A stretch of DNA of 64,000 nucleotides, from the NCBI GenBank assembly GCA_017506865.1, contig JAFCMP010000538.1, positions 372,001 to 436,000 of the forward strand, in the 5' to 3' direction. This document shows, piece after piece, positions 1 to 64,000 of the stretch (positions within the stretch are counted from its first letter, which is position 1; every line of letters begins with the position of its first letter). Source of the DNA: Tribonema minus. Lineage: Eukaryota; Sar; Xanthophyceae; Tribonematales; Tribonemataceae. Under the pieces are notes generated by a model, which worked only from the letters and a program-made list of their open reading frames with translations, was not told the origin of the DNA and made no database searches. Both the position numbers and the translations under genes were made by a program.

Positions 1-541
1 AGCTCGTAGCGCGGCGCGGAACTGCTGTGGTGGCCGCTGCGTCAGCGCGCCCGTGCAGAAGTCGTGGAGCGCGAGCCGCGCCGCCGGCAGCACTTCGCCG
101 CTGGTGTCCCCGTCCGCGTCCGCTGGCAGCATCGAGCCGCCCTCGCTGCCGCCGCCGCCGCCGCCGCTGCCGCCGCTGCTGCTGCGCGACGACACAGGGC
201 GCCCGCGCGCCGTCGCCGCCGCGCGCGCGGCGTCCAGCGCGCGGCGCGGCGCGGCGTGCGGCAGCACCGCGGCGCCGCCGGCCAGCAGCGCGCAGAAGAC
301 GGCGGCGTCGCCTGCGTACACGCGCGCCGCCGCGGCGATGTCGCCGAGCTCTTGCGCGCACATGGCGACGGCGTCGCGCAGCGCGCCCTGGCGGCCAGCG
401 AGGTTGCGCAGCAGCGGCGCGCTGCGCGACGCCGTACGCGGTCTGGCGGCGCGCCGTGATGGCGTCGAGCTCCGCATCGATGGCGCGCACCTCTGCGTGC
501 ATGCGGTGAGCGGGCGATGGTGGCAGGACGTCGTCAGTCAT
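1..541 (-). pseudogene. Ala-rich coding-like fragment running off the left edge, frameshifted
   Basis: A minus-strand ATG at 541-539 opens a frame beginning MTDDVLPPSPAHRMHAEVRA and staying plausible (AIDAELDAITARRQ) to about position 425. Beyond that the convincing helical protein (LAGRQGALRDAVAMCAQELG, then VYAGDAAVFCALLAGGAA) lies in another frame, followed by a Gly/Ser-rich linker and LPAARLALHDF up to the window edge. Joining the parts needs a frame change near 420, with no clear splice pair. I do not recognise the family; the composition suggests an alpha-helical protein. In DNA this GC-rich all three frames stay open, so frame choice is uncertain. It may be the same locus as the fragments at 1.1-1.3 kb and 2.7-4.5 kb, lying downstream of them on the minus strand. 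Confidence 0.35.
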
Positions 542-801
542 GAGGGTGGGTGGTGGTAGGGGGCGTGGTGGTTGCGGCCCCGGGCGACGGGTGTGGGGAG
601 GCTGTCGTGTATCCTTGTGTGAACTTCGACGTGCAATGGATTGCGATGATTGAGGGCTTGTCGCGAGTTGTCGGCTTGCAGCATGGATGGCGAACAACAC
701 GCGCCTGGCGCCTGTGATCATATGCATGCCACCGTGTGCTGCAGCTGGAAGGCGGCAATAACGAGACATTGACGAGAGGAGCCTGCATGGCACAGCATGC
801 A

Positions 802-838
802 TAAGGGTTAGGGTTAGGGTTAGGGTTAGGGTTAGGGT
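802..838. repeat. Interstitial telomere-like tract (TTAGGG)n
   Basis: About five tandem TTAGGG units on the plus strand in otherwise unique noncoding sequence. The tract is short and internal, so it is an interstitial telomeric sequence, not a chromosome end. The stretch 542-1138 holds no other feature I can support. Confidence 0.85.
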
Positions 839-1138
839 GAGGGTCCCTAAGGTCCAGCCGGGCCAAGGTCATGCGTGTGACAACGAGCTCCACGGCCTTT
901 GTATTGACCGCTGCAGCTGTTTGTTTTGTCGGTTGTACCAAGCAGGTGAAGCAGGAACCTATCTCCTTTGAGCAGAACGCAAGCTGCATACAAACCTGAG
1001 CGCTCTGTCTTGGCAAGCGCCGCGTCCTGAGCCGTAGAGTGCGCGCATATGCTTCCTCAACCCACCCAGCAATACCGAAAAACCTCTCCTATGAGAGGAC
1101 CAGGTAGGGTAGGAACACCTTTATGGTTGTAATTAGAG

Positions 1139-1336
1139 TTAGCAAGCTGCACACCCGAGCGCTCCGCCCCGGCCAGTGCCGCATCCTTTAGCCGTGAGCT
1201 CCGCAACCTCCGCCTCCGCCGCCGCCGCGCGCTCGCGCGCCGCCGCCGCCGCCGCCTCCTGCAGCGCCAGCGCGCACAGCCAGCGCAGCAGCACCGCCAG
1301 GGCGGGGTGGTGCGCTGCGATGGCGGTGGCGTCCAT
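1139..1336 (-). pseudogene. Short Ala-rich exon-like fragment
   Basis: The minus strand reads MDATAIAAHHPALAVLLRWL, then an Ala/Glu-rich coiled-coil-like stretch ending VAELTAK. It resembles the helical fragments on either side and could be an exon or a decayed piece of the same gene. No stop-free extension or reliable splice sites identify it further. Family unknown. Confidence 0.3.
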
Positions 1337-1368
1337 GGTGGACTCTAGGGTTAAAGTCAGGGTTGGGT

Positions 1369-1394
1369 CAGGGTTAGGGTTAGGGTTAGGGTTC
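1369..1394. repeat. Interstitial telomere-like tract
   Basis: About four TTAGGG-type units, preceded at 1345-1370 by degenerate versions (GGGTTAAAG, GGGTTGGG). The following 1.4-2.0 kb is G-rich noncoding DNA with an imperfect repeat of GACTGAGGCGTGAGRG (near 1430 and 1517); I see no gene there. Confidence 0.8.
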
Positions 1395-2078
1395 GGTTTG
1401 CGGCAGGCTTCGGTCCTGGCGACGCTTGGTGACTGAGGCGTGAGAGGTGAGAGGTGGGCAGGGGGGAGGGGGGCGTGTCAGTGGCGTGGTGGCAGTGCTC
1501 CGTGTCAGTGCTCTGCGACTGAGGCGTGAGGGATGGGAAGGGGAGGGGGGGGGCACGTCAGTGGTGCGGTGGCGGTGCTCTCTTCGTAGAGTGGTGCGCA
1601 TGTGGAGGCAGCGTCGTTGAGAAAGGTGAGGTGGCAGCGCAACATACTCCACATGTCAATGGACGAGTTTTCAGGTGTACAAGACAGTGAGTACGCCAAG
1701 GTTGTGGCGACTGGTTCTTGACCTGTCGCACAACGACTATGCAGCAGTGGACGAGGTGGTACTGCTCGCTTGAATGCCAAAGTCTAAGGTCAGAGTAGCC
1801 CTAATTCTGACCCTGACTCTTGATGTCACCCCCTCTCACCTGCTCGGCACGTCACCAACATCGTCACATCTCCAAAACATGGTTTCACTGCACATTGCCT
1901 ATTATGCACTACATGTAGCGTTCATCGTTATACAGCTTGATACTGTACAGACTATGAACATGCTTCGAATAACTTCTTGTAGTTGCCTTCGTGCGCTTTT
2001 GAGGTACTTCTTAGAGTACCGAGAAGGCGAGAAGAGACCCATCACCGCACGTGCAGCCAAGAGGATTACCTAACCTCA

Positions 2079-2128
2079 GGGTCAGGGTTAGGGTTAGGGT
2101 TAGGATTGGGGTTAGGGTTAGGGTTAGG
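2079..2128. repeat. Interstitial telomere-like tract
   Basis: Roughly seven TTAGGG units, one altered to AGGATTGGGG, on the plus strand. Noncoding surroundings (1.8-2.6 kb) contain no supported gene. Confidence 0.85.
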
Positions 2129-2662
2129 CGTCAGCGCGGGGTCCAGAAGCAGCATCTGCAGCATGGTTATGGACTTAGGCGGCTTGCGTGCTGCTGGCTG
2201 AGCACTGCTGTAGCGCATGAGGCTGCCCAGGAGGATTGCACAGCTCTTCAGGAGGAAGCCTGCATTGGCGGCAGATGGCAGGTCGGAGACTGCAGCGCGG
2301 CGGGGAGGCGTGTGCAATGGCAGAGCGGGCGGTGAAATCCTAGGAATCGCATGCAGGAGGCATAGCACTTGAAGTGTACAGTGCAGCGTATGATGGGAGC
2401 AAACACTCACAGTTGGCGTTAACCTGCCATTAGGGTTGAAGTTAGGCCCAGGCGAGGCAGTCACCACCGCGTCTGCCACAGGACAACGAGCTCCGGACAT
2501 GACTGAAGATTGGGCACGATAGGTGAGCAACACAACTCATCTTGTGCGTAGTCGCTGCAATGTGTGCCGGACGCATGCCCTCCCTGAGCCTGCGATAGCA
2601 TCAACGTGCAGCTTGAAGTGTCCACGATGAACTTTATCTTAAAATCTTCTTCAACCCATGAC

Positions 2663-4500
2663 TCACATGAAGTGTCGTGGTGTGGTGACGTCGTGCCGTG
2701 CAGCGCCGCCGCCGCCGATGAAGCGTCGCCGCCCAGCGTCACAGCGCCCGCGCCCCGCCCCTCGGCAGCAGCGCCGGTGCTGTCGGCCCCCTGCTGCGCC
2801 GCCGCTGGCGGCGGCGCCGCCGCCGCCAGCAGCAGCAGTAGCGGCAGCGGCCACAGCAGTGCTCAGCCCGAGCGACTCGCAGAGCGCCTGCAGCGCGTCG
2901 TCGCGCAGCGCCGCCGCCTCCGCGCACGCGCACGCGAAGGCGCGCGCCAGCGGCGCCAGCGCGTGCACCGCGACGTGCTGCCGCTGCACCGCGCGCGCGC
3001 GCGCCGCCTCAGCGTCCCCGCGCGAACCTCTGCAGCAGCGCGCGGCGCCGCTCCTCCGCGGCCGCCGCCTCGCCCTCGAGCGCGGCGAGCGCGGTCTCGA
3101 ACTTCAACCGCAGCGTGACGCTCCAGGCCGCGCCCCAGCAGGCCCCACGCGTCTACGGCGGCGAGCGCGCGCCGCACCGCGGTGGAGCGCGCAGCGAGGC
3201 GGCATGCGCCCTGCGCGCACGCGCAGCGGAACAGCGCCAGCGCCAGCGCCAGCGCCGTCGTCAGCTCGAGGCCCCGCGTGACTTCAATGTTGAGGTTGGA
3301 GTCGTCGTCGATGGCGGCGGCGGCGGCGCGCGCTGCTGACAGCACGTGCTGCAGGACGGAAGGGGAGGCGTTGCGCATCCAGGCCGCATAGAGGCGCGCC
3401 GCCGTCACCGCCGCGGCCGCCGCCGCCGCCGCCAGACCGGCGCGCTGGCCGGCGACGGCGTTGCTCACAGCAGCGCGCACGCGTGACGCGGCGCGCGCCC
3501 GGCAGCCGTCCAGCGCGTGCAGCGCGGCGCCCTGCAGCGCTGCGGCGAGCGCTAAGACGCCGCCGCCGCCCGCGCGCGCGTCGTCGCCGCCGCCGCCGTT
3601 GTCGAGCACCAGCACGTGCATCGCGAGGGGCAGCGCAAGCTGCTGCGCGGCACGCATCGTGTTGCAGACGTCCGGCGCCGTCAGTATCAGCAGCGCTGCT
3701 GAAGCGTGCTGCTGCTGCGGCGGCGGCGTTGTGACGGGCCACGGCACTGTGAGTTTACCGATGGCGTACTGCAGGCAGCGCGCAAGCGCATCAATGCCAT
3801 AGGTGCCGCGGCTGTCAGAAAGCGCGCCGTCGGCGACGATGAGCCTGCCCTCGGGCCGCGCATCGCCGCGGCCGCCGCCGCCGCCGCTGCCGCCGCCGCT
3901 GTCGCCCGCCCTGGGATGCAGCTGGGGGTATTGGCGGCAATGGGAGAGCCCGGTCCTTCATCTTCGTCCTCCTCCTGCGAGGGCACCTCGATGTATTCAT
4001 GGGGGCGCTGCACAGGGGGTGCGGACGCGGTGGCGGCGGCAGCGGCAGCATCGGCAGCAGCGCTCGGCGACAAGGGCTGCGCGCCGCGCGCCGCCGTCGC
4101 GGACCGTATCAGCCGCTTGCGGTCCCTGTCCTCCTGCACCTGCACGGCGCGCAGACCGCTGGCGTCCGCCCACACCAGCGGCACGTGCTCCGCACTGCTC
4201 TGAGCGCTGTCACCGCTGCCGCCGCTGCCGCCGCCGCTGCCGCCGCCGCCGTCGCCGCGCTGGCCCTCGACGCTGACGACGAGGTGCGACAGGCGCGCGT
4301 CGCTCAGCCCCAGCGTCGCATTCTCCCTGCGCACGCAGTCGCTGACGGCGCGCAGGAATGGCGGCGCGCTGCGGCGCGGTGGAGCGCGCGCACCGCGGCA
4401 GCAGCTCCGCGCGCGCCTCGTGGCACCACCGCCGCGCGAGCGCGGACCGCCGCGTCGCCGTCTGCGGCGTTGAGCGCTGCGCGGCGAGCGTCAGTGCCAC
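2663..4500 (-). pseudogene. Unrecognised Ala-rich helical protein locus with several frameshifts
   Basis: Read from 4500 down, coding-like segments are ALTLAAQRSTPQTATRRSAL, then FLRAVSDCVRRENATLGLSD and ARLSHLVVSVEGQRG, HVPLVWADASGLRAVQVQED, an acidic PHEYIEVPSQEEDEDEG stretch, RLIVADGALSDSRGTYGIDA, ASAALLILTAPDVCNTMRAA, a long Ala-rich helical region (SNLNIEVTRGLELTTALALA), VTLRLKFETALAALEGEAAA and HVAVHALAPLARAFACACAE. These pieces lie in different frames: changes are needed near 4360, 3850-3900, 3125 and 3010, the last because the upstream frame meets TGA. Neighbouring GC-rich genes stay open over thousands of bases, so poor sequence quality is not the obvious cause. I favour a decaying gene; unusual introns remain possible. 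The LILTAPDVCNT/LVLDNG segment is faintly like a Rossmann or vWA-type strand, but I assign no function. Confidence 0.4.
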
Positions 4501-4790
4501 ACAGTCAGCCTCTCATTTGCAACTGTGCAGGCACGTCATCCTGCGTGCAGCACGCATGAGCGACCCCATACAGTCGTTGCGCGAGGGACAGGAAGCTCTT
4601 CCGCGGTGCGCTGAGAAAGGAAGGAGCGTGCGTCGCCGCCTCCGGCATTGAGCGATGCGTCGCCGAGCGCAATCAGATTCAACATCACACAGTCGGCCTC
4701 TTGTCGAGCAACTCTGCGGGCACGTCGACGTCCACAAAGGCATGCACGAGGGACTCTCTGAACTCTTCCGCAGCGCGCGCTGAGGAAAAG
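4440..4790 (-). repeat. Two-unit tandem repeat at the head of the helical locus (exon-start echo)
   Basis: Sequence around 4450-4560 (GCGTCGCCGTCTGCGGCGTT followed by a CACACAGTCAGCCTCT block and GCAGGCACGTC) recurs at about 4640-4770 in diverged form (GCGTCGCCGCCTCCGGCATT, CACACAGTCGGCCTCT, GCGGGCACGTC). The offset is about 190 bp. The outer copy is noncoding, so it looks like a degenerate echo of the coding block, as seen in the intron-containing genes of this window. Confidence 0.55.
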
Positions 4791-4896
4791 AGGAGCGCCC
4801 AGCGGGGAGCGTCACCCACGGCAGTTCGCATGCGCTGAGCACTGCGAGGCCACTAAAGGGTGATGAGGAGGGTCAGTCGCTGCGGTCACAGCCTGA

Positions 4897-4937
4897 ACTA
4901 ACCCTAACCCTAACCCTACCCTAACCCTAACCCTAAT
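4897..4937. repeat. Interstitial telomere-like tract (CCCTAA)n
   Basis: About six CCCTAA units, opposite in orientation to the tracts at 0.8-2.1 kb. Confidence 0.85.
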
Positions 4938-5054
4938 ATGGGGAGCGTCACCACCGTGGAGCGTCGTCTGCGACGCAGGGCGCACCGTTGAGTGTGGGTG
5001 AGGACCCGGAAGCACGCGGCTCCATTGCGCGATGATGAGCGCAGCAGCGGCACC

Positions 5055-5097
5055 AGGGTTAGGGTGAGGTTAGGAGTAGGGTTAGGGTTAGGGTTAG
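5055..5097. repeat. Interstitial telomere-like tract (TTAGGG)n, interrupted
   Basis: TTAGGG-type units broken by GTGAGG and AGTAGG variants. It lies 120 bp from an oppositely oriented tract at 4897-4937, giving a head-to-head arrangement of telomere-like DNA. Confidence 0.75.
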
Positions 5098-5491
5098 CGG
5101 CACTCTGCTAAGCTCCGCAGCGCGCGAGGGCTGACGAGCCTCGGACACATTACGCATCCTTCAACATTGGCAACCTTGAGCATGGCGCCTCGTGAGCGGT
5201 CAAGCACGGCCCGTGGTGGCACTGCACGACGCTACCAGAACAGCACCGGTAGCTGCAGCTGCTCCAGCCGTACGTGACGGCAGCAGCAGCAGTGCCCAGT
5301 GCACCACACCCCGCGAATGCAGTGCCAGGTCTGAGGCAGCTGCCGCTGTGACAGTTCCTGCAGTTCAACAAGGCTTAGCCGTGAAGCGAGTGCGCAGACG
5401 CGTCTGTCAGGCGGAGCACTGGTGACCGCGGCGCACGAGTGCTGCAGTGCCGCTGCCGCTACAGGCGCCGCGCCGCGCCTCACACCCATCA

Positions 5492-5550
5492 GCTGCGATG
5501 GCGCAGTTGGGAGCGCGTAAGACGAAGATCTTAAGGTCATGACTGGCTCG
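5492..5550 (+). pseudogene. tRNA-Phe pseudogene, 3' half lost
   Basis: The 5' half matches the intact gene at 6133: acceptor GCTGCGA, D arm GCGC-AGTTGGGA-GCGC and anticodon stem TAAGA/TCTTA. The anticodon loop is one base short (CGAAGA, missing T33). After AGGTC the sequence reads ATGACTGGCTCG and no T-arm partner or acceptor 3' strand follows. Confidence 0.75.
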
Positions 5551-5820
5551 TGCGCTGGGGTCATGGTCAGGCTGCACTTCAAGTTGTCATGCTGCTAGCA
5601 TGACAGCAGGGGCGTGCAAGCGTACTACTAGCACGTACCTCAGCGAATGCCAGGGCACCGCCGCTGGAGTGCAGGTCTGAGGCAGCTGCTGCTGCACCAG
5701 TTCCTGCGGTTCAACAAGCCGTGAGGCGAGTGCGCAGACGCCGGCTGTCAGACCGAGTGAATTGACTGATCACGCAGGCAGCGCCGCTTACAGGCGCCGC
5801 GCCGCGCCTCACACCCATCA

Positions 5821-5880
5821 GCTGCTATGGCGCAGTTGGGAGCGCGTAAGACAAAGATCTTAAGGTCATGACTGGCTCGC
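5821..5880 (+). pseudogene. tRNA-Phe pseudogene, 3' half lost
   Basis: Starts with the same GCTGCTA acceptor strand and D arm as the intact gene. The anticodon loop is damaged (CAAAGA) and the sequence diverges after AGGTCATGACTGGCTCG, as in the copy at 5492. The shared defect suggests that one defective copy was duplicated, or that the functional copy acquired its 3' half separately. Confidence 0.75.
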
Positions 5881-6132
5881 AGAGGCTTGTCGTGCTAACA
5901 CACTGGCAGCTGCAGCAGTAGGTCATGACAGCGGGGGCGTGCAAGCGTGCTACACCATGTACCTCAACTTGAGCGCATGCAGTGCCAGTGCCGCGTCTGA
6001 TTTTGCTGCAACAGTTCAGCCTGCAGGTCAACAAGTCGTGCATGGAGAGCGCAGACGCCGCCCGTCAGAGCGAGTGACTGATCGCACGAGCCGCTGCGGC
6101 TACAGGCGCCGCACGGAGTCTCACACCTATCA

Positions 6133-6205
6133 GCTGCTATGGCGCAGTTGGGAGCGCGTAAGACTGAAGATCTTAAGGTCACTGGTTCGATCCCGGTTGG
6201 CGGCA
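6133..6205 (+). tRNA. tRNA-Phe (GAA)
   Basis: A complete 73-base cloverleaf can be drawn. The acceptor GCTGCTA (6133-6139) pairs with TGGCGGC (6198-6204) over 7 bp with two G-U pairs; the discriminator is A6205. D stem is GCGC/GCGC around AGTTGGGA. Anticodon stem TAAGA/TCTTA encloses CTGAAGA, giving anticodon GAA. Variable loop is AGGTC. T arm is ACTGG-TTCGATC-CCGGT. A run of T at 6209-6213 is a normal Pol III terminator. No intron and no encoded CCA, as expected for a nuclear gene. It is the only intact copy of a local triplication. Confidence 0.9.
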
Positions 6206-6728
6206 AGCTTTTTCTCCCCTAACCATTGGTCAAATTGTAATTGCCTTTTGGGAGGGATGTTTTGTTCTACCCCCCAGATTTGTGCCTTAGTAGTAAAATA
6301 AAGCCAAAGCAGGCTTTTTTCCTTTTTGTATGCTTGTTCTGGCCCAGGGTTGCGCGCTTCGCGCGCATCCCTCGCCCTAACAGTAATTTGTCGGAGCTAG
6401 GCCACCAAAGGTCCCCCAACAAATAGACATGGTCACCCCTGTAACACACGTGAAGGAAAGCCCCTTTGTACTTTTACTATATTCCACTTGTGGCTGTGGA
6501 AATGCCATGTTGTAGGTGTGTCGCCTTGTTCTCACTCTTGGACCCCTTTGTACATTGCACACAAAGTTCGCAACTGTACATTGCACACAAAGTTCGCAAC
6601 TGCAGTTGCCTTGACTCTAACCCTAATGTTATAACCTAAGCCCTTTACTAACCCTACTTCTTACCCTAACCCTACAGCCCTTGTCGCCTCAGCTAAACTG
6701 TTAGGGGTCGCCCCATCCGTAATACTAA
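6206..6728. other. Noncoding spacer between tRNA-Phe and the LTR element
   Basis: No gene is supported. A 26-bp direct repeat (TACATTGCACACAAAGTTCG plus CAACTG) occurs twice in tandem at about 6550-6601. A GCGCGCTTCGCGCGC hairpin lies near 6350. Degenerate CCCTAA units at 6615-6675 form the left flank of the LTR-element insertion site. Confidence 0.6.
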
Positions 6729-7139
6729 TGATACGGCTTGGGGGTAGATTGAGGACCAGTTATACCTCATAGTGAGGCCAGGTCATAGTCAGACCTGGCT
6801 GGTCATCTTAGACCTGAAATAGGTGCCTAGAGCTGCACTTGACCCCAGTTGATTCAGGTGCAATTAGCTCAGGTCACATGCCAAAGGGCACATCAGTATA
6901 GTGTGCACAGCTTCAGAACCTAGGAACCTTGCTGCAACAGCAGCAAGTAGCAGACAACAGCTGTACCAAGACATCCAGGCCCCAAGCCTTCTCTCCGCAT
7001 CGACAATAAGACATCCCCCGGTGAGCCTTGCGTTCGCATCAGTAACACATCAACTTGTTCTCTGGAGCTCGTCTCCATGTTTTGCTCTTCCAGCTTGCTA
7101 GCTTGCATTTATGACAGCATCACATGGTAGCATGTTTCA
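6729..7139 (+). repeat. 5' LTR, 411 bp
   Basis: Begins TGATACGGCTTGGGG and ends GTAGCATGTTTCA, the canonical TG...CA form. Preceded by target duplication CTAA. Differences from the 3' LTR include GCAGCAAG/GCGGCAAG, CATCGACA/CATTGACA and GCATG/GCCTG. Confidence 0.92.
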
Positions 7140-7142
7140 ATT

Positions 7143-7156
7143 TGGCACCCGTCGAC
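7143..7156 (+). other. Putative primer binding site
   Basis: TGGCACCCGTCGAC starts three bases after the 5' LTR. The TGG start and location fit complementarity to a tRNA 3' end (CCA). The primer tRNA cannot be named from the window. Confidence 0.65.
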
Positions 7157-7718
7157 AGTCCTTAAATTACCTCGTGCTAACCCCGCTCGCAAGGGCAGCA
7201 GCGCGGTGATAGCTGTCAATGTATCACCACTCGAAATCGTGTCAAAACCTTTCGAGATGCCAGTCACGTAAAGAATTACGTAAAGAAAGCCGTGGGGCCG
7301 CGAGTTTAGAAGGTTAATCACGCCCGTATTCCTGCATAAGAGTGTCTATACGACGGGGCAACGTGGTGGTGCACCACTGCGTCGTGACCCGCCCCGTTGA
7401 TGTCAAGATACCGCAGCGCGTGCTGCACGAGAGTCTAAGCGGCGTTGATTGTGCAACTTTCATCGAGCCGACCCTATTCTGCGGCTCATCTGTGGTTGAT
7501 GAACGTAGTCATTTGACTAGCTTTTTTGCAAAGAAGGGGGAGAGGAGTCCTAGCTTTAGAGCAAAGCGATGCATTTTTGCCTCATGATTGTCGGCCGCAA
7601 TTGTGTTGCAAATCTGACAACGCGGTCGTATCTGTACAACTGCAAAAGACTGGCTGACTTGCAGTTCAGAGTGCCTTAGTAGCACGAGTGTGCGGGGCAT
7701 AGACGGCTCTGCGTTGAC
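7157..7718 (+). other. Untranslated leader of the LTR element
   Basis: About 560 bases between PBS and the first gag ATG. Short open frames exist but none looks coding. It would contain any packaging signal; I recognise no motif. Confidence 0.5.
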
Positions 7719-8207
7719 ATGCTTAAGATGCGGCTTGTCAACGTCAGCTTCATGCGCGACTTATGTGATGCAGGATACACAATGGTCAAAGTAGACCAAG
7801 GCTCCAAGAAGCCATCCAGTGGGTCAAACCGTAATGGACGTGGTGGTACTAGCAGAACCAGGCCTGAGGCTACTGGCAGCACTGCTTCTACCAGCAACAC
7901 GAGTGGTAAGCGCGCAGTGTGTCCCTCGCGTAGCTCGGGTGACAAGTCGTCAACCCCCCAGTCACGGTCCCCGGCAGCGTCCGCGAAACCCAGCCAGCAG
8001 GTCGGTGCCAGTGCGCCCGACACCCCAGCAACGCCTGTCATTCGTAACTTCAGTGATGAGCCCAACAGTGGTGGTTCTGAGGCTGATGCCATAGCGGCAA
8101 AGCAGTTGCGTTTGAGGCAGGCAGTTGAGCAACTAGCTGCGCAGGGTATTACAGTAACAGTAGCCCAGCTTGCCGAGTTTGAGGCAGAATGCGCGCGCAG
8201 CTGTTGA
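7719..8207 (+). CDS. gag-like ORF 1 (N-terminal part), 162 aa
   Basis: ATG at 7719. The product starts MLKMRLVNVSFMRDLCDAGY, followed by a Ser/Thr/Gly/Pro-rich basic linker, then QLRLRQAVEQLAAQGITVTV AQLAEFEAECAR before TGA at 8205. The next ORF overlaps in another frame and continues the same kind of sequence: ending EAEC-AR here matches AAVERQLAQK there. The overlap falls on a GCGCGC run, so the two ORFs are probably one Gag, joined by programmed frameshifting or split by loss of one GC dinucleotide. Confidence 0.65.
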   Translation: MLKMRLVNVSFMRDLCDAGYTMVKVDQGSKKPSSGSNRNGRGGTSRTRPEATGSTASTSNTSGKRAVCPSRSSGDKSSTPQSRSPAASAKPSQQVGASAPDTPATPVIRNFSDEPNSGGSEADAIAAKQLRLRQAVEQLAAQGITVTVAQLAEFEAECARSC

Positions 8208-9801
8208 GAGACAACTCGCACAGAAAGTTAGCCCACGCAAGACACCACGTGCAGCAACAACCGCGCCAGTTGTGCCGGTAGCCGCGCCAGTTGTGCCGGC
8301 AGCGCCCGCGGCAGTCGCGGCAGCGCCAGTTGCAGTAAAAACCACGCCAGTAGTGCCGGTAGCCGCGCCAGTGGAGCCGGCAGCGCCCGCGGCAGTCGCG
8401 GCAGCGCCAGTTGCAACCCCAGTTGCGCCCGTGGTGACCCCACAGAAGGTCAGGCGTAGTAAGCCGACCAAGACGTCAGTTGCGCGCAGTGCGCAAGCCC
8501 CGAGTGCGCCTGAGGTGTCACCGGTGGTCAGTACGTCTAAGAGCCCCAAACTGCCAGTTAAGCAGAAGGCTCCAGCCAACTATGCTGCACTTGCAAAGGC
8601 CCCAGCGAAGGCCAAGGCTTCGTCACTGTTGACGTTGCCGCGCAAGAGTGCGGTTAGTGTGGCTGCGCCGCGTGTGCCAGCAGTGCCACGCAAGGTGCCC
8701 GTCGCGCCACAAGCACCAGTTGTGCAGAGCGGCAAAGAGCGACGAAAGTCTTCCAAGGGTAAGGGCGGCATACCCTTTGGCCCGGAAGGCGCAGAAGAGG
8801 CCAGTAGTGCTGCTGCACGTCAACTTGCTCCAAGTTATAGCGAGCAACCAGAGGTTGATGGTGCTGCGGCACGCCAGAACGCATCACGTAGTAGTGAGCG
8901 AGCAAATTTTAAAGTTATTAGTGCTACTTCACCGCACTTTGAGTTGACTTCAAGTTCAACACCCAAGCCAAGGTTAGACCTTAGAGGTTTTGGCGATGGT
9001 GGTGTGAAAAAAGTAACCCAAGTTGGTAGGCTTCAGGCCTCCATCAGAGCCTTTGAGCGTACTACTAGCTGCGAAGTACGCGGCGTACCTCAATATGCTT
9101 ACTCAGAAGCGCTCATGCAGAGTTTGAGTGCGAGTCAGTACTCTGACCTGACTCACCCAGTGCTCAACGAGCGTACAGGAGTCAAGACTCGCTCGTTCAG
9201 TGACCTAATGTACGCTCAGATGATACAGTGTCTGACAGCGGCGTACGACAGTACATCTGCTAGGCAGATGGCGTTGCAGAAGTTCCACGAACTCACTAGG
9301 ACTACTGGTACCAGCCCTGAAGTGTGGGGCAGGCAGGTGGTCGCAGCTGCATATGATGCTGACTGCTCGGACAACCAGCAAATTGTCCGTATGAAGTTTG
9401 TTCATGGACTACCCTTGAGCTGCCGTCAAGATGTAAACGGCATGCACGACACTTGGGACATGGTTAATACCAAGTTGCCTAAGGTGGTAGCCGTTGCCCA
9501 ACAAAAGTGGCAGGCTGCTCCCGAACATCAGAGAGAGCTTCGATTCCTATACGGAATGCCCGCTTTCACAGTTGAACGCGTCCAGCAAGACAAGCGTTCG
9601 TGGGACAGTGCTGAAAGCAGCGCTGACGAGTCAAAGTCGGACTCAAGTGACTCCCACACTCAGTACAGCAAAAAGAGCAAGGTAGACATGGCAATCAGCG
9701 CCATAGCCGACCTCACGCCCGCAGAGCGTGCAGAATTGCTCTCAAGCTACAAGAACACTGGCAGTTACTACGGGCCCAATTACAGTCGTGACCAATGGTA
9801 A
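8170..9801 (+). CDS. gag-like ORF 2 (main Gag body), about 540 aa
   Basis: Open from before 8170 to TAA at 9801. The first possible codon in frame here is TTG, not ATG, so translation probably enters from ORF 1. An Ala/Pro/Val-rich region contains an internal duplication (APVVPVAAPVVPAAP-type, about 8262-8420). The C-terminal half (from about RLQASIRAFERTTSCEVRGV) is a predicted helical domain with WGRQVVAAAYDADCSDNQQI and FVHGLPLSCRQDV, reminiscent of a retroelement capsid. An acidic Ser-rich tail follows. No CCHC zinc knuckle is visible. Gag assignment rests mainly on position between LTRs and overall form, not on a diagnostic motif. Confidence 0.65.
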   Translation: MPSLRQNARAAVERQLAQKVSPRKTPRAATTAPVVPVAAPVVPAAPAAVAAAPVAVKTTPVVPVAAPVEPAAPAAVAAAPVATPVAPVVTPQKVRRSKPTKTSVARSAQAPSAPEVSPVVSTSKSPKLPVKQKAPANYAALAKAPAKAKASSLLTLPRKSAVSVAAPRVPAVPRKVPVAPQAPVVQSGKERRKSSKGKGGIPFGPEGAEEASSAAARQLAPSYSEQPEVDGAAARQNASRSSERANFKVISATSPHFELTSSSTPKPRLDLRGFGDGGVKKVTQVGRLQASIRAFERTTSCEVRGVPQYAYSEALMQSLSASQYSDLTHPVLNERTGVKTRSFSDLMYAQMIQCLTAAYDSTSARQMALQKFHELTRTTGTSPEVWGRQVVAAAYDADCSDNQQIVRMKFVHGLPLSCRQDVNGMHDTWDMVNTKLPKVVAVAQQKWQAAPEHQRELRFLYGMPAFTVERVQQDKRSWDSAESSADESKSDSSDSHTQYSKKSKVDMAISAIADLTPAERAELLSSYKNTGSYYGPNYSRDQW

Positions 9802-11082
9802 AGTTGCCACAGATTGCAACCAGTCACCCAGTCACTGACAGTGAGCATTGGACATGCTCAGACTAGGTTGCATCCTGCCTTGGTTTTAAGTTTGTGAAAA
9901 TGGAACAGTACCATTTTTGCATCCTGCCTTGGCTTTAGGTTTGCGAAAATGGAACAGTACCATTTTTTGCAAAAAAGGGGCCCCGGGAGAGAAATGGGGG
10001 ACCTGACTGAAATTTTCAAAAGTTGATGTTTCAGAACCCCAAGTCACTCAAAACAGTATTGAGTTGATGCAGCTCAGTGAAGCCTGCAAGATATATCCCC
10101 TTATATAGGCACGTCAGCGAACAGCAACAGCTGATGAGTCAATTCCTTGGGACAGTTCCATGGAAAAGGCCTGAGTGCGGTCTCAGAGAGGTTTATTCTC
10201 GTAGAGAGTTTATTCTCGTGCCGAGTACGGCTGGGCACTTCGGGTGCGCGGCAGCCGCTCCCGTGGCTCCTACAAGAGCTGATATGTAGCGGCGCGGCAT
10301 TCGAATGGTCAACAGCGTCACCTTGACAAGAGGGTACAGTGAAACCTTTGTCAATGCTGGTGAGGCAGGCGTCAGTCACCTGGCAGGTGCAGCAGCCTTA
10401 GGCAAACGTACAGCTAAAAACGTTGCCCAGACCCAAAGTATGTATGCCACCTCTGTGAGTTGCAGAGCAGTGGATTGGTCTTGCCAGATTGTGGCAGTTG
10501 CTCACAAGTTAGGACCATAGTGGCGTAATCAAGATAGCCTAGGCATCCGCCGGGAAGCGGGGGTTGCAGGCTCAGTCTGTCATGCAATTGACAGAAGCGG
10601 TGCGTGACGAGCAACGCAAGTTGCAAGTCGAAAGTTACGTAACCTGCTATAGCATACGCGCAGTATGAGGAAAGCTCAGACATGAATCTGAACAGTTACA
10701 GATCTTGCTGGAAAAGCTACCTAGGCTGCCCGAACCAGATTTTGAGGTGAGATGGTGCAGTACCATTCTCATTCAGGTTGTACGCGCGGCGAACGTGCTC
10801 GCAGCTCGCCTGTCCCTCATAATCTTCAAGTGCGATATAGTTGTGGGGACTCTAAGTTTGAGTCACACCTGAGGCCGGGAACTCCCTTTTCCTGAAGAGA
10901 GGATTCACCTGAACAGCAGGTTTGCCTCCCGGGTTGTTAATGGGGTTTCCAACCAGTTAATATTGGCCTCCATGCCTAGTAGTGCACTAAGTGCGGGCAT
11001 GCTGCAAATATCACAAAGCAAGGTCCTATGCGTCGAGCTTGAACTCCGCATCGAGGGCGATGCTCAGCAAAAAAGGGGGATC
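9802..11082 (+). other. 3' noncoding region of the LTR element
   Basis: Where pol would sit, 1.28 kb lack a convincing ORF. A 48-bp unit containing CATCCTGCCTTGG...GTACCATTTTT occurs twice in tandem at about 9868-9966, and GTTTATTCTCGT occurs twice at 10190-10218. The end, AAAAAAGGGGGA (11070-11081), is the polypurine tract next to the 3' LTR. Confidence 0.65.
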
Positions 11083-11493
11083 TGATACGGCTTGGGGGTA
11101 GATTGAGGACCAGTTATACCTCATAGTGAGGCCAGGTCATAGTCAGACCTGGCTGGTCATCTTAGACCTGAAATAGGTGCCTAGAGCTGCACTTGACCCC
11201 AGTTGATTCAGGTGCAATTAGCTCAGGTCACATGCCAAAGGGCACATCAGTATAGTGTGCACAGCTTCAGAACCTAGGAACCTTGCTGCAACAGCGGCAA
11301 GTAGCAGAGAACAACTGTACCAAGACATCCAGGCCCCAAGCCTTCTCTCCGCATTGACAATAAGACATCCCCCGGTGAGCCTTGCGTTCGCATCAGTAAC
11401 ACATCAACTTGTTCTCTGGAGCTCGTCTCCATGTTTTGCTCTTCCAGCTTGCTAGCTTGCATTTATGACAGCATCACATGGTAGCCTGTTTCA
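11083..11493 (+). repeat. 3' LTR, 411 bp
   Basis: Same length and termini as the 5' LTR, followed by target duplication CTAA. The LTR end and first host bases (AGCCTGTTTCACTAATTAGT onward, about 38 bp) are repeated immediately downstream (11484-11559), a small tandem duplication across the insertion junction made after integration. Confidence 0.92.
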
Positions 11494-11553
11494 CTAATTA
11501 GTAATCAGGGTTAGCCCCTAGCCTGTTTCACTAATTAGTAATCAGGGTTAGCC

Positions 11554-11585
11554 CCTAACCCTAACCCTAGTCCAAACCCTAACCG
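11554..11585. repeat. Interstitial telomere-like tract at the right flank of the LTR element
   Basis: CCCTAACCCTAACCCTAG followed by degenerate units. With the CCCTAA units at 6615-6675 on the left, it shows that the LTR element inserted into a degenerate telomere-like patch. Confidence 0.75.
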
Positions 11586-11930
11586 TGCCACCAGTCATAA
11601 CTTGTTGCGGATTAGGGTTGTGCACTTAGTTGAGAGGTTGACTTGCCATCAGAGAGTTCCAGGCACCAGGGCTCTCAATATGATGTTTCTATGTGTTTGT
11701 TTCAAACCTTTATATTTGTAGCTCCACTATAGTAATTACCCCTAGGCCCTGGCTGGCCAGAGATTGAGAGTGTTACACTCAGTCTTGTCTTCGCGGTCGC
11801 CCAATACCGGTGCGCCCGACGCTCGCGCCGCGACTGGGCGGGTGGGGCATGTCCCATTCGTACCAACGCGGTGCAATCGTGCAAGTGTGCTGCGCGTCGC
11901 CCTTGCCGACTTCCTCCTGCAACTGTGCCG

Positions 11931-12053
11931 CCGCCGCCGGCTCGCCGCCTGGGCAGCCGGATACAGGAGTGCGGTTGTTAGAGGAAGGCGGCGGCCAGCA
12001 GCCGCCGCCGGTCAGTCACGCATCCGGCTGCACAGGCGGCGAGCCGGCGGCGG
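11931..12053. repeat. Long near-perfect inverted repeat (hairpin)
   Basis: The arm 11931-11962 (starting CCGCCGCCGGCTCGCCGCCT) is the reverse complement of 12022-12053 (starting ATCCGGCTGCACAGGCGGCG), with one mismatch in 32 bp and a 59-base loop. The loop itself contains GGCGGCGG/CCGCCGCC self-complementarity. It lies about 600 bp upstream of the TBC1D22 start. It could be a small foldback element, a structured transcript or a cruciform; nothing decides between these. Confidence 0.7.
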
Positions 12054-12646
12054 ACTACTCTTCCTGGAATCCGCTAGAGCAAGACTGAGGGAAGCCCTCA
12101 CCCAGGCATTGGACTGTGCAGCTATAGGTGTGAGGAACATGATGCTTCTACATTTACTCAGGTAATCTCTAACTTGTCTCTGTCCACTCTCTCTGTCTCT
12201 CTCTCTTTCTTGCCCCATTGCACTAAGAGTCAGCTTCAGCATAGCATCTCACTCATCCCACATTACACATCATCACATACCACGGCCATGACATTTCATT
12301 CACACTGCAGTGAGAGAGGCGGTAGCGCAGGCACGTACCACGCCCTCGCTGGTTTGCTGGTTGATAGCAAACTTGTCTACCTGGACATCAAGCTGCATAT
12401 TCACTGCTGACCGCCGACGTCTGTCACGTTTTCGGCATCGCCTTCGCATACTTGAAGCCCAATATCGCTGGAGCTCTGACGTGAGGGCGCGACTTACATC
12501 GCGAATTCTTCAGGCGACCTGGATCGCGAGCCGTCAAACTTCATCTAGCGACGTAACAGAAGATCAACGTTGTCAGCGTGCGTGTGTGCGCTAGCGCAGA
12601 GCAGATCATAGCACATCAAGGACCGCACAGAATCCTCGACATTCTC
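12054..12646 (+). promoter_or_regulatory. Upstream region / 5' UTR of the TBC1D22 gene
   Basis: Noncoding, with a CT-rich tract at about 12170-12215 (repeated CTCT/TGTC) typical of a pyrimidine-rich initiator region. An in-frame ATG at 12578 also precedes the chosen start. No TATA box is obvious. Confidence 0.35.
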
Positions 12647-15600
12647 ATGAGCGACGGCGCTCAAGCAGACGACGCTGCCTCCCATGATCCCTCCCACCAG
12701 GCTGAGCCTGCTGCATCTGGCACTTTAGATAGCTTCTTCAGGAGACTTGGGCACGGCCAGGCGAGCAGGATCTGGGGAGGGGGAGCGAGGGCCTCTCAGC
12801 AGCAATCCCAGCAGCACAGGCCCAAGGCTCAGCACCACCACGCTACACCCCCTTCCAGCCGAGCTGCGCGAACTCCTGACCGAGCCAGGCAGCATTCCGC
12901 CACGGAACCACCATCTCAGCAGCCGCAGCAGCAGCAACAGCAGCAGCACGCTGAGCTCAGCCCTCCCCGTTCACCCCCGCAGTCAAAGAGCGTGGCAGCG
13001 AGCGCGCCGTGGATGTCCCCCCCCCAGAGCAGGACGCCGCCTCCAGCGCCCCCCCCGTCGTCGGCGCGGCAGCAGACGCCCGGCAGCAGCAGCAGCAGCG
13101 CGCGCGGCGCGCCCCCGCCGCCGCACGCCGATGGCGCCGGCCTCCAGTCCCGGCCGAGCTTCAGAGACAGCAAGTACAGCGAGATCCTCGGTGCAGACGT
13201 GGTCTCTCTGCCCGATCTTCGCCGCCTGGCCTGGAACGGCGTGCCGCCCGCCTACCGGCCCACCGTCTGGAAGCTGCTGTGCGGCTACATGCCGGCGAAC
13301 CGTGACCGCCGCGCCGCGGCGCTCGCGCGCAAGCGCCGCGAGTACGCCGAGGCCGTCGCCGCGCACTTCGCCGCCGCCGCGGACGCCGCGCGCAGCGCTC
13401 AGGAGCAGGCGCTGCTGCGCCAGATCCTGGTGGACATCCCGCGCACCGCGCCGGACGCGCCGCTGTTCGCGGAGGTCGCCGCCGTGCAGCGCAGCATGAC
13501 GCGCGCGCTCTACGTCTGGGCGCAGCGCCACCCCGCGAGCGGCTACGTGCAGGGCATCAACGACCTGCTCACGCCGTTCTACGTGGTGTTTCTGGGGGAG
13601 CACGTCGTGGGGGGGGAGGGGGGGGGGGCGGGGGCGGCGGCGGCGGCGGCGGCGGCGGCGCTTCCGGAGGAGGCGCTCAAGGAGATTGAGGCTGACGCGT
13701 ATTGGTGTCTGACGAAGCTGTTGGACAATATACAGGTGGGTCGTTGCATCCGTGAATTTCTGTACCAGGTATGTTCTAGGTATGTACTAGTCAAGTGCAG
13801 GTGAATTAGTAGATGCATGGTGTTGCTGGCCCCAGTCTTACAGTCGATTGTAGGCTGTATGTAGCCGAGCCAGCTGCTGGCTGGTGCAGAGGACGGCAGC
13901 TCCTGTATGATGACGCACAAGCCGTGCGCGCGTTGCAGTAGTCATCATGCAGTGCAGTACAGTACGGCACAGTACAGTGCAATTCAGCACAGTACCGTGC
14001 AGTCCAGAGCACACAGATGTCTGGAGACACAGTCACGAGTACCCTGTGTTCTGTGCAGGCGATGAGTGCTGTGTTCAGTAGGCCAAGTGCCTGCCCAAAA
14101 CAAGTGGTGGCCTTTTCGATTGGGCACTCAGGTTGCGCAGTGAAGCCAGTGAAACATACACAGTCAGCAACACCGGTACTGAGCAGTTGATAGATCGAGC
14201 CGTTCCGATGTGAACTGCTGCCGGTTGTTGGGTCTGTTTTGTTCATGTTGAAGTTGAAGTAGGGAAACGGGTGAACATGTCCTCCGCGCTTACGACTGGA
14301 CTAACCGCTAGCGGAGGAACAAAGTCTCCTCATGTGCGGAGTGCAGTCAGAAGTTTCTTGTGAAGTTATGCACAGCCAGCGCCAGTGGCTGCCGCCACCA
14401 CGACATTGGCACTGCTGTATGACGTGCCTGCGTGACGCGACAGAGTTGACTTTCAGTAGACCACTGACCGTAGGTAGGTGTATAGCACCAGACCCGCACG
14501 GTAGCCTGTTGAAGTTATGTTAGGCTCTTCTTGGCAGCTCATGCAGTTCTACCAAAGCGAACGATGAGTTCGTATTACTCCACGTGGCTGGTATCAACAG
14601 CATCATGAGGTTACGGTCGCCATGTTATAGTTTTAAAAAGCGACAGCGCATGCAGGCAGCAGTGCTCAAAAGCACCGCTGCTGCTCAACCAGCTACAGCA
14701 GTGGTTGAACACCCAGCAAGGAGGGTCAGGTGCAACTGTATGTGGCTCAGACCCTCTGCACTGCTTTGTCGCGTGCAACATGAGGCACCTTGCGCAGCAC
14801 TCGGCCAGCTCCTGCAGCTGAAGTCATTCGACATGCTGTTGCTTTGGCTGATGCTGTGCCTGTGCTTTACAGCAGGCTGCCGCACATTGACCAGCACATT
14901 GACCATTTCACCCAGGCAGCTCTCAATGACTATGCTACCTCATGAAAAACGGTGCCGCAACTTCAAGTAGACCTGTTGAAGTAAGTGAACAGCACCCTCA
15001 CCCCCCGGCTCTCCCCCTCTGGTGCTGCATGCCAAGATCACTACAGCCAGCTTGCATGAGTTGAAGGTTTGCAAAGCCGCCGCAACTGCAACGCACGGTG
15101 CTGCGCTCGGCGGACCCGCACGCACATGCGCGAATCGTCCGCGCATGTTTTCTCTCCGGTTGTCGTCTCTAAATAGCCCTGCTGGTTCTCAATACGCTGT
15201 GAGGTGGGGTCAATACACATATACCCTCAAGCCAAATCCCTTCCATGCCACCGCCGGCGTAGCCGCCGGTGCCGCACTGCAAGATCTTCTAGACAGCAAT
15301 GCTGCAGCACATTGTAATGCTACCAATGTTACGCAGCCGGCCCGTATTCTCCCCTCCGCACTGCTGGGCCGCCGCCGCTGCCGTCACCGCTGCGGATCAA
15401 TACCCGGCCATGCAGCTGTGGCTGCAGTGCATGCTGCTGACATCGATGCTTACATACGCCACCCTCTGCGCCGCCGCCGCTGCCGCCGCTGTCGTCATCG
15501 CAGGATCACTACACAGCCATGCAGCTAGGGCTGCAGCGCATGCTGCTGCTGACACCCATGCTTATATACCCCACCCTCTGCGCTGCCGCAGCTGCTGCCG

Positions 15601-16361
15601 TCATCGCCACTACACAGCCATGCAGCTAGGGCTGCAGCGCATGCTGCTGCTGACACCCATGCTTACATACCGCACCCTCTGTGCTGCCGGCGCCGCTGTC
15701 GTCATCGCAGGATCACTACACGGCCATGCAGCCGGGGCTGCAGCGCATGCTGCTGCTGACACCCATGCTTATATACCCCACCCTCTGCGCTGCCGCAGCT
15801 GCTGCCGTCGTCGCCACTACACAGCCATGCAGCTAGGGCTGCAGCGCATGCTGCTGCTGACACCCATGCTTACATACCCCGCCCTCTGCGCTGCCGCCGC
15901 CGCCGCCGCCGCCATCGCCATTGCAGGATCACTACACGGCCATGCAGCCGGGGCTGCAGCGTATGGTGCTGCGCCTAGAGGAGCTCGTGCGGCGCATCGA
16001 CCTTGACCTGCACGCGCACCTTGCAGCGGAAGGCGTGCAGTTCATTCAGTTTGCGTTCCGCTGGATGAACTGCCTGCTTATGCGCGAGCTGCCGCTGCCG
16101 GCGATCGTGCGCGCGTGGGACACGTACCTCTCGGAGGAGGACGGGGGCTTCGAGTCGTTCCACGTGTATGTGTGCGCGGCGCTGCTGTGCAAGTTCTCGC
16201 CGGCGCTGCTGCGGCTCGATTTCGCGGCGCTCGTGCTGTTCTTGCAGGATATGCCGACGCGCGCGTGGTCGGAGGCGGACGTTGAGCCGCTGCTGAGCCA
16301 GGCGTATATACTGAGCACGCTGTTTGAGAACTCGAGCGCGCATCTGAATGTCACCAGCTGA
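12647..16361 (+). CDS. TBC1D22: TBC1D22-type Rab GTPase-activating protein, two exons, 507 aa
   Basis: Exon 1 is 12647-13735 and exon 2 is 15927-16361; both junctions are phase 0 (TACAG|GTGGGT, ATTGCAG|GATCAC). The first ~185 residues are low complexity (Gln/Pro/Ser/Ala). Then comes a full TBC domain: LRRLAWNGVPPAYRPTVWKL, LCGYMPANRDRRAA, the arginine-finger motif IxxDxxR (ILVDIPR, about residue 265) and the glutamine finger in GYVQGIND (about 300). Exon 2 carries LEELVRRID, FAFRWMNCLLMREL, VRAWDTYLSEEDG and FLQDMPTRAW, in the order of human TBC1D22A/B. Such proteins stimulate GTP hydrolysis by Rab GTPases in Golgi/endomembrane traffic. MSDGAQ at 12647 is chosen as start; an in-frame ATG at 12578 would add 23 residues. 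A poly-Ala run interrupts the domain where animal proteins have a variable insert. The 2.2-kb intron holds a six-copy exon-echo array. Confidence 0.93.
13940..14012. repeat. CAGTAC/CAGTRC microsatellite-like tract
   Basis: Repeated GCAGTACAGTACGGCACAGT-type words within the TBC1D22 intron. Imperfect 5-10 bp periodicity, no coding potential. Confidence 0.6.
15390..15990 (+). repeat. Exon-echo array: six tandem copies of the exon 2 start in the TBC1D22 intron
   Basis: The true exon 2 start (ATTGCAG|GATCACTACACGGCCATGCAG) at 15927 is preceded by five copies at about 15396, 15503, 15606, 15711 and 15814 (period 103-113 bp). Each copy has (GATC)ACTACACRGCCATGCAG, GGGCTGCAGCGCATGCTGCT and a CCCTCTGCGCTGCCGC tail. 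The copies at 15503 and 15711 keep an intact CGCAG|GATCAC acceptor. Downstream parts of each unit come from intron sequence, so the duplicated segment spans the intron-exon junction. Confidence 0.88.
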
Positions 16362-17840
16362 TTCTTGTTGGTGTGCCGGTTGAGGGGGGGCTGCTGCTGG
16401 CGTTTGCATTGCTGGTGAACGTTTTGGCGTGTAAGCCTCATCGCAGAAGCTTGGCAAGTTCTAGTATGTTGATTTCAGTGTTGGCTCAGCGGTGACGCTC
16501 CACAAAACTTCGTTGGGGTTCCACGGGCGACATATGATTCTGGTATGTAGCCAGCATCAGACTGTTTGCGTACACAAGCGTCCATGAGACGAATGTGCAA
16601 ACGCTTAATTCACCATTGCGTTGGCAACACGACAGCAGGACATTGTTGTAGCTGCATGAGTATTGGCAACACACAGGCCTAAAAAGGAGAGTCTCTCTAG
16701 CGACAGGTCCTTAAGCGGCACCATACAGATGCGCGCATAAGCCGGTACAGAGGCAGGCATTGTCTCGCTGTGAATGCCTGAGGGGTTCACGTGCCAATAT
16801 CGCCTGAGGCGCCATGCATGTGCTGAACAGCAGCTTGTGGGGCACAAAAAGGGGACATGGTAAATATTTACAAGACACACGCAGAGACGCGCACACACTG
16901 CTGCATTTAGCTGCCAACAGTGACTCCCCACGTGCATGGGTACTCGCAACCTTGGGAAAACCTACATACCATCAAAGTACTCCAACTTTACAGGGAAGCT
17001 AAGCGTGGGACCTGAACAGGGCCCCCTGAACCCCCCCCTCACACCCCCTCTTTCACCCTTCCATCTGCACTGGCGCTGTGCCACAAGAGAGGAGGGCCTC
17101 TGCATGACCGTGCAAGCTGTCTCTCTACTCTTCCGCCCAGCAGGAAATACAATAACCCAGAGGCTTTAAACCAAAACGTCTACCTCCGCCCCCCCCCCCG
17201 CCCCCCTACCCCCTGCGTCGCACCTAGCTGCGCACGCGTCAAATCTGCCCCCTCAGTGTCGGAGATGAGCCTGTATCGGGCCACACGATCTGTGTGAGCC
17301 CCGCTGCTCCGCATTATGTGCCCGGCGTTGCGCACGGTCCGCTTCAAGTTGAAGTGCTGTGCTCCCCCCCCCTTCCCCTGCCTGCGCCACCCCCCAAAAT
17401 CACCAGCCTTGCTGCCTCCGACGTGACAGCGACCATGTGCTGTTGAGCCGGGCAGCACAGCTCTCCCCCCAACAGACCCCCCCATCCAAACCCTAGCCTA
17501 ATGTCAAGTGCCGGAGCTACCGCTGCGCCGCCGCCGCCGATCGCTGCCCGTGTCGCCGCCGTTGCTGCCGCCACCAATACCACCGCTGCCGCTGCCGCTG
17601 CCGTAAAAGACCACATGGGCCTGCGAGCCCCCCAAGTGCCATCACATTGTCAGCAGAGCTCAAAGGGGTGCCAGTTTGCTGAACCCAGGAAACTACCACC
17701 ATGCGCACCGACAGACCACATCCACATTGGTGGCCGCCGCTGCCGCCGCTGCGTTGACCCCTGCGCGGCGGCAGTTACACCTGTGACTGTCGACAGCTAC
17801 ACCTGTAACTGATGGCAGTTACATCTGTAACTGACGGCAG
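16362..17840. other. Intergenic region between convergent TBC1D22 and aureochrome genes
   Basis: No gene supported. It has C-rich tracts (17020-17060, 17185-17215) and a short tandem repeat at 17768-17845 built from GCAGTTACAYCTGTAACTGA (about three units, partly palindromic), abutting the aureochrome stop codon. A GCC-repeat stretch at 17510-17600 is open in several frames but not recognisable. Confidence 0.6.
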
Positions 17841-20800
17841 TTACATGGACGCGGCGTCGTCCTCGTCGGCATCGTCGTAGATGTCATCGCTGTCGCCCAT
17901 CATGATCTCAAGCACGTCCGGAGCGGGCGGGTTGTCCACGGGGTGCTGTATGCCCACGTAGTTGATGACCTTGCCCTCGGCGTTGCGCAGCGGGCTCACA
18001 AAGACAAAGTTCCAGAACGACTCTCCGCTGGCGTTGTAGTTGCGCAGGAACTGCAGCAGTGGGGGGGGGGGGGGTCAGAGTTTGAGTCAGAGTTGGGTGG
18101 GCTTGTGAAGTTCAGGTTACAGAAGACCTTTTAATGCTGGTGCTGAGTTGGGACGAACCAAAGTGATGCGCATGCAGCCGTGCCGTGAGTCAGACTCGAG
18201 AGTCGGATGAGGGTGCTGATTCATGAATGTGAACCTGGGGATGTGCAGTAAGCTGACACGACATGATGAGATGTTGTTTTCATTACTTTTTGCGTCGTTT
18301 GGAAACGTTGTGCAGATGATCTGTGCGGGGTGAGGTGCTGAGCGCTAGCATTGGCGCAAGTAAAGATGACGCTATGTCCATGCTGGCAATCGGCGCATCA
18401 TAGGATCGCTGACCGCAGCCTCAGTCTCATTCCACAGAAAACGTACGTGAACGATGCATTAACATGTTTTCATGAACACGCACATAATCATGAACATGCG
18501 TTTATGAACATGGAAGCGAGGCTTGCGCACGTCGTAGTATCACCGCCCCCCGCACCCTCAGTCTCACACGCCAGAGGGAGAATCATGAAGGATGGCCATG
18601 AGCAGCAGCATTACTGCACAAACTCCATCCCCCACACCAGAGTTGAAGGCAACAGAGTGGTGCAACTTGAACTCACACCACGCTCATGCCCTGCCAGCCA
18701 CTTCTCTGTGACGTGAGCCAATCGCAGTTGAAGTGTGCCGCCTCACCTCTGAGCGTTACTCATCGACGGCGACGTGCCACTGGCAACGACACAAGTGTCG
18801 CACAAACACCATGGTCCGAACACGGATCAAAGCCAGCACTGCGTGTTCCAACCGTATTTTTTCCAACCATTTCTCTAAAGGTGAGCCAATTGCGGCACTA
18901 GGTTGCACGCGTGCCAGCGGCGACGTGCCACTGGCAACGATACCAGTGTCGCACGAACGCCATGGCCCGAGCACGGAGCACGGCCAGCACCGCGTGTTGC
19001 AGCTCGTGTTTCTGCTGGCCATTTCTCTGGAAGAGAGCCACATTGAGGTCAAAGCTTGCACACGTGCCAGCGGCAACGGCACTAGAGTGCGCAAACGCCA
19101 TCACCCAACAGACGCGTAACACAAACATCACACTTACCACGCTGGTGTCCCTGCCGGCTTCGATGCCACGCCGTAGCTTGCCGACGGCGTCGGGGTCCGT
19201 GTCGGGGCCCTGCAGGAAGCGGCAGTTACGCCCCAGCACCTGCAGCAGCGCTCAGCAACAGTGCCAAAAGTGGATGTGGATCAGCGCGGGGGCTGGTGGT
19301 GGTGCGGCGGGGTTTGCGCGCACGACTGCAATGATGGTCAATTGAAGTGACAAATACAAATGGTATTGAGGACTTCAACTTGAAGTGTGTCGTCTGAACA
19401 CGCGCAGCAATAGCGTGCTCGTCATGAGCATGGAAAATTGAAACGAAGAGCAATGCACGGCGCTGAGGATTTGCATCAAGCTCTCCGAGCGTGACCAGAA
19501 TTCTGGTTGATCTGACCAACTTCAAGAATCCAAGTCCGTCTTCAATATCCTTCGCCACACAGGTGCGTCACAAGCAGCAGCGCTCAGAAACCACTGCCCT
19601 TGTGCTTAAGAACAGACACGCCTACATACTTGTGCGCGACTGACGCCCGCGAGCGCACTAATTCTGTCAATGGCTGTGAAATGACTGCTGCACGCAGGTG
19701 CATCGCAGGCAGCAGCGCTCAGAGATGGCCATACCTGCGCGCGGGTGTAGCCCGTGAGCGCGATGAAACCGCTGCTGGCATAGACAATCAGATGAGAGTC
19801 GAACAGGCGCACCACAGGCAGCAGCGCTCAGACAGGACCATGCGTGAGTGCGCATACATGCATACCTGCGTACGGCTGTAGCCCCTGAGCGCAATGACTC
19901 CGTCGCTGGCATAGACTATGAGATGAGTGTCGGACAGGCGCACCACAGGCAGCAGCGCTCAGACAGGGCCATGCGTGAGTGCGCATACATGCATACTTCA
20001 AAGTACCTGCGCGCGGGAGTAGCCCGTGAGCGCGATGAAGCCGTCGCTGGCGTAGACTATGGGGCAGTCCGCCAGGGTGGGATCCGTCACACAGAACGCC
20101 GGCTGGCTCGTCTGCAAGGCCTGCAGACGTACACATCGAACACAAAAAAAGGAGAAAGATGTGATGATGAACATGAATGAATTCAAAGTTGTACAAGTTG
20201 CCTGACTTTTGCAGCAAGAACAGTCGCTGCGGTCGCGATCTGATCAGACACCGAGATTTCTTGTTTGATGAGAGGTAGCGAGGTTGTGAAGTCGAATGCC
20301 GCTGACTCGTCTGCAGGGCCTGCAGACACACACACGCAGCAAAAAACAAATGACCTCAACTTGATGCTTTGGAAAATGCGGGGACACTTCAAGCCGCGAA
20401 AATTGTCTACTGTGGTGTAGGCAAGTGGCAGACAGTCGCTGCGGTCGCGATCTGATCAGACACCGAGATTTCTTGTTTGATGAGAGGTAGCGAGGTTGTG
20501 AAGTCAAATGCCGCTGACTCGTCTGCAGGGCCTGCAGACACACACACGCAGCAAAAAACAAATGACCTCAACTTGATGCTTTGGAAAATGCGGGGACACT
20601 TCGAGCCGCGAAAATTGTCTACTGTGGTGTAGGCAAGTGGCAGCGCTCCGCAGACGTACACGGCGAAAGTTAAATGATGTGCCAATTTCAGCTGTCAAAG
20701 TTGCGGAAATCGCCCGACTTACTTAGAGATGAGAACAATCGTTTCGCTCGCAATCTGATCACATGGCCAGATTTTCTACTTGCTGAGCGGTAGCTCATGT

Positions 20801-23800
20801 TGTAGCTAATGTTTTGAGCCGAATGTATGCGCAGGCAGGTGACAGCACCCTGCTGTATTTGCCACATGCAGCATTTCCCGCGCAGCAGCAGCTGCAGCGA
20901 CACCCTAACCGCATGTCGGCACTTGGGGGTTGGCGGCCAGCAGCAACGCTCACCCCTGAACCCAGTGCTCAGCAACATGTGCTGATGATGTAGCAGCGGC
21001 AGCGCTCTGCAGCCCTCCTGACGTCAGCATTTGCCTGCTCATCCTGCCCTCCCCAGACCGCAGATAGCACTTGGGGTCAGGATTGGCAGCAGTGCCGACC
21101 CCCTGCAACTCCAGTGCTGTACAACATGTGCTGCACACAGCGTTGACGCAGTAGCAATAGTCCTCTGCCATGGTCACTGGAGTCGTCATTTGCCTGCCTG
21201 AACCCCAGCCCTAACCCTGACCCTGCAAAGCAGCAGTGCTCGGCACGCTCCGCTGCCGCAGGTACAAACGCAATGAGACCTGACGATTGCGTACGCTCAG
21301 CTCACCTCATGAGCAACGCTGCAGCAGCGCCATCATCACCGTGCTGCAAGTGTCACCGCCGTGCAGAGCGCAGCAGTTGCCGTCGTAGTAGACTTCCTAC
21401 TTCACTTTCATTCCTTGATGAGCGTCTTTGTCACTGGCGACTGACCTTCATGAGCAGGAACCCTAACCCTAACCCGAAGCACAGACGCTCTGAGACCTGC
21501 CGACTGCGTACGCTCGGCTCGCCTTCATGAGCAACAAGTCGGTGCGCTGCAGCAGCGCCGCCAGGCAATACAAAGCAGCGCCGTGCAAAGCCGCAACAGC
21601 CGCCGTCATCGCACACCTCTGCTCTGATACAAATGCATTGAGGACCTGCGTCGCTGGGTATGTATGTATACAGGCGCAACGCACCTTCATGAGCAGGAAG
21701 TCGCTGCGCAGCAGCAGCGCTCATCACTGTGCTGCAAGTGGCACCATCTGCAGACCGCAGCAATCGCCGTCGTCATAGACTTTCTACTACAAATGAGTTC
21801 ATCTTTATCTATTTTTTATTGAGTCTAGTAGCTGGAGGGTCGCCATCACTCTGATAAGCGTCTTTGTCACTGCCCAGCTTAGGCTCAGCTCACCTTCATG
21901 AGCAAGAAGTCGCTGCGCTGCAGCAGCGCCGTCGCCTGCCGCGTGCAGCTGGCCACCACCGGCGACAGTCCGCCGCGGCAGCAGTCAGCCAGTATGCGCG
22001 GGCCCCGATCGCCACAGCGCTTTATCACTATCTCCTTCAGCCGCTCGTTCTCCATGTGGAGGCTGGAGACCTGGTGGTGCACAGTGCGCGGCAGGGGTCC
22101 GACTTCAGCTTTGAACTCACTACTTCATGAGTTGAAGCCAGAGTGGGACCGCCGCGTACGACGAGTGAGGATGCACGGACGGCTATAGCTGCAGCGCAGC
22201 GTGCATAGGGTCAGATACGCAACCACTACAGATAGCCGATAAGATGATGCAGTTATGGCGATGTCACGCGCAGCGCGCTTGATGACAACTGCCGTCAGCA
22301 GCTCGCTCTCCTTTTGCAGACTGGCCACCTGCGGCCCAGAGCGGGCGGCTCAGTAGAGCTGTTGTGCTGAGCACTGATGTACAGTAGTGATACGGTTGCT
22401 GAGCGCTGCGGTCTCGATGTCAGCGCGGTAACCGCCGATGACAAACGAGCGGTTTCGGCGCAATGTATCTACCGGTTTCGATCAGATCCAGTTTTGTGTA
22501 GGGGGCACAAAAACAGCTTTGTTCCGGAGGGACTGTGTGCCGAACACATGAAAGCAGTTGCAGTGGCGTCGGAGTTACCAGTATGTATCAATCACTTGCG
22601 GTTACTATGGGTAAGAGCACACCCGTTCGCCGCATTGCATCTTGAATCTTTCGGCAACTGCGTAGTGGAACTGCTACCTCAACTTCAACAACAGTGCACA
22701 ATTTCCGAATGACTTTCACGGGACCTCTGTAAATAGAGGTCCTGCCAATACACAACGGATCCATGCACAGGGCCGTGCCTGGCCTGCTTGTCGTAGTGGA
22801 TAAGTCGTTGTCAATAAGTCGAGGCTGCAGGTGCACGAGAGCTGCCATTGTCCCCCCTGCTAGGAATTAAAGTGGGGTTCGGTCTTCTGCGAGCGCCTGT
22901 CCTGCTACCTGAACTACTAGCATCACGCTGCATCCGCGATTGTAAGAATAAACAACAAAAGGGTCGCATGCCTGATGAGGCATGCAGCCGGATGGCATCT
23001 TCTCTATCGCCCTGTCATCTGGCGGCGCCTCTACTGCTATGTGAACAACCAGCATCACGCTGCACGCGTTCGTGAAGCAGAAAAAGTACTCAAGCCTCAG
23101 GCCTGATGGCATCTCCTCTACGATGCCCGAACGAATGATTGAACCTTGCACATGATGATGCAAACTGGTGCAGCCATGGGCCATGTGTTGGCGCAGGATT
23201 GGCGCGGATATGAAACGCAGGATGAGCTACAGACAAGCAAATAACACATTGGGTTTCCGTACCTGCGTCTGCAAACTCTGAAACATGAACTTTTTCCTGA
23301 GCCGCGTCCGTTTCGCCAGAACCCTGTTCCTCTCCCTCCTTTTCTGCTGCTGCTCCTCCTTATTGTGCGTGCGCTTTTTTGTGAGGGCAGTGCTGCTGGG
23401 TGGCAGAGCTTTCAGGGCCGCCGCCGCGGCGGCTGCGGCATACGGCGACGTGATCACCGTGCGTATGGGCTCGCCTTTCGGCTGCGGCAGTACTTTGCCA
23501 GTGGCAGCAGGCGGTGGTTGCTGAGCAGTTGATGACGGTGCCGGAGGCAACGCCTCTGCGAACGCGTCTTGCTCGTCGAAAGATGGCATGAGGAAAGGCG
23601 GATAGAAGTGCCCTTTGCCGCCGCTGAAAGGCTCGTCGAACACCATCTGGCTCATGGTGCTGAACTCAAACAGGTCGAACACATCGTCGCCCAGAGGCGT
23701 CAACTCGTCCTTGGCTGCAGGTGCACGCAGCGTACGAGCAAGCGTGAGTGTGGTCAAATCGCAGTTGAACACAAACAGGCGGCATGCAGCTGAACCTGCC

Positions 23801-24427
23801 ACGTGCTGCACACACTAAACGGATGAACGAGAGCAAAATGAACACAGCAATGCTAAACGAGAGTTGACTTCGCTGGTGGCGGCGGCGGCACATGTGCCTG
23901 CAGATCACGCATGTTCAACCGTGTAAAAGGCAAGTTAACCGCGGAGAGAAGCACACACCAACTGCAGAGATAGCCACTAAAGGCGAACGATAGTGGGCAC
24001 GTGACGTTGTAGAGCTAGTTTTGAAAGCATTGCAGGCGTCTCACGCAGTTGCTTTGCGCCCGCTGCAATTTGGTGTATGCTTGCCTGCCAAGAGAGGCCA
24101 TTGCCCCTGTTGCCCTTGGCTTTGTTGCTGCTGTTGCTCCGCTGCAGTCCGAGGAGCGAAGGGCAGAAAAGACGTAGCCATTGCTGTCATAGCCTCGCCA
24201 GCGCCAGCGCCATAAGCTGCTTTCCACTGCTCCTGCCTCCTGTTGAAGCACTCTGCACGGGCTGTCAACAGCACGGCTTTCTGGGATGAACGCGCGCAGC
24301 ACTCAGCACTGACAGCTTCAGCTTTCACCGCACCACGCTCCGTCCGCCACTTCTCTTGCGCAGGTGGTGCAGGCAGAGCTAGATAGTCCTGGTTAGAGTT
24401 CACGTACAGTTCACCATCATGATTCAT
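17841..24427 (-). CDS. AUREO: Aureochrome: bZIP-LOV blue-light transcription factor, six exons, about 465 aa
   Basis: Proposed exons (minus): 24427-24085, 23714-23263, 22070-21894, 20120-20007, 19239-19138, 18050-17841; phases fit throughout. Exon 2 encodes a basic region [18 protein letters not shown] (N-x7-R) and the zipper start. Exon 3 continues the coil ([17 protein letters not shown]) and linker (SDFLLMK). Exons 4-6 form a full LOV domain: [20 protein letters not shown], photoactive Cys in [15 protein letters not shown] (about residue 368), [20 protein letters not shown] and NYVGIQHPV with the signalling Gln, then an acidic tail [15 protein letters not shown]. Aureochromes bind flavin and switch DNA binding under blue light in the nucleus. 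Exons 2-6 are firm apart from the exon 2 start. Exon 1 ([20 protein letters not shown]..) rests on a GC-AG intron (GGCAG|GCAAGC) and is tentative. Confidence 0.9.
18755..19115. repeat. Three-unit tandem repeat in the last-but-one aureochrome intron region
   Basis: Units at about 18762, 18920 and 19065 share GGCGACGTGCCACTGGCAAC, CCAGTGTCGCACRAACGCCA, GGCCCGAGCACGG and CCATTTCTCT (period about 150-160 bp). The array lies in the intron between the two last LOV exons, just beyond the donor of the 19138-19239 exon. I could not match the unit to exon sequence, so it is a plain intronic tandem repeat. Confidence 0.7.
19600..19965 (-). repeat. Exon-echo array of the first LOV exon 3' end (three copies)
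   Basis: Downstream of the real exon (20120-20007, ending [14 protein letters not shown]|gt) there are copies whose minus-strand translations are [20 protein letters not shown] at about 19932-19870, [20 protein letters not shown] at about 19808-19745, and a badly decayed third at about 19690-19625. The first two stay open and end in CGCAG|GTATG donors. Each is preceded by CTGAGCGCTGCTGCCTG, an acceptor-like word. Period is about 115-125 bp. The copies lack the first ~15 exon residues. Confidence 0.85.
20205..20645 (-). repeat. 213-bp tandem duplication carrying the first LOV exon start
   Basis: Two nearly identical units (about 20221-20432 and 20434-20643) upstream of the first LOV exon. Each contains, on the minus strand, GTGTCTGCAG|GCCCTGCAGACGAGTCAG, a copy of the true acceptor and exon start (CTGCAG|GCCTTGCAGACGAGCC at 20120). 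The units are far more alike than the echoes elsewhere, so this duplication is recent. Confidence 0.85.
21295..21730 (-). repeat. Exon-echo array of the aureochrome linker exon 3' end
   Basis: The real exon ends GACTTCTTGCTCATGAAG|GTGAGC at 21894. Degenerate copies of this junction lie at about 21300-21330, 21445-21460, 21522-21560 and 21682-21725, recognisable by CACCTTCATGAGCAR-AAGTCG and GCAGCAGCGC on the plus strand. The one at 21445 breaks into CCCTAACCCTAACC. Only the copy at 21894 fits the reading frame of the gene. Confidence 0.78.
22236..22333 (-). repeat. Diverged duplicate of the aureochrome coiled-coil exon start
   Basis: The minus strand reads CCGCAG|GTGGCCAGTCTGCAAAAG, encoding [20 protein letters not shown], next to the real exon's [20 protein letters not shown] (22070 down). 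Both have an acceptor and an open frame over ~28 residues. I chose 22070 because its downstream part matches the aureochrome linker. The upstream copy could be an alternative exon start or another echo. Confidence 0.65.
22895..23130. repeat. Two-unit tandem repeat in an aureochrome intron
   Basis: AGCATCACGCTGCA...CTGATGRGGCATGCAGCC...GATGGCATCTYCTCTA occurs at about 22919-23010 and 23050-23125 (offset about 130 bp). Not related to exon sequence as far as I can see. Confidence 0.55.
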
Positions 24428-25566
24428 TTGATTGAATTCATTTCTGAACTTTTTTGGGGGATCCGGATGATTTTTTTCTTTGTGTGTTGTGTGTGTTTGA
24501 ACTTACATTTTTGCTGTACGTAGGCCTACGTAGGCTGCCAATATATTCTTCACACCCTTCCTCAACCCTCATTTTGCCCAACAGAATGAGCCTGCTCAAG
24601 CATGTGCATGCCGCCAACATCCTACATGTACAATGGACGAGGACGTAGGGGGGGATCTCGAGATGCCATATGGCGACGGCGTCGTTTGAGTGTGGTTGTC
24701 ATTGAGACACTTTCAGACTGTCACACGACATGAAGATTCCGTACAGCGATACCACTCATCTAGGCTTTTTTGCGCCCTGAGCGAGAAGTGATAAAAAGTA
24801 CAAACCTTCAAATCACCCACTTTCATGTGATCAACACTTGCAGCTAAAAAGGCCATTTGGAGTGCTGTAAAAGGCTGCGATCATGTCGATGCGCCTCATG
24901 CACGTCTAGTCTACTCTGCATGCACATGCGCTACTGGCAAAGCAGCACGCTTGGCCAGGTACCTACCTACCTCGCTAGCAACAGCGCCTGCACACACTGC
25001 ATGTTGACCGCATCCTGAATAGCAGTATGTGATTTGCGCAAGACAAGCAAGTATACTATAGTCTACACTGGTCTGGCCTGGAGCGCGAGACGTATTTTCC
25101 CGCAGCATCTCTTGTGATTTTGCCACTGGCAACCTGCGGATGACTGGAGGCAGAGTGAGCAGCAGTGCGCACTGCACAATGGTCACACCGTGCCGCAGTG
25201 CTCGTCCGTCAAACCACCCGCTGGAACGCACAGCAGGCAAACCTACCACAATGGAGCCAAGCACACTGAAAGCATTCAGGTCCCCCAGCATTGTCTACAA
25301 TGGATCCTTTTCAGTGTAGTACCTCTGAAGTATACTTATATGACAGCAGTAGCATCAAATGGTGCTGCATACCTGCAGTAGGAAGCTCATCGAGCGAGGC
25401 GTATGAGAAGCCCTTGCGTGCAAGTGCGACGCCGGCCCTGCGGCCTTCCTGACACAACGCTCAGCACTTCAACACCAATAAAACTTAAGTGGCTTGTAAA
25501 CTTCAAACCAAGGCGCGCGCCGACCTACACCAACCGCGCGCACACAGTGAAACTTCAAGTGAAGGC
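24428..25566. other. Intergenic region upstream of the aureochrome gene
   Basis: AT-richer noncoding DNA between two minus-strand genes, so it should hold the aureochrome promoter (just above 24427) and the 3' end of the PH-domain gene. TACGTAGGCCTACGTAGG at about 24518-24536 is a short direct repeat with palindromic parts. ACTTCAAGTGAAG occurs 3' of the PH gene stop. No gene supported. Confidence 0.55.
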
Positions 25567-28080
25567 TCACGTCGACGGCGGCCGCTGCTTGAGGCACGCG
25601 GCGAAGCCCGCGCGCATCTGCTGCATGTCCACCGCCGTCGCGCACGTGAAATCCAGGCTGCGCTTGGGGAACATGAGGCTGAAGCTGCGCTCGACGAGGT
25701 CCGCATCCAGCGTCGGCATGTGTTCGCACACCTCCGCGCCAGCGCGCACGGCCAGCATGTCGTCGAGCCGGTACGTCTCGCTGCCCCACGTGATGGAGCG
25801 CAGCGTGTCGCGGCTGCGTACGACGCGCTCCACCACCTTGCCGTTGCGGCTGTGCTTCTGCAGCGCGACGCCCTTCTCCAGCAGCGCCGCCAGCGCCGTT
25901 TTGGCGTGCGCCGCGGGCTGCTGCGCAGGCTCTTCGGCGGCCGTCGTTTCTGTGCCGCCGCCGCCTCCGCTGCTGCTGGCGCCGCCGCCGCCGCCGCCGC
26001 CGCTGCCGCCGCCGTCGCTGCCGCCGCCGCTGCCATCGCCGCTGTCGAGCGGCGACGGCTCGGCTTTGCTGCTGCTGCCGGTGCCGCTTCGACGCTTGCT
26101 GGTGGCGTCTCTGTGTTCGCCACCCGCAACGGCCTCCTGTAACTCTTCAGCAGCAGCGGTCGGCTCCGCATGGGCGTGATCATCACCAGCGGCTGGCACG
26201 CCATCCGCTGCTCTGTCGTTGCCTTTGCGTGCCGCTGCGCCGTCGCTCTGGCTGCCATCCCCCCCCGTCGCTGCTGCTGTCGCCGCCGCCGCTGCTGCCG
26301 CTGCTTTGGGGCTCGGCGGCGCCTCCGGGCTGACGCACCCGCCCGAGCGAGACGGCACGCGGAACACGCCCGAACTCGACGGGCGCAGCAGCCGCGGGTG
26401 AAGCCCCGCCGACGACTTGCGACTCGGCCGACTCGGCGCAGGGCCAGCAGCTTGAGTTCCAACCTGAGGCGCTGACGCTGCTGCTGCTGCTGCTGCTGCT
26501 GGCGCGGCGCTGCTGCTGCCCGCTGCGTCGCCGCCAGCGGCAGCGGCGGCGGCGCCAGCGTCGGCGGCGGCAGCGGCGGCGGCGGCAGCGGCGGCAGCGG
26601 CGTCCCGCAGCTGCAGCAGGTCGCGGAAGCCAGCGACCACCATGCTGCACTGCTCCTCGCTAGAGCACGTGAAGTCCAACGTGCGCTCAGGAAAAATGAG
26701 GCTGAAACTGCGCTCGGCTGCGGCGTCGCCGCCGCCGTGCGCGCCGGCGAGGCTCCTGCGCAGCGCGGCGGTGCCCAGCAGCGCCGCGGCGGCGGCGTCC
26801 GTGGCGGCGGCAAGCGGGTCCTTGTCGGTGCCGCGGCGGCACTCGAGGCAGTCCGCCATGCTGAAGGACTCGCGCCCCCACGTGATGGTGCGCAGCGCGT
26901 CGGGCGACGTCACCGTGCGCCGCACGGCACGCCCGTTGCGGCTGTGCTTGAGCAGCACCAGCGCGCCGTCGCGCAGCAGCCGCATCAGCTGCACCAGCTC
27001 CGCGCTCAGCTCCGCCGCCGCCGCCGCCGTTGCACCGCCGCCGCTGCCGCCGTCCGAGCAGAAGTACGGCAGCTGCGACGGCGGCGCCGCTGCCTCCCCC
27101 TCTGAGTCCTCCGTCGTGACCGGGCTGCTGCTGCGCACGCTGCCGCCTTCGGGGCCGCTGTCGCAGTGCGCAGCTCGCAGCAGCGGCGCCGCCACGCCAC
27201 TGCCGGCGGCGCTGATGCTGCCGTGCGCTGCCGCGTGCGCGGGGCTCGGCGCCGGCGACACGCCGTTGTGCGAGCGCAGCGTCTTGAGCAACTTCAGGTG
27301 ACCGGAAATGCCCGTGCTGGAGGACGGAGACTTTTTTGACGATGCCAGCGGCGGTACGGCTGTATGAGGAAAGACGTCTAGGGCTAGAAGTACTTCGGTT
27401 AACAGAGTAGGTCCTGCCCAGACCTCCAGGCAGCCGCTGACAGTGGCGCCGCCAGTGGGCACGGCGAATGTTGGCGCCACTTGCACGTCCATCTCGAGGC
27501 AGTGGGTGTCGCGGAGACAGCGCAGCTGGCAACAAGCCGGATTAAGTTGCACATCACCTCCGGCGAAGGTCGCTGACACTGTGATTAGCGTTCCCGGCTC
27601 AAGCAGGAAGGCAGCTTCGCTACTTCTGACTTGCGCATCTGCTGCTGTTATCGCAGCTGACGCCTTGGACGTCGGCGTTCGCATATCGTCAGCTGCATAC
27701 CGACGATCGCACAGTGCCGCTGCTGCGTCTGTGGCAGCCCCATCGTGCACGCACACCACCAGCCTCCCCCAGCTACCTTGCTCGAGCCTTTGGCACAGGA
27801 CAGTGCGAACATGCCAGGGCGGCCCCTGCTGCAGCAGTGCTTTTGCTGGAGATTCGCAACTCGGCCGCAGGAGATTACCAGAAATGACAACTGCTTCGCT
27901 GCCTCCTGCGTTCCCTTGCTCATCTAATAACTGAACGCTGTAGCGGTTGTCGCGCAGCTGCCGCCGCACGACGCCTTTCCTCAGCACGGTCACCGCGGCA
28001 TCGACGTGCGCCCCTTGGCAGTAGGATGCTGAGGGTTCGCAGCGCTCCTCCTCGTCGCTGCTGCTGCCTTCGTCGGCCAT
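25567..28080 (-). CDS. Intronless protein with two PH-like domains, 837 aa, function unknown
   Basis: One uninterrupted frame from ATG at 28080 (MADEGSSSDEEERCEPSASY) to TGA at 25567. Residues about 24-75 (GAHVDAAVTVLRKGVVRRQL..RYSVQLLDE) resemble a Tudor/SH3-like barrel. About 160-260 (GTLITVSATFAGGDVQLNPA..) is probably a beta-sandwich. Two similar domains follow, about 365-490 and 725-833. Both have LL-x-G-x-x-LxKHSRNG, a (T/S)ITWG strand, ERSFSL(I/M)FP and (T/S)LDFTC, then a final helix (VVAGFRDLL, MRAGFAACL). This is the pattern of phospholipase-C-type PH domains. They are separated by Ala/Ser/Pro-rich linkers. Such domains bind phosphoinositides or proteins; no catalytic domain is present, so an adaptor role is inferred. 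Lack of introns beside intron-rich neighbours is notable. Confidence 0.82.
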   Translation of the reverse strand: MADEGSSSDEEERCEPSASYCQGAHVDAAVTVLRKGVVRRQLRDNRYSVQLLDEQGNAGGSEAVVISGNLLRPSCESPAKALLQQGPPWHVRTVLCQRLEQGSWGRLVVCVHDGAATDAAAALCDRRYAADDMRTPTSKASAAITAADAQVRSSEAAFLLEPGTLITVSATFAGGDVQLNPACCQLRCLRDTHCLEMDVQVAPTFAVPTGGATVSGCLEVWAGPTLLTEVLLALDVFPHTAVPPLASSKKSPSSSTGISGHLKLLKTLRSHNGVSPAPSPAHAAAHGSISAAGSGVAAPLLRAAHCDSGPEGGSVRSSSPVTTEDSEGEAAAPPSQLPYFCSDGGSGGGATAAAAAELSAELVQLMRLLRDGALVLLKHSRNGRAVRRTVTSPDALRTITWGRESFSMADCLECRRGTDKDPLAAATDAAAAALLGTAALRRSLAGAHGGGDAAAERSFSLIFPERTLDFTCSSEEQCSMVVAGFRDLLQLRDAAAAAAAAAAAAADAGAAAAAAGGDAAGSSSAAPAAAAAAAASAPQVGTQAAGPAPSRPSRKSSAGLHPRLLRPSSSGVFRVPSRSGGCVSPEAPPSPKAAAAAAAATAAATGGDGSQSDGAAARKGNDRAADGVPAAGDDHAHAEPTAAAEELQEAVAGGEHRDATSKRRSGTGSSSKAEPSPLDSGDGSGGGSDGGGSGGGGGGGASSSGGGGGTETTAAEEPAQQPAAHAKTALAALLEKGVALQKHSRNGKVVERVVRSRDTLRSITWGSETYRLDDMLAVRAGAEVCEHMPTLDADLVERSFSLMFPKRSLDFTCATAVDMQQMRAGFAACLKQRPPST

Positions 28081-28628
28081 TGAGCACCGCGATCAGGGGA
28101 ATTGCTATGTTTGCTGCCTCAGGCTTGCTTACAGTCGCTGAAACGACGTTCGCTAAAACGCAATTTTTACAGTTACACAGAGACCCCGAAACAGCGTTCA
28201 CTTGAAAAAACATCATTTTAAATAAGAAAAAAAGAGAAAAAGTTCAATAATTTTGTTGTTATTTTGCCCCCCCCCCGGTGGTGCCGACCATCATCATACA
28301 TGACACGATTGGCATGCATAGAAGGACAACATGCATAGAAGGACAACATCATCACCATGACACGATCCATCGCAATGCATAGGCTCATCAAGACTCAACA
28401 AGCACAAGACTCCAGAGCATGTACAGGCACCAAAAACACCCGGGTTCACAATTTTATTGCGTGCATGTAGCTGGCAGCACGCTGGTGTCCTGCTAGCATC
28501 ACGCATGCGTCTGTCAGAACCCACACAGCACCCACACCCATTGCACGTAGATACAACACGTAGAGCAAATAGCATTGTAAACTAATACGCTAGCAGTGGC
28601 TGCTGCGCACGCAGCCCGCCGCCGCCGT
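28081..28628. other. Spacer between PH gene start and TFIP11 stop, with a poly(A) signal
   Basis: Contains an AATAAA hexamer on the minus strand (TTTATT at 28453-28458), about 170 bases past the TFIP11 stop, a likely polyadenylation signal for that gene. An A-rich tract at 28215-28245 and C-run at 28267-28277 lie near the PH gene start. CATGCATAGAAGGACAACAT occurs twice at 28313-28348. Confidence 0.6.
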
Positions 28629-31600
28629 TCACCGCTGCTTGTTCCTCGCGTACTCCACGAGATCGTCCAGCGAGATGGGCGACCACGCCCCCCCTGTCTC
28701 AACATACGCGACGCTCTGATCCATATACACCGACACGCCGCCGAACGCGTACACCTGGCGCCCCAGATGAAACCGCCCGGGCTTCGGCACAAAGGCAATT
28801 CCGCGCTCCATCGCGAGCGCCTCCACCACCTCGCGGAACGTGACGTCGCCGCCGCCGGCAGCAGCGCTGCGCCGCGCGGCGGCAGCGGCGGCGCTCGCCG
28901 CGGCCTCCATCTGCGTCTCCTCCGCCGCCGCCGCGCGCCGCGCCGCCGCCGCCGCGGCGCGCCTCTCGTCGAGCGCGCGCGCGTAGGAGGCGTCGGCTGC
29001 GCGCGGCGGCGGCGGCGGCGGCGCGCCGCGCAGCACGCAGTCCATTGCCGCGAGCGCAGCGGTGAACTGCGACTGCACGCGTGCGTCGGCGGCGATGGCG
29101 TCCGGGAAGAGCGACTTCCAGCCCTGGTACCAGCGCGCCACCTGTCGCGCGCGGCGCCGCACCGGCGGGGTGCATGGGGTTTTGGGTGTCAGGGGTGTGT
29201 AGTTTATGCGTATTCGTGAATTATACCGTATCATACCAGTGCACCATTGCGCGCCGCCGCGGTGGTTGACGGTGCAACGGGTATCAGGGGTGTGCTGGGG
29301 GGGGGGTACTTGTGAATCCCTGCAGCATGTTGCACACCATACATGCCAGCGCGCCGCCTGCGCAGCATTGCCGGACGACGTTGAGTCGCGTCGGGGGGGG
29401 GTATGTATGGCTTTGAGTGGGACCCCATGAATAAGTGGCACCAGCGACAGGAGTGCAAACAGGATGCCGCAGGCGTGGTGACGTTGGGCTGGTAGGCACA
29501 CTGAGCACATCCCCAAAGCACACTGATGAGCACTGCTGGCCTCATTTCGGCCACATCCGCCGCGGCGCCGCTGCTGACGAGCCAGCGTTGGGGTGAACCC
29601 CCACGAAGCAGCGGCGCAGGCCACAAGACGCATGCAAATGGCGTACTGCAGGCGCTTACCAGGGCGTTCAGCCAAATAAAGTCCGAAGGTCCGCAATATC
29701 GACTGCGACCACAACAACGGGATCGATATCCTGAGGTGCGTCACGACTCACGATGCTGCTCTCTGGAGTGCGCCCCCCGACTTGTGCCGCGCCATGGCTC
29801 TAGCAAAGTGGCCTGCAAGGCGCATATGGGGGAACGCTAGCACCCTGCTCTGCTGCTGGTGCTGCTGCTGGTTTGTCCGCGAGGCATGCATGCATGTAGA
29901 TATCATGCATCTCGCCTGCGCATTGGTGGCCTCACGTCACTACCTTTAAAGGTAAGTACACTGCTGAGCACTGCACGCCTCACCTCGCCCAGGTCCGCGG
30001 AGCCGCTGACGAGCCGATGGTACGGCGCCGTGTGCGTTTGCTTGAGGGCTGGGTTATAACTGCTGGCTCAATGATGTGAACCCGTTGACACTTGGGCTCA
30101 ATGATGTGAACCCGTTGACACTTGCTTCTGTGAACATGACACGCAACAATGCACGTGCAATACCTCAAAGTACTTGATACTTCAAAGTACTTAGTGACTC
30201 GCCTCGCCCAGATCGGCGAAGCCGGTGACGAGCCAGTGGTGCAGCGCCGTGCGCCTGCTTCAGGCGCGTCACTACCTGAAGTACTTACATTGCTGAGCAC
30301 TGCAATGTCTCACCTCGCCCAGATCGGCGGAGCCGCTGACGAGCCAGTGGTGCAGCGCCGTGCGCCACTTGGGGAACACCAACCCAGTGCACCTGCTGTA
30401 CACTGCCGGCCTCAAGGGGCGTCACTACTTGAAGTACAACTACTGAGCACTGCATGACTCACCTCTCCTAGATCAGCGGAGCCGCTGACGAGCCAGTGGT
30501 GCAGCGCCGTGCGCCACTTGGGGAAGACCTCGCCCTCCAGCAGCGCACACGTGTGCTGCAGCGGCAGCAGCGCGGCCCACTTGAGCACGCGCTGCAGCGG
30601 GGCGAGGTCCTGCTGAGCGGGGTTGACGGTGAAGTTGTCGCGCAGCTCGTGGGCCAGCGCGGGAGCGATGCTGCAGGTACACGCATTGGGGGGGGGGGGG
30701 GGGGGGGGGGTTGGGAGGTGAATGTTGGCAGAAACCACGCAAATGAGCATTTGAGAATGAGCTCGCAGCTCATTGCGACACGATTTGTTGTTGTCTGTTG
30801 AGGTAGTCTACTTAAGTGGGCAGCGAGATTTTTCAAATTAATATTTCTGATTGATAAAAGTATACTCCACAGGAAGTATAGCAGGGTAGGTACATGGCTG
30901 ACGGTGAAGTTTGTCGCGCAGCTCGTGGGCCAGCGCGGGAGCGATGCTGCGAGTACAAGCGTTTTTTTGAGGGGAGAGGGGGGGATGGGGGTTGAATATC
31001 AGTTTTAGAGACCGAGTGCAGAGCCCACTGCGACAGGAATGAACAAGTATATGTACTTCGAGGTACCTACTTTTTGTACTTATTATATATTCTTGTACTT
31101 CTTGCAAATTCTCGCTTGAGGCGCAAGACATCCTTGTATTGCGCTCCGCAGCAGTACTTTGACTTGAGCACTAGACATGCTAGATCTCCTTCAGAGGTAG
31201 CACAGTAGGGTTGAAGGTGACCTAGCTGCAAAGCTCAGTAAAACATACATACCTGGTGCCGAGCAGCGCCTCCAAGCTGCGCGCATCCATGACCCTGGCC
31301 CGATGCAATAACTACACACACTACATCATCTAGTAATACACACATACACTACGTAGTTTAGTAACACATACAACCTGGTGCCAAGCAGCACCTCCAGGCT
31401 GCACGTGTCGATGACCATGGCCCAATGCAATACATACGCTACATGGTCTAGCAAGATCTCGAACAGATCTCAAGCAAACTGCAACGTCAAGTGCACATTC
31501 TCAAGTGCAACGTGACTGCAAAACAGCGCTCATTTCACCAAGTAATACATACGTAATACGTACCTGGTGCCGAGCAGCGCCTCCAAGCTGCGCGCGTCCA

Positions 31601-34600
31601 TGACCCCAACCCGATGCAATACCTACATACACTACATAATCTAGTAATACAAACATTATATCCTACGTAGTCTAGTGATACATCCATACCTGGTGCCGAG
31701 CAGCGCCTCCAAACTTCGTGCATCCATAACCCCGGCCCAACGCAATACATACGCTACATCGTCTAGCAATACATACATACCTAGTACAAACAGGGCCTCC
31801 AAACTTCGTGCATCCATGACCCCGGCCCATGGCTGCAACGCGCTGAGTGCTGCGTTATTTTTGACATCGTATCTGCGTGCCCTTAACGAAAGGTTGCTAC
31901 AGTAGAAGCATGCAAAGACGTATGCTTTACACACCCAAAAATACTAATAGCGGGGCAAAAAAATGATACATGCATACCTGGTACCGAGCAGCGCCTCCAA
32001 ACTTCGTGCGTCCATGACCCCGGCCCATGGCTGCAATGCGCTGAGCGCTGCCTCATTTTCCACGTCGTCGTCAGGCCGCCAGCGCTTGAGCCCTGCCGCC
32101 AATTTCCGCCGAATCTGCGGAGGAGCACATGCGGAAAAGTCATGCTGCTGTGATGAGCAGTATGGATTGACGCAACAGATACACTGTGTCTGATGACTGC
32201 AGAGGCGTGCAGGGTTGGGACGATTTGGCGGGGAGCATCTACCCGCAGGAGGGGAAGGAAATGTTGAAGTGACTTGCCGTGTCTTGTAGGCATCAGGCGC
32301 ATACAACAGGCTATCAACACGCCAGACCCCACTGGCCGAGAGGGGGGGAGGAGGGCAGCACTGTTTCCTGGGGGGGGTGACAAGCCTCATGTTGCTGCTG
32401 TGTGTGGGGGGTGACAAGCCCTTGTGGGCTGCTCCCCGGAGAGGGGGGGACAAGCTGTTGTGTGCTGCTGCCTGACGGGTAAGTCGCAAGACTGACAAGG
32501 CGCAGGGCAGAGTCCTCATGGATGCATCCAGTTGCATGGCTGGAGCGGGCATGTTAAAGTCTGTTACCTTACGCGCAGAGTCGTACTGCTTCAAGGTCAT
32601 GCAAGGAATGGCTGAAAGATGATTGCCAAATTTGGAAGTTGCATATGAAGTTGTGGCAACACAGACCGCAACCAAAAGGTGACAGTTTGCGAACCCCTCT
32701 TGACTATTGCCATCAGTGCCGAACAGATCTGGAGCGGCACTTGCAAGTGCACGCAATGGCTCTGTGACTGTCACAGGTACATAAACTCCTCACAGTTCAG
32801 TAGTCATTGTCACCCAAATCATGCACTTGACGCCTCTCTGCTCGCGTATGCGCAAACAGCTCTGCTGAGCGTTGCCCTCCGGTACCTGCGCCTGTGACAA
32901 CACCCACGGCCCCACACACATCACACGTACCGTCTTTTCTACTTCAACCATCCATGTCTCAATGCACACTAGACGTCAAGTTCAGCACCCCAACTCGCCA
33001 CAGATTAGCGCAGAGCACCAACTATTGTTCGCGCACCTCTGGGAACAGCTCTGCCCGGCGATGACCCAGCAGTTTTGCCCACAACACACGCCGTCAGTTC
33101 TACTTAACTATCCACCTCTCAACGCACACTATCGTCAAGTTCAACACCCCAGCTTGCCAGGGGCTGCACACAAATCTGTCATGACTCTTGCGCGCTCACC
33201 TCTGGAAACAGCTCTGCCAAGCGATGCCCCAGCAGTTTCGCCCACGGTAACACCCACGCATGAAGCCCCAGTCCCTGGTCTCTGTAGCTCCACTGTGCGA
33301 GCCCCAGTCTCAGCTTGGGCAGTATGGACTGCTCTGCGAGGAGCGAGAGCGCGCCGCTTGGCAGCACCGGGGCGAGCGCGGAGACGAGCGCTGCTGCCGT
33401 TTGAGCGTTGTCGTGCACCTGCGCAATTAGGGTTAGGGTTGGAGGATGTGAGAAAACAAACAGATTTGGAATTTTGAGTACTGGTGACGTTTTGAAGCGG
33501 CCAGGGCGAGCGCGGAGACCAGCGCTGCCGCCGCCTGAGCGTTGTGTGTGCCTGCGCAAGTAGGGTTAGGGTTGGAGAGAGTGAGGAAAGGCGCCATATA
33601 AACTTTTGAGCAAAGGCTCATTCAGGATTATAACGGATCGTGTCAGAGTTGTTAGCGTGTTGAGTAGGGGTGAGATTTTGAAGTGGCAGGGGCACGCGCA
33701 GAGCTGCCGCCTGAGCGTTGTCATGCACCTTCGGCAGTTAAGATTAGGGTTGGAGAGTGTGAGGAATGGGTCAGAGCTGGGATGGTCACAGGTAGCTTTT
33801 TGTGAAGGGGTATGGTTTTGAAGTGGCCAGGCGAGCGAAGAGACGATCGCTGCTGCCACCTGAGCGTTGTTGTGCGCCTGCGCAATTGCGGTTAGGATAG
33901 GAAGTTGCAGCTGTGGTCAGCAACTGGGTAAACAAATTGAGTCAGGGTCGGCAACGACTGGGGCGCAGGCTAACCCTAACCCTGACCCTAGCCCTAACCT
34001 TCTAACCCTTGCATTTGCATCCCAGCGTGTGGCTTCGGGAGAGCACAAGTAAGGAGACGACGCATCAGCACAGCTCAACAGCGGCCATGATCTCTCAGTT
34101 GGATATTGAAGTCCAGCCTCAGGCTTCCCCTTCCAACTGTTGGCAAGCGCCTGGCACATGGTCGCCACAACAACTGCCTTGTCTTGCTATCTGTGACCTT
34201 AAGGTCTGCCGCACCAGCTGCCGACAAGCGCCCGCCAGACGGGCCAACTCCAACATTGAACTTCAAATAGAAGTTGAGTGCCCGCAGGCCTCACCTTCCA
34301 ACTGTTGGCGAGCGCCTGAAGCATACGCCCCATGACGACTGCCTAGACCAGCTGCGCACAAGCCGATACGATGTTGCAGCTCACATCAATGTTCAGCGCA
34401 TCGAAATTTGGTGCGGCACCCCTTACCTTCCGGCCATTGGCGAGTAACAGGTGAACGGGCCCCATGACGATTACCTCCACTAGCTACCAGTTGCACATAA
34501 GCGGATACAATATTGAAGTTCACAATTGAGTGTTCAGTGCCTTGAGGTTTAGTGCGACAGCCCTTACCTTCCAACTGTTGGCGAGCGCCTGGCGCACAGG

Positions 34601-37600
34601 TCCCATGACGACTGCCTCCACCAACTGTGCGTAAGCTGCGTCGCCGGCGCCGCGCAGCTGCGCTGCACCGGCAAGCTCCAGCTGCAGTGCCGCGCGCAGC
34701 AGCAGACAACAGCAAGTGCAGTGGACTGTCAGCTTACCGAGCTTCACCACGCAGAATCGACCACGCAGAAAATTAGAATACAAACACTGAATAAAAACAC
34801 TGTGCTCTGGCACCTGAAGCCTTCACGTATCTCTGCGCTGCTGTCCTGCAATCAGAAATGGGCAGGGCTCACTTGTCGGTCGACCTTACCCTAAGTCTAA
34901 CCCGAATCCTAACCCCGACCCTAACTCTAAGTTGTGCAATGTACTGGCTAGGTGCACAGTTGAGCCCTGTGACTGCCATGCATGTGATGCTCTGCAGTGC
35001 CGCTGAGCATGCGCTCACCGTCATTTGCCTCTGCAAGCGCCGCCAGTTTGATGTGCAAAGTGGCGTTGATCTTGATGCACCCAACACACGGACCAGCACT
35101 CGATGGTGTACATACAAACACCATCCTCCCCCTTGCGCCCCCCACACCAAGACGTCAATGGACACGCATAGCGCTATGCGCATATATGTGCACCTACGAC
35201 GCTGCCGACGCCAATGCACTCATCAGCCATGGGTCGCCTACAGTGCAACAGGCGGTCCCCACACAGGCGCCGCTGTCTACAAGCTGGTGCGCCCCAACCC
35301 TACCCTAACCCTAACCCTACCCCTAACCCTAACTGGAGACAATCGCATCGACACACAACAGTCACCCCCACTCTCTCGCAGGGCACTGACTCACCTGAAC
35401 CCCCCCCTCCCCCTCCCCCCCCCCCCCCCCCCCCCCCAGCGCCGCCCGCCACTGCATGAGCAGCGCACCCGCCATCCCGGGGTCCTCCATGGGCCGCCAG
35501 CCCCTGAGCGCTGCTGCGATGACGGGCGCCGCGAGCGCCGGCGCGGCGTGCGCGACGCCGAACACGGCGTACTCCTCGGGGAAGGCGCCGCGCATGGTGG
35601 CGAAGGCGCGCGCGAGGGCGGAGGGGGTGACCGCCTCCGGGGCGTCTTTGACGCGCGACGCGACGCGGTCGAGCATCGCTGACAGCTGCAGTGCTCAGCG
35701 ACGGGGAAGCGACGGGGAGAGGAAGTGATGTCAGTGCTCAGCCGCCAACGGCTGCAGTGCTCGGCAATGGAAGAGAGTTGATGTCAGCGCTCAGACAGCG
35801 ATTGCAGCTGAGGCGCGCGCGAGGGCGGACGGCGTGACTGCCTCCGGGGTTTTGCGCACGCGCGACGCGACGAGGTCCAGCATCGCCGACAGCTGCAGTG
35901 CTCAGCAATGAGAGAGTTCATGTCAGAGTGCCATCGGGTGCAACTGAGCATCGCTGACAGATGTGGCGTCAGCAACGGGAGACGGCTGATGTCAGTGCTC
36001 AAACAGCGACTGCAGGTGAGGCGGCGCGCGCGGGGGGCGGCGGGGGTGACTGCCTCCGGGGTTTCGCGCACGCGCGACGCGACGCGGTTGAGCTTCGCCG
36101 ACAGCTGCAGCGTGCAGCAACCAGAGACAGTTTGATGTCGGTGCTCAGCCGTCAAAGGCTGCAGTGCTCAGCAATGGGGCGAGAGATCTGAGATGTCAGT
36201 GCTCAGCCAGCGAAGGCGCGCGCGAGTGCGGACGGCGTGACCGCCTCTGGGGTTTCTGGACGCGCGACGAGACGCGGTCGAGCATCGCCGACAGCTGCAG
36301 CGCTCAGCGACGGGAAGGGAGTTGCGATGTCAGCGCTCAAACAGCGGTTGCGGTTCGAGCAGCGCGGTCGAGCCGCGGATAGCTGCAGCGCTTGGCGACG
36401 AGAGACGTCGATGTCGGTGCTCAAACAGCGGTTGTGGTTGCGGTCGAGCATCGCTAACAGCTGCGGCGCTCAGCAATGAGAGAGAGTCAAAATGTACACA
36501 GCGTCGGCATCAGTTTTGAGGTCATGGCAGGGTAAGAGTAGAGCCAGGGGTATTCCTAAGCCTGAGCATCGCTGACAGCTGCAACCTCAGCGACGAGAAA
36601 GAGTTGATGTCAGTGCTCAGCCAGCGGTCCCGGTCGAGCAGCGCTGACAGCTGCAGCGCTCAGGAAACAGTAACGCGTGTGAACAGATAGGAATCAGAGC
36701 TAGGAATAAGTAATGTTAGAGTACGGCAAGAAAGGGTTTGGGTTCCTGACCGTAAGCATCGCCAAAAGCTGCTGCGCCCAGTGCCGAGAGATGCATCAAG
36801 TCACTGCAATATTGAGCATACCTGCTCAACTCTGGCCAGCCGCGCTTGGGCAGCGTCCACGCACGCGCGCGCACACGCCCTGCGCCTCCCTCTCCAGCTC
36901 CTGATGCCTCCACTATGACTACGTTACTATGTGCTGTACGCACACATTCCCGAGCTACATACTTCAATATACACACGTAATCGTTTCACGCATTGTTCAT
37001 ACCTGCTCTACCCTAGCCAGACGCGCCTGCGCCGCCTTCACGCGTGTGCGCACGCCTCCGCCTCCCTCTTCAGCACAATGCCGTGAATCATCATGTCAGT
37101 CTTATACGCTTTCTTTTTCGTGTGTTGCACCATGCTCTCACATACTTGATCAACTAGGTAAGTGCACTGCAACATCTAACATACCTGCTCTATCCTGGCC
37201 AGCCGCGCCTCCGCAGCCTCCACGCGAGCGCGCACCCCCCGCGCCTCCCTCTCCAGCGCCGACGCGCGCGTCGCCTCCATGACCACGTTACCGTGTGCAG
37301 TACACACATACTCTTCGGCTACATACTTCAATAATCATACTTGAAAGTACGTACTTCTGAAGTGTATAGTTTCACACATTGTTCATACCTGCTCTATCCT
37401 GGCAAGCCGCGCCTGCGCAGCCTCCACGCGCGCATGCACGCCCCCCGCCTCCCTCTCCAGCGCCGCCGCGCGCGCCTCCTCCGCCGCCGCGCGCCGCCGC
37501 CCCCCAATCACGTCCGCCTCCGCCAGCGACACTATCATGTGCACGTTGTGCAGCAGCTCCTGGCCGAGCTTGGGCGCCTCCGCCGCCGCGCGCGCCGCGC

Positions 37601-40237
37601 CGCTGATCTCGTCAGCACCGCTCAGCAGCTTGACGGTGGGGCCGCGCATGTCCACGATGACTTGCTGCGGCGGCGCTGCTGCTGCTGAGCCGTGCTGCGC
37701 TGCGGTGTCATCGCGCTCCGCCGCCGCCAGCAGCTCTTCCGCCGTCACGTAGCGGCGCTTGCTGCGCTTCGCAGCGGCGCCCTGGCGCAAAGAAATGCAT
37801 GCAACGGGTAGGGGGTTAGGGTTTGGAGTTAGCTTCAATTTGTCTGGAAATTTTCAACACAGGTTGAAAATGTATTATTGGCTCGAAAAGAGCAGTGCTT
37901 AGCATCAGTTAGTGAACCCAGCAGGGCTCGGGTGAGGGGGGTGGTTGAAGTGATGATGATCAGCGGCAGCGCTCAGCATGAACATGGATCAGCGAAGGTG
38001 ATGCGGCAAATAACGTTCACCCCCAACCGAGGTTGCCTCTCACGAATCCCTGTGACCAGTGATGGCCACCAGTTGTGCTCGTACGCTCTGTGTCGTCGTT
38101 TTGTGCCCACACGGCGTTTCCGTCAAAGCATGGTGACTGACTTAGCTGCAGCAACGTGATCGGGTTTTTGCCGGCGTCCTGCTCGCAACGGCCTCGTCCA
38201 GAGGTCGTATCCGCGCACCAGACCACAAGCAGCAATCAAGACCATGCTTCAGCGCAGCTGGTACAGGCAGCAACTCGGTGAAAGATGGTGTGCCTCTTCT
38301 AGCAGCACATCTGATGCCAACTCTTCTTGCAGGGCACTTGCCCAAGGGCTGCCATTGACAAGTGCGGCAATGGCGCGCTGGCAGCAGCAGCGCTCCCTGT
38401 GTTTGCGCTCATGTGCCCTCTATGCTGCGCCCTGAGGTTGAAGTTGGGATGATGCGTATGCGCCTACCACCACGCTTCTCATTTGACCCATTCCATCCCT
38501 CACGGCTACGATCCCTGACTAACCCTCTGCTTGAACCCACAGCAGTTCTGTGCGCTTCTTTGCGATAGAAATAACAGCCACGGACAGCAGCTCTGCGCAG
38601 TCGCCCCGGCGCGTCGCCTTGAAATCAGCACACAAAGTCTGAACAACTTCATCTTCAACAGTTACACACAAAGTTGCATGCGTCATCGCCGTGGCGCGTC
38701 ACCTCGAATCCAGCACACGAAGCCTGAAAATAACATTAACTTCAAAATCTTGACACAAACGATGAAGATACACATGCATGCTGTTGGAGCGTATGGCACT
38801 CACACGCTCATTGCCGTCGGCACACTTGACTGTTTTTAACAGTTACACTTGCCGGGTACACAGACCACGACACATTCACTTCTAGCAGCACGCGACTGAA
38901 GTCAGTCTTCTGTTGCATTGGTCACCCTGATGTCTACATCTTCCGACGTGGAGCAACAGGCTACATAGAGAGCAGCAGCGCTCAACATTGCATGCATGCA
39001 TACCTTGCGCCACAGCCCCGACGCGGCCGCCGCGTCCGCCGACTCCCTGCGCGCATTGGTCACCTTGATGTCTGCCTCTATTGTTGTCGTGCAACAGGCT
39101 ACAAGTGAGCAGCAGCGCTCTACATTGCATGATATACACATGCATACATACCTTGCGCCACAGCCCCGCCGCAGCTGCCGCGTCCGCCGCCTCCCTGCGC
39201 GCCTCCCCCGGCTTCACAACAGCCTCCGTCCGCTCAATCCCCAGCTCCTTCTCAAGCTCCTCCAGCGTCTTCCCCTGGCGGTCCGCTTCAATCTCGCGGT
39301 TCACGCGGAGCGTCGTCGCCTCCTTGAAGTTGCCGAACCCCAGGCCGATGCCGCCGGGGCGCACCTTAACTTCAAGTTGGCGCGTGACGCCCGTCTCGTG
39401 CTTGCCCAGGCGCCCCGTGAACCCCATCTTCTGCATGAGCTTCAGGCCGATGCCTTTGGTGTGCTTCTCCCAGCCGCCGAATCCCGCATCGAGCTTCGCA
39501 GGCTTCTTAGGCGGCGGCGGCGCTGCTGCTGCCGCCGCTGCCGCTGCGCCGCCGTCGCCGGCCTCCTGGCTCGCGATTGAAGCCGTTTCTGAAGCTGCAG
39601 CGGCGGCTGGCGCGTCACCTGCTGTAGTTGAAGCTGCGGCCTGCAGCCCCTTCATCAAGAAGGCTCTGAAATCTGCATTCGTCGTGGGCAGTTTCGCGAT
39701 GGTCGCGGGCTTGAAGTCCGGCTCCTGCTCCTGAGGCTCCGCGGCGACCTCACGCGGCGCAGCCGGCGCGGAGGGCGCGGTTGCCCTCTGCAGCAGCGCT
39801 CTGAAAGCTTGCTGTGTCCGCTGCTCGCCGGCACCACCATCGGACTCATCGCTAGACTCGGGCTCCTCCTGCTTCACGCCAGCTCCGGCAGCGACTGCGG
39901 GTTTGATCTCTGGCTCCGCCTCCTGTGTGCCGTGCTCCACGCGTGTGCCCCCGACAAAGTTGACAGGCTTGGTGAGATCAGCTCTGCCTCTGCCGCCTCC
40001 CCCCTTGCCCTTCCTGTCCCGCTTCCTCTGCCTGAACATGGCATCCTCGTCGTCCTCGTCCTCTGCAAAGACGCCGTAGACGGACTCTTCTCGGGTCTGG
40101 CGCCGGCCTCGTTTCTGACCCCTGGCATAGAACTCTCCTCCGATCCATTGACCATCTTCGTAGTCATTGTCGGCGGTGAACGCCATGCGATGTTCATCGT
40201 CCGAGGCTCCGCCCCCACCATCCTCGCTGGAGCTCAT
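28629..40237 (-). CDS. TFIP11: TFIP11/Ntr1-type G-patch spliceosome disassembly factor, eight exons, 986 aa
   Basis: Exons (minus): 40237-39152, 37781-37389, 35685-35395, 34681-34568, 33418-33200, 32114-31978, 30670-30463, 29141-28629. All are GT-AG and in phase (2961 nt). The acidic N-terminus contains ADNDYEDGQWIGGEFYARG, the TIP_N signature. A G-patch follows (KGIGLKLMQKMGFTGRLGKH, about residues 258-305). Exon 2 has RYVTAEELLAAAE and a coiled coil. Exons 3-7 form the GCFC helical domain (LPKLRLGLAQW, LHAWVLPWAKLLGHRL, RRKLAAGLKRWRPDDD, LEGEVFPKWRTALHHWL). Exon 8 has VARWYQGWKSLFPD and the terminal FVPKPGRFHLGRQVYAFGGV. The protein activates DHX15/Prp43 to release intron lariats in the nucleus. 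It is about 150 residues longer than the human protein, mostly Ala/Gly inserts. Six of the seven introns carry exon-echo arrays. Confidence 0.95.
29975..30470 (-). repeat. Exon-echo array: TFIP11 exon 7 end, three copies plus the real one
   Basis: Plus-strand CACCTCGCCCAGATCGGCGG and AGCCGCTGACGAGCCAGTGG recur at about 29981, 30201 and 30311 before the real junction at 30463. Each copy keeps a potential donor (GAG|GTGAG-type in two). GAGCACTGCA lies 5-8 bases beyond the donor in three cases. Another eroded copy may lie at 29555-29620. Other repeats at 30060-30125 (ATGATGTGAACCCGTTGACA twice) and 30165-30195 (CTTCAAAGTACTT twice) are unrelated. Confidence 0.88.
30690..30712. repeat. Poly(G) run in TFIP11 intron 6
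   Basis: About 22 consecutive G on the plus strand close to the acceptor of exon 7 (minus strand poly-C, a long polypyrimidine tract). About 30890-30960 holds a copy of the exon 7 start (GTCGCGCAGCTCGTGGGCCA and GCGGGAGCGATGCTGC) followed by a second G-rich tract. Confidence 0.7.
31245..32114 (-). repeat. Exon-echo array: TFIP11 exon 6 end, five copies plus the real one
   Basis: The block CTGGTGCCGAGCAGCGCCTC + CAARCT + CATGACCCCGGCCC recurs at about 31250, 31372, 31557, 31684 and 31776 before the real exon end at 31978. Four copies keep the ACCAG|GTATG or similar donor. The copy nearest the exon is longest and reaches further into exon sequence (NAALSALQPWAGVMDARSLE in minus translation). 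TACATACRTACCTGG spacer words also repeat. Period is 90-185 bp. Confidence 0.9.
32320..32475. repeat. G-rich minisatellite in TFIP11 intron 5
   Basis: GGGGGGTGACAAGCC and GGGGGGGACAAGCTGTTGTG-type units alternate with TGCTGCTGTGTG for about 150 bp. Possible G-quadruplex-forming sequence; no coding signal. Confidence 0.6.
32855..33200 (-). repeat. Exon-echo array: TFIP11 exon 5 end, two eroded copies plus the real one
   Basis: Plus-strand CACCTCTGGRAACAGCTCTG + CC at the real junction (33200) is copied at about 33033-33095 (CACCTCTGGGAACAGCTCTG, ATGACCCAGCAGTTTTGCCC) and, more eroded, at about 32853-32925 (AAACAGCTCTGCTGAGCG, ACAACACCCACGGCCCC). Period about 165 bp. Confidence 0.75.
33420..33905 (-). 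repeat. Exon-echo array: TFIP11 exon 5 start with a telomere-like branch-site region
   Basis: The true acceptor reads CTAACCCTAATTGCGCAG|GTG at 33418. Copies at about 33500-33580, 33680-33760 and 33820-33905 repeat CCTGAGCGTTGT...CTGCGCAA followed by telomere-like GTTAGGGTTGGAG on the plus strand. The telomeric unit was thus duplicated with the junction. Each copy keeps recognisable exon-start sequence (GCGCGGAGAC, GCTGCCGCC). Confidence 0.85.
33970..34010. repeat. Degenerate telomere-like tract in TFIP11 intron 4
   Basis: CTAACCCTAACCCTGACCCT followed by AGCCCTAACC, in the middle of the intron between two echo arrays. Confidence 0.7.
34120..34568 (-). repeat. Exon-echo array: TFIP11 exon 4 end, three copies plus the real one
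   Basis: The real junction reads TTACCTTCCAACTGTTGGCG on the plus strand (34565 up) with CATGACGACTGCCTCCAC further in. Copies occur at about 34126-34185, 34286-34350 and 34424-34485, each with CCTTCCRRCTGTTGGCRAGC, a CATGACGA-type word and CTGCCT/TTACCT. Period about 140-150 bp. Confidence 0.87.
35294..35333. repeat. Interstitial telomere-like tract in TFIP11 intron 3
   Basis: CCCTACCCTAACCCTAACCC-type units on the plus strand, about 60 bp from the exon 3 donor. Confidence 0.8.
35415..35437 (-). repeat. 23-base C run inside coding exon 3 of TFIP11
   Basis: On the minus strand this is poly(G), coding a Gly run (RAALGGGGG..EGEGG) just before the donor CAG|GTGAGT. In my model its length keeps the exon in frame. 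A one-base slip would frameshift the protein. Confidence 0.7.
35690..36790 (-). repeat. Exon-echo array: TFIP11 exon 3 start, about nine copies
   Basis: The true acceptor is GCTGAGCACTGCAG|CTGTCAGCGATGCTC at 35685. Long copies at about 35803-35905, 36010-36120 and 36206-36310 include exon sequence GACGGCGTGACYGCCTCYGG and GCGCGACGCGACG with GTCGAGCATCGCCGACAGCT. Short copies (CATCGCTGACAGCTGC..CTCAGC) lie near 35945, 36375, 36445, 36565, 36630 and 36750. Most keep the CTGCAG acceptor. This is the longest echo train in the window and fills most of intron 2 next to exon 3. Confidence 0.9.
36815..37400 (-). repeat. Exon-echo array: TFIP11 exon 2 end, three copies plus the real one
   Basis: CATACCTGCTCTATCCTGGC + CAGCCGCGCC + GCAGCCTCCACGCG on the plus strand marks the real junction (37389) and copies at about 36820-36905, 37007-37075 and 37188-37280 (period about 185-195 bp). 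Each copy keeps a GAGCAG|GTATG-type donor on the minus strand. ACATACTTCAATA also repeats between copies. Confidence 0.9.
38900..39152 (-). repeat. Exon-echo array: TFIP11 exon 1 end
   Basis: The real exon end codes ADAAAAAGLWRK and is followed by GTATGTATGCATG. A copy at 38998-39060 codes SADAAAASGLWRK and has the same CGCAAG|GTATGCATG donor. The spacer GCATTGGTCACCYTGATGTC...GCAACAGGCTACA...GAGCAGCAGCGCTC repeats with it (period about 155 bp), with a further partial copy at 38915-38995. Confidence 0.88.
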
Positions 40238-41116
40238 GATGATATTGTTGATGTTGATCTACCCAGCTACTTTCTGCTGCTCTCAAAAAGCCTGCTAGAG
40301 CAGCAATTGCTCCACTCTTAAGCCGTGCAGCGCTCGTCCCTCTCTGCTTCTGAGGAAAGAGCTCGCTCGGATTGGAAAACTGCTGTACTCTTAAGCCCTG
40401 CAGCCCTGTTACCCTGCGTTTGCGCCTGGGATGAATGTACAGCACTGGTGGTGTCCTTCTGTTGAATGATGAGCTTGGCAAGCTCACGGCTTTCTTTCAC
40501 AACAAAAAAAACTTCACTTCCGGTTTGAAGTGAAGCTTTGAAGATGACTTGCCCCACCTTTAAAAAAAGCAGAAAAAAACGCATGCATCGCCCGACATGT
40601 TAACAGGTTGCCCGCCTCAGCAGCGACAGCACCAGCGTCGCCGCCGCCAGCATCAGCGGCACATCACGGTGGAGCACTGTGACTTTTAGGCATTGACCCC
40701 GAAATCGATGATGGCGACTCACACCTTGCGACGTGTACTTTTTTGTAGCGATGATGGGCCTGGACACACTGTTGATTCAAGTCTGCATCAGGCGGTGCCT
40801 CGGTCGGGTGGTCGGGTGTCTGTTGCGAAGTGGCCAGCTGCGAGGAGAAAAGGTTTGTTTGTGCTCTGTGCGATGTCATTCGCGAAGCCACTACGAAGTA
40901 TCCTGAAATGAGTTTTTCGTGAATTGCGCCTGGAACTGAGCGTCTGGAAGTGAGCCTGTGAAGCTTGGAGACCTGCGGGGTCACACGACTCTCCTCTGTT
41001 GCGCTGAAACGGGGTGGCACAACCTTGAGTAAATCAGCCTGCACGGCTCTCAACTTTCGCAATGGCTGAATGTTCATGATGTTCTAACAGGTTCGAAGCC
41101 AGCAGGGTTCTGAATA
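40238..41116. promoter_or_regulatory. Head-to-head promoter region between TFIP11 and BTB-TLDc copy 1
   Basis: TFIP11 starts at 40237 on the minus strand and BTB-TLDc copy 1 at 41117 on the plus strand, so this 0.88-kb region should serve both. From about 40745 it is homologous to the region before copy 2 (49835 on), including GTTGCGAAGTGGCCAGCTGC and GAGGAGAAAAGGT. Just before each start, AACAG|GTTCGAAGC looks like an acceptor for a 5' UTR exon. Confidence 0.55.
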
Positions 41117-44100
41117 ATGACACAGAACAGAGGTGCCTATGCAACAAGTCTGCCGCAGGACCTGGAAGGGATGGAGCATCAGATGACAACAGCTGTGAGG
41201 GAAGTCAAGCAGGTACGCCAATGAACAAAGGTTTTTTTTCCTTTTCAGTTCGGATGCGTGGCCGTCCTCCACCCTTGAACAAATCGACAGCGCTCATTTG
41301 TAGTGTGCCTGTCACAGTAGTGCCACAACGTGTCTCTTGCCTAGGGCCTGGCACACAACGTCTCTTTCCCGTGCCCATATCCTGAAACTCGTCTTGCCCG
41401 AAAGCAGCCATTTGTATATTTTTAAAACTGCTTTTTATCCTCTTTATCTTGATTTTGTTGGGCACCAGAACACCCTCCTGGAGGTGCTGCTGAAAATAAA
41501 TACTTTGAAATATTTAAATGACGTCGTAGCACCGTTAGCAGGTGCCACAGTAGGCGTTGCACAGACTTCAGGACATAAATGGCCACTTGGGCATCTTGCC
41601 GCACATCGCGCGGCACATGACCTCTTTGTAAACAACTGTGCAAGACCTCAATTGGCTCGAGGTGATGCGATGAAGACGGCACGCACACGAATGTACGCAG
41701 CACGAATGCGGCAGCAGCAGTTGCGTCTGCAGCCGCATGACACGTGCCTGGCGCTCAGCGCTGAGGCTCCTACGTAACTGGCAAAACTACTTTACAATGG
41801 TGTATTGAAGTTCATTTGTGGTGGCGTGGGGGCCATGGAACACACAGAAACGAAGGCCTAGTGGCCAGCCAGTGTGTAAGCACACGCCGAATACAATTTG
41901 CAAGTCGATTGCGGTGAATTGTGATCAAGTTTGTCTTGTCCTGATTGCCATCAAATGTGCGGCACGTTTTGTGCCAGGCAATACATTTTGGCCATCAACT
42001 TCAACTTGTTTGTTCTTGTTGTCGCAATGTATGGCTTTCAGCACCACTTGAGGAGTTGCAAATCACATCGGGCAGGGCATCGAGTTGCCTTGATATAGGC
42101 AAGTCCTGAGTAATTGTGGAAGCTTTTTTGCGCCTCTCAAGGTATCGACGCTTCATCACAATGCATCAGTTTTTGGTGCATAATGTGGCTGTCACACAAG
42201 CTGATTGCCGTATAAGTACATGTGTTCACCGCTAGCTGCACTGCTGCAAATTCAATGCAGAATTGGTATAATATGGGCAGTCATTATACACAGCTTCAAG
42301 TTGCAGGTTGCAATCTGCTCAAGCGTCACAGTGTGTATGATTTCCAACAAGTTCAGCTAACAAGTACAGCCACAGCCACTGGCAATCAAGACTTTGCAGG
42401 TTCAGCATGCATTCTCGCTAATGCACGCCTTTCCTCACATTGACATTCCTACAGGTCATTGCTCAGAAGCAACATGAGCTGCAGATGCGCACAGAGGCAC
42501 TTCAGATGGACATGGAACAAGCATGCCTTGCTGAGAAGGTATGTGACTACTGCAGGCAGACAATGCTGAAAAATGCTGTAGGTACTGTGAAACACACTGT
42601 GCGCATTCACTTTTTTAGGGCCCATGCAGTTGGTTCCTTGATGCATGCGCCGGAGTTTGTATGCCACACGCCATCGCACTGCTGGCGAAATCTCAGGCTG
42701 CACTACAATTAGTATGTCATACGACAGTAACTTTGTAACAGCATGCAGCACGACAACCCCACCATGAGCCTGGAGTGTGTGCGTTGTCGACTGTCTGCAG
42801 CTACAGCCTGCAAGGTCTTATTGGGCCATGTATATCGCAATATGTTAAGTTGAAGAGGTGCTCATTGCATCTGCAATGACCGAAAGGCATAGCCTAGTAG
42901 TACCCCGGCATAGTAGTTGTACGTTAGATCATGTGCAGTCACAGTGGAAGACTCATGTCACCATACATATGAAAATGTGGCACCACATACCAAAGCAACA
43001 CCCTTGGAAAACCCCTGCGGAGCGCTGATGCACTCACTGCAAGTCGCCAGCTGGCAAAACAACAGCCTTGTGAAAGCCATGTGTGCACTGCCCTTCAGAG
43101 CACTGAAGCATCGGGAAACTTTCAGTTGCAATGGCCATTGCTGGGAGAGTCAGCAGCTCTAACTGTCAGCTGTCAGCATAACTTCGTCACAACAAAGCTT
43201 AATCTGCGCGCATGCATGCGCAGGCGCCTTTCCCCCGAAGTACAGAGCACCGGCAGTGATGATTCAGACTGTCAGCGTGCGGTTTGAATATTGTTGCCGC
43301 GTCTTTTCATTTGTGCAGAGATGTGCAACGTATTACGGTAGGCACATTCGAGTTGCCTTGGCTCCTCGCTGGCAGACACATGTGCCGCTTGGGTGTGCGC
43401 CTCAAGTGCAGTGCTCAGCACAATGCTAATCAGAATATCATGTTCTTCATCGTCGGTGTTGAGCAGGACTGCAACCCCTCCGAGATCCTCATCATCAACG
43501 TCGGCGGAGCCAAGCTGTTCGTCAAGCGCAGCGCCCTGACGCACGTTGAGGGCAGCAAGCTTGCGAGGATGTTCAGCGGTCGGTGGGATCACGTACTGCC
43601 ACGTGACCACTCAGGCCGCATATTCCTCGACTTGGACATCAACTGGTTCCACCCAATCACCAACTTGCTCAGCGAGCTCAGCGGGGGTGCAGCAGCTGAT
43701 GAACTGCAGCTGCCAGTCATGCAGCTCAGCGATGATGACAGGCTGGGGTTGCAAGCCTGTGCGGAGCTGTTCGGGCTCTGCGACGTCATACCGACACAAG
43801 GAGTTGCCGGCATGCCTCACCACATTACATCAGTTGCTCGCCTAGGGCAGGAAAGCGGACTCGAGATAGGCCGGTATGCGCCCTGGCAGCTGCTATACCA
43901 CTCTTCTGTTGATGGCGCCACAGCTCATGAGTTTCACCGGCTGTGCGATGACAAGCCCAACACCGTCTGCCTGGCCGTCGATGACAAGGGCAATGTCTTT
44001 GGCGGATTCGCATTGGTGCCCTGGACGTCATCTGGCGGCTGGCAGAGGGACCCTGCTGTCTTTTTATTCTGTCAGGGGAGCGAATCCACTGCCGTGCAGC

Positions 44101-45303
44101 GCTATTCTCCGAGGGTAAGCAGCCCTTACTATGCAGTTTGCCACGACCCCGGCTGGGGGCCCATCCAGTCGGCTGTCTTCCACCACAGCAGCTATGGGCC
44201 TGTGTTTGGGAATGGCTACGACTTGGTTTCACCTTCATCGGGGGAACGATAACGCACACAAGCAGCACCCAGTCGTTCCAGCCCTTGCCCATCAAAGGCA
44301 CCAGCGGCACTGTCGTTGACCTCTTCGTCTGGCAAGTACCGCAGACCGGTGGCAGTGCCCCACTCAAGTTGTCGCCCTCACCCCGCGCTGACGCCACAGC
44401 CTCACATCGGCCTGTGTGCAACCTGAGCTACAGCAGCGACAGCACGCCACCATTGGAGCTCCGTGACGACATGTCCAGCTTGACCGGTCCCGCCACTACC
44501 CTGAGCTTCCACTTCGGCCTCTGGCTGAAGGAGCAGCTGGACGCTTACGACAGCGAGCTGCAGGCTGTTGAGCGTCGAGCTAAGCTGTTTGCAGCAGAGA
44601 AAGCATTCATGCAGCAGCTGGCACCGGAGGACATGGACGGCCGCAAGAGAGCCTGGCGTGAAAAGGTATGCACAGTGCACATTCCTTTATGGCAGTACTG
44701 CGAAAGCATATAGTTAGGAAGAGGGCGCAACATGACGAAGTACTACTGCATGCGCACCGGCAGTACTGCACAGCTGCTCACTAGCGCTTGTGATCATGCC
44801 CAGGTCCTTCTGCGCTGCTGATAAACTTCAAGAAGTTCAACTCAAGTAATAAAAATGGACTTCACTTATCATGCATCTTCTGTGCACATGAACAGGGATG
44901 GGATCAGGGACAGATCGATCGAATCAAGAAGTCGTCGAATGCGCCATAGTTGTGTATTGACACAACATCACTTTACAGCTGCTTGTTTGCGCTCAGTAAC
45001 ACAGTCAACAATGTATGTATGCGGCTAGTTGTAAAAGACTACAGTGATGTGCGTTTTTTTCGTGCAAATGCATAATGTTGATGCAGGGCAAATGTCATCA
45101 CTGGTCATACTGTTTGTTGTGAGAATATGGTCCATGTATGCACCCCCTTGATACCTCAATGTTTGATTTTCAGTAGAGACATAGACTATGCCTTTCCACA
45201 TGTGTCACCAGCTGCTAACCTCCACAAGCGGGCCACAATCAGCAACTGGCAACGTCAGTCAGCCTTGACCACACATATGGTAATTGTCAGCAAAGCATGT
45301 CAA
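40740..45303 (+). repeat. Segmental duplication, unit 1 (pairs with about 49830-54143)
   Basis: All exons, introns and the upstream region of the BTB-TLDc gene recur about 9.1 kb downstream in the same orientation. Unit 1 has a private insertion of about 0.7 kb in intron 1 (about 41325-42010), holding a 147-codon frame of no recognisable family. Homology with unit 2 fades after AGCAAAGCATGTCAA (45303). Confidence 0.8.
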
Positions 45304-45624
45304 ACCCCGTGAAAGGCAACAGGCTTGTGAGCTGTGCCCGCACGTACCTTCTGTTTCTAGTGTGTTACCTTGAACAAATGGACGCTGCAGCCAAGGGTGC
45401 ATGCTGTGGCATACACAGAGCCTGACACAATATTAACTAATATTTTATTATGCCCCTTTCACTTCCATCACACGGCTGCTTTGTACAGCATGTGTGCAGG
45501 CTATTCAAGTAGAAGTACTTGGTTCAGCGAAGAAACATACTTCCGGAACTTCCACTTTCAGGTTGGTGCTTTGAACCAGCTGGTATCGCAGCAAACCGAT
45601 GATTTTGACTACTACGGCAAATAA
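41117..45624 (+). pseudogene. BTB-TLDc protein copy 1, with a one-base frameshift
   Basis: Exons: 41117-41212 (MTQNRGAYATSLPQDLEGME..), 42455-42538 (coiled coil VIAQKQHELQMRTEALQMDM..), 43467-44665, 45562-45624 (VGALNQLVSQQTDDFDYYGK, stop), all phase 0. Exon 3 starts with a T1-type BTB domain (ILIINVGGAKLFVKRSALTH). A TLDc domain follows (GLEIGRYAPWQLLYHSSVDG, FHRLCDDKPNTV, GNVFGGFALVPW, GPVFGNGYDLV). At about 44227 one C present in copy 2 is missing (TTGGTTTCACC versus TTGGTCTTCACC), so the frame ends at YDLVSPSSGER. The conserved remainder continues in another frame to 44665. BTB domains oligomerise or recruit cullin-3; TLDc proteins protect against oxidative stress or bind V-ATPase. A recent null allele or a sequence error are both possible. 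Confidence 0.8.
44160..44420 (+). repeat. Possible gene-conversion tract between the BTB-TLDc copies
   Basis: From GGCTGTCTTCCACCACAGCA to the ACCTGAGCTAC word, copy 1 and copy 2 (about 53038-53300) differ at only a handful of positions. The coding sequence immediately upstream differs roughly every sixth base by eye. Confidence 0.6.
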
Positions 45625-45933
45625 TTTGCCTGTGCTATATACACCCTTGCGTCATACTTTACAAAATGTGAACTATGGCTGTAGATACATTGCCTCTTAT
45701 AAATATATATAAACTTCAAAATTATAATTTTGAAGTACTTGAAATATATTTTAGTTTTGTGGATATTTGAGCTAACATACGAAAGGCGACCGAAGCCGAT
45801 GTACACATGGACTGTACCACAACGACTGCTCAAATTCCACAACATTGGCAAACAGCAGCAGCCATTTTTTCACCGACACTTCTTCTTGCGCCACCATGCC
45901 TCTCATTTGTCCCCGAAGGCTCGAGCTGGTGAC

Positions 45934-46350
45934 ATGGTGACCCACCCCCCTGCGCCCCTCAGCCCGCTCAAAGGTGTCCATGACGGTATCGTGTATATCA
46001 CATGCTGGGGAGGTGGCCAGCTGTGTACCATGCGCGACACATTCACAGAGTTTGGCGGGTCCATGCTTGCCAACAAGTACGCCTCCGACGTCAGGGCTCG
46101 CAACATCAGCGCTGCTGCACTTGATGAGGATGGCTGCATCGTCGAGGACCACAACCATGAGTGCTTCCACAAGCTGGTGAACGTCATGCGGCTGCGCGCC
46201 ATAGTACGCAGGCCTGATTTCAGGGGCACGGTAGGCAACTCCAAGCCCTCGCCCATGCCTGCCCACCTTGCGCCTGCCATGACCGAGATGCTGAATTACC
46301 TTGCGATCGACCACGAGCGATTCTTCAGCGCTCTGGACTCTCCATTGTAG
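45934..46350 (+). CDS. Short BTB/POZ (T1-like) protein, 138 aa
   Basis: ATG at 45934 (MVTHPPAPLSPLKGVHDGIV) to TAG at 46350. The body YITCWGGGQLCTMRDTFTEF, GSMLANKYAS, DEDGCIVEDHNHECFHKLVN and VMRLRAIVRR follows the T1/KCTD pattern: beta-strand with GG, (F/L)xTxRxT, SML, Asp-x-(D)G, D-x-x-x-ECF, and L-N-x-x-R. A tail (TEMLNYLAIDHERFFSALDS) follows. It lies 310 bases after the last exon of BTB-TLDc copy 1 and could instead be an exon of a longer transcript; the frame is open upstream to 45730. Function unknown; partner-binding or oligomerisation is inferred from the domain. Confidence 0.6.
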   Translation: MVTHPPAPLSPLKGVHDGIVYITCWGGGQLCTMRDTFTEFGGSMLANKYASDVRARNISAAALDEDGCIVEDHNHECFHKLVNVMRLRAIVRRPDFRGTVGNSKPSPMPAHLAPAMTEMLNYLAIDHERFFSALDSPL

Positions 46351-49300
46351 TTGAGCTCCACACACACTGTGGCACTGTACAGGTCAGTTCAGCCATGTCT
46401 GCGGGGAGGTGGACAGCATTATGCAGGCACACAGCAGAGTCGGGGGGCACATCATGATCACAGCGTGTAGGGATGCCCACATCAGTGTGCCCTCATGGGG
46501 GCTTTGCATCCGTGCTACATGCTTCAAGTCAAGTGCTATGCATTCGAGGGTCGTAGCCCTGCAGGCGTCAGCATGCTGGTCGTGTGATGCCAGGCGCGTT
46601 GCTGGACAAGGTTTCCTGACAGATTGCCAATGGCGAGCACACATCGATGTACAGTGCATCATTACATGTCATGTTTACAACTTCAAGTTGTGCCCACAGA
46701 TGCTTGCTGACACCGACAGCCGGCGCCTGCAGCTTGCATACTTGTCAAAGACAACGAGCTATGGGCCACACTTACGTTCACACGTAGAGTAGCACCTACA
46801 GTACATGGAAGAGGACAGTTGCAGCACGCTAGCACTGAGCAGTCACGGTGATGACCTTGTGTACTCATATGATGTCATCCTGCAGGCTGTTGCCAACACA
46901 CAGAGCGCCAGCACAGCCACCAGCGCCTGCATGTTGCTGTGCCGCCTTGACTTGTCCATGGCATGCTACTATAGTATGTGCGGGTTGACAATCATACTCA
47001 AAAAGTCAGCTGCATGATATTCGGCTCTTTTTGTTTGTTTTGTGTGTGACCATCCTGCAAGGCACTGCAGGTGACACGTGAGTTGATTTGCTTGCTACTT
47101 TGCTCAAGTACTGCTACCGCATACTGTACACTACGTAGCTTAACTTGCATAGTGACTGTATGACAAACCAGCAAGTTGTGTACTTTGCAGTGAATTCTTC
47201 TTACCGTAGTTGTGGGCTCTGAAGGATTTCTTTTGTGGCATAATGGTGTGCACAGGTGATCATGATTTTTGTGTGCATATATCTCAAGCTTGTTGCATAT
47301 CCGTTGCAAGAAATTAACAATTGCAGCATCTAGCAGCAACTAGCCTAGGAGGACTTGGTGTTTGACGCTGATTTTTGAATAAGTCGCCCAAGATTCACTC
47401 TGGCTATACCAGAGTGTCCAGCTTGGCAAGTCTTCGATGGAGTGTGATACGGCTATGCGGTGTACTTTACTTCGGCACAATGCACGCATGCACATCAGCG
47501 CTGGATGCAGCATCCTGGCAAGAAATTTAGATGATGACAACTGCGTTGAGTATCGGCGTTATTTGGCCCCTCGTTGGGAGTTCCCTGGAAGAACGCCCAT
47601 GGGGGTACTAGTAGGTGTGAGGGACAGGAAGATGCCTTCACCATCCACACCAGGCAGAGAACACGTTGCATGTGGTACCTGGTGAGAACTGGGCACGCTC
47701 CTGCAGACAATTCTTGCCCCCCATTCTCTGAATGCTATAGAAAGTGAACACATCATGATTGTGCAGCGTCTTTGCATACTATGTAGTACATCAGCAGTCA
47801 TTTGAGAATGTACACACACCAATCAATTGTTCAAAGACAATGACACATCATGATTGTGCAGCCCTCGTTGCATACATCAGACATACAGTTCATTGACGCT
47901 TCACTACTAGTAGAGGTTTGCCCCAACTATCATCTACCGCGGCTGCCCAGATGGATTCAAAGTTTGAGCAGCAGTTATGCCTATATATGACCAGCGCCAC
48001 AACGTCACACGGTATGATGAATTCATGAAGAAGAGACAAGAATGCAGAGTGATCCTTGGATCTGCCACGGTGTCCACTGAAGGGTCCAGTATAGTACATT
48101 GACAGGTTACACAGCTGACTTACTTACCTAGGATACATACATACACAATCAAGTGAGAGGTCATGCTGCCTACCTATGCAGCACGGTGGCACAAACTTTG
48201 AACCATCATGCATGGTGCAGGCCGCGCCGGCCGCATGCACTGCGGCACTGGCAGCACGGCCCAGGGCAGCTGACCATATGTTGCCTACGTCAACTCTTTC
48301 AAAACAACAAACCCGTCCAATCTCCAGGATCAAGTTGGACAAACCCTTTGCAAACTCATTGACAACTTGAAGCGGACGCAAACATTCACTGTGGCACCTG
48401 CAAACAGTGCATACCTACCGTAGTGCCTAGCAGGACACGCAGAGGAGGGACCGCTGGGGCGTACCCAGTGAGCAGCTGACTGCAGTGCTACCAGCGTTAT
48501 GCGATCAGATCTGTGCTGGCACGTGCCTGTCCCGCTTGTCGAGCACATTGCCAGCGCGCTCTTTGCCTTGTGACCACAATCACACACAATATCAGGGGAA
48601 CTTCGATTTGAAACAACTTGAAAAAGCCAGGGCTCAGCGGCGGCCACACAAAACCGTGACGCTCTCGCCCAGGGCCTACTAGTACGTACTCTCCCCTACT
48701 AGTAGTACGTACTACTAGTATGGTTCGAACGAGCGCTACCAAACAATAGAAATTGCACCTCAGACGCCATTGTGTCTTGTCAATGAGGATCTTGGGGACA
48801 TGATGATCGTGGTGGCACGACTCGGAGCTGAGCATCAGCAGTTGCAACGCCACTCAGGGCATGCCATTGAGCGCAGCTGAAGGAGTACCTGGCTTTGGGC
48901 CATCCTGGAGCGCCATCGCTTCCAGATCTGCGGCCTTGAAGTTGGTGCAGCACCAACTTAGGCAGCAGCAGCTGCTGCCCAGGGCCTCTCCGCCATGGCA
49001 GCCATGATGGCCTCAGGCTCTGCCAGTGCTACTGCTGCCGTGCGCGCTGTTGCCGCTGCCAGCGCCGCTGCCGCCGCTGCTGCTGCCGCGCCACTGGCAC
49101 TTGCGCAGGCTCACCGTAGCGCAGCACGTCAGGGGCGGCGTGGAGGCGGGCGCATGGTCGAGGCGCGCCTGCCGCAGTGCCAGGCAGTGAGCAATCATGA
49201 TGCTGCGCAGGCCTTCGCGCTCGCTCTGCATCCCAAGGACGCATGATGGCCAGGGTCTGTCGCTGGAAGGGACTTGAGCGGCTTTCTGCGGCGGCGACTC

Positions 49301-49829
49301 AGATGGCAGGCTGCTGCGCGAGTTGCGCTTGAATTGTAGCGCAGTTGCGTGCTGACGCGCCGCAGCCGCCTGTGCGAGGAATGCCGGTGCAGATGAAGAT
49401 GTCCGTGGAGATGGAGACCGGGAGGACGCTGGTGTGTGTGTTCGGGGGGGGGGTAATGAGTGCAGGGGGTAAGTCAGGTTGAGGGTACATGTAATGAGCA
49501 GGGTGGCACAACAGATTTTAATCACTGCAGGTGCTGCTGTTCTTGTGCATGCAGGAAGGTGGGGGGTGCTTGCCGCACTTCGAGGCGCATGCCCCCCCCC
49601 CCCCCCCCCCCAGCTGGGAGGCGAGTCACGGCATCTCTTGAAGTTCATGCAATGCAAAGCATATATGCATTGTGTGTTGTGTTGTGGCGGTCAAGAGTGT
49701 ACCTGGGGAAAGGCAACGGATCGTACATACTGACAACATGTCCGGACTGCCCTTCATTTCAATTTCGCGACTCCCGTGAATTGATGATGGCATCTCACCG
49801 CGAAAGCCCTGTGCGACGTGTAGTTGCAG
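46351..49829. other. Noncoding region between the two BTB-TLDc units
   Basis: About 3.5 kb without a supported gene. The plus-strand frame at 46700-46792 (LADTDSRRLQLAYLSKTTSY) could be a small exon but has no partner. A palindromic cluster sits at 48675-48722. GCC-rich 49000-49250 is open in several frames. A C-run of about 18 lies at 49591-49610 after a G-run at 49443-49453. Confidence 0.5.
48675..48722. repeat. Cluster of TACTAGTA/GTACGTAC palindromes
   Basis: CTACTAGTACGTACTCTCCC is followed by CTACTAGTAGTACGTACTAC and TAGTA, giving several overlapping palindromes. A related ACGTACTACTAGTAGTACTG lies at 53604-53623 downstream of BTB-TLDc copy 2. Confidence 0.6.
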
Positions 49830-52800
49830 CACGATGGACCTGGACACACTGTAGATGAACCTCTGCATCTGAAAAAGCCTCATCAGGGCGATCGGGTGTG
49901 TCTGTTGCGAAGTGGCCAGCTGCGAGGAGAAAAGGTGTGCGTGCTCTGTGCGAAAAATGTCAGCGAAGCCGATGTTCAAGGATGCGACTCGTGCGTCTGG
50001 AATGAGCGTCTGGAACGGAGTGCTTGTAATGCTTGGGAGCCTGTGTCACACCTGACAGCTACACATAATACCGGGATGACACAATCTAACACAATCTTAA
50101 GTAGAACAGCCTGTCACGCAGCATGGCTCTCAAGTTTCGCAATATTTGTTCATATACATAAATGATGTTTTTTTAACAGGTTCGAAGCTGGCGGGGTGCT
50201 GAAAAATGGCACGGAACACAGGAGCCTATGTAGCAAGTCTGCCGCAGGATCTGCAAGGGATGGAGCATGAGATGAAACGAGCTGTGAGGAAAGTCAAGCA
50301 GGTACGGTTATGAACAAAGTTTCTTTCCCGTCCAGATGCGTGGCCGTCCCCCATCCTGGAACAAACCGTCCGCGCTCATTCGTGGTGTGCGTGTCACAGT
50401 GGTATTACCAATTTGAACAATTTTTGTATGCTCAATTGTGTGTCAACATAAATCGCTTTCAGCACCACTTGAGGAAACTCAACTCACATGGGGCAGGGCA
50501 TAAAATCACATCTTGCTATAATATACTCCTGAGTACTGCGCATGGAACTTTTTGCGCCACAAGGTATTGGCGTCTCAGCCAGTTTTTAGGTTTTTAACGG
50601 GCTTGAATCATTCATCTTAGGTGTTACACAAGCCTTTTGCCATACATGTGTCGCATGTTATGTTGAGCGCTAGCGGCATGCCCTGCTGCAATCTCTACTG
50701 TACATCTATGATTAATTAAGCCCATGGGGCGAGTTTTTTATGAGGGCGAATAAAGGGGGGCGGGGCGCCGTTGATACATGGAAAAAAAAAGGGTGGGGTG
50801 CAGTTTTGTTTGAGCCATTTTAGCTCAATGACAGCTAGTGCGTAGTCGTGCAGATAGGAGAGTACGACAGCAACCCTTAACAGTGATGATGCCTCTGCAT
50901 CAGCCGCGCCAGCTGTTGCTTCTGGGAGCCTTCCTGTGTGTTCGCTGCCTTTCTGCCTGCTGTTGACAGTGCATGCATGTGCACACGTAAGGTGGTAATG
51001 CAGCATGAGTCGCTGAGCGTGCAGAGTACACGTACACAGAGGGTACATGCTGTATATGCAAAAAGGGGAGGGGGCACATTATTACGCGAGGAAAAACGGG
51101 TGGGGCATCAAGTTGTGAGGGCTTGAAAAGTAATAGAAACCTCGCCCCACAGGCCCAACAATAGATAATACGGTAGTACAATATATGCATCCATGATGGG
51201 AGGCTTCAAGTTGCAGATTGCCATCCAATAATCTGTGCAGATGTGCATGATTGCTGTATCATGCCGCAACAAGATGCAGGTTATTCAAAAGCCTCTGGCA
51301 CTTGAATTCGTGCAGCGTCAGCATGCAGTCTCGCTAATGCCTGCCTTTCATGACATAATCACTTCTACAGGGCATTGCGCAGAAGTGGCATGAGCTGCAG
51401 ATGCGCACTGAGGCTTTGCAGATGGAAATGGAACAAGCATGCCTCACTGAGAAGGTATGTGACTGATGCAGACAAATAATGTTGACAAATGCCATGGGAT
51501 GATCCTGAAATATTATTCATTTTATGGCGTATACTGTGCGCATTCAAGGCCCAATGCAGCTGGCCCCTTGCTGCATGTGCCACTATTTGTATGCCACACG
51601 CCATCGCACTGCTGGCAGATGCTCAGGCTGCACACTAATTGCTGTGTCATATGACGTTACCTTTGTAAAGCCTGAGCATGAAGCATGATGATCCCACCAT
51701 GAATTTGGAGTGTGTGCGTAACCCACTGTCTGCAGCAACAGCCTGCAGGGCCTTCCTGAGCCTCAAGTCCTACACTGTATCAATGTGGCAATGTGGCTGC
51801 AATATGGCACCTGGATGACCGGAACGCAACCCGATGCAGCAGTTGGTTAGCTATACCATGTACAGTCAGAAATTTTACATCGCTTCACCATATAAAGATG
51901 TGGCACCGCTGACCAAAGCAACACGCCTGTCAGTGGTAAGCCCCTGTGGGGGGTGCCAGACTTCAAGTTGTTGCATAGAATTTTGCATCAAACTGAAGGT
52001 GCAAGCTTGCATAGCCTTTCGGAGCAGTAAAGCATCAATGAATTCCACAGCCACTAAGGCAATAGAAGTCGGCGAGCCAGCAGCCTGTCGGCATGATGCT
52101 GTCACAACAGCGCTTGTATGCGTGCATGACTGTGCATAGACCATTCACTTAAAGTATAAGTGCAGTGATAATGCAGACTCTCAATGTTTCTGCTGATGAT
52201 TATTGCCACATAGCTTGTTTGTGCAAACCGCCAAGATGCGCAACGTTGTCGCATTGTCTTGGCTCATCAGCAGTAAACACGTGTGCCGCTTGGGTGTGCC
52301 TCTTGAAATTGAATGCAGTGCTCAGCACATCGCTGTCACATTCTTCTTGGTGTTGAGCACAGGCCTACAATCCCCCCGAGGTCCTCACGCTAAACGTCGG
52401 CGGAGCCAAGCTGCTCCTCAAGCGCAGCGCCATGGCATACGTTGAGGACAGCAAGCTTGCATGGATGTTCAACGGTCGGTGGGATCACGTACTGCCCCGA
52501 GACCATTCCGGTCGCATATTCCTTGACTTGGACATCAACTGGTTCCGCCCAATCACCAACTTCCTCAGCGAGCTCAGCCAGGGTGCAGAAGCAGGTGTAG
52601 CTTACCTGCCAATCATGCAGCTGATGGATGACGACAGAGTAGGCGTGCAAGCATGCATGGAGCTGTTTGGGCTCTGCGACATTGTATCAGCACAAGGTAT
52701 TGCCAGCGTGCCACTAACTCAGCACGTCACATCAGTTGCTCACCTCGGACAGGAGAGCGGACTCGAGATAGGCTGGTCTGCGCCATGGCAGCTGCTGTAC

Positions 52801-54143
52801 CAGTCATCTGTCAATGGCGCAATAGCACATGATTTTCACCGGCTGTGCGATGGCAAGCCCAACACTGTCAGCCTTGCCGTCGATGAAAAGGGCAATGTGT
52901 TTGGCGGGTTGGCGACGGTTGCCTGGGCGTCTCACTCATCTAGGAGCTGGCAGCCGGACCGTGCTGCATTTCTATTTTACGAGGGGAGTGGTTCCACTGC
53001 CATGCAGCGCTACTCTCAAGCTAGGAACAACATCCAGTCGGCTGTCTTCCACCACAGCAGCTATGGGCCTGTGTTTGGGAATGGCTACGACTTGGTCTTC
53101 ACCTTCATCGGGGGAACGATAACGCACACAAGCAGCACCCAGTCGTTCCAGCCCTTGCCCATCAAAGGCACCAGCGGCACTGTCATTGACCTCTTCGTCT
53201 GGCAAGTACCGCAGACCGGTGGCAGTGCCCCACTCAAGTTGTCACCCTCACCCCGCGCTGACGCCACAGCCTCACGTCAGCCTGTGTGCAACCTGAGCTA
53301 CAACAGCGACAGCGCACCACCACTGAAGCTCCGTGCCGACATGTCCAGCTTGACCGGTCCCGCCACTACCCTGAGCTTCCACTTTGGCCTCTGGCTCAAG
53401 GAGCAGCTGGACGCATTCGACAACGAGCTGCAGGCGGTTGAACGTCGTGCCGAGCTGTTTGCAGCAGAGAAGGCATTCTTGCAGCAGCTAGCACCAGAGG
53501 ACATAGACGGCCGCAAGCGAGCCTGGCTCGAAAAGGTGGGCACATACATTCGGGTACATAATGCTAACATGAAGGTACATGTACTGAAAGAGGGCGCAAT
53601 GTGACGTACTACTAGTAGTACTGCATGCGCACTGCATAGCTGCTCATTAAGAAGTACACGCACAGCCTGCGGTCTCTCTGCCAGTGGTGCTAGTAACTTG
53701 AAGTAACAGGGGCTTCATGTTGGATTTCAGAAGTGTATGCATCTATGCACATGATTAGGCCTGGATCCAGTCGCAGGTCTCTTGTAATGACAACTGTGTT
53801 TGGTGCATTCTTGTCGTATGCAGCTGCTCGCTTGCGCTTAACAGCACACCCAAAAACCGCTGTGTACGGCTAGCAACGAATTACTATGTGTGTGTTCGCC
53901 GCGCACATGCCATTGGATAATGTTGACATGGTGCAAATCACTGTGTATGCTGTAACAGTTGTCACCGGTATATTGATAGATACGTGCATGCACTCAAGAA
54001 TTTTCGAATATGTAAATTATTGTATGCCTTCCCGAAAGGATCAACAGCTGCTAGCCTCCACAAGCAAGCCACCCCTACATAGCCAGCACTAAGATAGTAA
54101 GCCTCGACCCCAACATGGTGATTGTTGATCAAGTATGTCAAGG
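49830..54143 (+). repeat. Segmental duplication, unit 2
   Basis: Direct-repeat partner of 40740-45303. Homology starts by TGGACCTGGACACACTGTAG and runs through exons and introns to GATCAAGTATGTCAAGG near 54143, where it stops abruptly at sequence that belongs to the downstream retroelement. Confidence 0.8.
50206..53535 (+). CDS. BTB-TLDc protein copy 2, open frame but missing its last exon
   Basis: Exons: 50206-50301 (MARNTGAYVASLPQDLQGME..), 51371-51454 (GIAQKWHELQMRTEALQMEM..), 52363-53535 (391 codons), all phase 0. Sizes of the first two exons match copy 1 exactly. The third encodes AYNPPEVLTLNVGGAKLLLK (BTB/T1), then TLDc (GLEIGWSAPWQLLYQSSVNG, FHRLCDGKPNTVSLAVDEKG, GNVFGGLATVAW, GPVFGNGYDLVFTFIGGTIT) and a C-terminal coiled coil (ELQAVERRAELFAAEKAFLQ). 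The frame is intact where copy 1 is shifted. The donor is GAAAAG|GTGGGC, weaker than copy 1's GTATGC. Read-through adds VGTYIRVHN.. to a stop at 53604. The expected 20-residue last exon is absent before the retroelement. Confidence 0.82.
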
Positions 54144-54911
54144 CCTGCACAAGGCGGCCAGACTCTTGCACGATGTGCTTGCTTACTTAGTACTCTTGCC
54201 GGTGCCCTGCTGCTCGGGCGAGCGGCAGGAGGAGGCAGCGAAGGAGGAGCCGCTGGCGGAGCGGCGGCGCGGAAGGCGAGGATGCACAGGGGACACTGAG
54301 GGCACAGCAGCACCGCACGCTCAACCTGTCGGCCTGGCTACAGCCGAGGACTAGAGAGCGGATTTTCGCTCCACCGCGGGCCTGAGGCGAACAAGGCCAG
54401 ACACGCAGCGTGGGTCGCCGGTGTAAGCAAGTAAGCCTCGCATTGATATTGCTAAAGCTACCTACGCACACAGCGACATCGGCCGAAGCACAAGAAGGGC
54501 AAACTAAAAAAAAACAAACAAAAAAAACAAAACATCAGACGATATCGCCGTCGACGGATCGGGAAGGGGGAACCTAGGGCACACTGGATCGCAGGGCAGT
54601 AGATAGCAGTTCACCAGATTAAGGTTTGAACGCTTGCTGACCAGCTTGATTTGCAGCCGCACAAGGGACCTCGCCTGGCAGAGACTGACTGCATTCAGCA
54701 CACGCACAGACACGACAGGACCACGACACTGCAGCGGCAAGGACACGAATTGCACAGCATTGCATTCAGCCCAGCTGCCTTGTGTTGGTCAGAGGCAGAG
54801 AGCTTGAGCACACCGACTCGTTCCACCACCGCTCGTTTCACGACGGCGGGAGAAGCACCTCAACAGATACACCGGAGCAGGACGGGATCTTGAACTGAAA
54901 GTGGTATAGTT
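54144..54911 (+). other. 5' untranslated region of the non-LTR element (inferred)
   Basis: No protein signal. An A-rich tract (CTAAAAAAAAACAAACAAAA) lies at 54504-54530. CGCGGTTGGCAGCCGCG plus CATTCGAGACC at 54929-54956, just inside the long frame, has an anticodon-arm-like stem and a B-box-like word ahead of a T run, but no full tRNA fold. Confidence 0.4.
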
Positions 54912-54961
54912 GTGCAGGGGAGTATTCGCGGTTGGCAGCCGCGCATTCGAGACCGAGCCTG

Positions 54962-54996
<35 letters not shown>

Positions 54997-57900
54997 CTCG
55001 CGCCTCAAAGTCGCCTTTCAAAGCTATGGCTCTCCACTGGCTTACCAGCCCTGCCTCACGTGGGGAGGGGTCACCTCTGAAACGCAAACGGGAACAGCGC
55101 AACCACGGGCTGAATACTGGCTTGTGGTGGTGGCAGGTCAAAGCTGCACGCCAATCTGACACACGCCGCAGACGCCGCCATGGTGTTGGCCGTTGGGTAC
55201 GCCTAGTGATACCGCCGCCGCCACCGATCCCGGGCCCGCCGCCAATCCCGGGCCCGCCGCCGATCCCGGGCCCGCCGCCGATCCCGGGCCCGCCGCCGAT
55301 ACCGGGCCCCCCGCCGATACCGGGCCCGCCGCCGATACCGGGCCCACCGCCGATACCGGGCCCGCCGCCGATACCGGACCCGCCACCGATACCCGGCCCG
55401 CCACCACCTCAGCTGATGGCCCAGAGCTCTAGACCGCGGCCGATGCCAGAGGTGCCAGTGTGCAGTCAGGTTGCAGAGCTGTGCAGAAGCATGCGCAGAC
55501 TACACTTGTCGTCAGCCGACTCGGACGAGCCTCAGGGCAGTGGCAGCCACGCGCACGTCAAGAAGCGCCGCCGCCATCTGTCTAGCCCAGGTGCCGCTAA
55601 TCACTGTGACAGGGGATGCTCACAGACGAAGCGCCCGCGGCATCAGCCTGCCAGTGACTCGGAGTCTCAAGCGGCGAGTTTACGGGAGGCACTGCCGCCA
55701 GCAGCGATGATTGTACTGAGCTTGGTGGTACTACCGCCACCAGCGGCAAATAAACGCCGTCGGGCGACACTGCCGCCGGATTCACCAGTAGCGACAACGC
55801 CAATGCCAAAACGACGTTCGCGGCGGAAAACGCCTTTAGTGACGGCTGCCACTGCCGCACCAGCGGCGGGGCCCGCACCGGCCAACCCGGTGGTTGCACA
55901 GCCACGGACGACTGTCACAGCCGCCGCTGCATGCGGTCGCAAGGTTACCTCCGACTTAACGGCGGCGGCAACGCCACGTGCGGCAGACATGGTGCCAAAA
56001 CCGCCGGCAGGCGCTGCCGCATCAGATGGCCAACGCGGGGCAGCTGCATCCCGGCGGGGTCGGCGTCGCGGCGCCAGCGCCGGGCCGCCCCTGGGACGCC
56101 TCGGAAGCATTGGCAGCATCAACCGCCCAGAGTCGCCGTCTGGCAAACTGAGTGCGCTGGCAAAGGCGGTCACCACGACCGTGCCCGTACCGATGGAAGT
56201 TGGCGAACCTACCAGTGGGCCAGCGGGTCACCAGAGACGGATCACGTCGCGGCCTTCGCAGCCAGCTAGCAGCGGCGCCTCTCCCCAGTGGCATCCCGGT
56301 CCTCAGCCGATGGAGGTCACCGCAGCGGAAACCCCATGTACTGCAGACATGGTGACAACAGCACCAGCGGCCGCAGCGGCTGCTGCACCGGGCGGCGAAC
56401 GTGGGGCGGCTGCACCCCGGCGGGGTCGGCGCCGCGCCAGCGCCCAAAGCACTGGCAGCGTCACCCGTCCAGAGCCACAGTCTGGCGGTGCGCTGGCAAA
56501 GCCGGTCACCGTGACCATGCCTGTACCGATGGAAGTTGGCGAACCTGGGCCGGCGGGTCACCAGAGACGAATCACGTCCCGGTCTTTGCAGCCAGCTGGC
56601 AGCGGCGCCTCTCTGTCAGGCGGCAGCGTCACCTCTGACGGTAACAGTCGCAACGGGCACCCAATATCCGGCATCACCGCTATGACAGTTTTGGCGCCCG
56701 CCAAGACACCCGCTGCCAACCGGAAGGTCAATATCCCGGGGCTGGACTGCCGCATGTGCGACAAGTTCATAGTGCGAGCAAATCCTCAGGCCCCGGGAAA
56801 GAATTGCCCAGCGGCACACGCATGTGCACACCAGCGCACGCGCCACACAGGGAAAGGGAAGCAATTTGCAGAACTGCATGTTCAGCTTTTCCTAGACCAC
56901 CGACCAATATACGGCGGCCTAGAGCAGGTCTGCGACGGGTGCGGCAACCTCTTCATCAGACGCACAGCAGCAAGCGCCACGACACCATCTGGTGATCTAG
57001 GGGCCCTGGACCAGTGCGACGCGTGGCGCTGCGCCGACTGCCTCGCAGGCCCGGTCGCCGCGACAGCATGCACACTGTCAGGCTGTGACCGTGCATCAGG
57101 CCATGATCACATTGCTGACATACACACCCGACCAACGACATGCGCGGCGGCAGCGGGTGGTGCAGCTGTTGGTGGGGGGAATAGCCTGAAGCCAACAGCC
57201 GCGCTGCTCGCCGCCGCTAGCAAATGTGGTCCCATACGCAAATTCCTCGGATGCGAGCACCTGGGGGTAGACCCCAGGCAAGCCCATGCATCTACGTTGG
57301 ACGGTGTGGCAGATGCGCCGCTGCCGAGACTGACCCGGAGCAGCACAATGGGTGTGCTGCCTGGCGAAAGTCGTGCTAGCGATAGCGGCGCAACGATGTC
57401 AAGCAACGATCGTGTGCCCAGCACACCTGGCAGTGCCGCAGCTGCTGTCGCAGCGGGCGCTCAGTCTAGCGAATGCCCCAGGGACCCGACGGGATCACAC
57501 TGGCAAGGCCTGCTGGGGGCGGCTGGCGCACTCGCGCGCAGGGTACGTGCACTGGCCCTTGCCCCCAATCGGGCACGCGTCACGGTGCTTTGCGCTTGGC
57601 CGACGGGTACCAAGCTTGGACCCTGCCGCACGTCACGCCGACTGCATATGCGGCCGGCGCCCAGCGACGCGCCAGCAACACAGACCCTGCTGGGCCGGAC
57701 TTCCTGCGCACCGCTGGTGAGTCAGATGCATGACCTGACGGTCACGTTCAGCTTGCTCTCCCTCCGAGAAGAAGGTAATGACCTGGCAACGGTGTTTGAC
57801 CAACTCTCCCTTAGGGAACCGGTCGTTGCCAGGTCGCCTCGCCAGCCAGCCGGGAAACGTGGTGAGTCAGACGTAACGCAGGCTGGTGATAACAGCACCC

Positions 57901-60900
57901 ACGCAACAATGACCGAGACAGCACCTGTCACGGCTATGGTTGCCAGTGGAAAGCGCAGTCGACGCAGAGGTAAACACAGACGGCGGACGCAGGAGCGACA
58001 GGCCCAGTGCGACAATTCTCGTGCACCCCTGGCACCAGCCACCACACCGCCGAGGGGCGGTGCCTCTGCCCCCTCAGCACCAATATCCGGGCCGGCGAAG
58101 GTCACCACCGTGACGGTGGCGACCCGGATACCCTCAACCGTGTGCCATACAGTCACCGTGGAGGAGCAGCAAGACGCGCTGGCAAAAGCCACCAACTATG
58201 GTTTTCCCACTTGGCACACGGGCCTGCAGGCACTCCACAAACAGGCGCTTGGGGAAAACACAGCGACGCTAGCACGTGGTGGGGAGCTTCGCCCCGTGAG
58301 CAACGTGGGCAACGGCAACTGCCTGATTCATACAGCTCTACACGGCATAGACAGCGTCGCAGTTGAGCACGGACTGCCGGCCCCAGCACTGGTGATTGCC
58401 ATGCGAGAGGCACTGCTGGACGGGATGGTGGCATACGTCACGCAGGGGGCGGGCAAACAAGGGGCCAGCATGTCATCGATGCGTCAACTGACCGCGCATG
58501 CAGCAGCCCAACCTGCGTGTACACGTGAACAATTCGACACGTACGGGACACGCGCTCGCTGCCTCGCAATCGAGTACGGCACAAATGAAACGGACAGCGC
58601 GGACAGCGGGCACACGCTCCTGCTGCAACGCCTACAGGAAGAGGGCGTGTGGGGACGGCCCCTCGGTTTGTCTGTGTGGGCCATTGTTGCAGCGGTCTAC
58701 GCGGTCTCGGTGACGGTGTGGCAGGCCGAGCCTCAGGCCACTGGCAGCACGCAAAAATCAACAGGGCTGGTGCTGGCACAACTGATGGGGCTGCCAGCGG
58801 TATTCGCACCGGCAACTCCAGCTCAGCCTGACTGCCATCTGGATGTGCTGTGGACGCCGCCTGGGCTATATACAAATGTGGGACACTTTGAACTGCTTGT
58901 CGCCCCTGCGGCAGCTCCGCCCTTGCCAACCACTATGACAGCGTCGGCGACCACTCAAGCTAACAGCACCCACATCACGGCTCCGAGTCGGACACAGCCC
59001 CGTACTGCGCTGCAGTTGCCACAGCAGCCTGAGCCACTGAGGTGTCCTTTATGCACACTGGCATTTTGGCAGCTTGGTCAGAAAGAGGACAGCAAACAGC
59101 GAGGCAAACTGTCAGCTGCGAGCCGCATGGCACCGGTAGTGGCCCACTTCAACGGTGGTAGCTGCACGAGGTCGATGCTGAACCCTGAGGCGAGCACATC
59201 ACACTGTCAGCAAAATCTGGCGGCAGCATACGCCAAGGGCATCCGGCAGCAGGTTGATCACGACCCATCCGGTGACCGTGCCCCTTCAGGCAGCAGTACC
59301 TGCAACACTGGGGCACACCATGCCAAGCGTGTGCAGGAGATGAGCACCATGTATGGTTGCACGGCAGAAGACTTCCTACGGGCGGTAAGGAAGCTGAGTG
59401 CATGCACAGGTGCCTGCGGTCTGGTCCATATGTCAGCCAGCGCGGGGCAGAGGCAATGCGCGCTGACCTCGCCATGCCACACGTGTCGACGGAATGGAAG
59501 CGCCCCCACGCGCGCACGCCCGGCAGTACCCCCGGGCCAGTCCGAGGGCGGGGGTGCGGGTAGCGACGGCGCGGCCGCGGCGGCGGGGGCTGCCGCAGCG
59601 ACACCTCCAAAGCCACCGGCGGTGCCGGCTAGTGGCGCTGCCAACTCAAAGTCCAGCAAGAAACGCCCGGCGGCCACGGCAACCGGCGCGCAACGCCGGC
59701 GCCGAACGGCAGCTGCTGCAGCACCGCCTGGCAGCGCCGGCAGCCGCACTCAGTCTAACAGCCTAAGGCTGCAGGACAGCAGCCCCCCCCACGGGACGGC
59801 CGTGGGATGGGCGGACATGGACTTGGACCCGCCGGACGATGCCGCGTCACCGCCCCCCCCGACCACCACCACCAGTGGCAGGCCCTCAAAGCCCCAGTCA
59901 CGAGCATCCCTGGCTTGGGACCTCTCGACGCCCTCGGTCGTCCACGCACTTGACCAGACCAATGAGGCGGATCTACTGCTGCTACGGTTCACCACGACTG
60001 CCAACCCCTTCCGCACTCAGCTGCAGTGCACCCAGTGGGCACGGCTAGTGGAGCACGCCACACGACTACTGGCGGACGCCACAGACAGTGCACGTGAGGC
60101 GGCACGGGTGCGCCTCCACCATGGTGCCGGGGCGTTTGCTCATCAGGTTTCTCAGACTCTAGTGCAGCGCGGCTACAGGCTGCTGCACCTGCTAGCAGCA
60201 ATGGCCTTTGGTAGGCAACCGGAGGGAACCGGTATGCCGCCTGCGGCCCGGCTGGCAGCGTTGCTGTCTGGCGACTTTGCGGAGCTACTGAGAAAGACGC
60301 TGTCAGCAGCAGCGGCGCTGCGGGCCCCCAAACCAAACAACGCAGCTACGGCGTCGGCACAAACGAACTTCGATGCCGACTGGACGGAGGCTGACTCCAG
60401 GCAGCAAACAGCATGCGCTGCCCTCTCAGGCAAGCGACGGGGGGTAGGCCTGGCTGCCGCACGACTAGAGGCGCGTGAAGCATGCGCCCCAGCAGACGAG
60501 GTCACGGCACAGGTGCTGGCAGCAAAGCACCCTGAAACTGGCACCCGGCCCGGGGTAGTCGATACGCCAATGGAGCAAGTGCGCGGCCTGGTACGCGACG
60601 CCCGGCGGCACTGCTTGCACGGCGCAGGGGTGGCAACGACCGCCGGGCCCGCTGGCAGCGGCAGTCCCGTCTTCGAATCGGGTCAGGCGCATGATCGCAG
60701 CGATAGGCCTGAGGATGCTGCCAGCGCAGCCGGACGGCGCCTCGAGGTGGAGGCGACAGACATACTGTCGACCTTGTCCGCAGCAGGGGCGGGGAAGGCA
60801 GGAGGGCTGGACGGCCTACGCTATGAACACCTCTTGATGGCCGCTGGGCCTGGTGCACCAGTGAAAGCAGCCACCCGCCCCGTGGGCAGTGCCTCGCCAG

Positions 60901-63878
60901 GACTAGCTGGTGATTCAGAATCGGATGTGATGGAACCGGCATTCGCCCATCACCTGGCCAAGGTGTTCACGACGCTGCTTGTTGAGCCCGAACTGCTGCC
61001 GGAGCAATCGCAACGGCTTCTCCGCGCCGCGGCCCTCTCAGGCATAGGACAGAAGCGGCGTCCGATCGCCTGCTCCAGTGTCTGGCGCAGACTCCTCGGG
61101 TCCACAGCGGCACGGGGTGTCAAGGGCAAAATATCGGGGCTGCTGGCCTCCATGTCGCAGTTTGGCGTAGGATACCGGTCTGGCGTCGAGCATGTGGCAG
61201 CGCGCGCGCGCGTGTGGCACGAGCTGTATGGCACCACAATCCAGCTGGACTGTGAGAACGCATTTAACAGTGTGGATCGCGCCGCCATTGTGCGGGGACT
61301 TATGCTCTTCTGTCCGGAGCTGCTCCCGCACTTTGAGTCCGTATACTGTGGTGACACTGCCCCAGAGATGCGAGTGGAGGTGAACGGTGAAGCTCGCATT
61401 ATCTGCTCCCACCTAGGGTGCCAGCAAGGGGACCCTCTAGGGCCGCTGTACTTTGCAGTGGCAGCGGCATTCCTACTCTTCTACCCTGATGGAGTGAGTG
61501 CGACGCCCGGCAGTATGCCGGCCTACGGCCACAGCACAGCGGAACCGCCAGCCCCGCACTGCGCTTTCCTGGATGACCTCAACGTGCTGCAAGCTGCCTA
61601 CTTCGACGATGCAGCGGCCGCTGGGGTGGCAGAGGTGATCCGTCGGCTTGCGGCAGGGGGCCTACGCGTTCGACCAGACAAGTCGCTGGCCATTGCCATG
61701 CGCGGCACAGTGTTTGATGAAGCGGCCAGAGCACGCCTGCGCGCCCTTGACATACCGTTTGTGGACGCCACCATGCCAGAATCCAGTCAGGGCTTTACGT
61801 CGGTCGGGGTACCGGTAGGGCACCCAGCCTATGTGCATGCTGCCATGAGCAAGCATCTTGTTGACGCAGGGACATGGCGATTGTCGTGGCAGCTAGCTGG
61901 GATGGCGCGGCATCACCTACAGGCAGCACAATTCATTCTGCGCAGGTCACTGACAAAGCGCATGGGCTTCTTAGCTCGGGTCGTTGACACGGCTTTGAGT
62001 GAGACATGGCTGCACGCATTTGACGGGTTCTGTGCATGGACGCTTGAACGCATGCTGCACCTGCACGGCTGCGCTACCGCGGCAGTCATGAAGTCACACC
62101 TGCTGGCCGCCTGCACTGCTGGTGACAATGAGGTAGCCAGCAGTGGCAGCGTGCTGGTATTGCCGCGCTTGGGCCCGCCAGAACTCACGGACATCGCAGT
62201 GCCACTGCGGGCGTCACGGTTGCCGGAGCGACGAGGCGGTCTGGGCATGCCGCTTTTGGGGCTACTGGCACCAGCCGCATACACGGCCCAGGCATGCACA
62301 ACACTGCGGCCTGCAATAATTCATGCCACTGTGGCAGCAGGGGCCCTGAGGCTCGGCACTGACGAACACGGCGCAGTCACCTGGTTCGCGCAGCACTCAT
62401 GCGCAATACGCGAGGACCAGGGACTGCCGCCAATCATCGAGGCCGTGCGACGCTCTACGCGAGCGCTGACAGCTGATGGCGGCGAAAAATCACGCACAGC
62501 TGTGGCCGAGCAGCTCCCAGCATCGTTGCTACGGTGGGCAGCGGATACAACGGCCGCAGCGTCGACGCTCCCCACTGCGGTGCAAGCGATCTACGCCGCA
62601 ACTGCCGTCACGGAGACGGGGACCACTGAGCCAGCCCCACACACCCACGGCATTGTGCCTGGCGCCGAGGCGGCCGCTGCGGCGGCGACCGTACCTGGCC
62701 CTCAAGCCGCTGCCGCGGCTGCCTCTTCCACGCCCGCTAAAACACAAACTAGCGCGGAAGAAAGCAGCTGCAGCGGCGGGCAGGAGGACGACGACGACGA
62801 CTGGGAGGCCTATGCTGACGAGATCTGCAGAAAGGTAGTGCCCCGCCGCCGGCGCGGTCACTTCACGCACGGACTACAAGCCGGCCTTTCAAATGTTCTT
62901 CGACGTCAATACGAGGACTGCCTGGTGGAGGACCTAGAGGCTGCCTCGGCTGGTGCCGTGGGCAAGCCGACGCAGGCTACACTTATTGGTGACTTGCGTG
63001 ACACCAGCCGCCGCCGCCAACAGGCTAGCGCGCGGGTCCTGGCGCAGCTGCGCAGCCAGCGTGCGTCCGGGGCAATGGCGTGGATGAGCGTGCCACCCGC
63101 TGCCAATGACCGCCCGGGTGCGGCGCCCATGTCCAGTATGGCAGCAGCCACGATGATTATGGTTGCGATCTTTATAGACGGGTGGGGCATACAGGGCGAG
63201 GTGTGCCCATGGCGGTGCAGTGACGTGAGCCCCACCTCCACGCATGCGATCAGCTGCCCCAGCCAGCACATACGGGGGCACAACGCGACACACACTGCCC
63301 AAAAGCGGTGCCTACAGCGCATCTTGAGACAGCACCATGTCTCTATTGTCCGCAATGAGGACGCTAGCGTCTTCAAGGTACCGGGGTATCGGGCGGACAC
63401 AGTCATTGACCCAGGGTGTCTGCACTTTAGCAGTGCATACCGTAACAAGGGAATAGTGCTAGACACAAGTGTGCGCGCACCCACAGCGAGCTCGTACCTG
63501 ACAGGCAAAACAAATGCCTCGAACACGGACGGCTATGCTGCTGGGGTGGGGGAGGACGCGAAGGTCAAGCACCACACCGGCACCTTGACGTCATCTTGGG
63601 CTTTTGTGCCATTCGTGCAGGAGTCGTACGGACGGCTGGGCAAGCAGACAAGCCTTTTTGTTAAGGAGTTGGCAATGCACTCAGCACTGTGCTCAGGGGG
63701 GGGGAAGGCAGATGTGTTACGCAAGGCCGGGTTAGCTAAGCGTCAGATCCACATTGAGCTGAGCATATCGCTGGCGCGGGAGTTGGCGGAGCGCGTCATG
63801 GCATACACACGTGGAGCGCGAATGCTGGGCTGTGTTGCGGCGCCGGTATCCAAACTCCTAGGGCACAGCGCAGACTAG
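54912..63878 (+). CDS. Retrotransposon polyprotein: zinc fingers, OTU-like protease, reverse transcriptase, restriction-like endonuclease (up to 2988 aa)
   Basis: One frame runs from ATG 54912 to TAG 63878. The ATG at 55026 (MALHWLTSPASRGEG) is an alternative start past a 30-T run coding poly-Phe. In order (numbered from 54912): a (PPPIPG)n region; two ~100-residue repeats around PVPMEVGEP; Cys-rich fingers (CRMCDKF near 613, CDGCGNLF near 674); an OTU-like domain with NVGNGNCLIHTAL (Cys 1137) and GHFELL (His 1325); a C2H2-like finger (RCPLCTLAF, near 1377). The RT has GGLDGLRYEHLL, KRRPIAC, QLDCENAFNSVDR (Asp 2113), GCQQGDPLGPLYFA and FLDD (2219-2222). At the C-terminus come CPWRC..HAISC and RADTVI..IVLDTSVRAP..FVPFVQESYGRLG, the zinc knuckle and PD-(D/E)xK nuclease of RLE LINEs. 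It should nick and copy itself by target-primed reverse transcription. The frame is intact, so it may be active. Confidence 0.88.
54967..54996. repeat. 30-base T run at the head of the retrotransposon ORF
   Basis: Thirty consecutive T (ten Phe codons) lie between the two possible start codons. A length change not divisible by three would disconnect the 54912 ATG from the rest, which argues for 55026 as the real start. Confidence 0.75.
55206..55400 (+). repeat. 18-bp coding minisatellite, (PPPIPG)n
   Basis: About ten tandem copies of CCGCCGCCGATMCCGGGC encode PPPIPG hexapeptides, one varied to PPPIPD. Units fall into ATCCCG-type and ATACCG-type blocks, showing local homogenisation. Confidence 0.9.
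55975..56625 (+). repeat. Internal tandem duplication in the retrotransposon ORF
   Basis: Two ~0.3-kb in-frame repeats encode related segments: ADMV, RGAAA(S/P)RRGRRR, PVPMEVGEP, GPAGHQRRITSR and QPA(S/G)SGAS occur in the same order in both (about 55985-56290 and 56343-56625). Confidence 0.8.
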
Positions 63879-64000
63879 GCTGCTGCGTTGACGCAAGCTT
63901 TTCGATTGCATAGGCAACCCGGCCTCCCTTGGGCCTTTATAAATACAAGTCCATACGTACTCTTGCCGGAGTATGACGTTACATGAATGGATGGATGCGT
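63879..64000 (+). other. 3' UTR of the non-LTR element, incomplete
   Basis: Follows the TAG stop. It contains CCCGGCCTCCCTTGGGCC with local hairpin potential and TTTATAAATAC. It ends in ATGGATGGATG at the window edge. Confidence 0.5.

Follow-up and report, generated by a model that had tools for sequence, protein, structure and literature searches.

Lengthening of introns is usually attributed to transposons and random indels. Duplications within genes, some of them with introns, were reportedly surveyed by Gao and Lynch in 2009, and these are said to concern gene segments and whole introns; judging from the description given in a citing source, the structures reported here share the within-gene location and are set apart as arrays of junction fragments lying inside introns. 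A duplication that crosses an intron–exon boundary is described in the available part of PMC4974935, where a single tandem duplication in the potato RdRp gene took an intron end with its acceptor together with the first part of the exon that follows; of the two copies one remained coding, and the outcome was a new intron, in one case and one gene. Intron gain via tandem duplication of an AGGT-containing exon segment, possible without a change of the protein, is presented in the available text of PMC3443670. Introners, according to the accessible passages of PMC7789003 and PMC9860276, are dispersed families with direct repeats at their boundaries; the main text of PMC9860276 makes no mention of Tribonema.

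We analysed a stretch of 64,000 nucleotides from Tribonema minus (referred to as the window; contig C535 of a 158-Mb genome in 554 contigs), in which introns of a TFIP11-like gene hold copies of an exon edge plus its splice site inside the adjoining intron. We term such copies echoes. As in potato RdRp, the tandem duplication crosses the intron–exon boundary; unlike the event covered by the available part of PMC4974935, the Tribonema copies appear to be spliced out and to decay, with no new intron, and are found at 34/108 junctions outside two of the sampled contigs, C10 and C529. The resemblance to AGGT-mediated intron gain lies in a tandem duplication interacting with splice sites, and the difference, as far as the available text of PMC3443670 describes an exonic source and a new intron, lies in a unit that mixes exon and intron and extends an existing intron. 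With introners, as characterized in those passages of PMC7789003 and PMC9860276, the echoes share a repeat-driven change of intron content, but two arrays free of foreign sequence occur at a single locus each and come from the exon next to them. Within the portions of these sources that were available, a single junction-crossing duplication and intron gain by tandem duplication are already known, and recurrent arrays of junction copies that lengthen introns appear to be new; no description of such arrays as a general mode of intron growth was found in the open-licence literature, among the matches listed.

Splice-junction echoes in TFIP11 and other genes of the window

The rebuilt TFIP11-like gene (Table 1) encodes a protein with the Pfam domains TIP_N, G-patch, and GCFC. 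A T. minus protein at NCBI (P0001, 543 aa) is an exact substring of the rebuilt sequence, residues 444–986, and the published model is therefore concordant with ours at the protein level over introns 2–7; relatives P0002 and P0003 align through the intron 1 join, in an alignment read by eye. The NCBI protein is without exon 1 and part of exon 2, and the window encodes 443 extra N-terminal residues, with TIP_N and the G-patch.

Table 1. Coordinates in the window of the TFIP11-like gene, its exons, and the echo arrays of this and two further genes
Feature	Coordinates	Strand	Description
TFIP11-like gene	28629..40237	minus	8 exons, 7 GT-AG introns, 986 aa in one frame
TFIP11 exon E1	39152-40237	minus	rebuilt gene model
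TFIP11 exon E2	37389-37781	minus	rebuilt gene model
TFIP11 exon E3	35395-35685	minus	rebuilt gene model
TFIP11 exon E4	34568-34681	minus	rebuilt gene model
TFIP11 exon E5	33200-33418	minus	rebuilt gene model
TFIP11 exon E6	31978-32114	minus	rebuilt gene model
TFIP11 exon E7	30463-30670	minus	rebuilt gene model
TFIP11 exon E8	28629-29141	minus	rebuilt gene model
TFIP11 intron 1 donor array	38915..39202	minus	one echo with a period of 148 and 51 nt of exon
TFIP11 intron 2 donor array	36798..37482	minus	three echoes, exon parts 94/73/76 nt
TFIP11 intron 2 acceptor array	35600..36666	minus	6-7 echoes; two breakpoint classes, with 81-86 nt or 15-21 nt from exon 3
TFIP11 intron 4 donor array	34270..34636	minus	BLAST extent; three echoes, the farthest lower, with its junction near 34130
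TFIP11 intron 4 acceptor array	33367..33902	minus	three echoes, exon parts 52/26/48 nt
TFIP11 intron 5 donor array	32917..33245	minus	one clear echo
TFIP11 intron 6 donor array	31237..32068	minus	four or five echoes, depending on the threshold; split by an 86-nt dispersed repeat (31455-31540)
TFIP11 intron 6 acceptor array	30621..30994	minus	one echo
TFIP11 intron 7 donor array	29935..30529	minus	three echoes, exon parts 67/53/52 nt
TBC-domain gene, intron 13736-15926, acceptor array	15352..15972	plus	five echoes, spacing 101-115, exon part 45-46 nt
Aureochrome-like gene (bZIP + PAS), intron 20121-21893, donor array	21264..21931	minus	
Aureochrome-like gene (bZIP + PAS), intron 19240-20006, donor array	19730..20061	minus	

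Each TFIP11 junction, taken as 60 nt of exon plus 20 nt of intron, was scored against each of the seven introns. Own-intron echoes were found at 9 of the 14 junctions, spread over six of the seven introns. Six donors scored 79–134 (103, 95, 24, 90, 79, 108, and 134 for introns 1–7), and three acceptors, those of introns 2, 4, and 6, scored 96–115 (20, 115, 24, 96, 14, 103, and 25 for introns 1–7). Every score of a junction against an intron other than its own was 30 or less. Neither an echo nor a tandem repeat was found in intron 3 (34682..35394, minus strand), which served as an internal control; in intron 2 the recognisable array makes up 83% of the length. Among the TFIP11 copies with at least 15 exon nt, 27 in number, the splice dinucleotide is spanned in 25, and GT or AG is kept in 24.

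The first-pass annotation had placed echoes in six of the seven TFIP11 introns, and this is borne out, as is its extension to TBC1D22 and aureochrome introns: arrays are present in a gene for which Pfam gives a TBC domain (the name TBC1D22-like is taken over from that annotation as an assumption) and in a bZIP/PAS gene, the PAS domain of which we presume to be a LOV domain. Its statement that the unit always spans the junction went too far, the splice dinucleotide being spanned in 25/27 copies in TFIP11 and in 80/91 echo copies of the whole sample described below. Two to nine copies had been claimed; multiple copies do occur at some junctions, the range being 1–7 echoes per echo-bearing TFIP11 junction. 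Of the progressive divergence it described, a trend remains, the nearest copy being closer in sequence than the farthest at 16/23 junctions (Wilcoxon p=0.065).

Several other features of these genes were observed. A 212-bp tandem duplication at 20220–20643, inside an intron of the aureochrome-like gene, has 99% identity between copies and represents background duplication of very recent date. At 35400–35440, TFIP11 exon 3 ends, just before the donor, in a long run of G (gene sense) that codes for a poly-glycine stretch, which is also present in the published protein. Telomere-like CCCTAA runs lie in noncoding sequence at 33430–33450 and 35292–35333, one of them just upstream of a 3' splice site (gene sense), where the CTAAC within the run could presumably act as a branch site; the frequency of CCCTAA differs among contigs.

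Frequency, structure, and decay of echoes in a wider sample

The sample comprised 259 kb of the 158-Mb genome, namely the window, 170 kb from seven further contigs, and eight 3-kb G-patch loci. Outside TFIP11, exon borders were mostly predicted ab initio with a small exon–intron HMM, self-trained on the 259 kb and seeded on TFIP11. The first versions over-called exons and took echoes for exons; a penalised version (-5, 3) together with the curated TFIP11 model was used. The HMM recovers 7–8 of the 8 TFIP11 exons, a figure that is not independent, the model being seeded on this gene, and a gene model on C10 is 99% identical to its NCBI protein. Joins are supported by alignment to solved structures in the genes for a DEAH helicase (DHX35-like), a dimethyladenosine transferase, and PFK-2, and further joins outside TFIP11 span a Pfam domain. 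HMM errors include one missed exon in the dimethyladenosine transferase gene and borders several codons off in the PFK-2 gene.

At a score of at least 45, echoes were present at 18/103 donors and 20/103 acceptors, affecting 30/103 introns, compared with 0/1,020 per side in control draws from the introns of other genes. The outcome named in the first-pass annotation as fatal to its claim, echoes no commoner than in random intron–exon pairs, is thus contradicted in this sample. A stricter gene-model setting gave 25/78 introns with echoes (control rate 0.0013 for donors and 0 for acceptors), and a third setting gave 30/111 (control 0). Without C529, a TPR-like repeat gene, a match in the own intron was found at 36/188 junctions, in reverse complement at 1/188, and in other introns of the same gene at 0/904. 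C529 was also left out of the spacing, polarisation, family, masking, breakpoint, projection, intron-part homology, and start/stop counts, and C10 out of the junction-bias counts; these filters make counts differ slightly (34/108 vs 35/110 junctions).

The share of bases lying in local direct repeats is 14.7% for introns, 4.7% for intergenic DNA, and 9.8% for exons; for inverted repeats it is 0.1–0.2%. The echo copies lie head to tail and differ by about 10–20% plus indels. Non-tandem insertion of exon fragments was suggested by an ungapped projection, in which homology stopped just past the splice site, and was ruled out by a gap-tolerant test, in which the intron part was homologous to the intron of the real junction for the nearest echo in 27/32 arrays and for some echo in 29/32. 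TFIP11 intron 6 is an exception, the real donor's own intron start not being homologous to the introns of its echoes.

Successive junction copies are spaced 72–337 nt apart (median 150, 78 spacings). The exon part of the nearest echo measures 16–94 nt (median 53, 34 junctions) and never reaches 100 nt; under a uniform null constrained by the lengths of exon and unit, nine junctions with at least 100 nt are expected, and none of 20,000 runs was so low. Several junctions have more than one exon breakpoint, such as the two classes at the intron 2 acceptor (Table 1) and those of 91 and 50–60 nt at the intron 6 donor, which suggests repeated duplication at one and the same junction. Inspection by eye showed no breakpoint motif. 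In introns with both kinds of echo, those of the donor lie ahead of those of the acceptor in 8/8, an order in which, under exon definition, they cannot pair into a new exon; donor and acceptor echoes within one intron showed no significant association (p=0.21). The copies hold a single exon edge and in this do not correspond to tandem (mutually exclusive) alternative exons.

Raw differences between exons and echoes fall on codon positions 1/2/3 as 112/88/250, which suggested coding constraint on the echoes. Changes were then polarised at junctions with at least two echoes (28/40), which placed the third-position excess on the exon side: exon-side changes numbered 7/2/24 over the three positions (p=4e-6) and echo-side changes 70/53/81, not quite even (p=0.04). 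Of the echo indels, 8/57 are multiples of three and 49/57 are not. The near-even echo changes and out-of-frame indels make coding use of echoes unlikely, and the exon-derived part decays nearly without coding constraint, like debris and unlike alternative exons. The first-pass question of whether echoes are debris, decoys, or alternative exons is by this largely settled as regards coding function. Splice dinucleotides in aligned copies are kept in 34/37 cases for GT and 38/43 for AG (28.4 and 32.1 expected from overall identity); exon-anchored projection without alignment gives 25/35 and 20/28. The projected GT/AG identity is 0.80/0.80, compared with 0.86/0.80 for adjacent exon bases and 0.59/0.58 for adjacent intron bases, and a weak constraint on the echo dinucleotides is possible from these comparisons. 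It is nevertheless improbable that echoes are functional, kept by selection as decoy or reserve splice sites or as regulated alternative exons: such a role would fit the GT and AG kept beyond expectation, their identity above that of adjacent intron bases, and the raw pile-up at third positions, but their identity is not above that of adjacent exon bases, alignment ends favour matches, and the polarised excess is exon-side.

Junction bias and the origin of the arrays

Duplications cross splice junctions recurrently, their copies decay in a near-neutral manner, junctions are enriched for them, and the exon part has a ceiling. The arrays are probably best read as the outcome of tandem duplications that recur across splice junctions, are tolerated because the outermost site goes on being used in splicing, and in this way lengthen introns. 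The unit would straddle the junction, taking in some 50 nt from the exon edge and some 100 nt from the intron, with the splice site in between, so that duplication on the donor side would give exon edge–GT followed by exon edge–GT, and on the acceptor side AG–exon edge followed by AG–exon edge. The outermost site, being joined to the full exon, would be spliced, leaving the extra copy intronic, the protein the same, and the intron one unit longer. The extra copy would then decay, while the exon-bordering copy would stay under purifying selection, and further rounds at that junction, starting from new breakpoints or amplifying an existing unit, would give rise to arrays. The published protein and homology point to use of the outer site in RNA, as only this site is attached to the full exon. 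The ceiling of about 95 nt may reflect selection, since an echo with a longer exon part would be taken for an exon or outcompete the proper splice site. The enrichment may reflect a mutational bias at splice junctions; it requires either such a bias, speculatively one coupled to splicing or transcription, or some form of selection.

If this is correct, many introns here would seem to owe their growth to copies of their own splice junctions, each keeping a decaying record of the process, and the genome would offer natural replicates of duplicated-splice-site experiments, with many junctions at which splicing has to pick the outer one among several similar sites. A mutational origin of the junction bias would tie DNA duplication to splicing or transcription. 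That splice junctions of expressed genes are, in this lineage, hotspots of DNA duplication, splicing- or transcription-coupled, alike at donors and acceptors, a main engine of intron growth, and regionally on or off, is a tentative proposal that we regard as possible and doubtful.

Outside C10 and C529 (61 introns, 78 kb), tandem-repeat families numbered 33 junction-spanning, 11 intron-only, 16 intergenic, and 3 exon-only. The main rival reading of these counts, which we consider rather unlikely, is a plain edge effect, in which duplications arise at a uniform rate, exon-internal ones are purged, and those at junctions are the survivors nearest exons. Background duplications do exist, as the intergenic and intron-interior families attest, and if introns were formerly far shorter, most units would necessarily have crossed a junction. 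Such a background would, however, yield only about 1.7 junction families with an 80-nt zone per junction, or 2.9 with a 135-nt zone (the 80-nt zone being our own choice and the background length of 155.5 kb hand-counted), against 33 seen, a roughly 10–20-fold excess that is still improbable under a threefold detection bias. Conserved exon parts ease the detection of junction copies, and exons were masked to offset this help; even so, 14/42 families touched an intron end, compared with 1.3 expected and a maximum of 8 in 20,000 simulations; in the other direction, 28/42 lay away from intron ends (other thresholds gave 6/29 to 16/49 touching, only the 42 being simulated). Echoes at start and stop codons, found in only 3/49 cases compared with 34/108 junctions (p=0.0004), also argue against an edge effect; interior exon windows gave 0/118. 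Among families of at least 85% identity, 14 were junction-spanning, 4 partial, 4 intron-only, and 6 intergenic, again at odds with this rival, whereas at 90% or more few families are left and the excess is thin (5 junction, 1 partial, 3 intron-only, 3 intergenic), as it would allow. Around 55 introns outside C10, repeat coverage is 0.22–0.30 in a zone that begins 60 nt within the exon and reaches about 240 nt into the intron at donors and about 320 nt at acceptors; farther into introns it is 0.14–0.18. In exons it drops to 0.03–0.11 at depths of at least 100 nt for donors and 120 nt for acceptors, with the exception of the donor side beyond 260 nt (0.14–0.20, 20–23 exons per bin). In the identity-checked genes, 18/22 intron-associated families span a junction and 4 are intron-only (hand count).

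In the Rogers model, an intron is born when an exon segment containing AGGT is duplicated in tandem, and the echoes would be relics of intron origin. This process invokes the same type of mutation and, according to the available parts of PMC3443670 and PMC4974935, has been reported in other eukaryotes. It is very improbable here: the model predicts the next exon's start at the intron 5' end and the upstream exon's end at the 3' end, and at a score of at least 35 neither was found in any of the 53 introns of at least 300 nt (0/53), of which 27 have echoes; the duplicated units, moreover, include intron sequence. Insertion of introner-like or other transposable elements into introns could be read from the 86-nt dispersed repeat within the intron 6 array, but the echo sequence is the local exon's own, and the intron 2 acceptor and intron 7 donor arrays, among three arrays searched, had no match elsewhere in the 158 Mb, which makes this origin exceedingly improbable. 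The third, that of intron 6, matches elsewhere solely through the 86-nt piece. The many near-identical dispersed copies that characterize introners were not found for the three arrays searched, and the first-pass distinction between echoes and introners holds on this evidence. We attach minimal probability to an assembly or gene-modelling artefact. Most exon borders in the sample are indeed ab initio predictions, but divergence of about 10–20% with indels between copies is unlike that of assembly duplicates, the TFIP11 joins match the published protein, joins elsewhere are consistent with homologs or run through a Pfam domain, and the C10 gene model agrees almost completely with its NCBI protein.

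Uneven distribution and intron length

The proposal in the first-pass annotation that introns grow by tandem duplication across splice sites stands insofar as the duplication is real, occurs on several contigs, and goes with longer introns, and has to be qualified in that it is uneven within the genome. Outside C10, the median intron length is 1,307 nt with echoes vs 792 nt without, and 12/22 gene models carry echoes (hand count). Echo-bearing introns amount to 0/5 in the G-patch loci, 6/7 in TFIP11, and 12/17 in the C100 stretch; TFIP11 and C100 thus account for 18 of the 28 outside C10. On C10, echoes were found in 1/39 introns of at least 150 nt vs 28/56 elsewhere (p=2e-7). Tandem duplications are very scarce in this 50-kb gene-bearing stretch (L009–L013, C10:100001-150000), and its introns are shorter, with a mean of 703 nt. 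Contamination as the source of the C10 sequence was ruled out, a riboflavin kinase model on it being 99% identical to a T. minus protein, with a 56% relative and then Ectocarpus as the next matches.

Two further repeat-related features were noted. The 86-nt repeat at 31455–31540 has at least 39 further copies, several of them paired in the same orientation at distances of about 4.4 kb and thus resembling the terminal repeats of a 4.4-kb element, of which the window copy in the intron 6 array would be a lone end. At 54912–63878, the window holds a single open frame of 2,988 aa, which by eye resembles a retroelement with reverse transcriptase.
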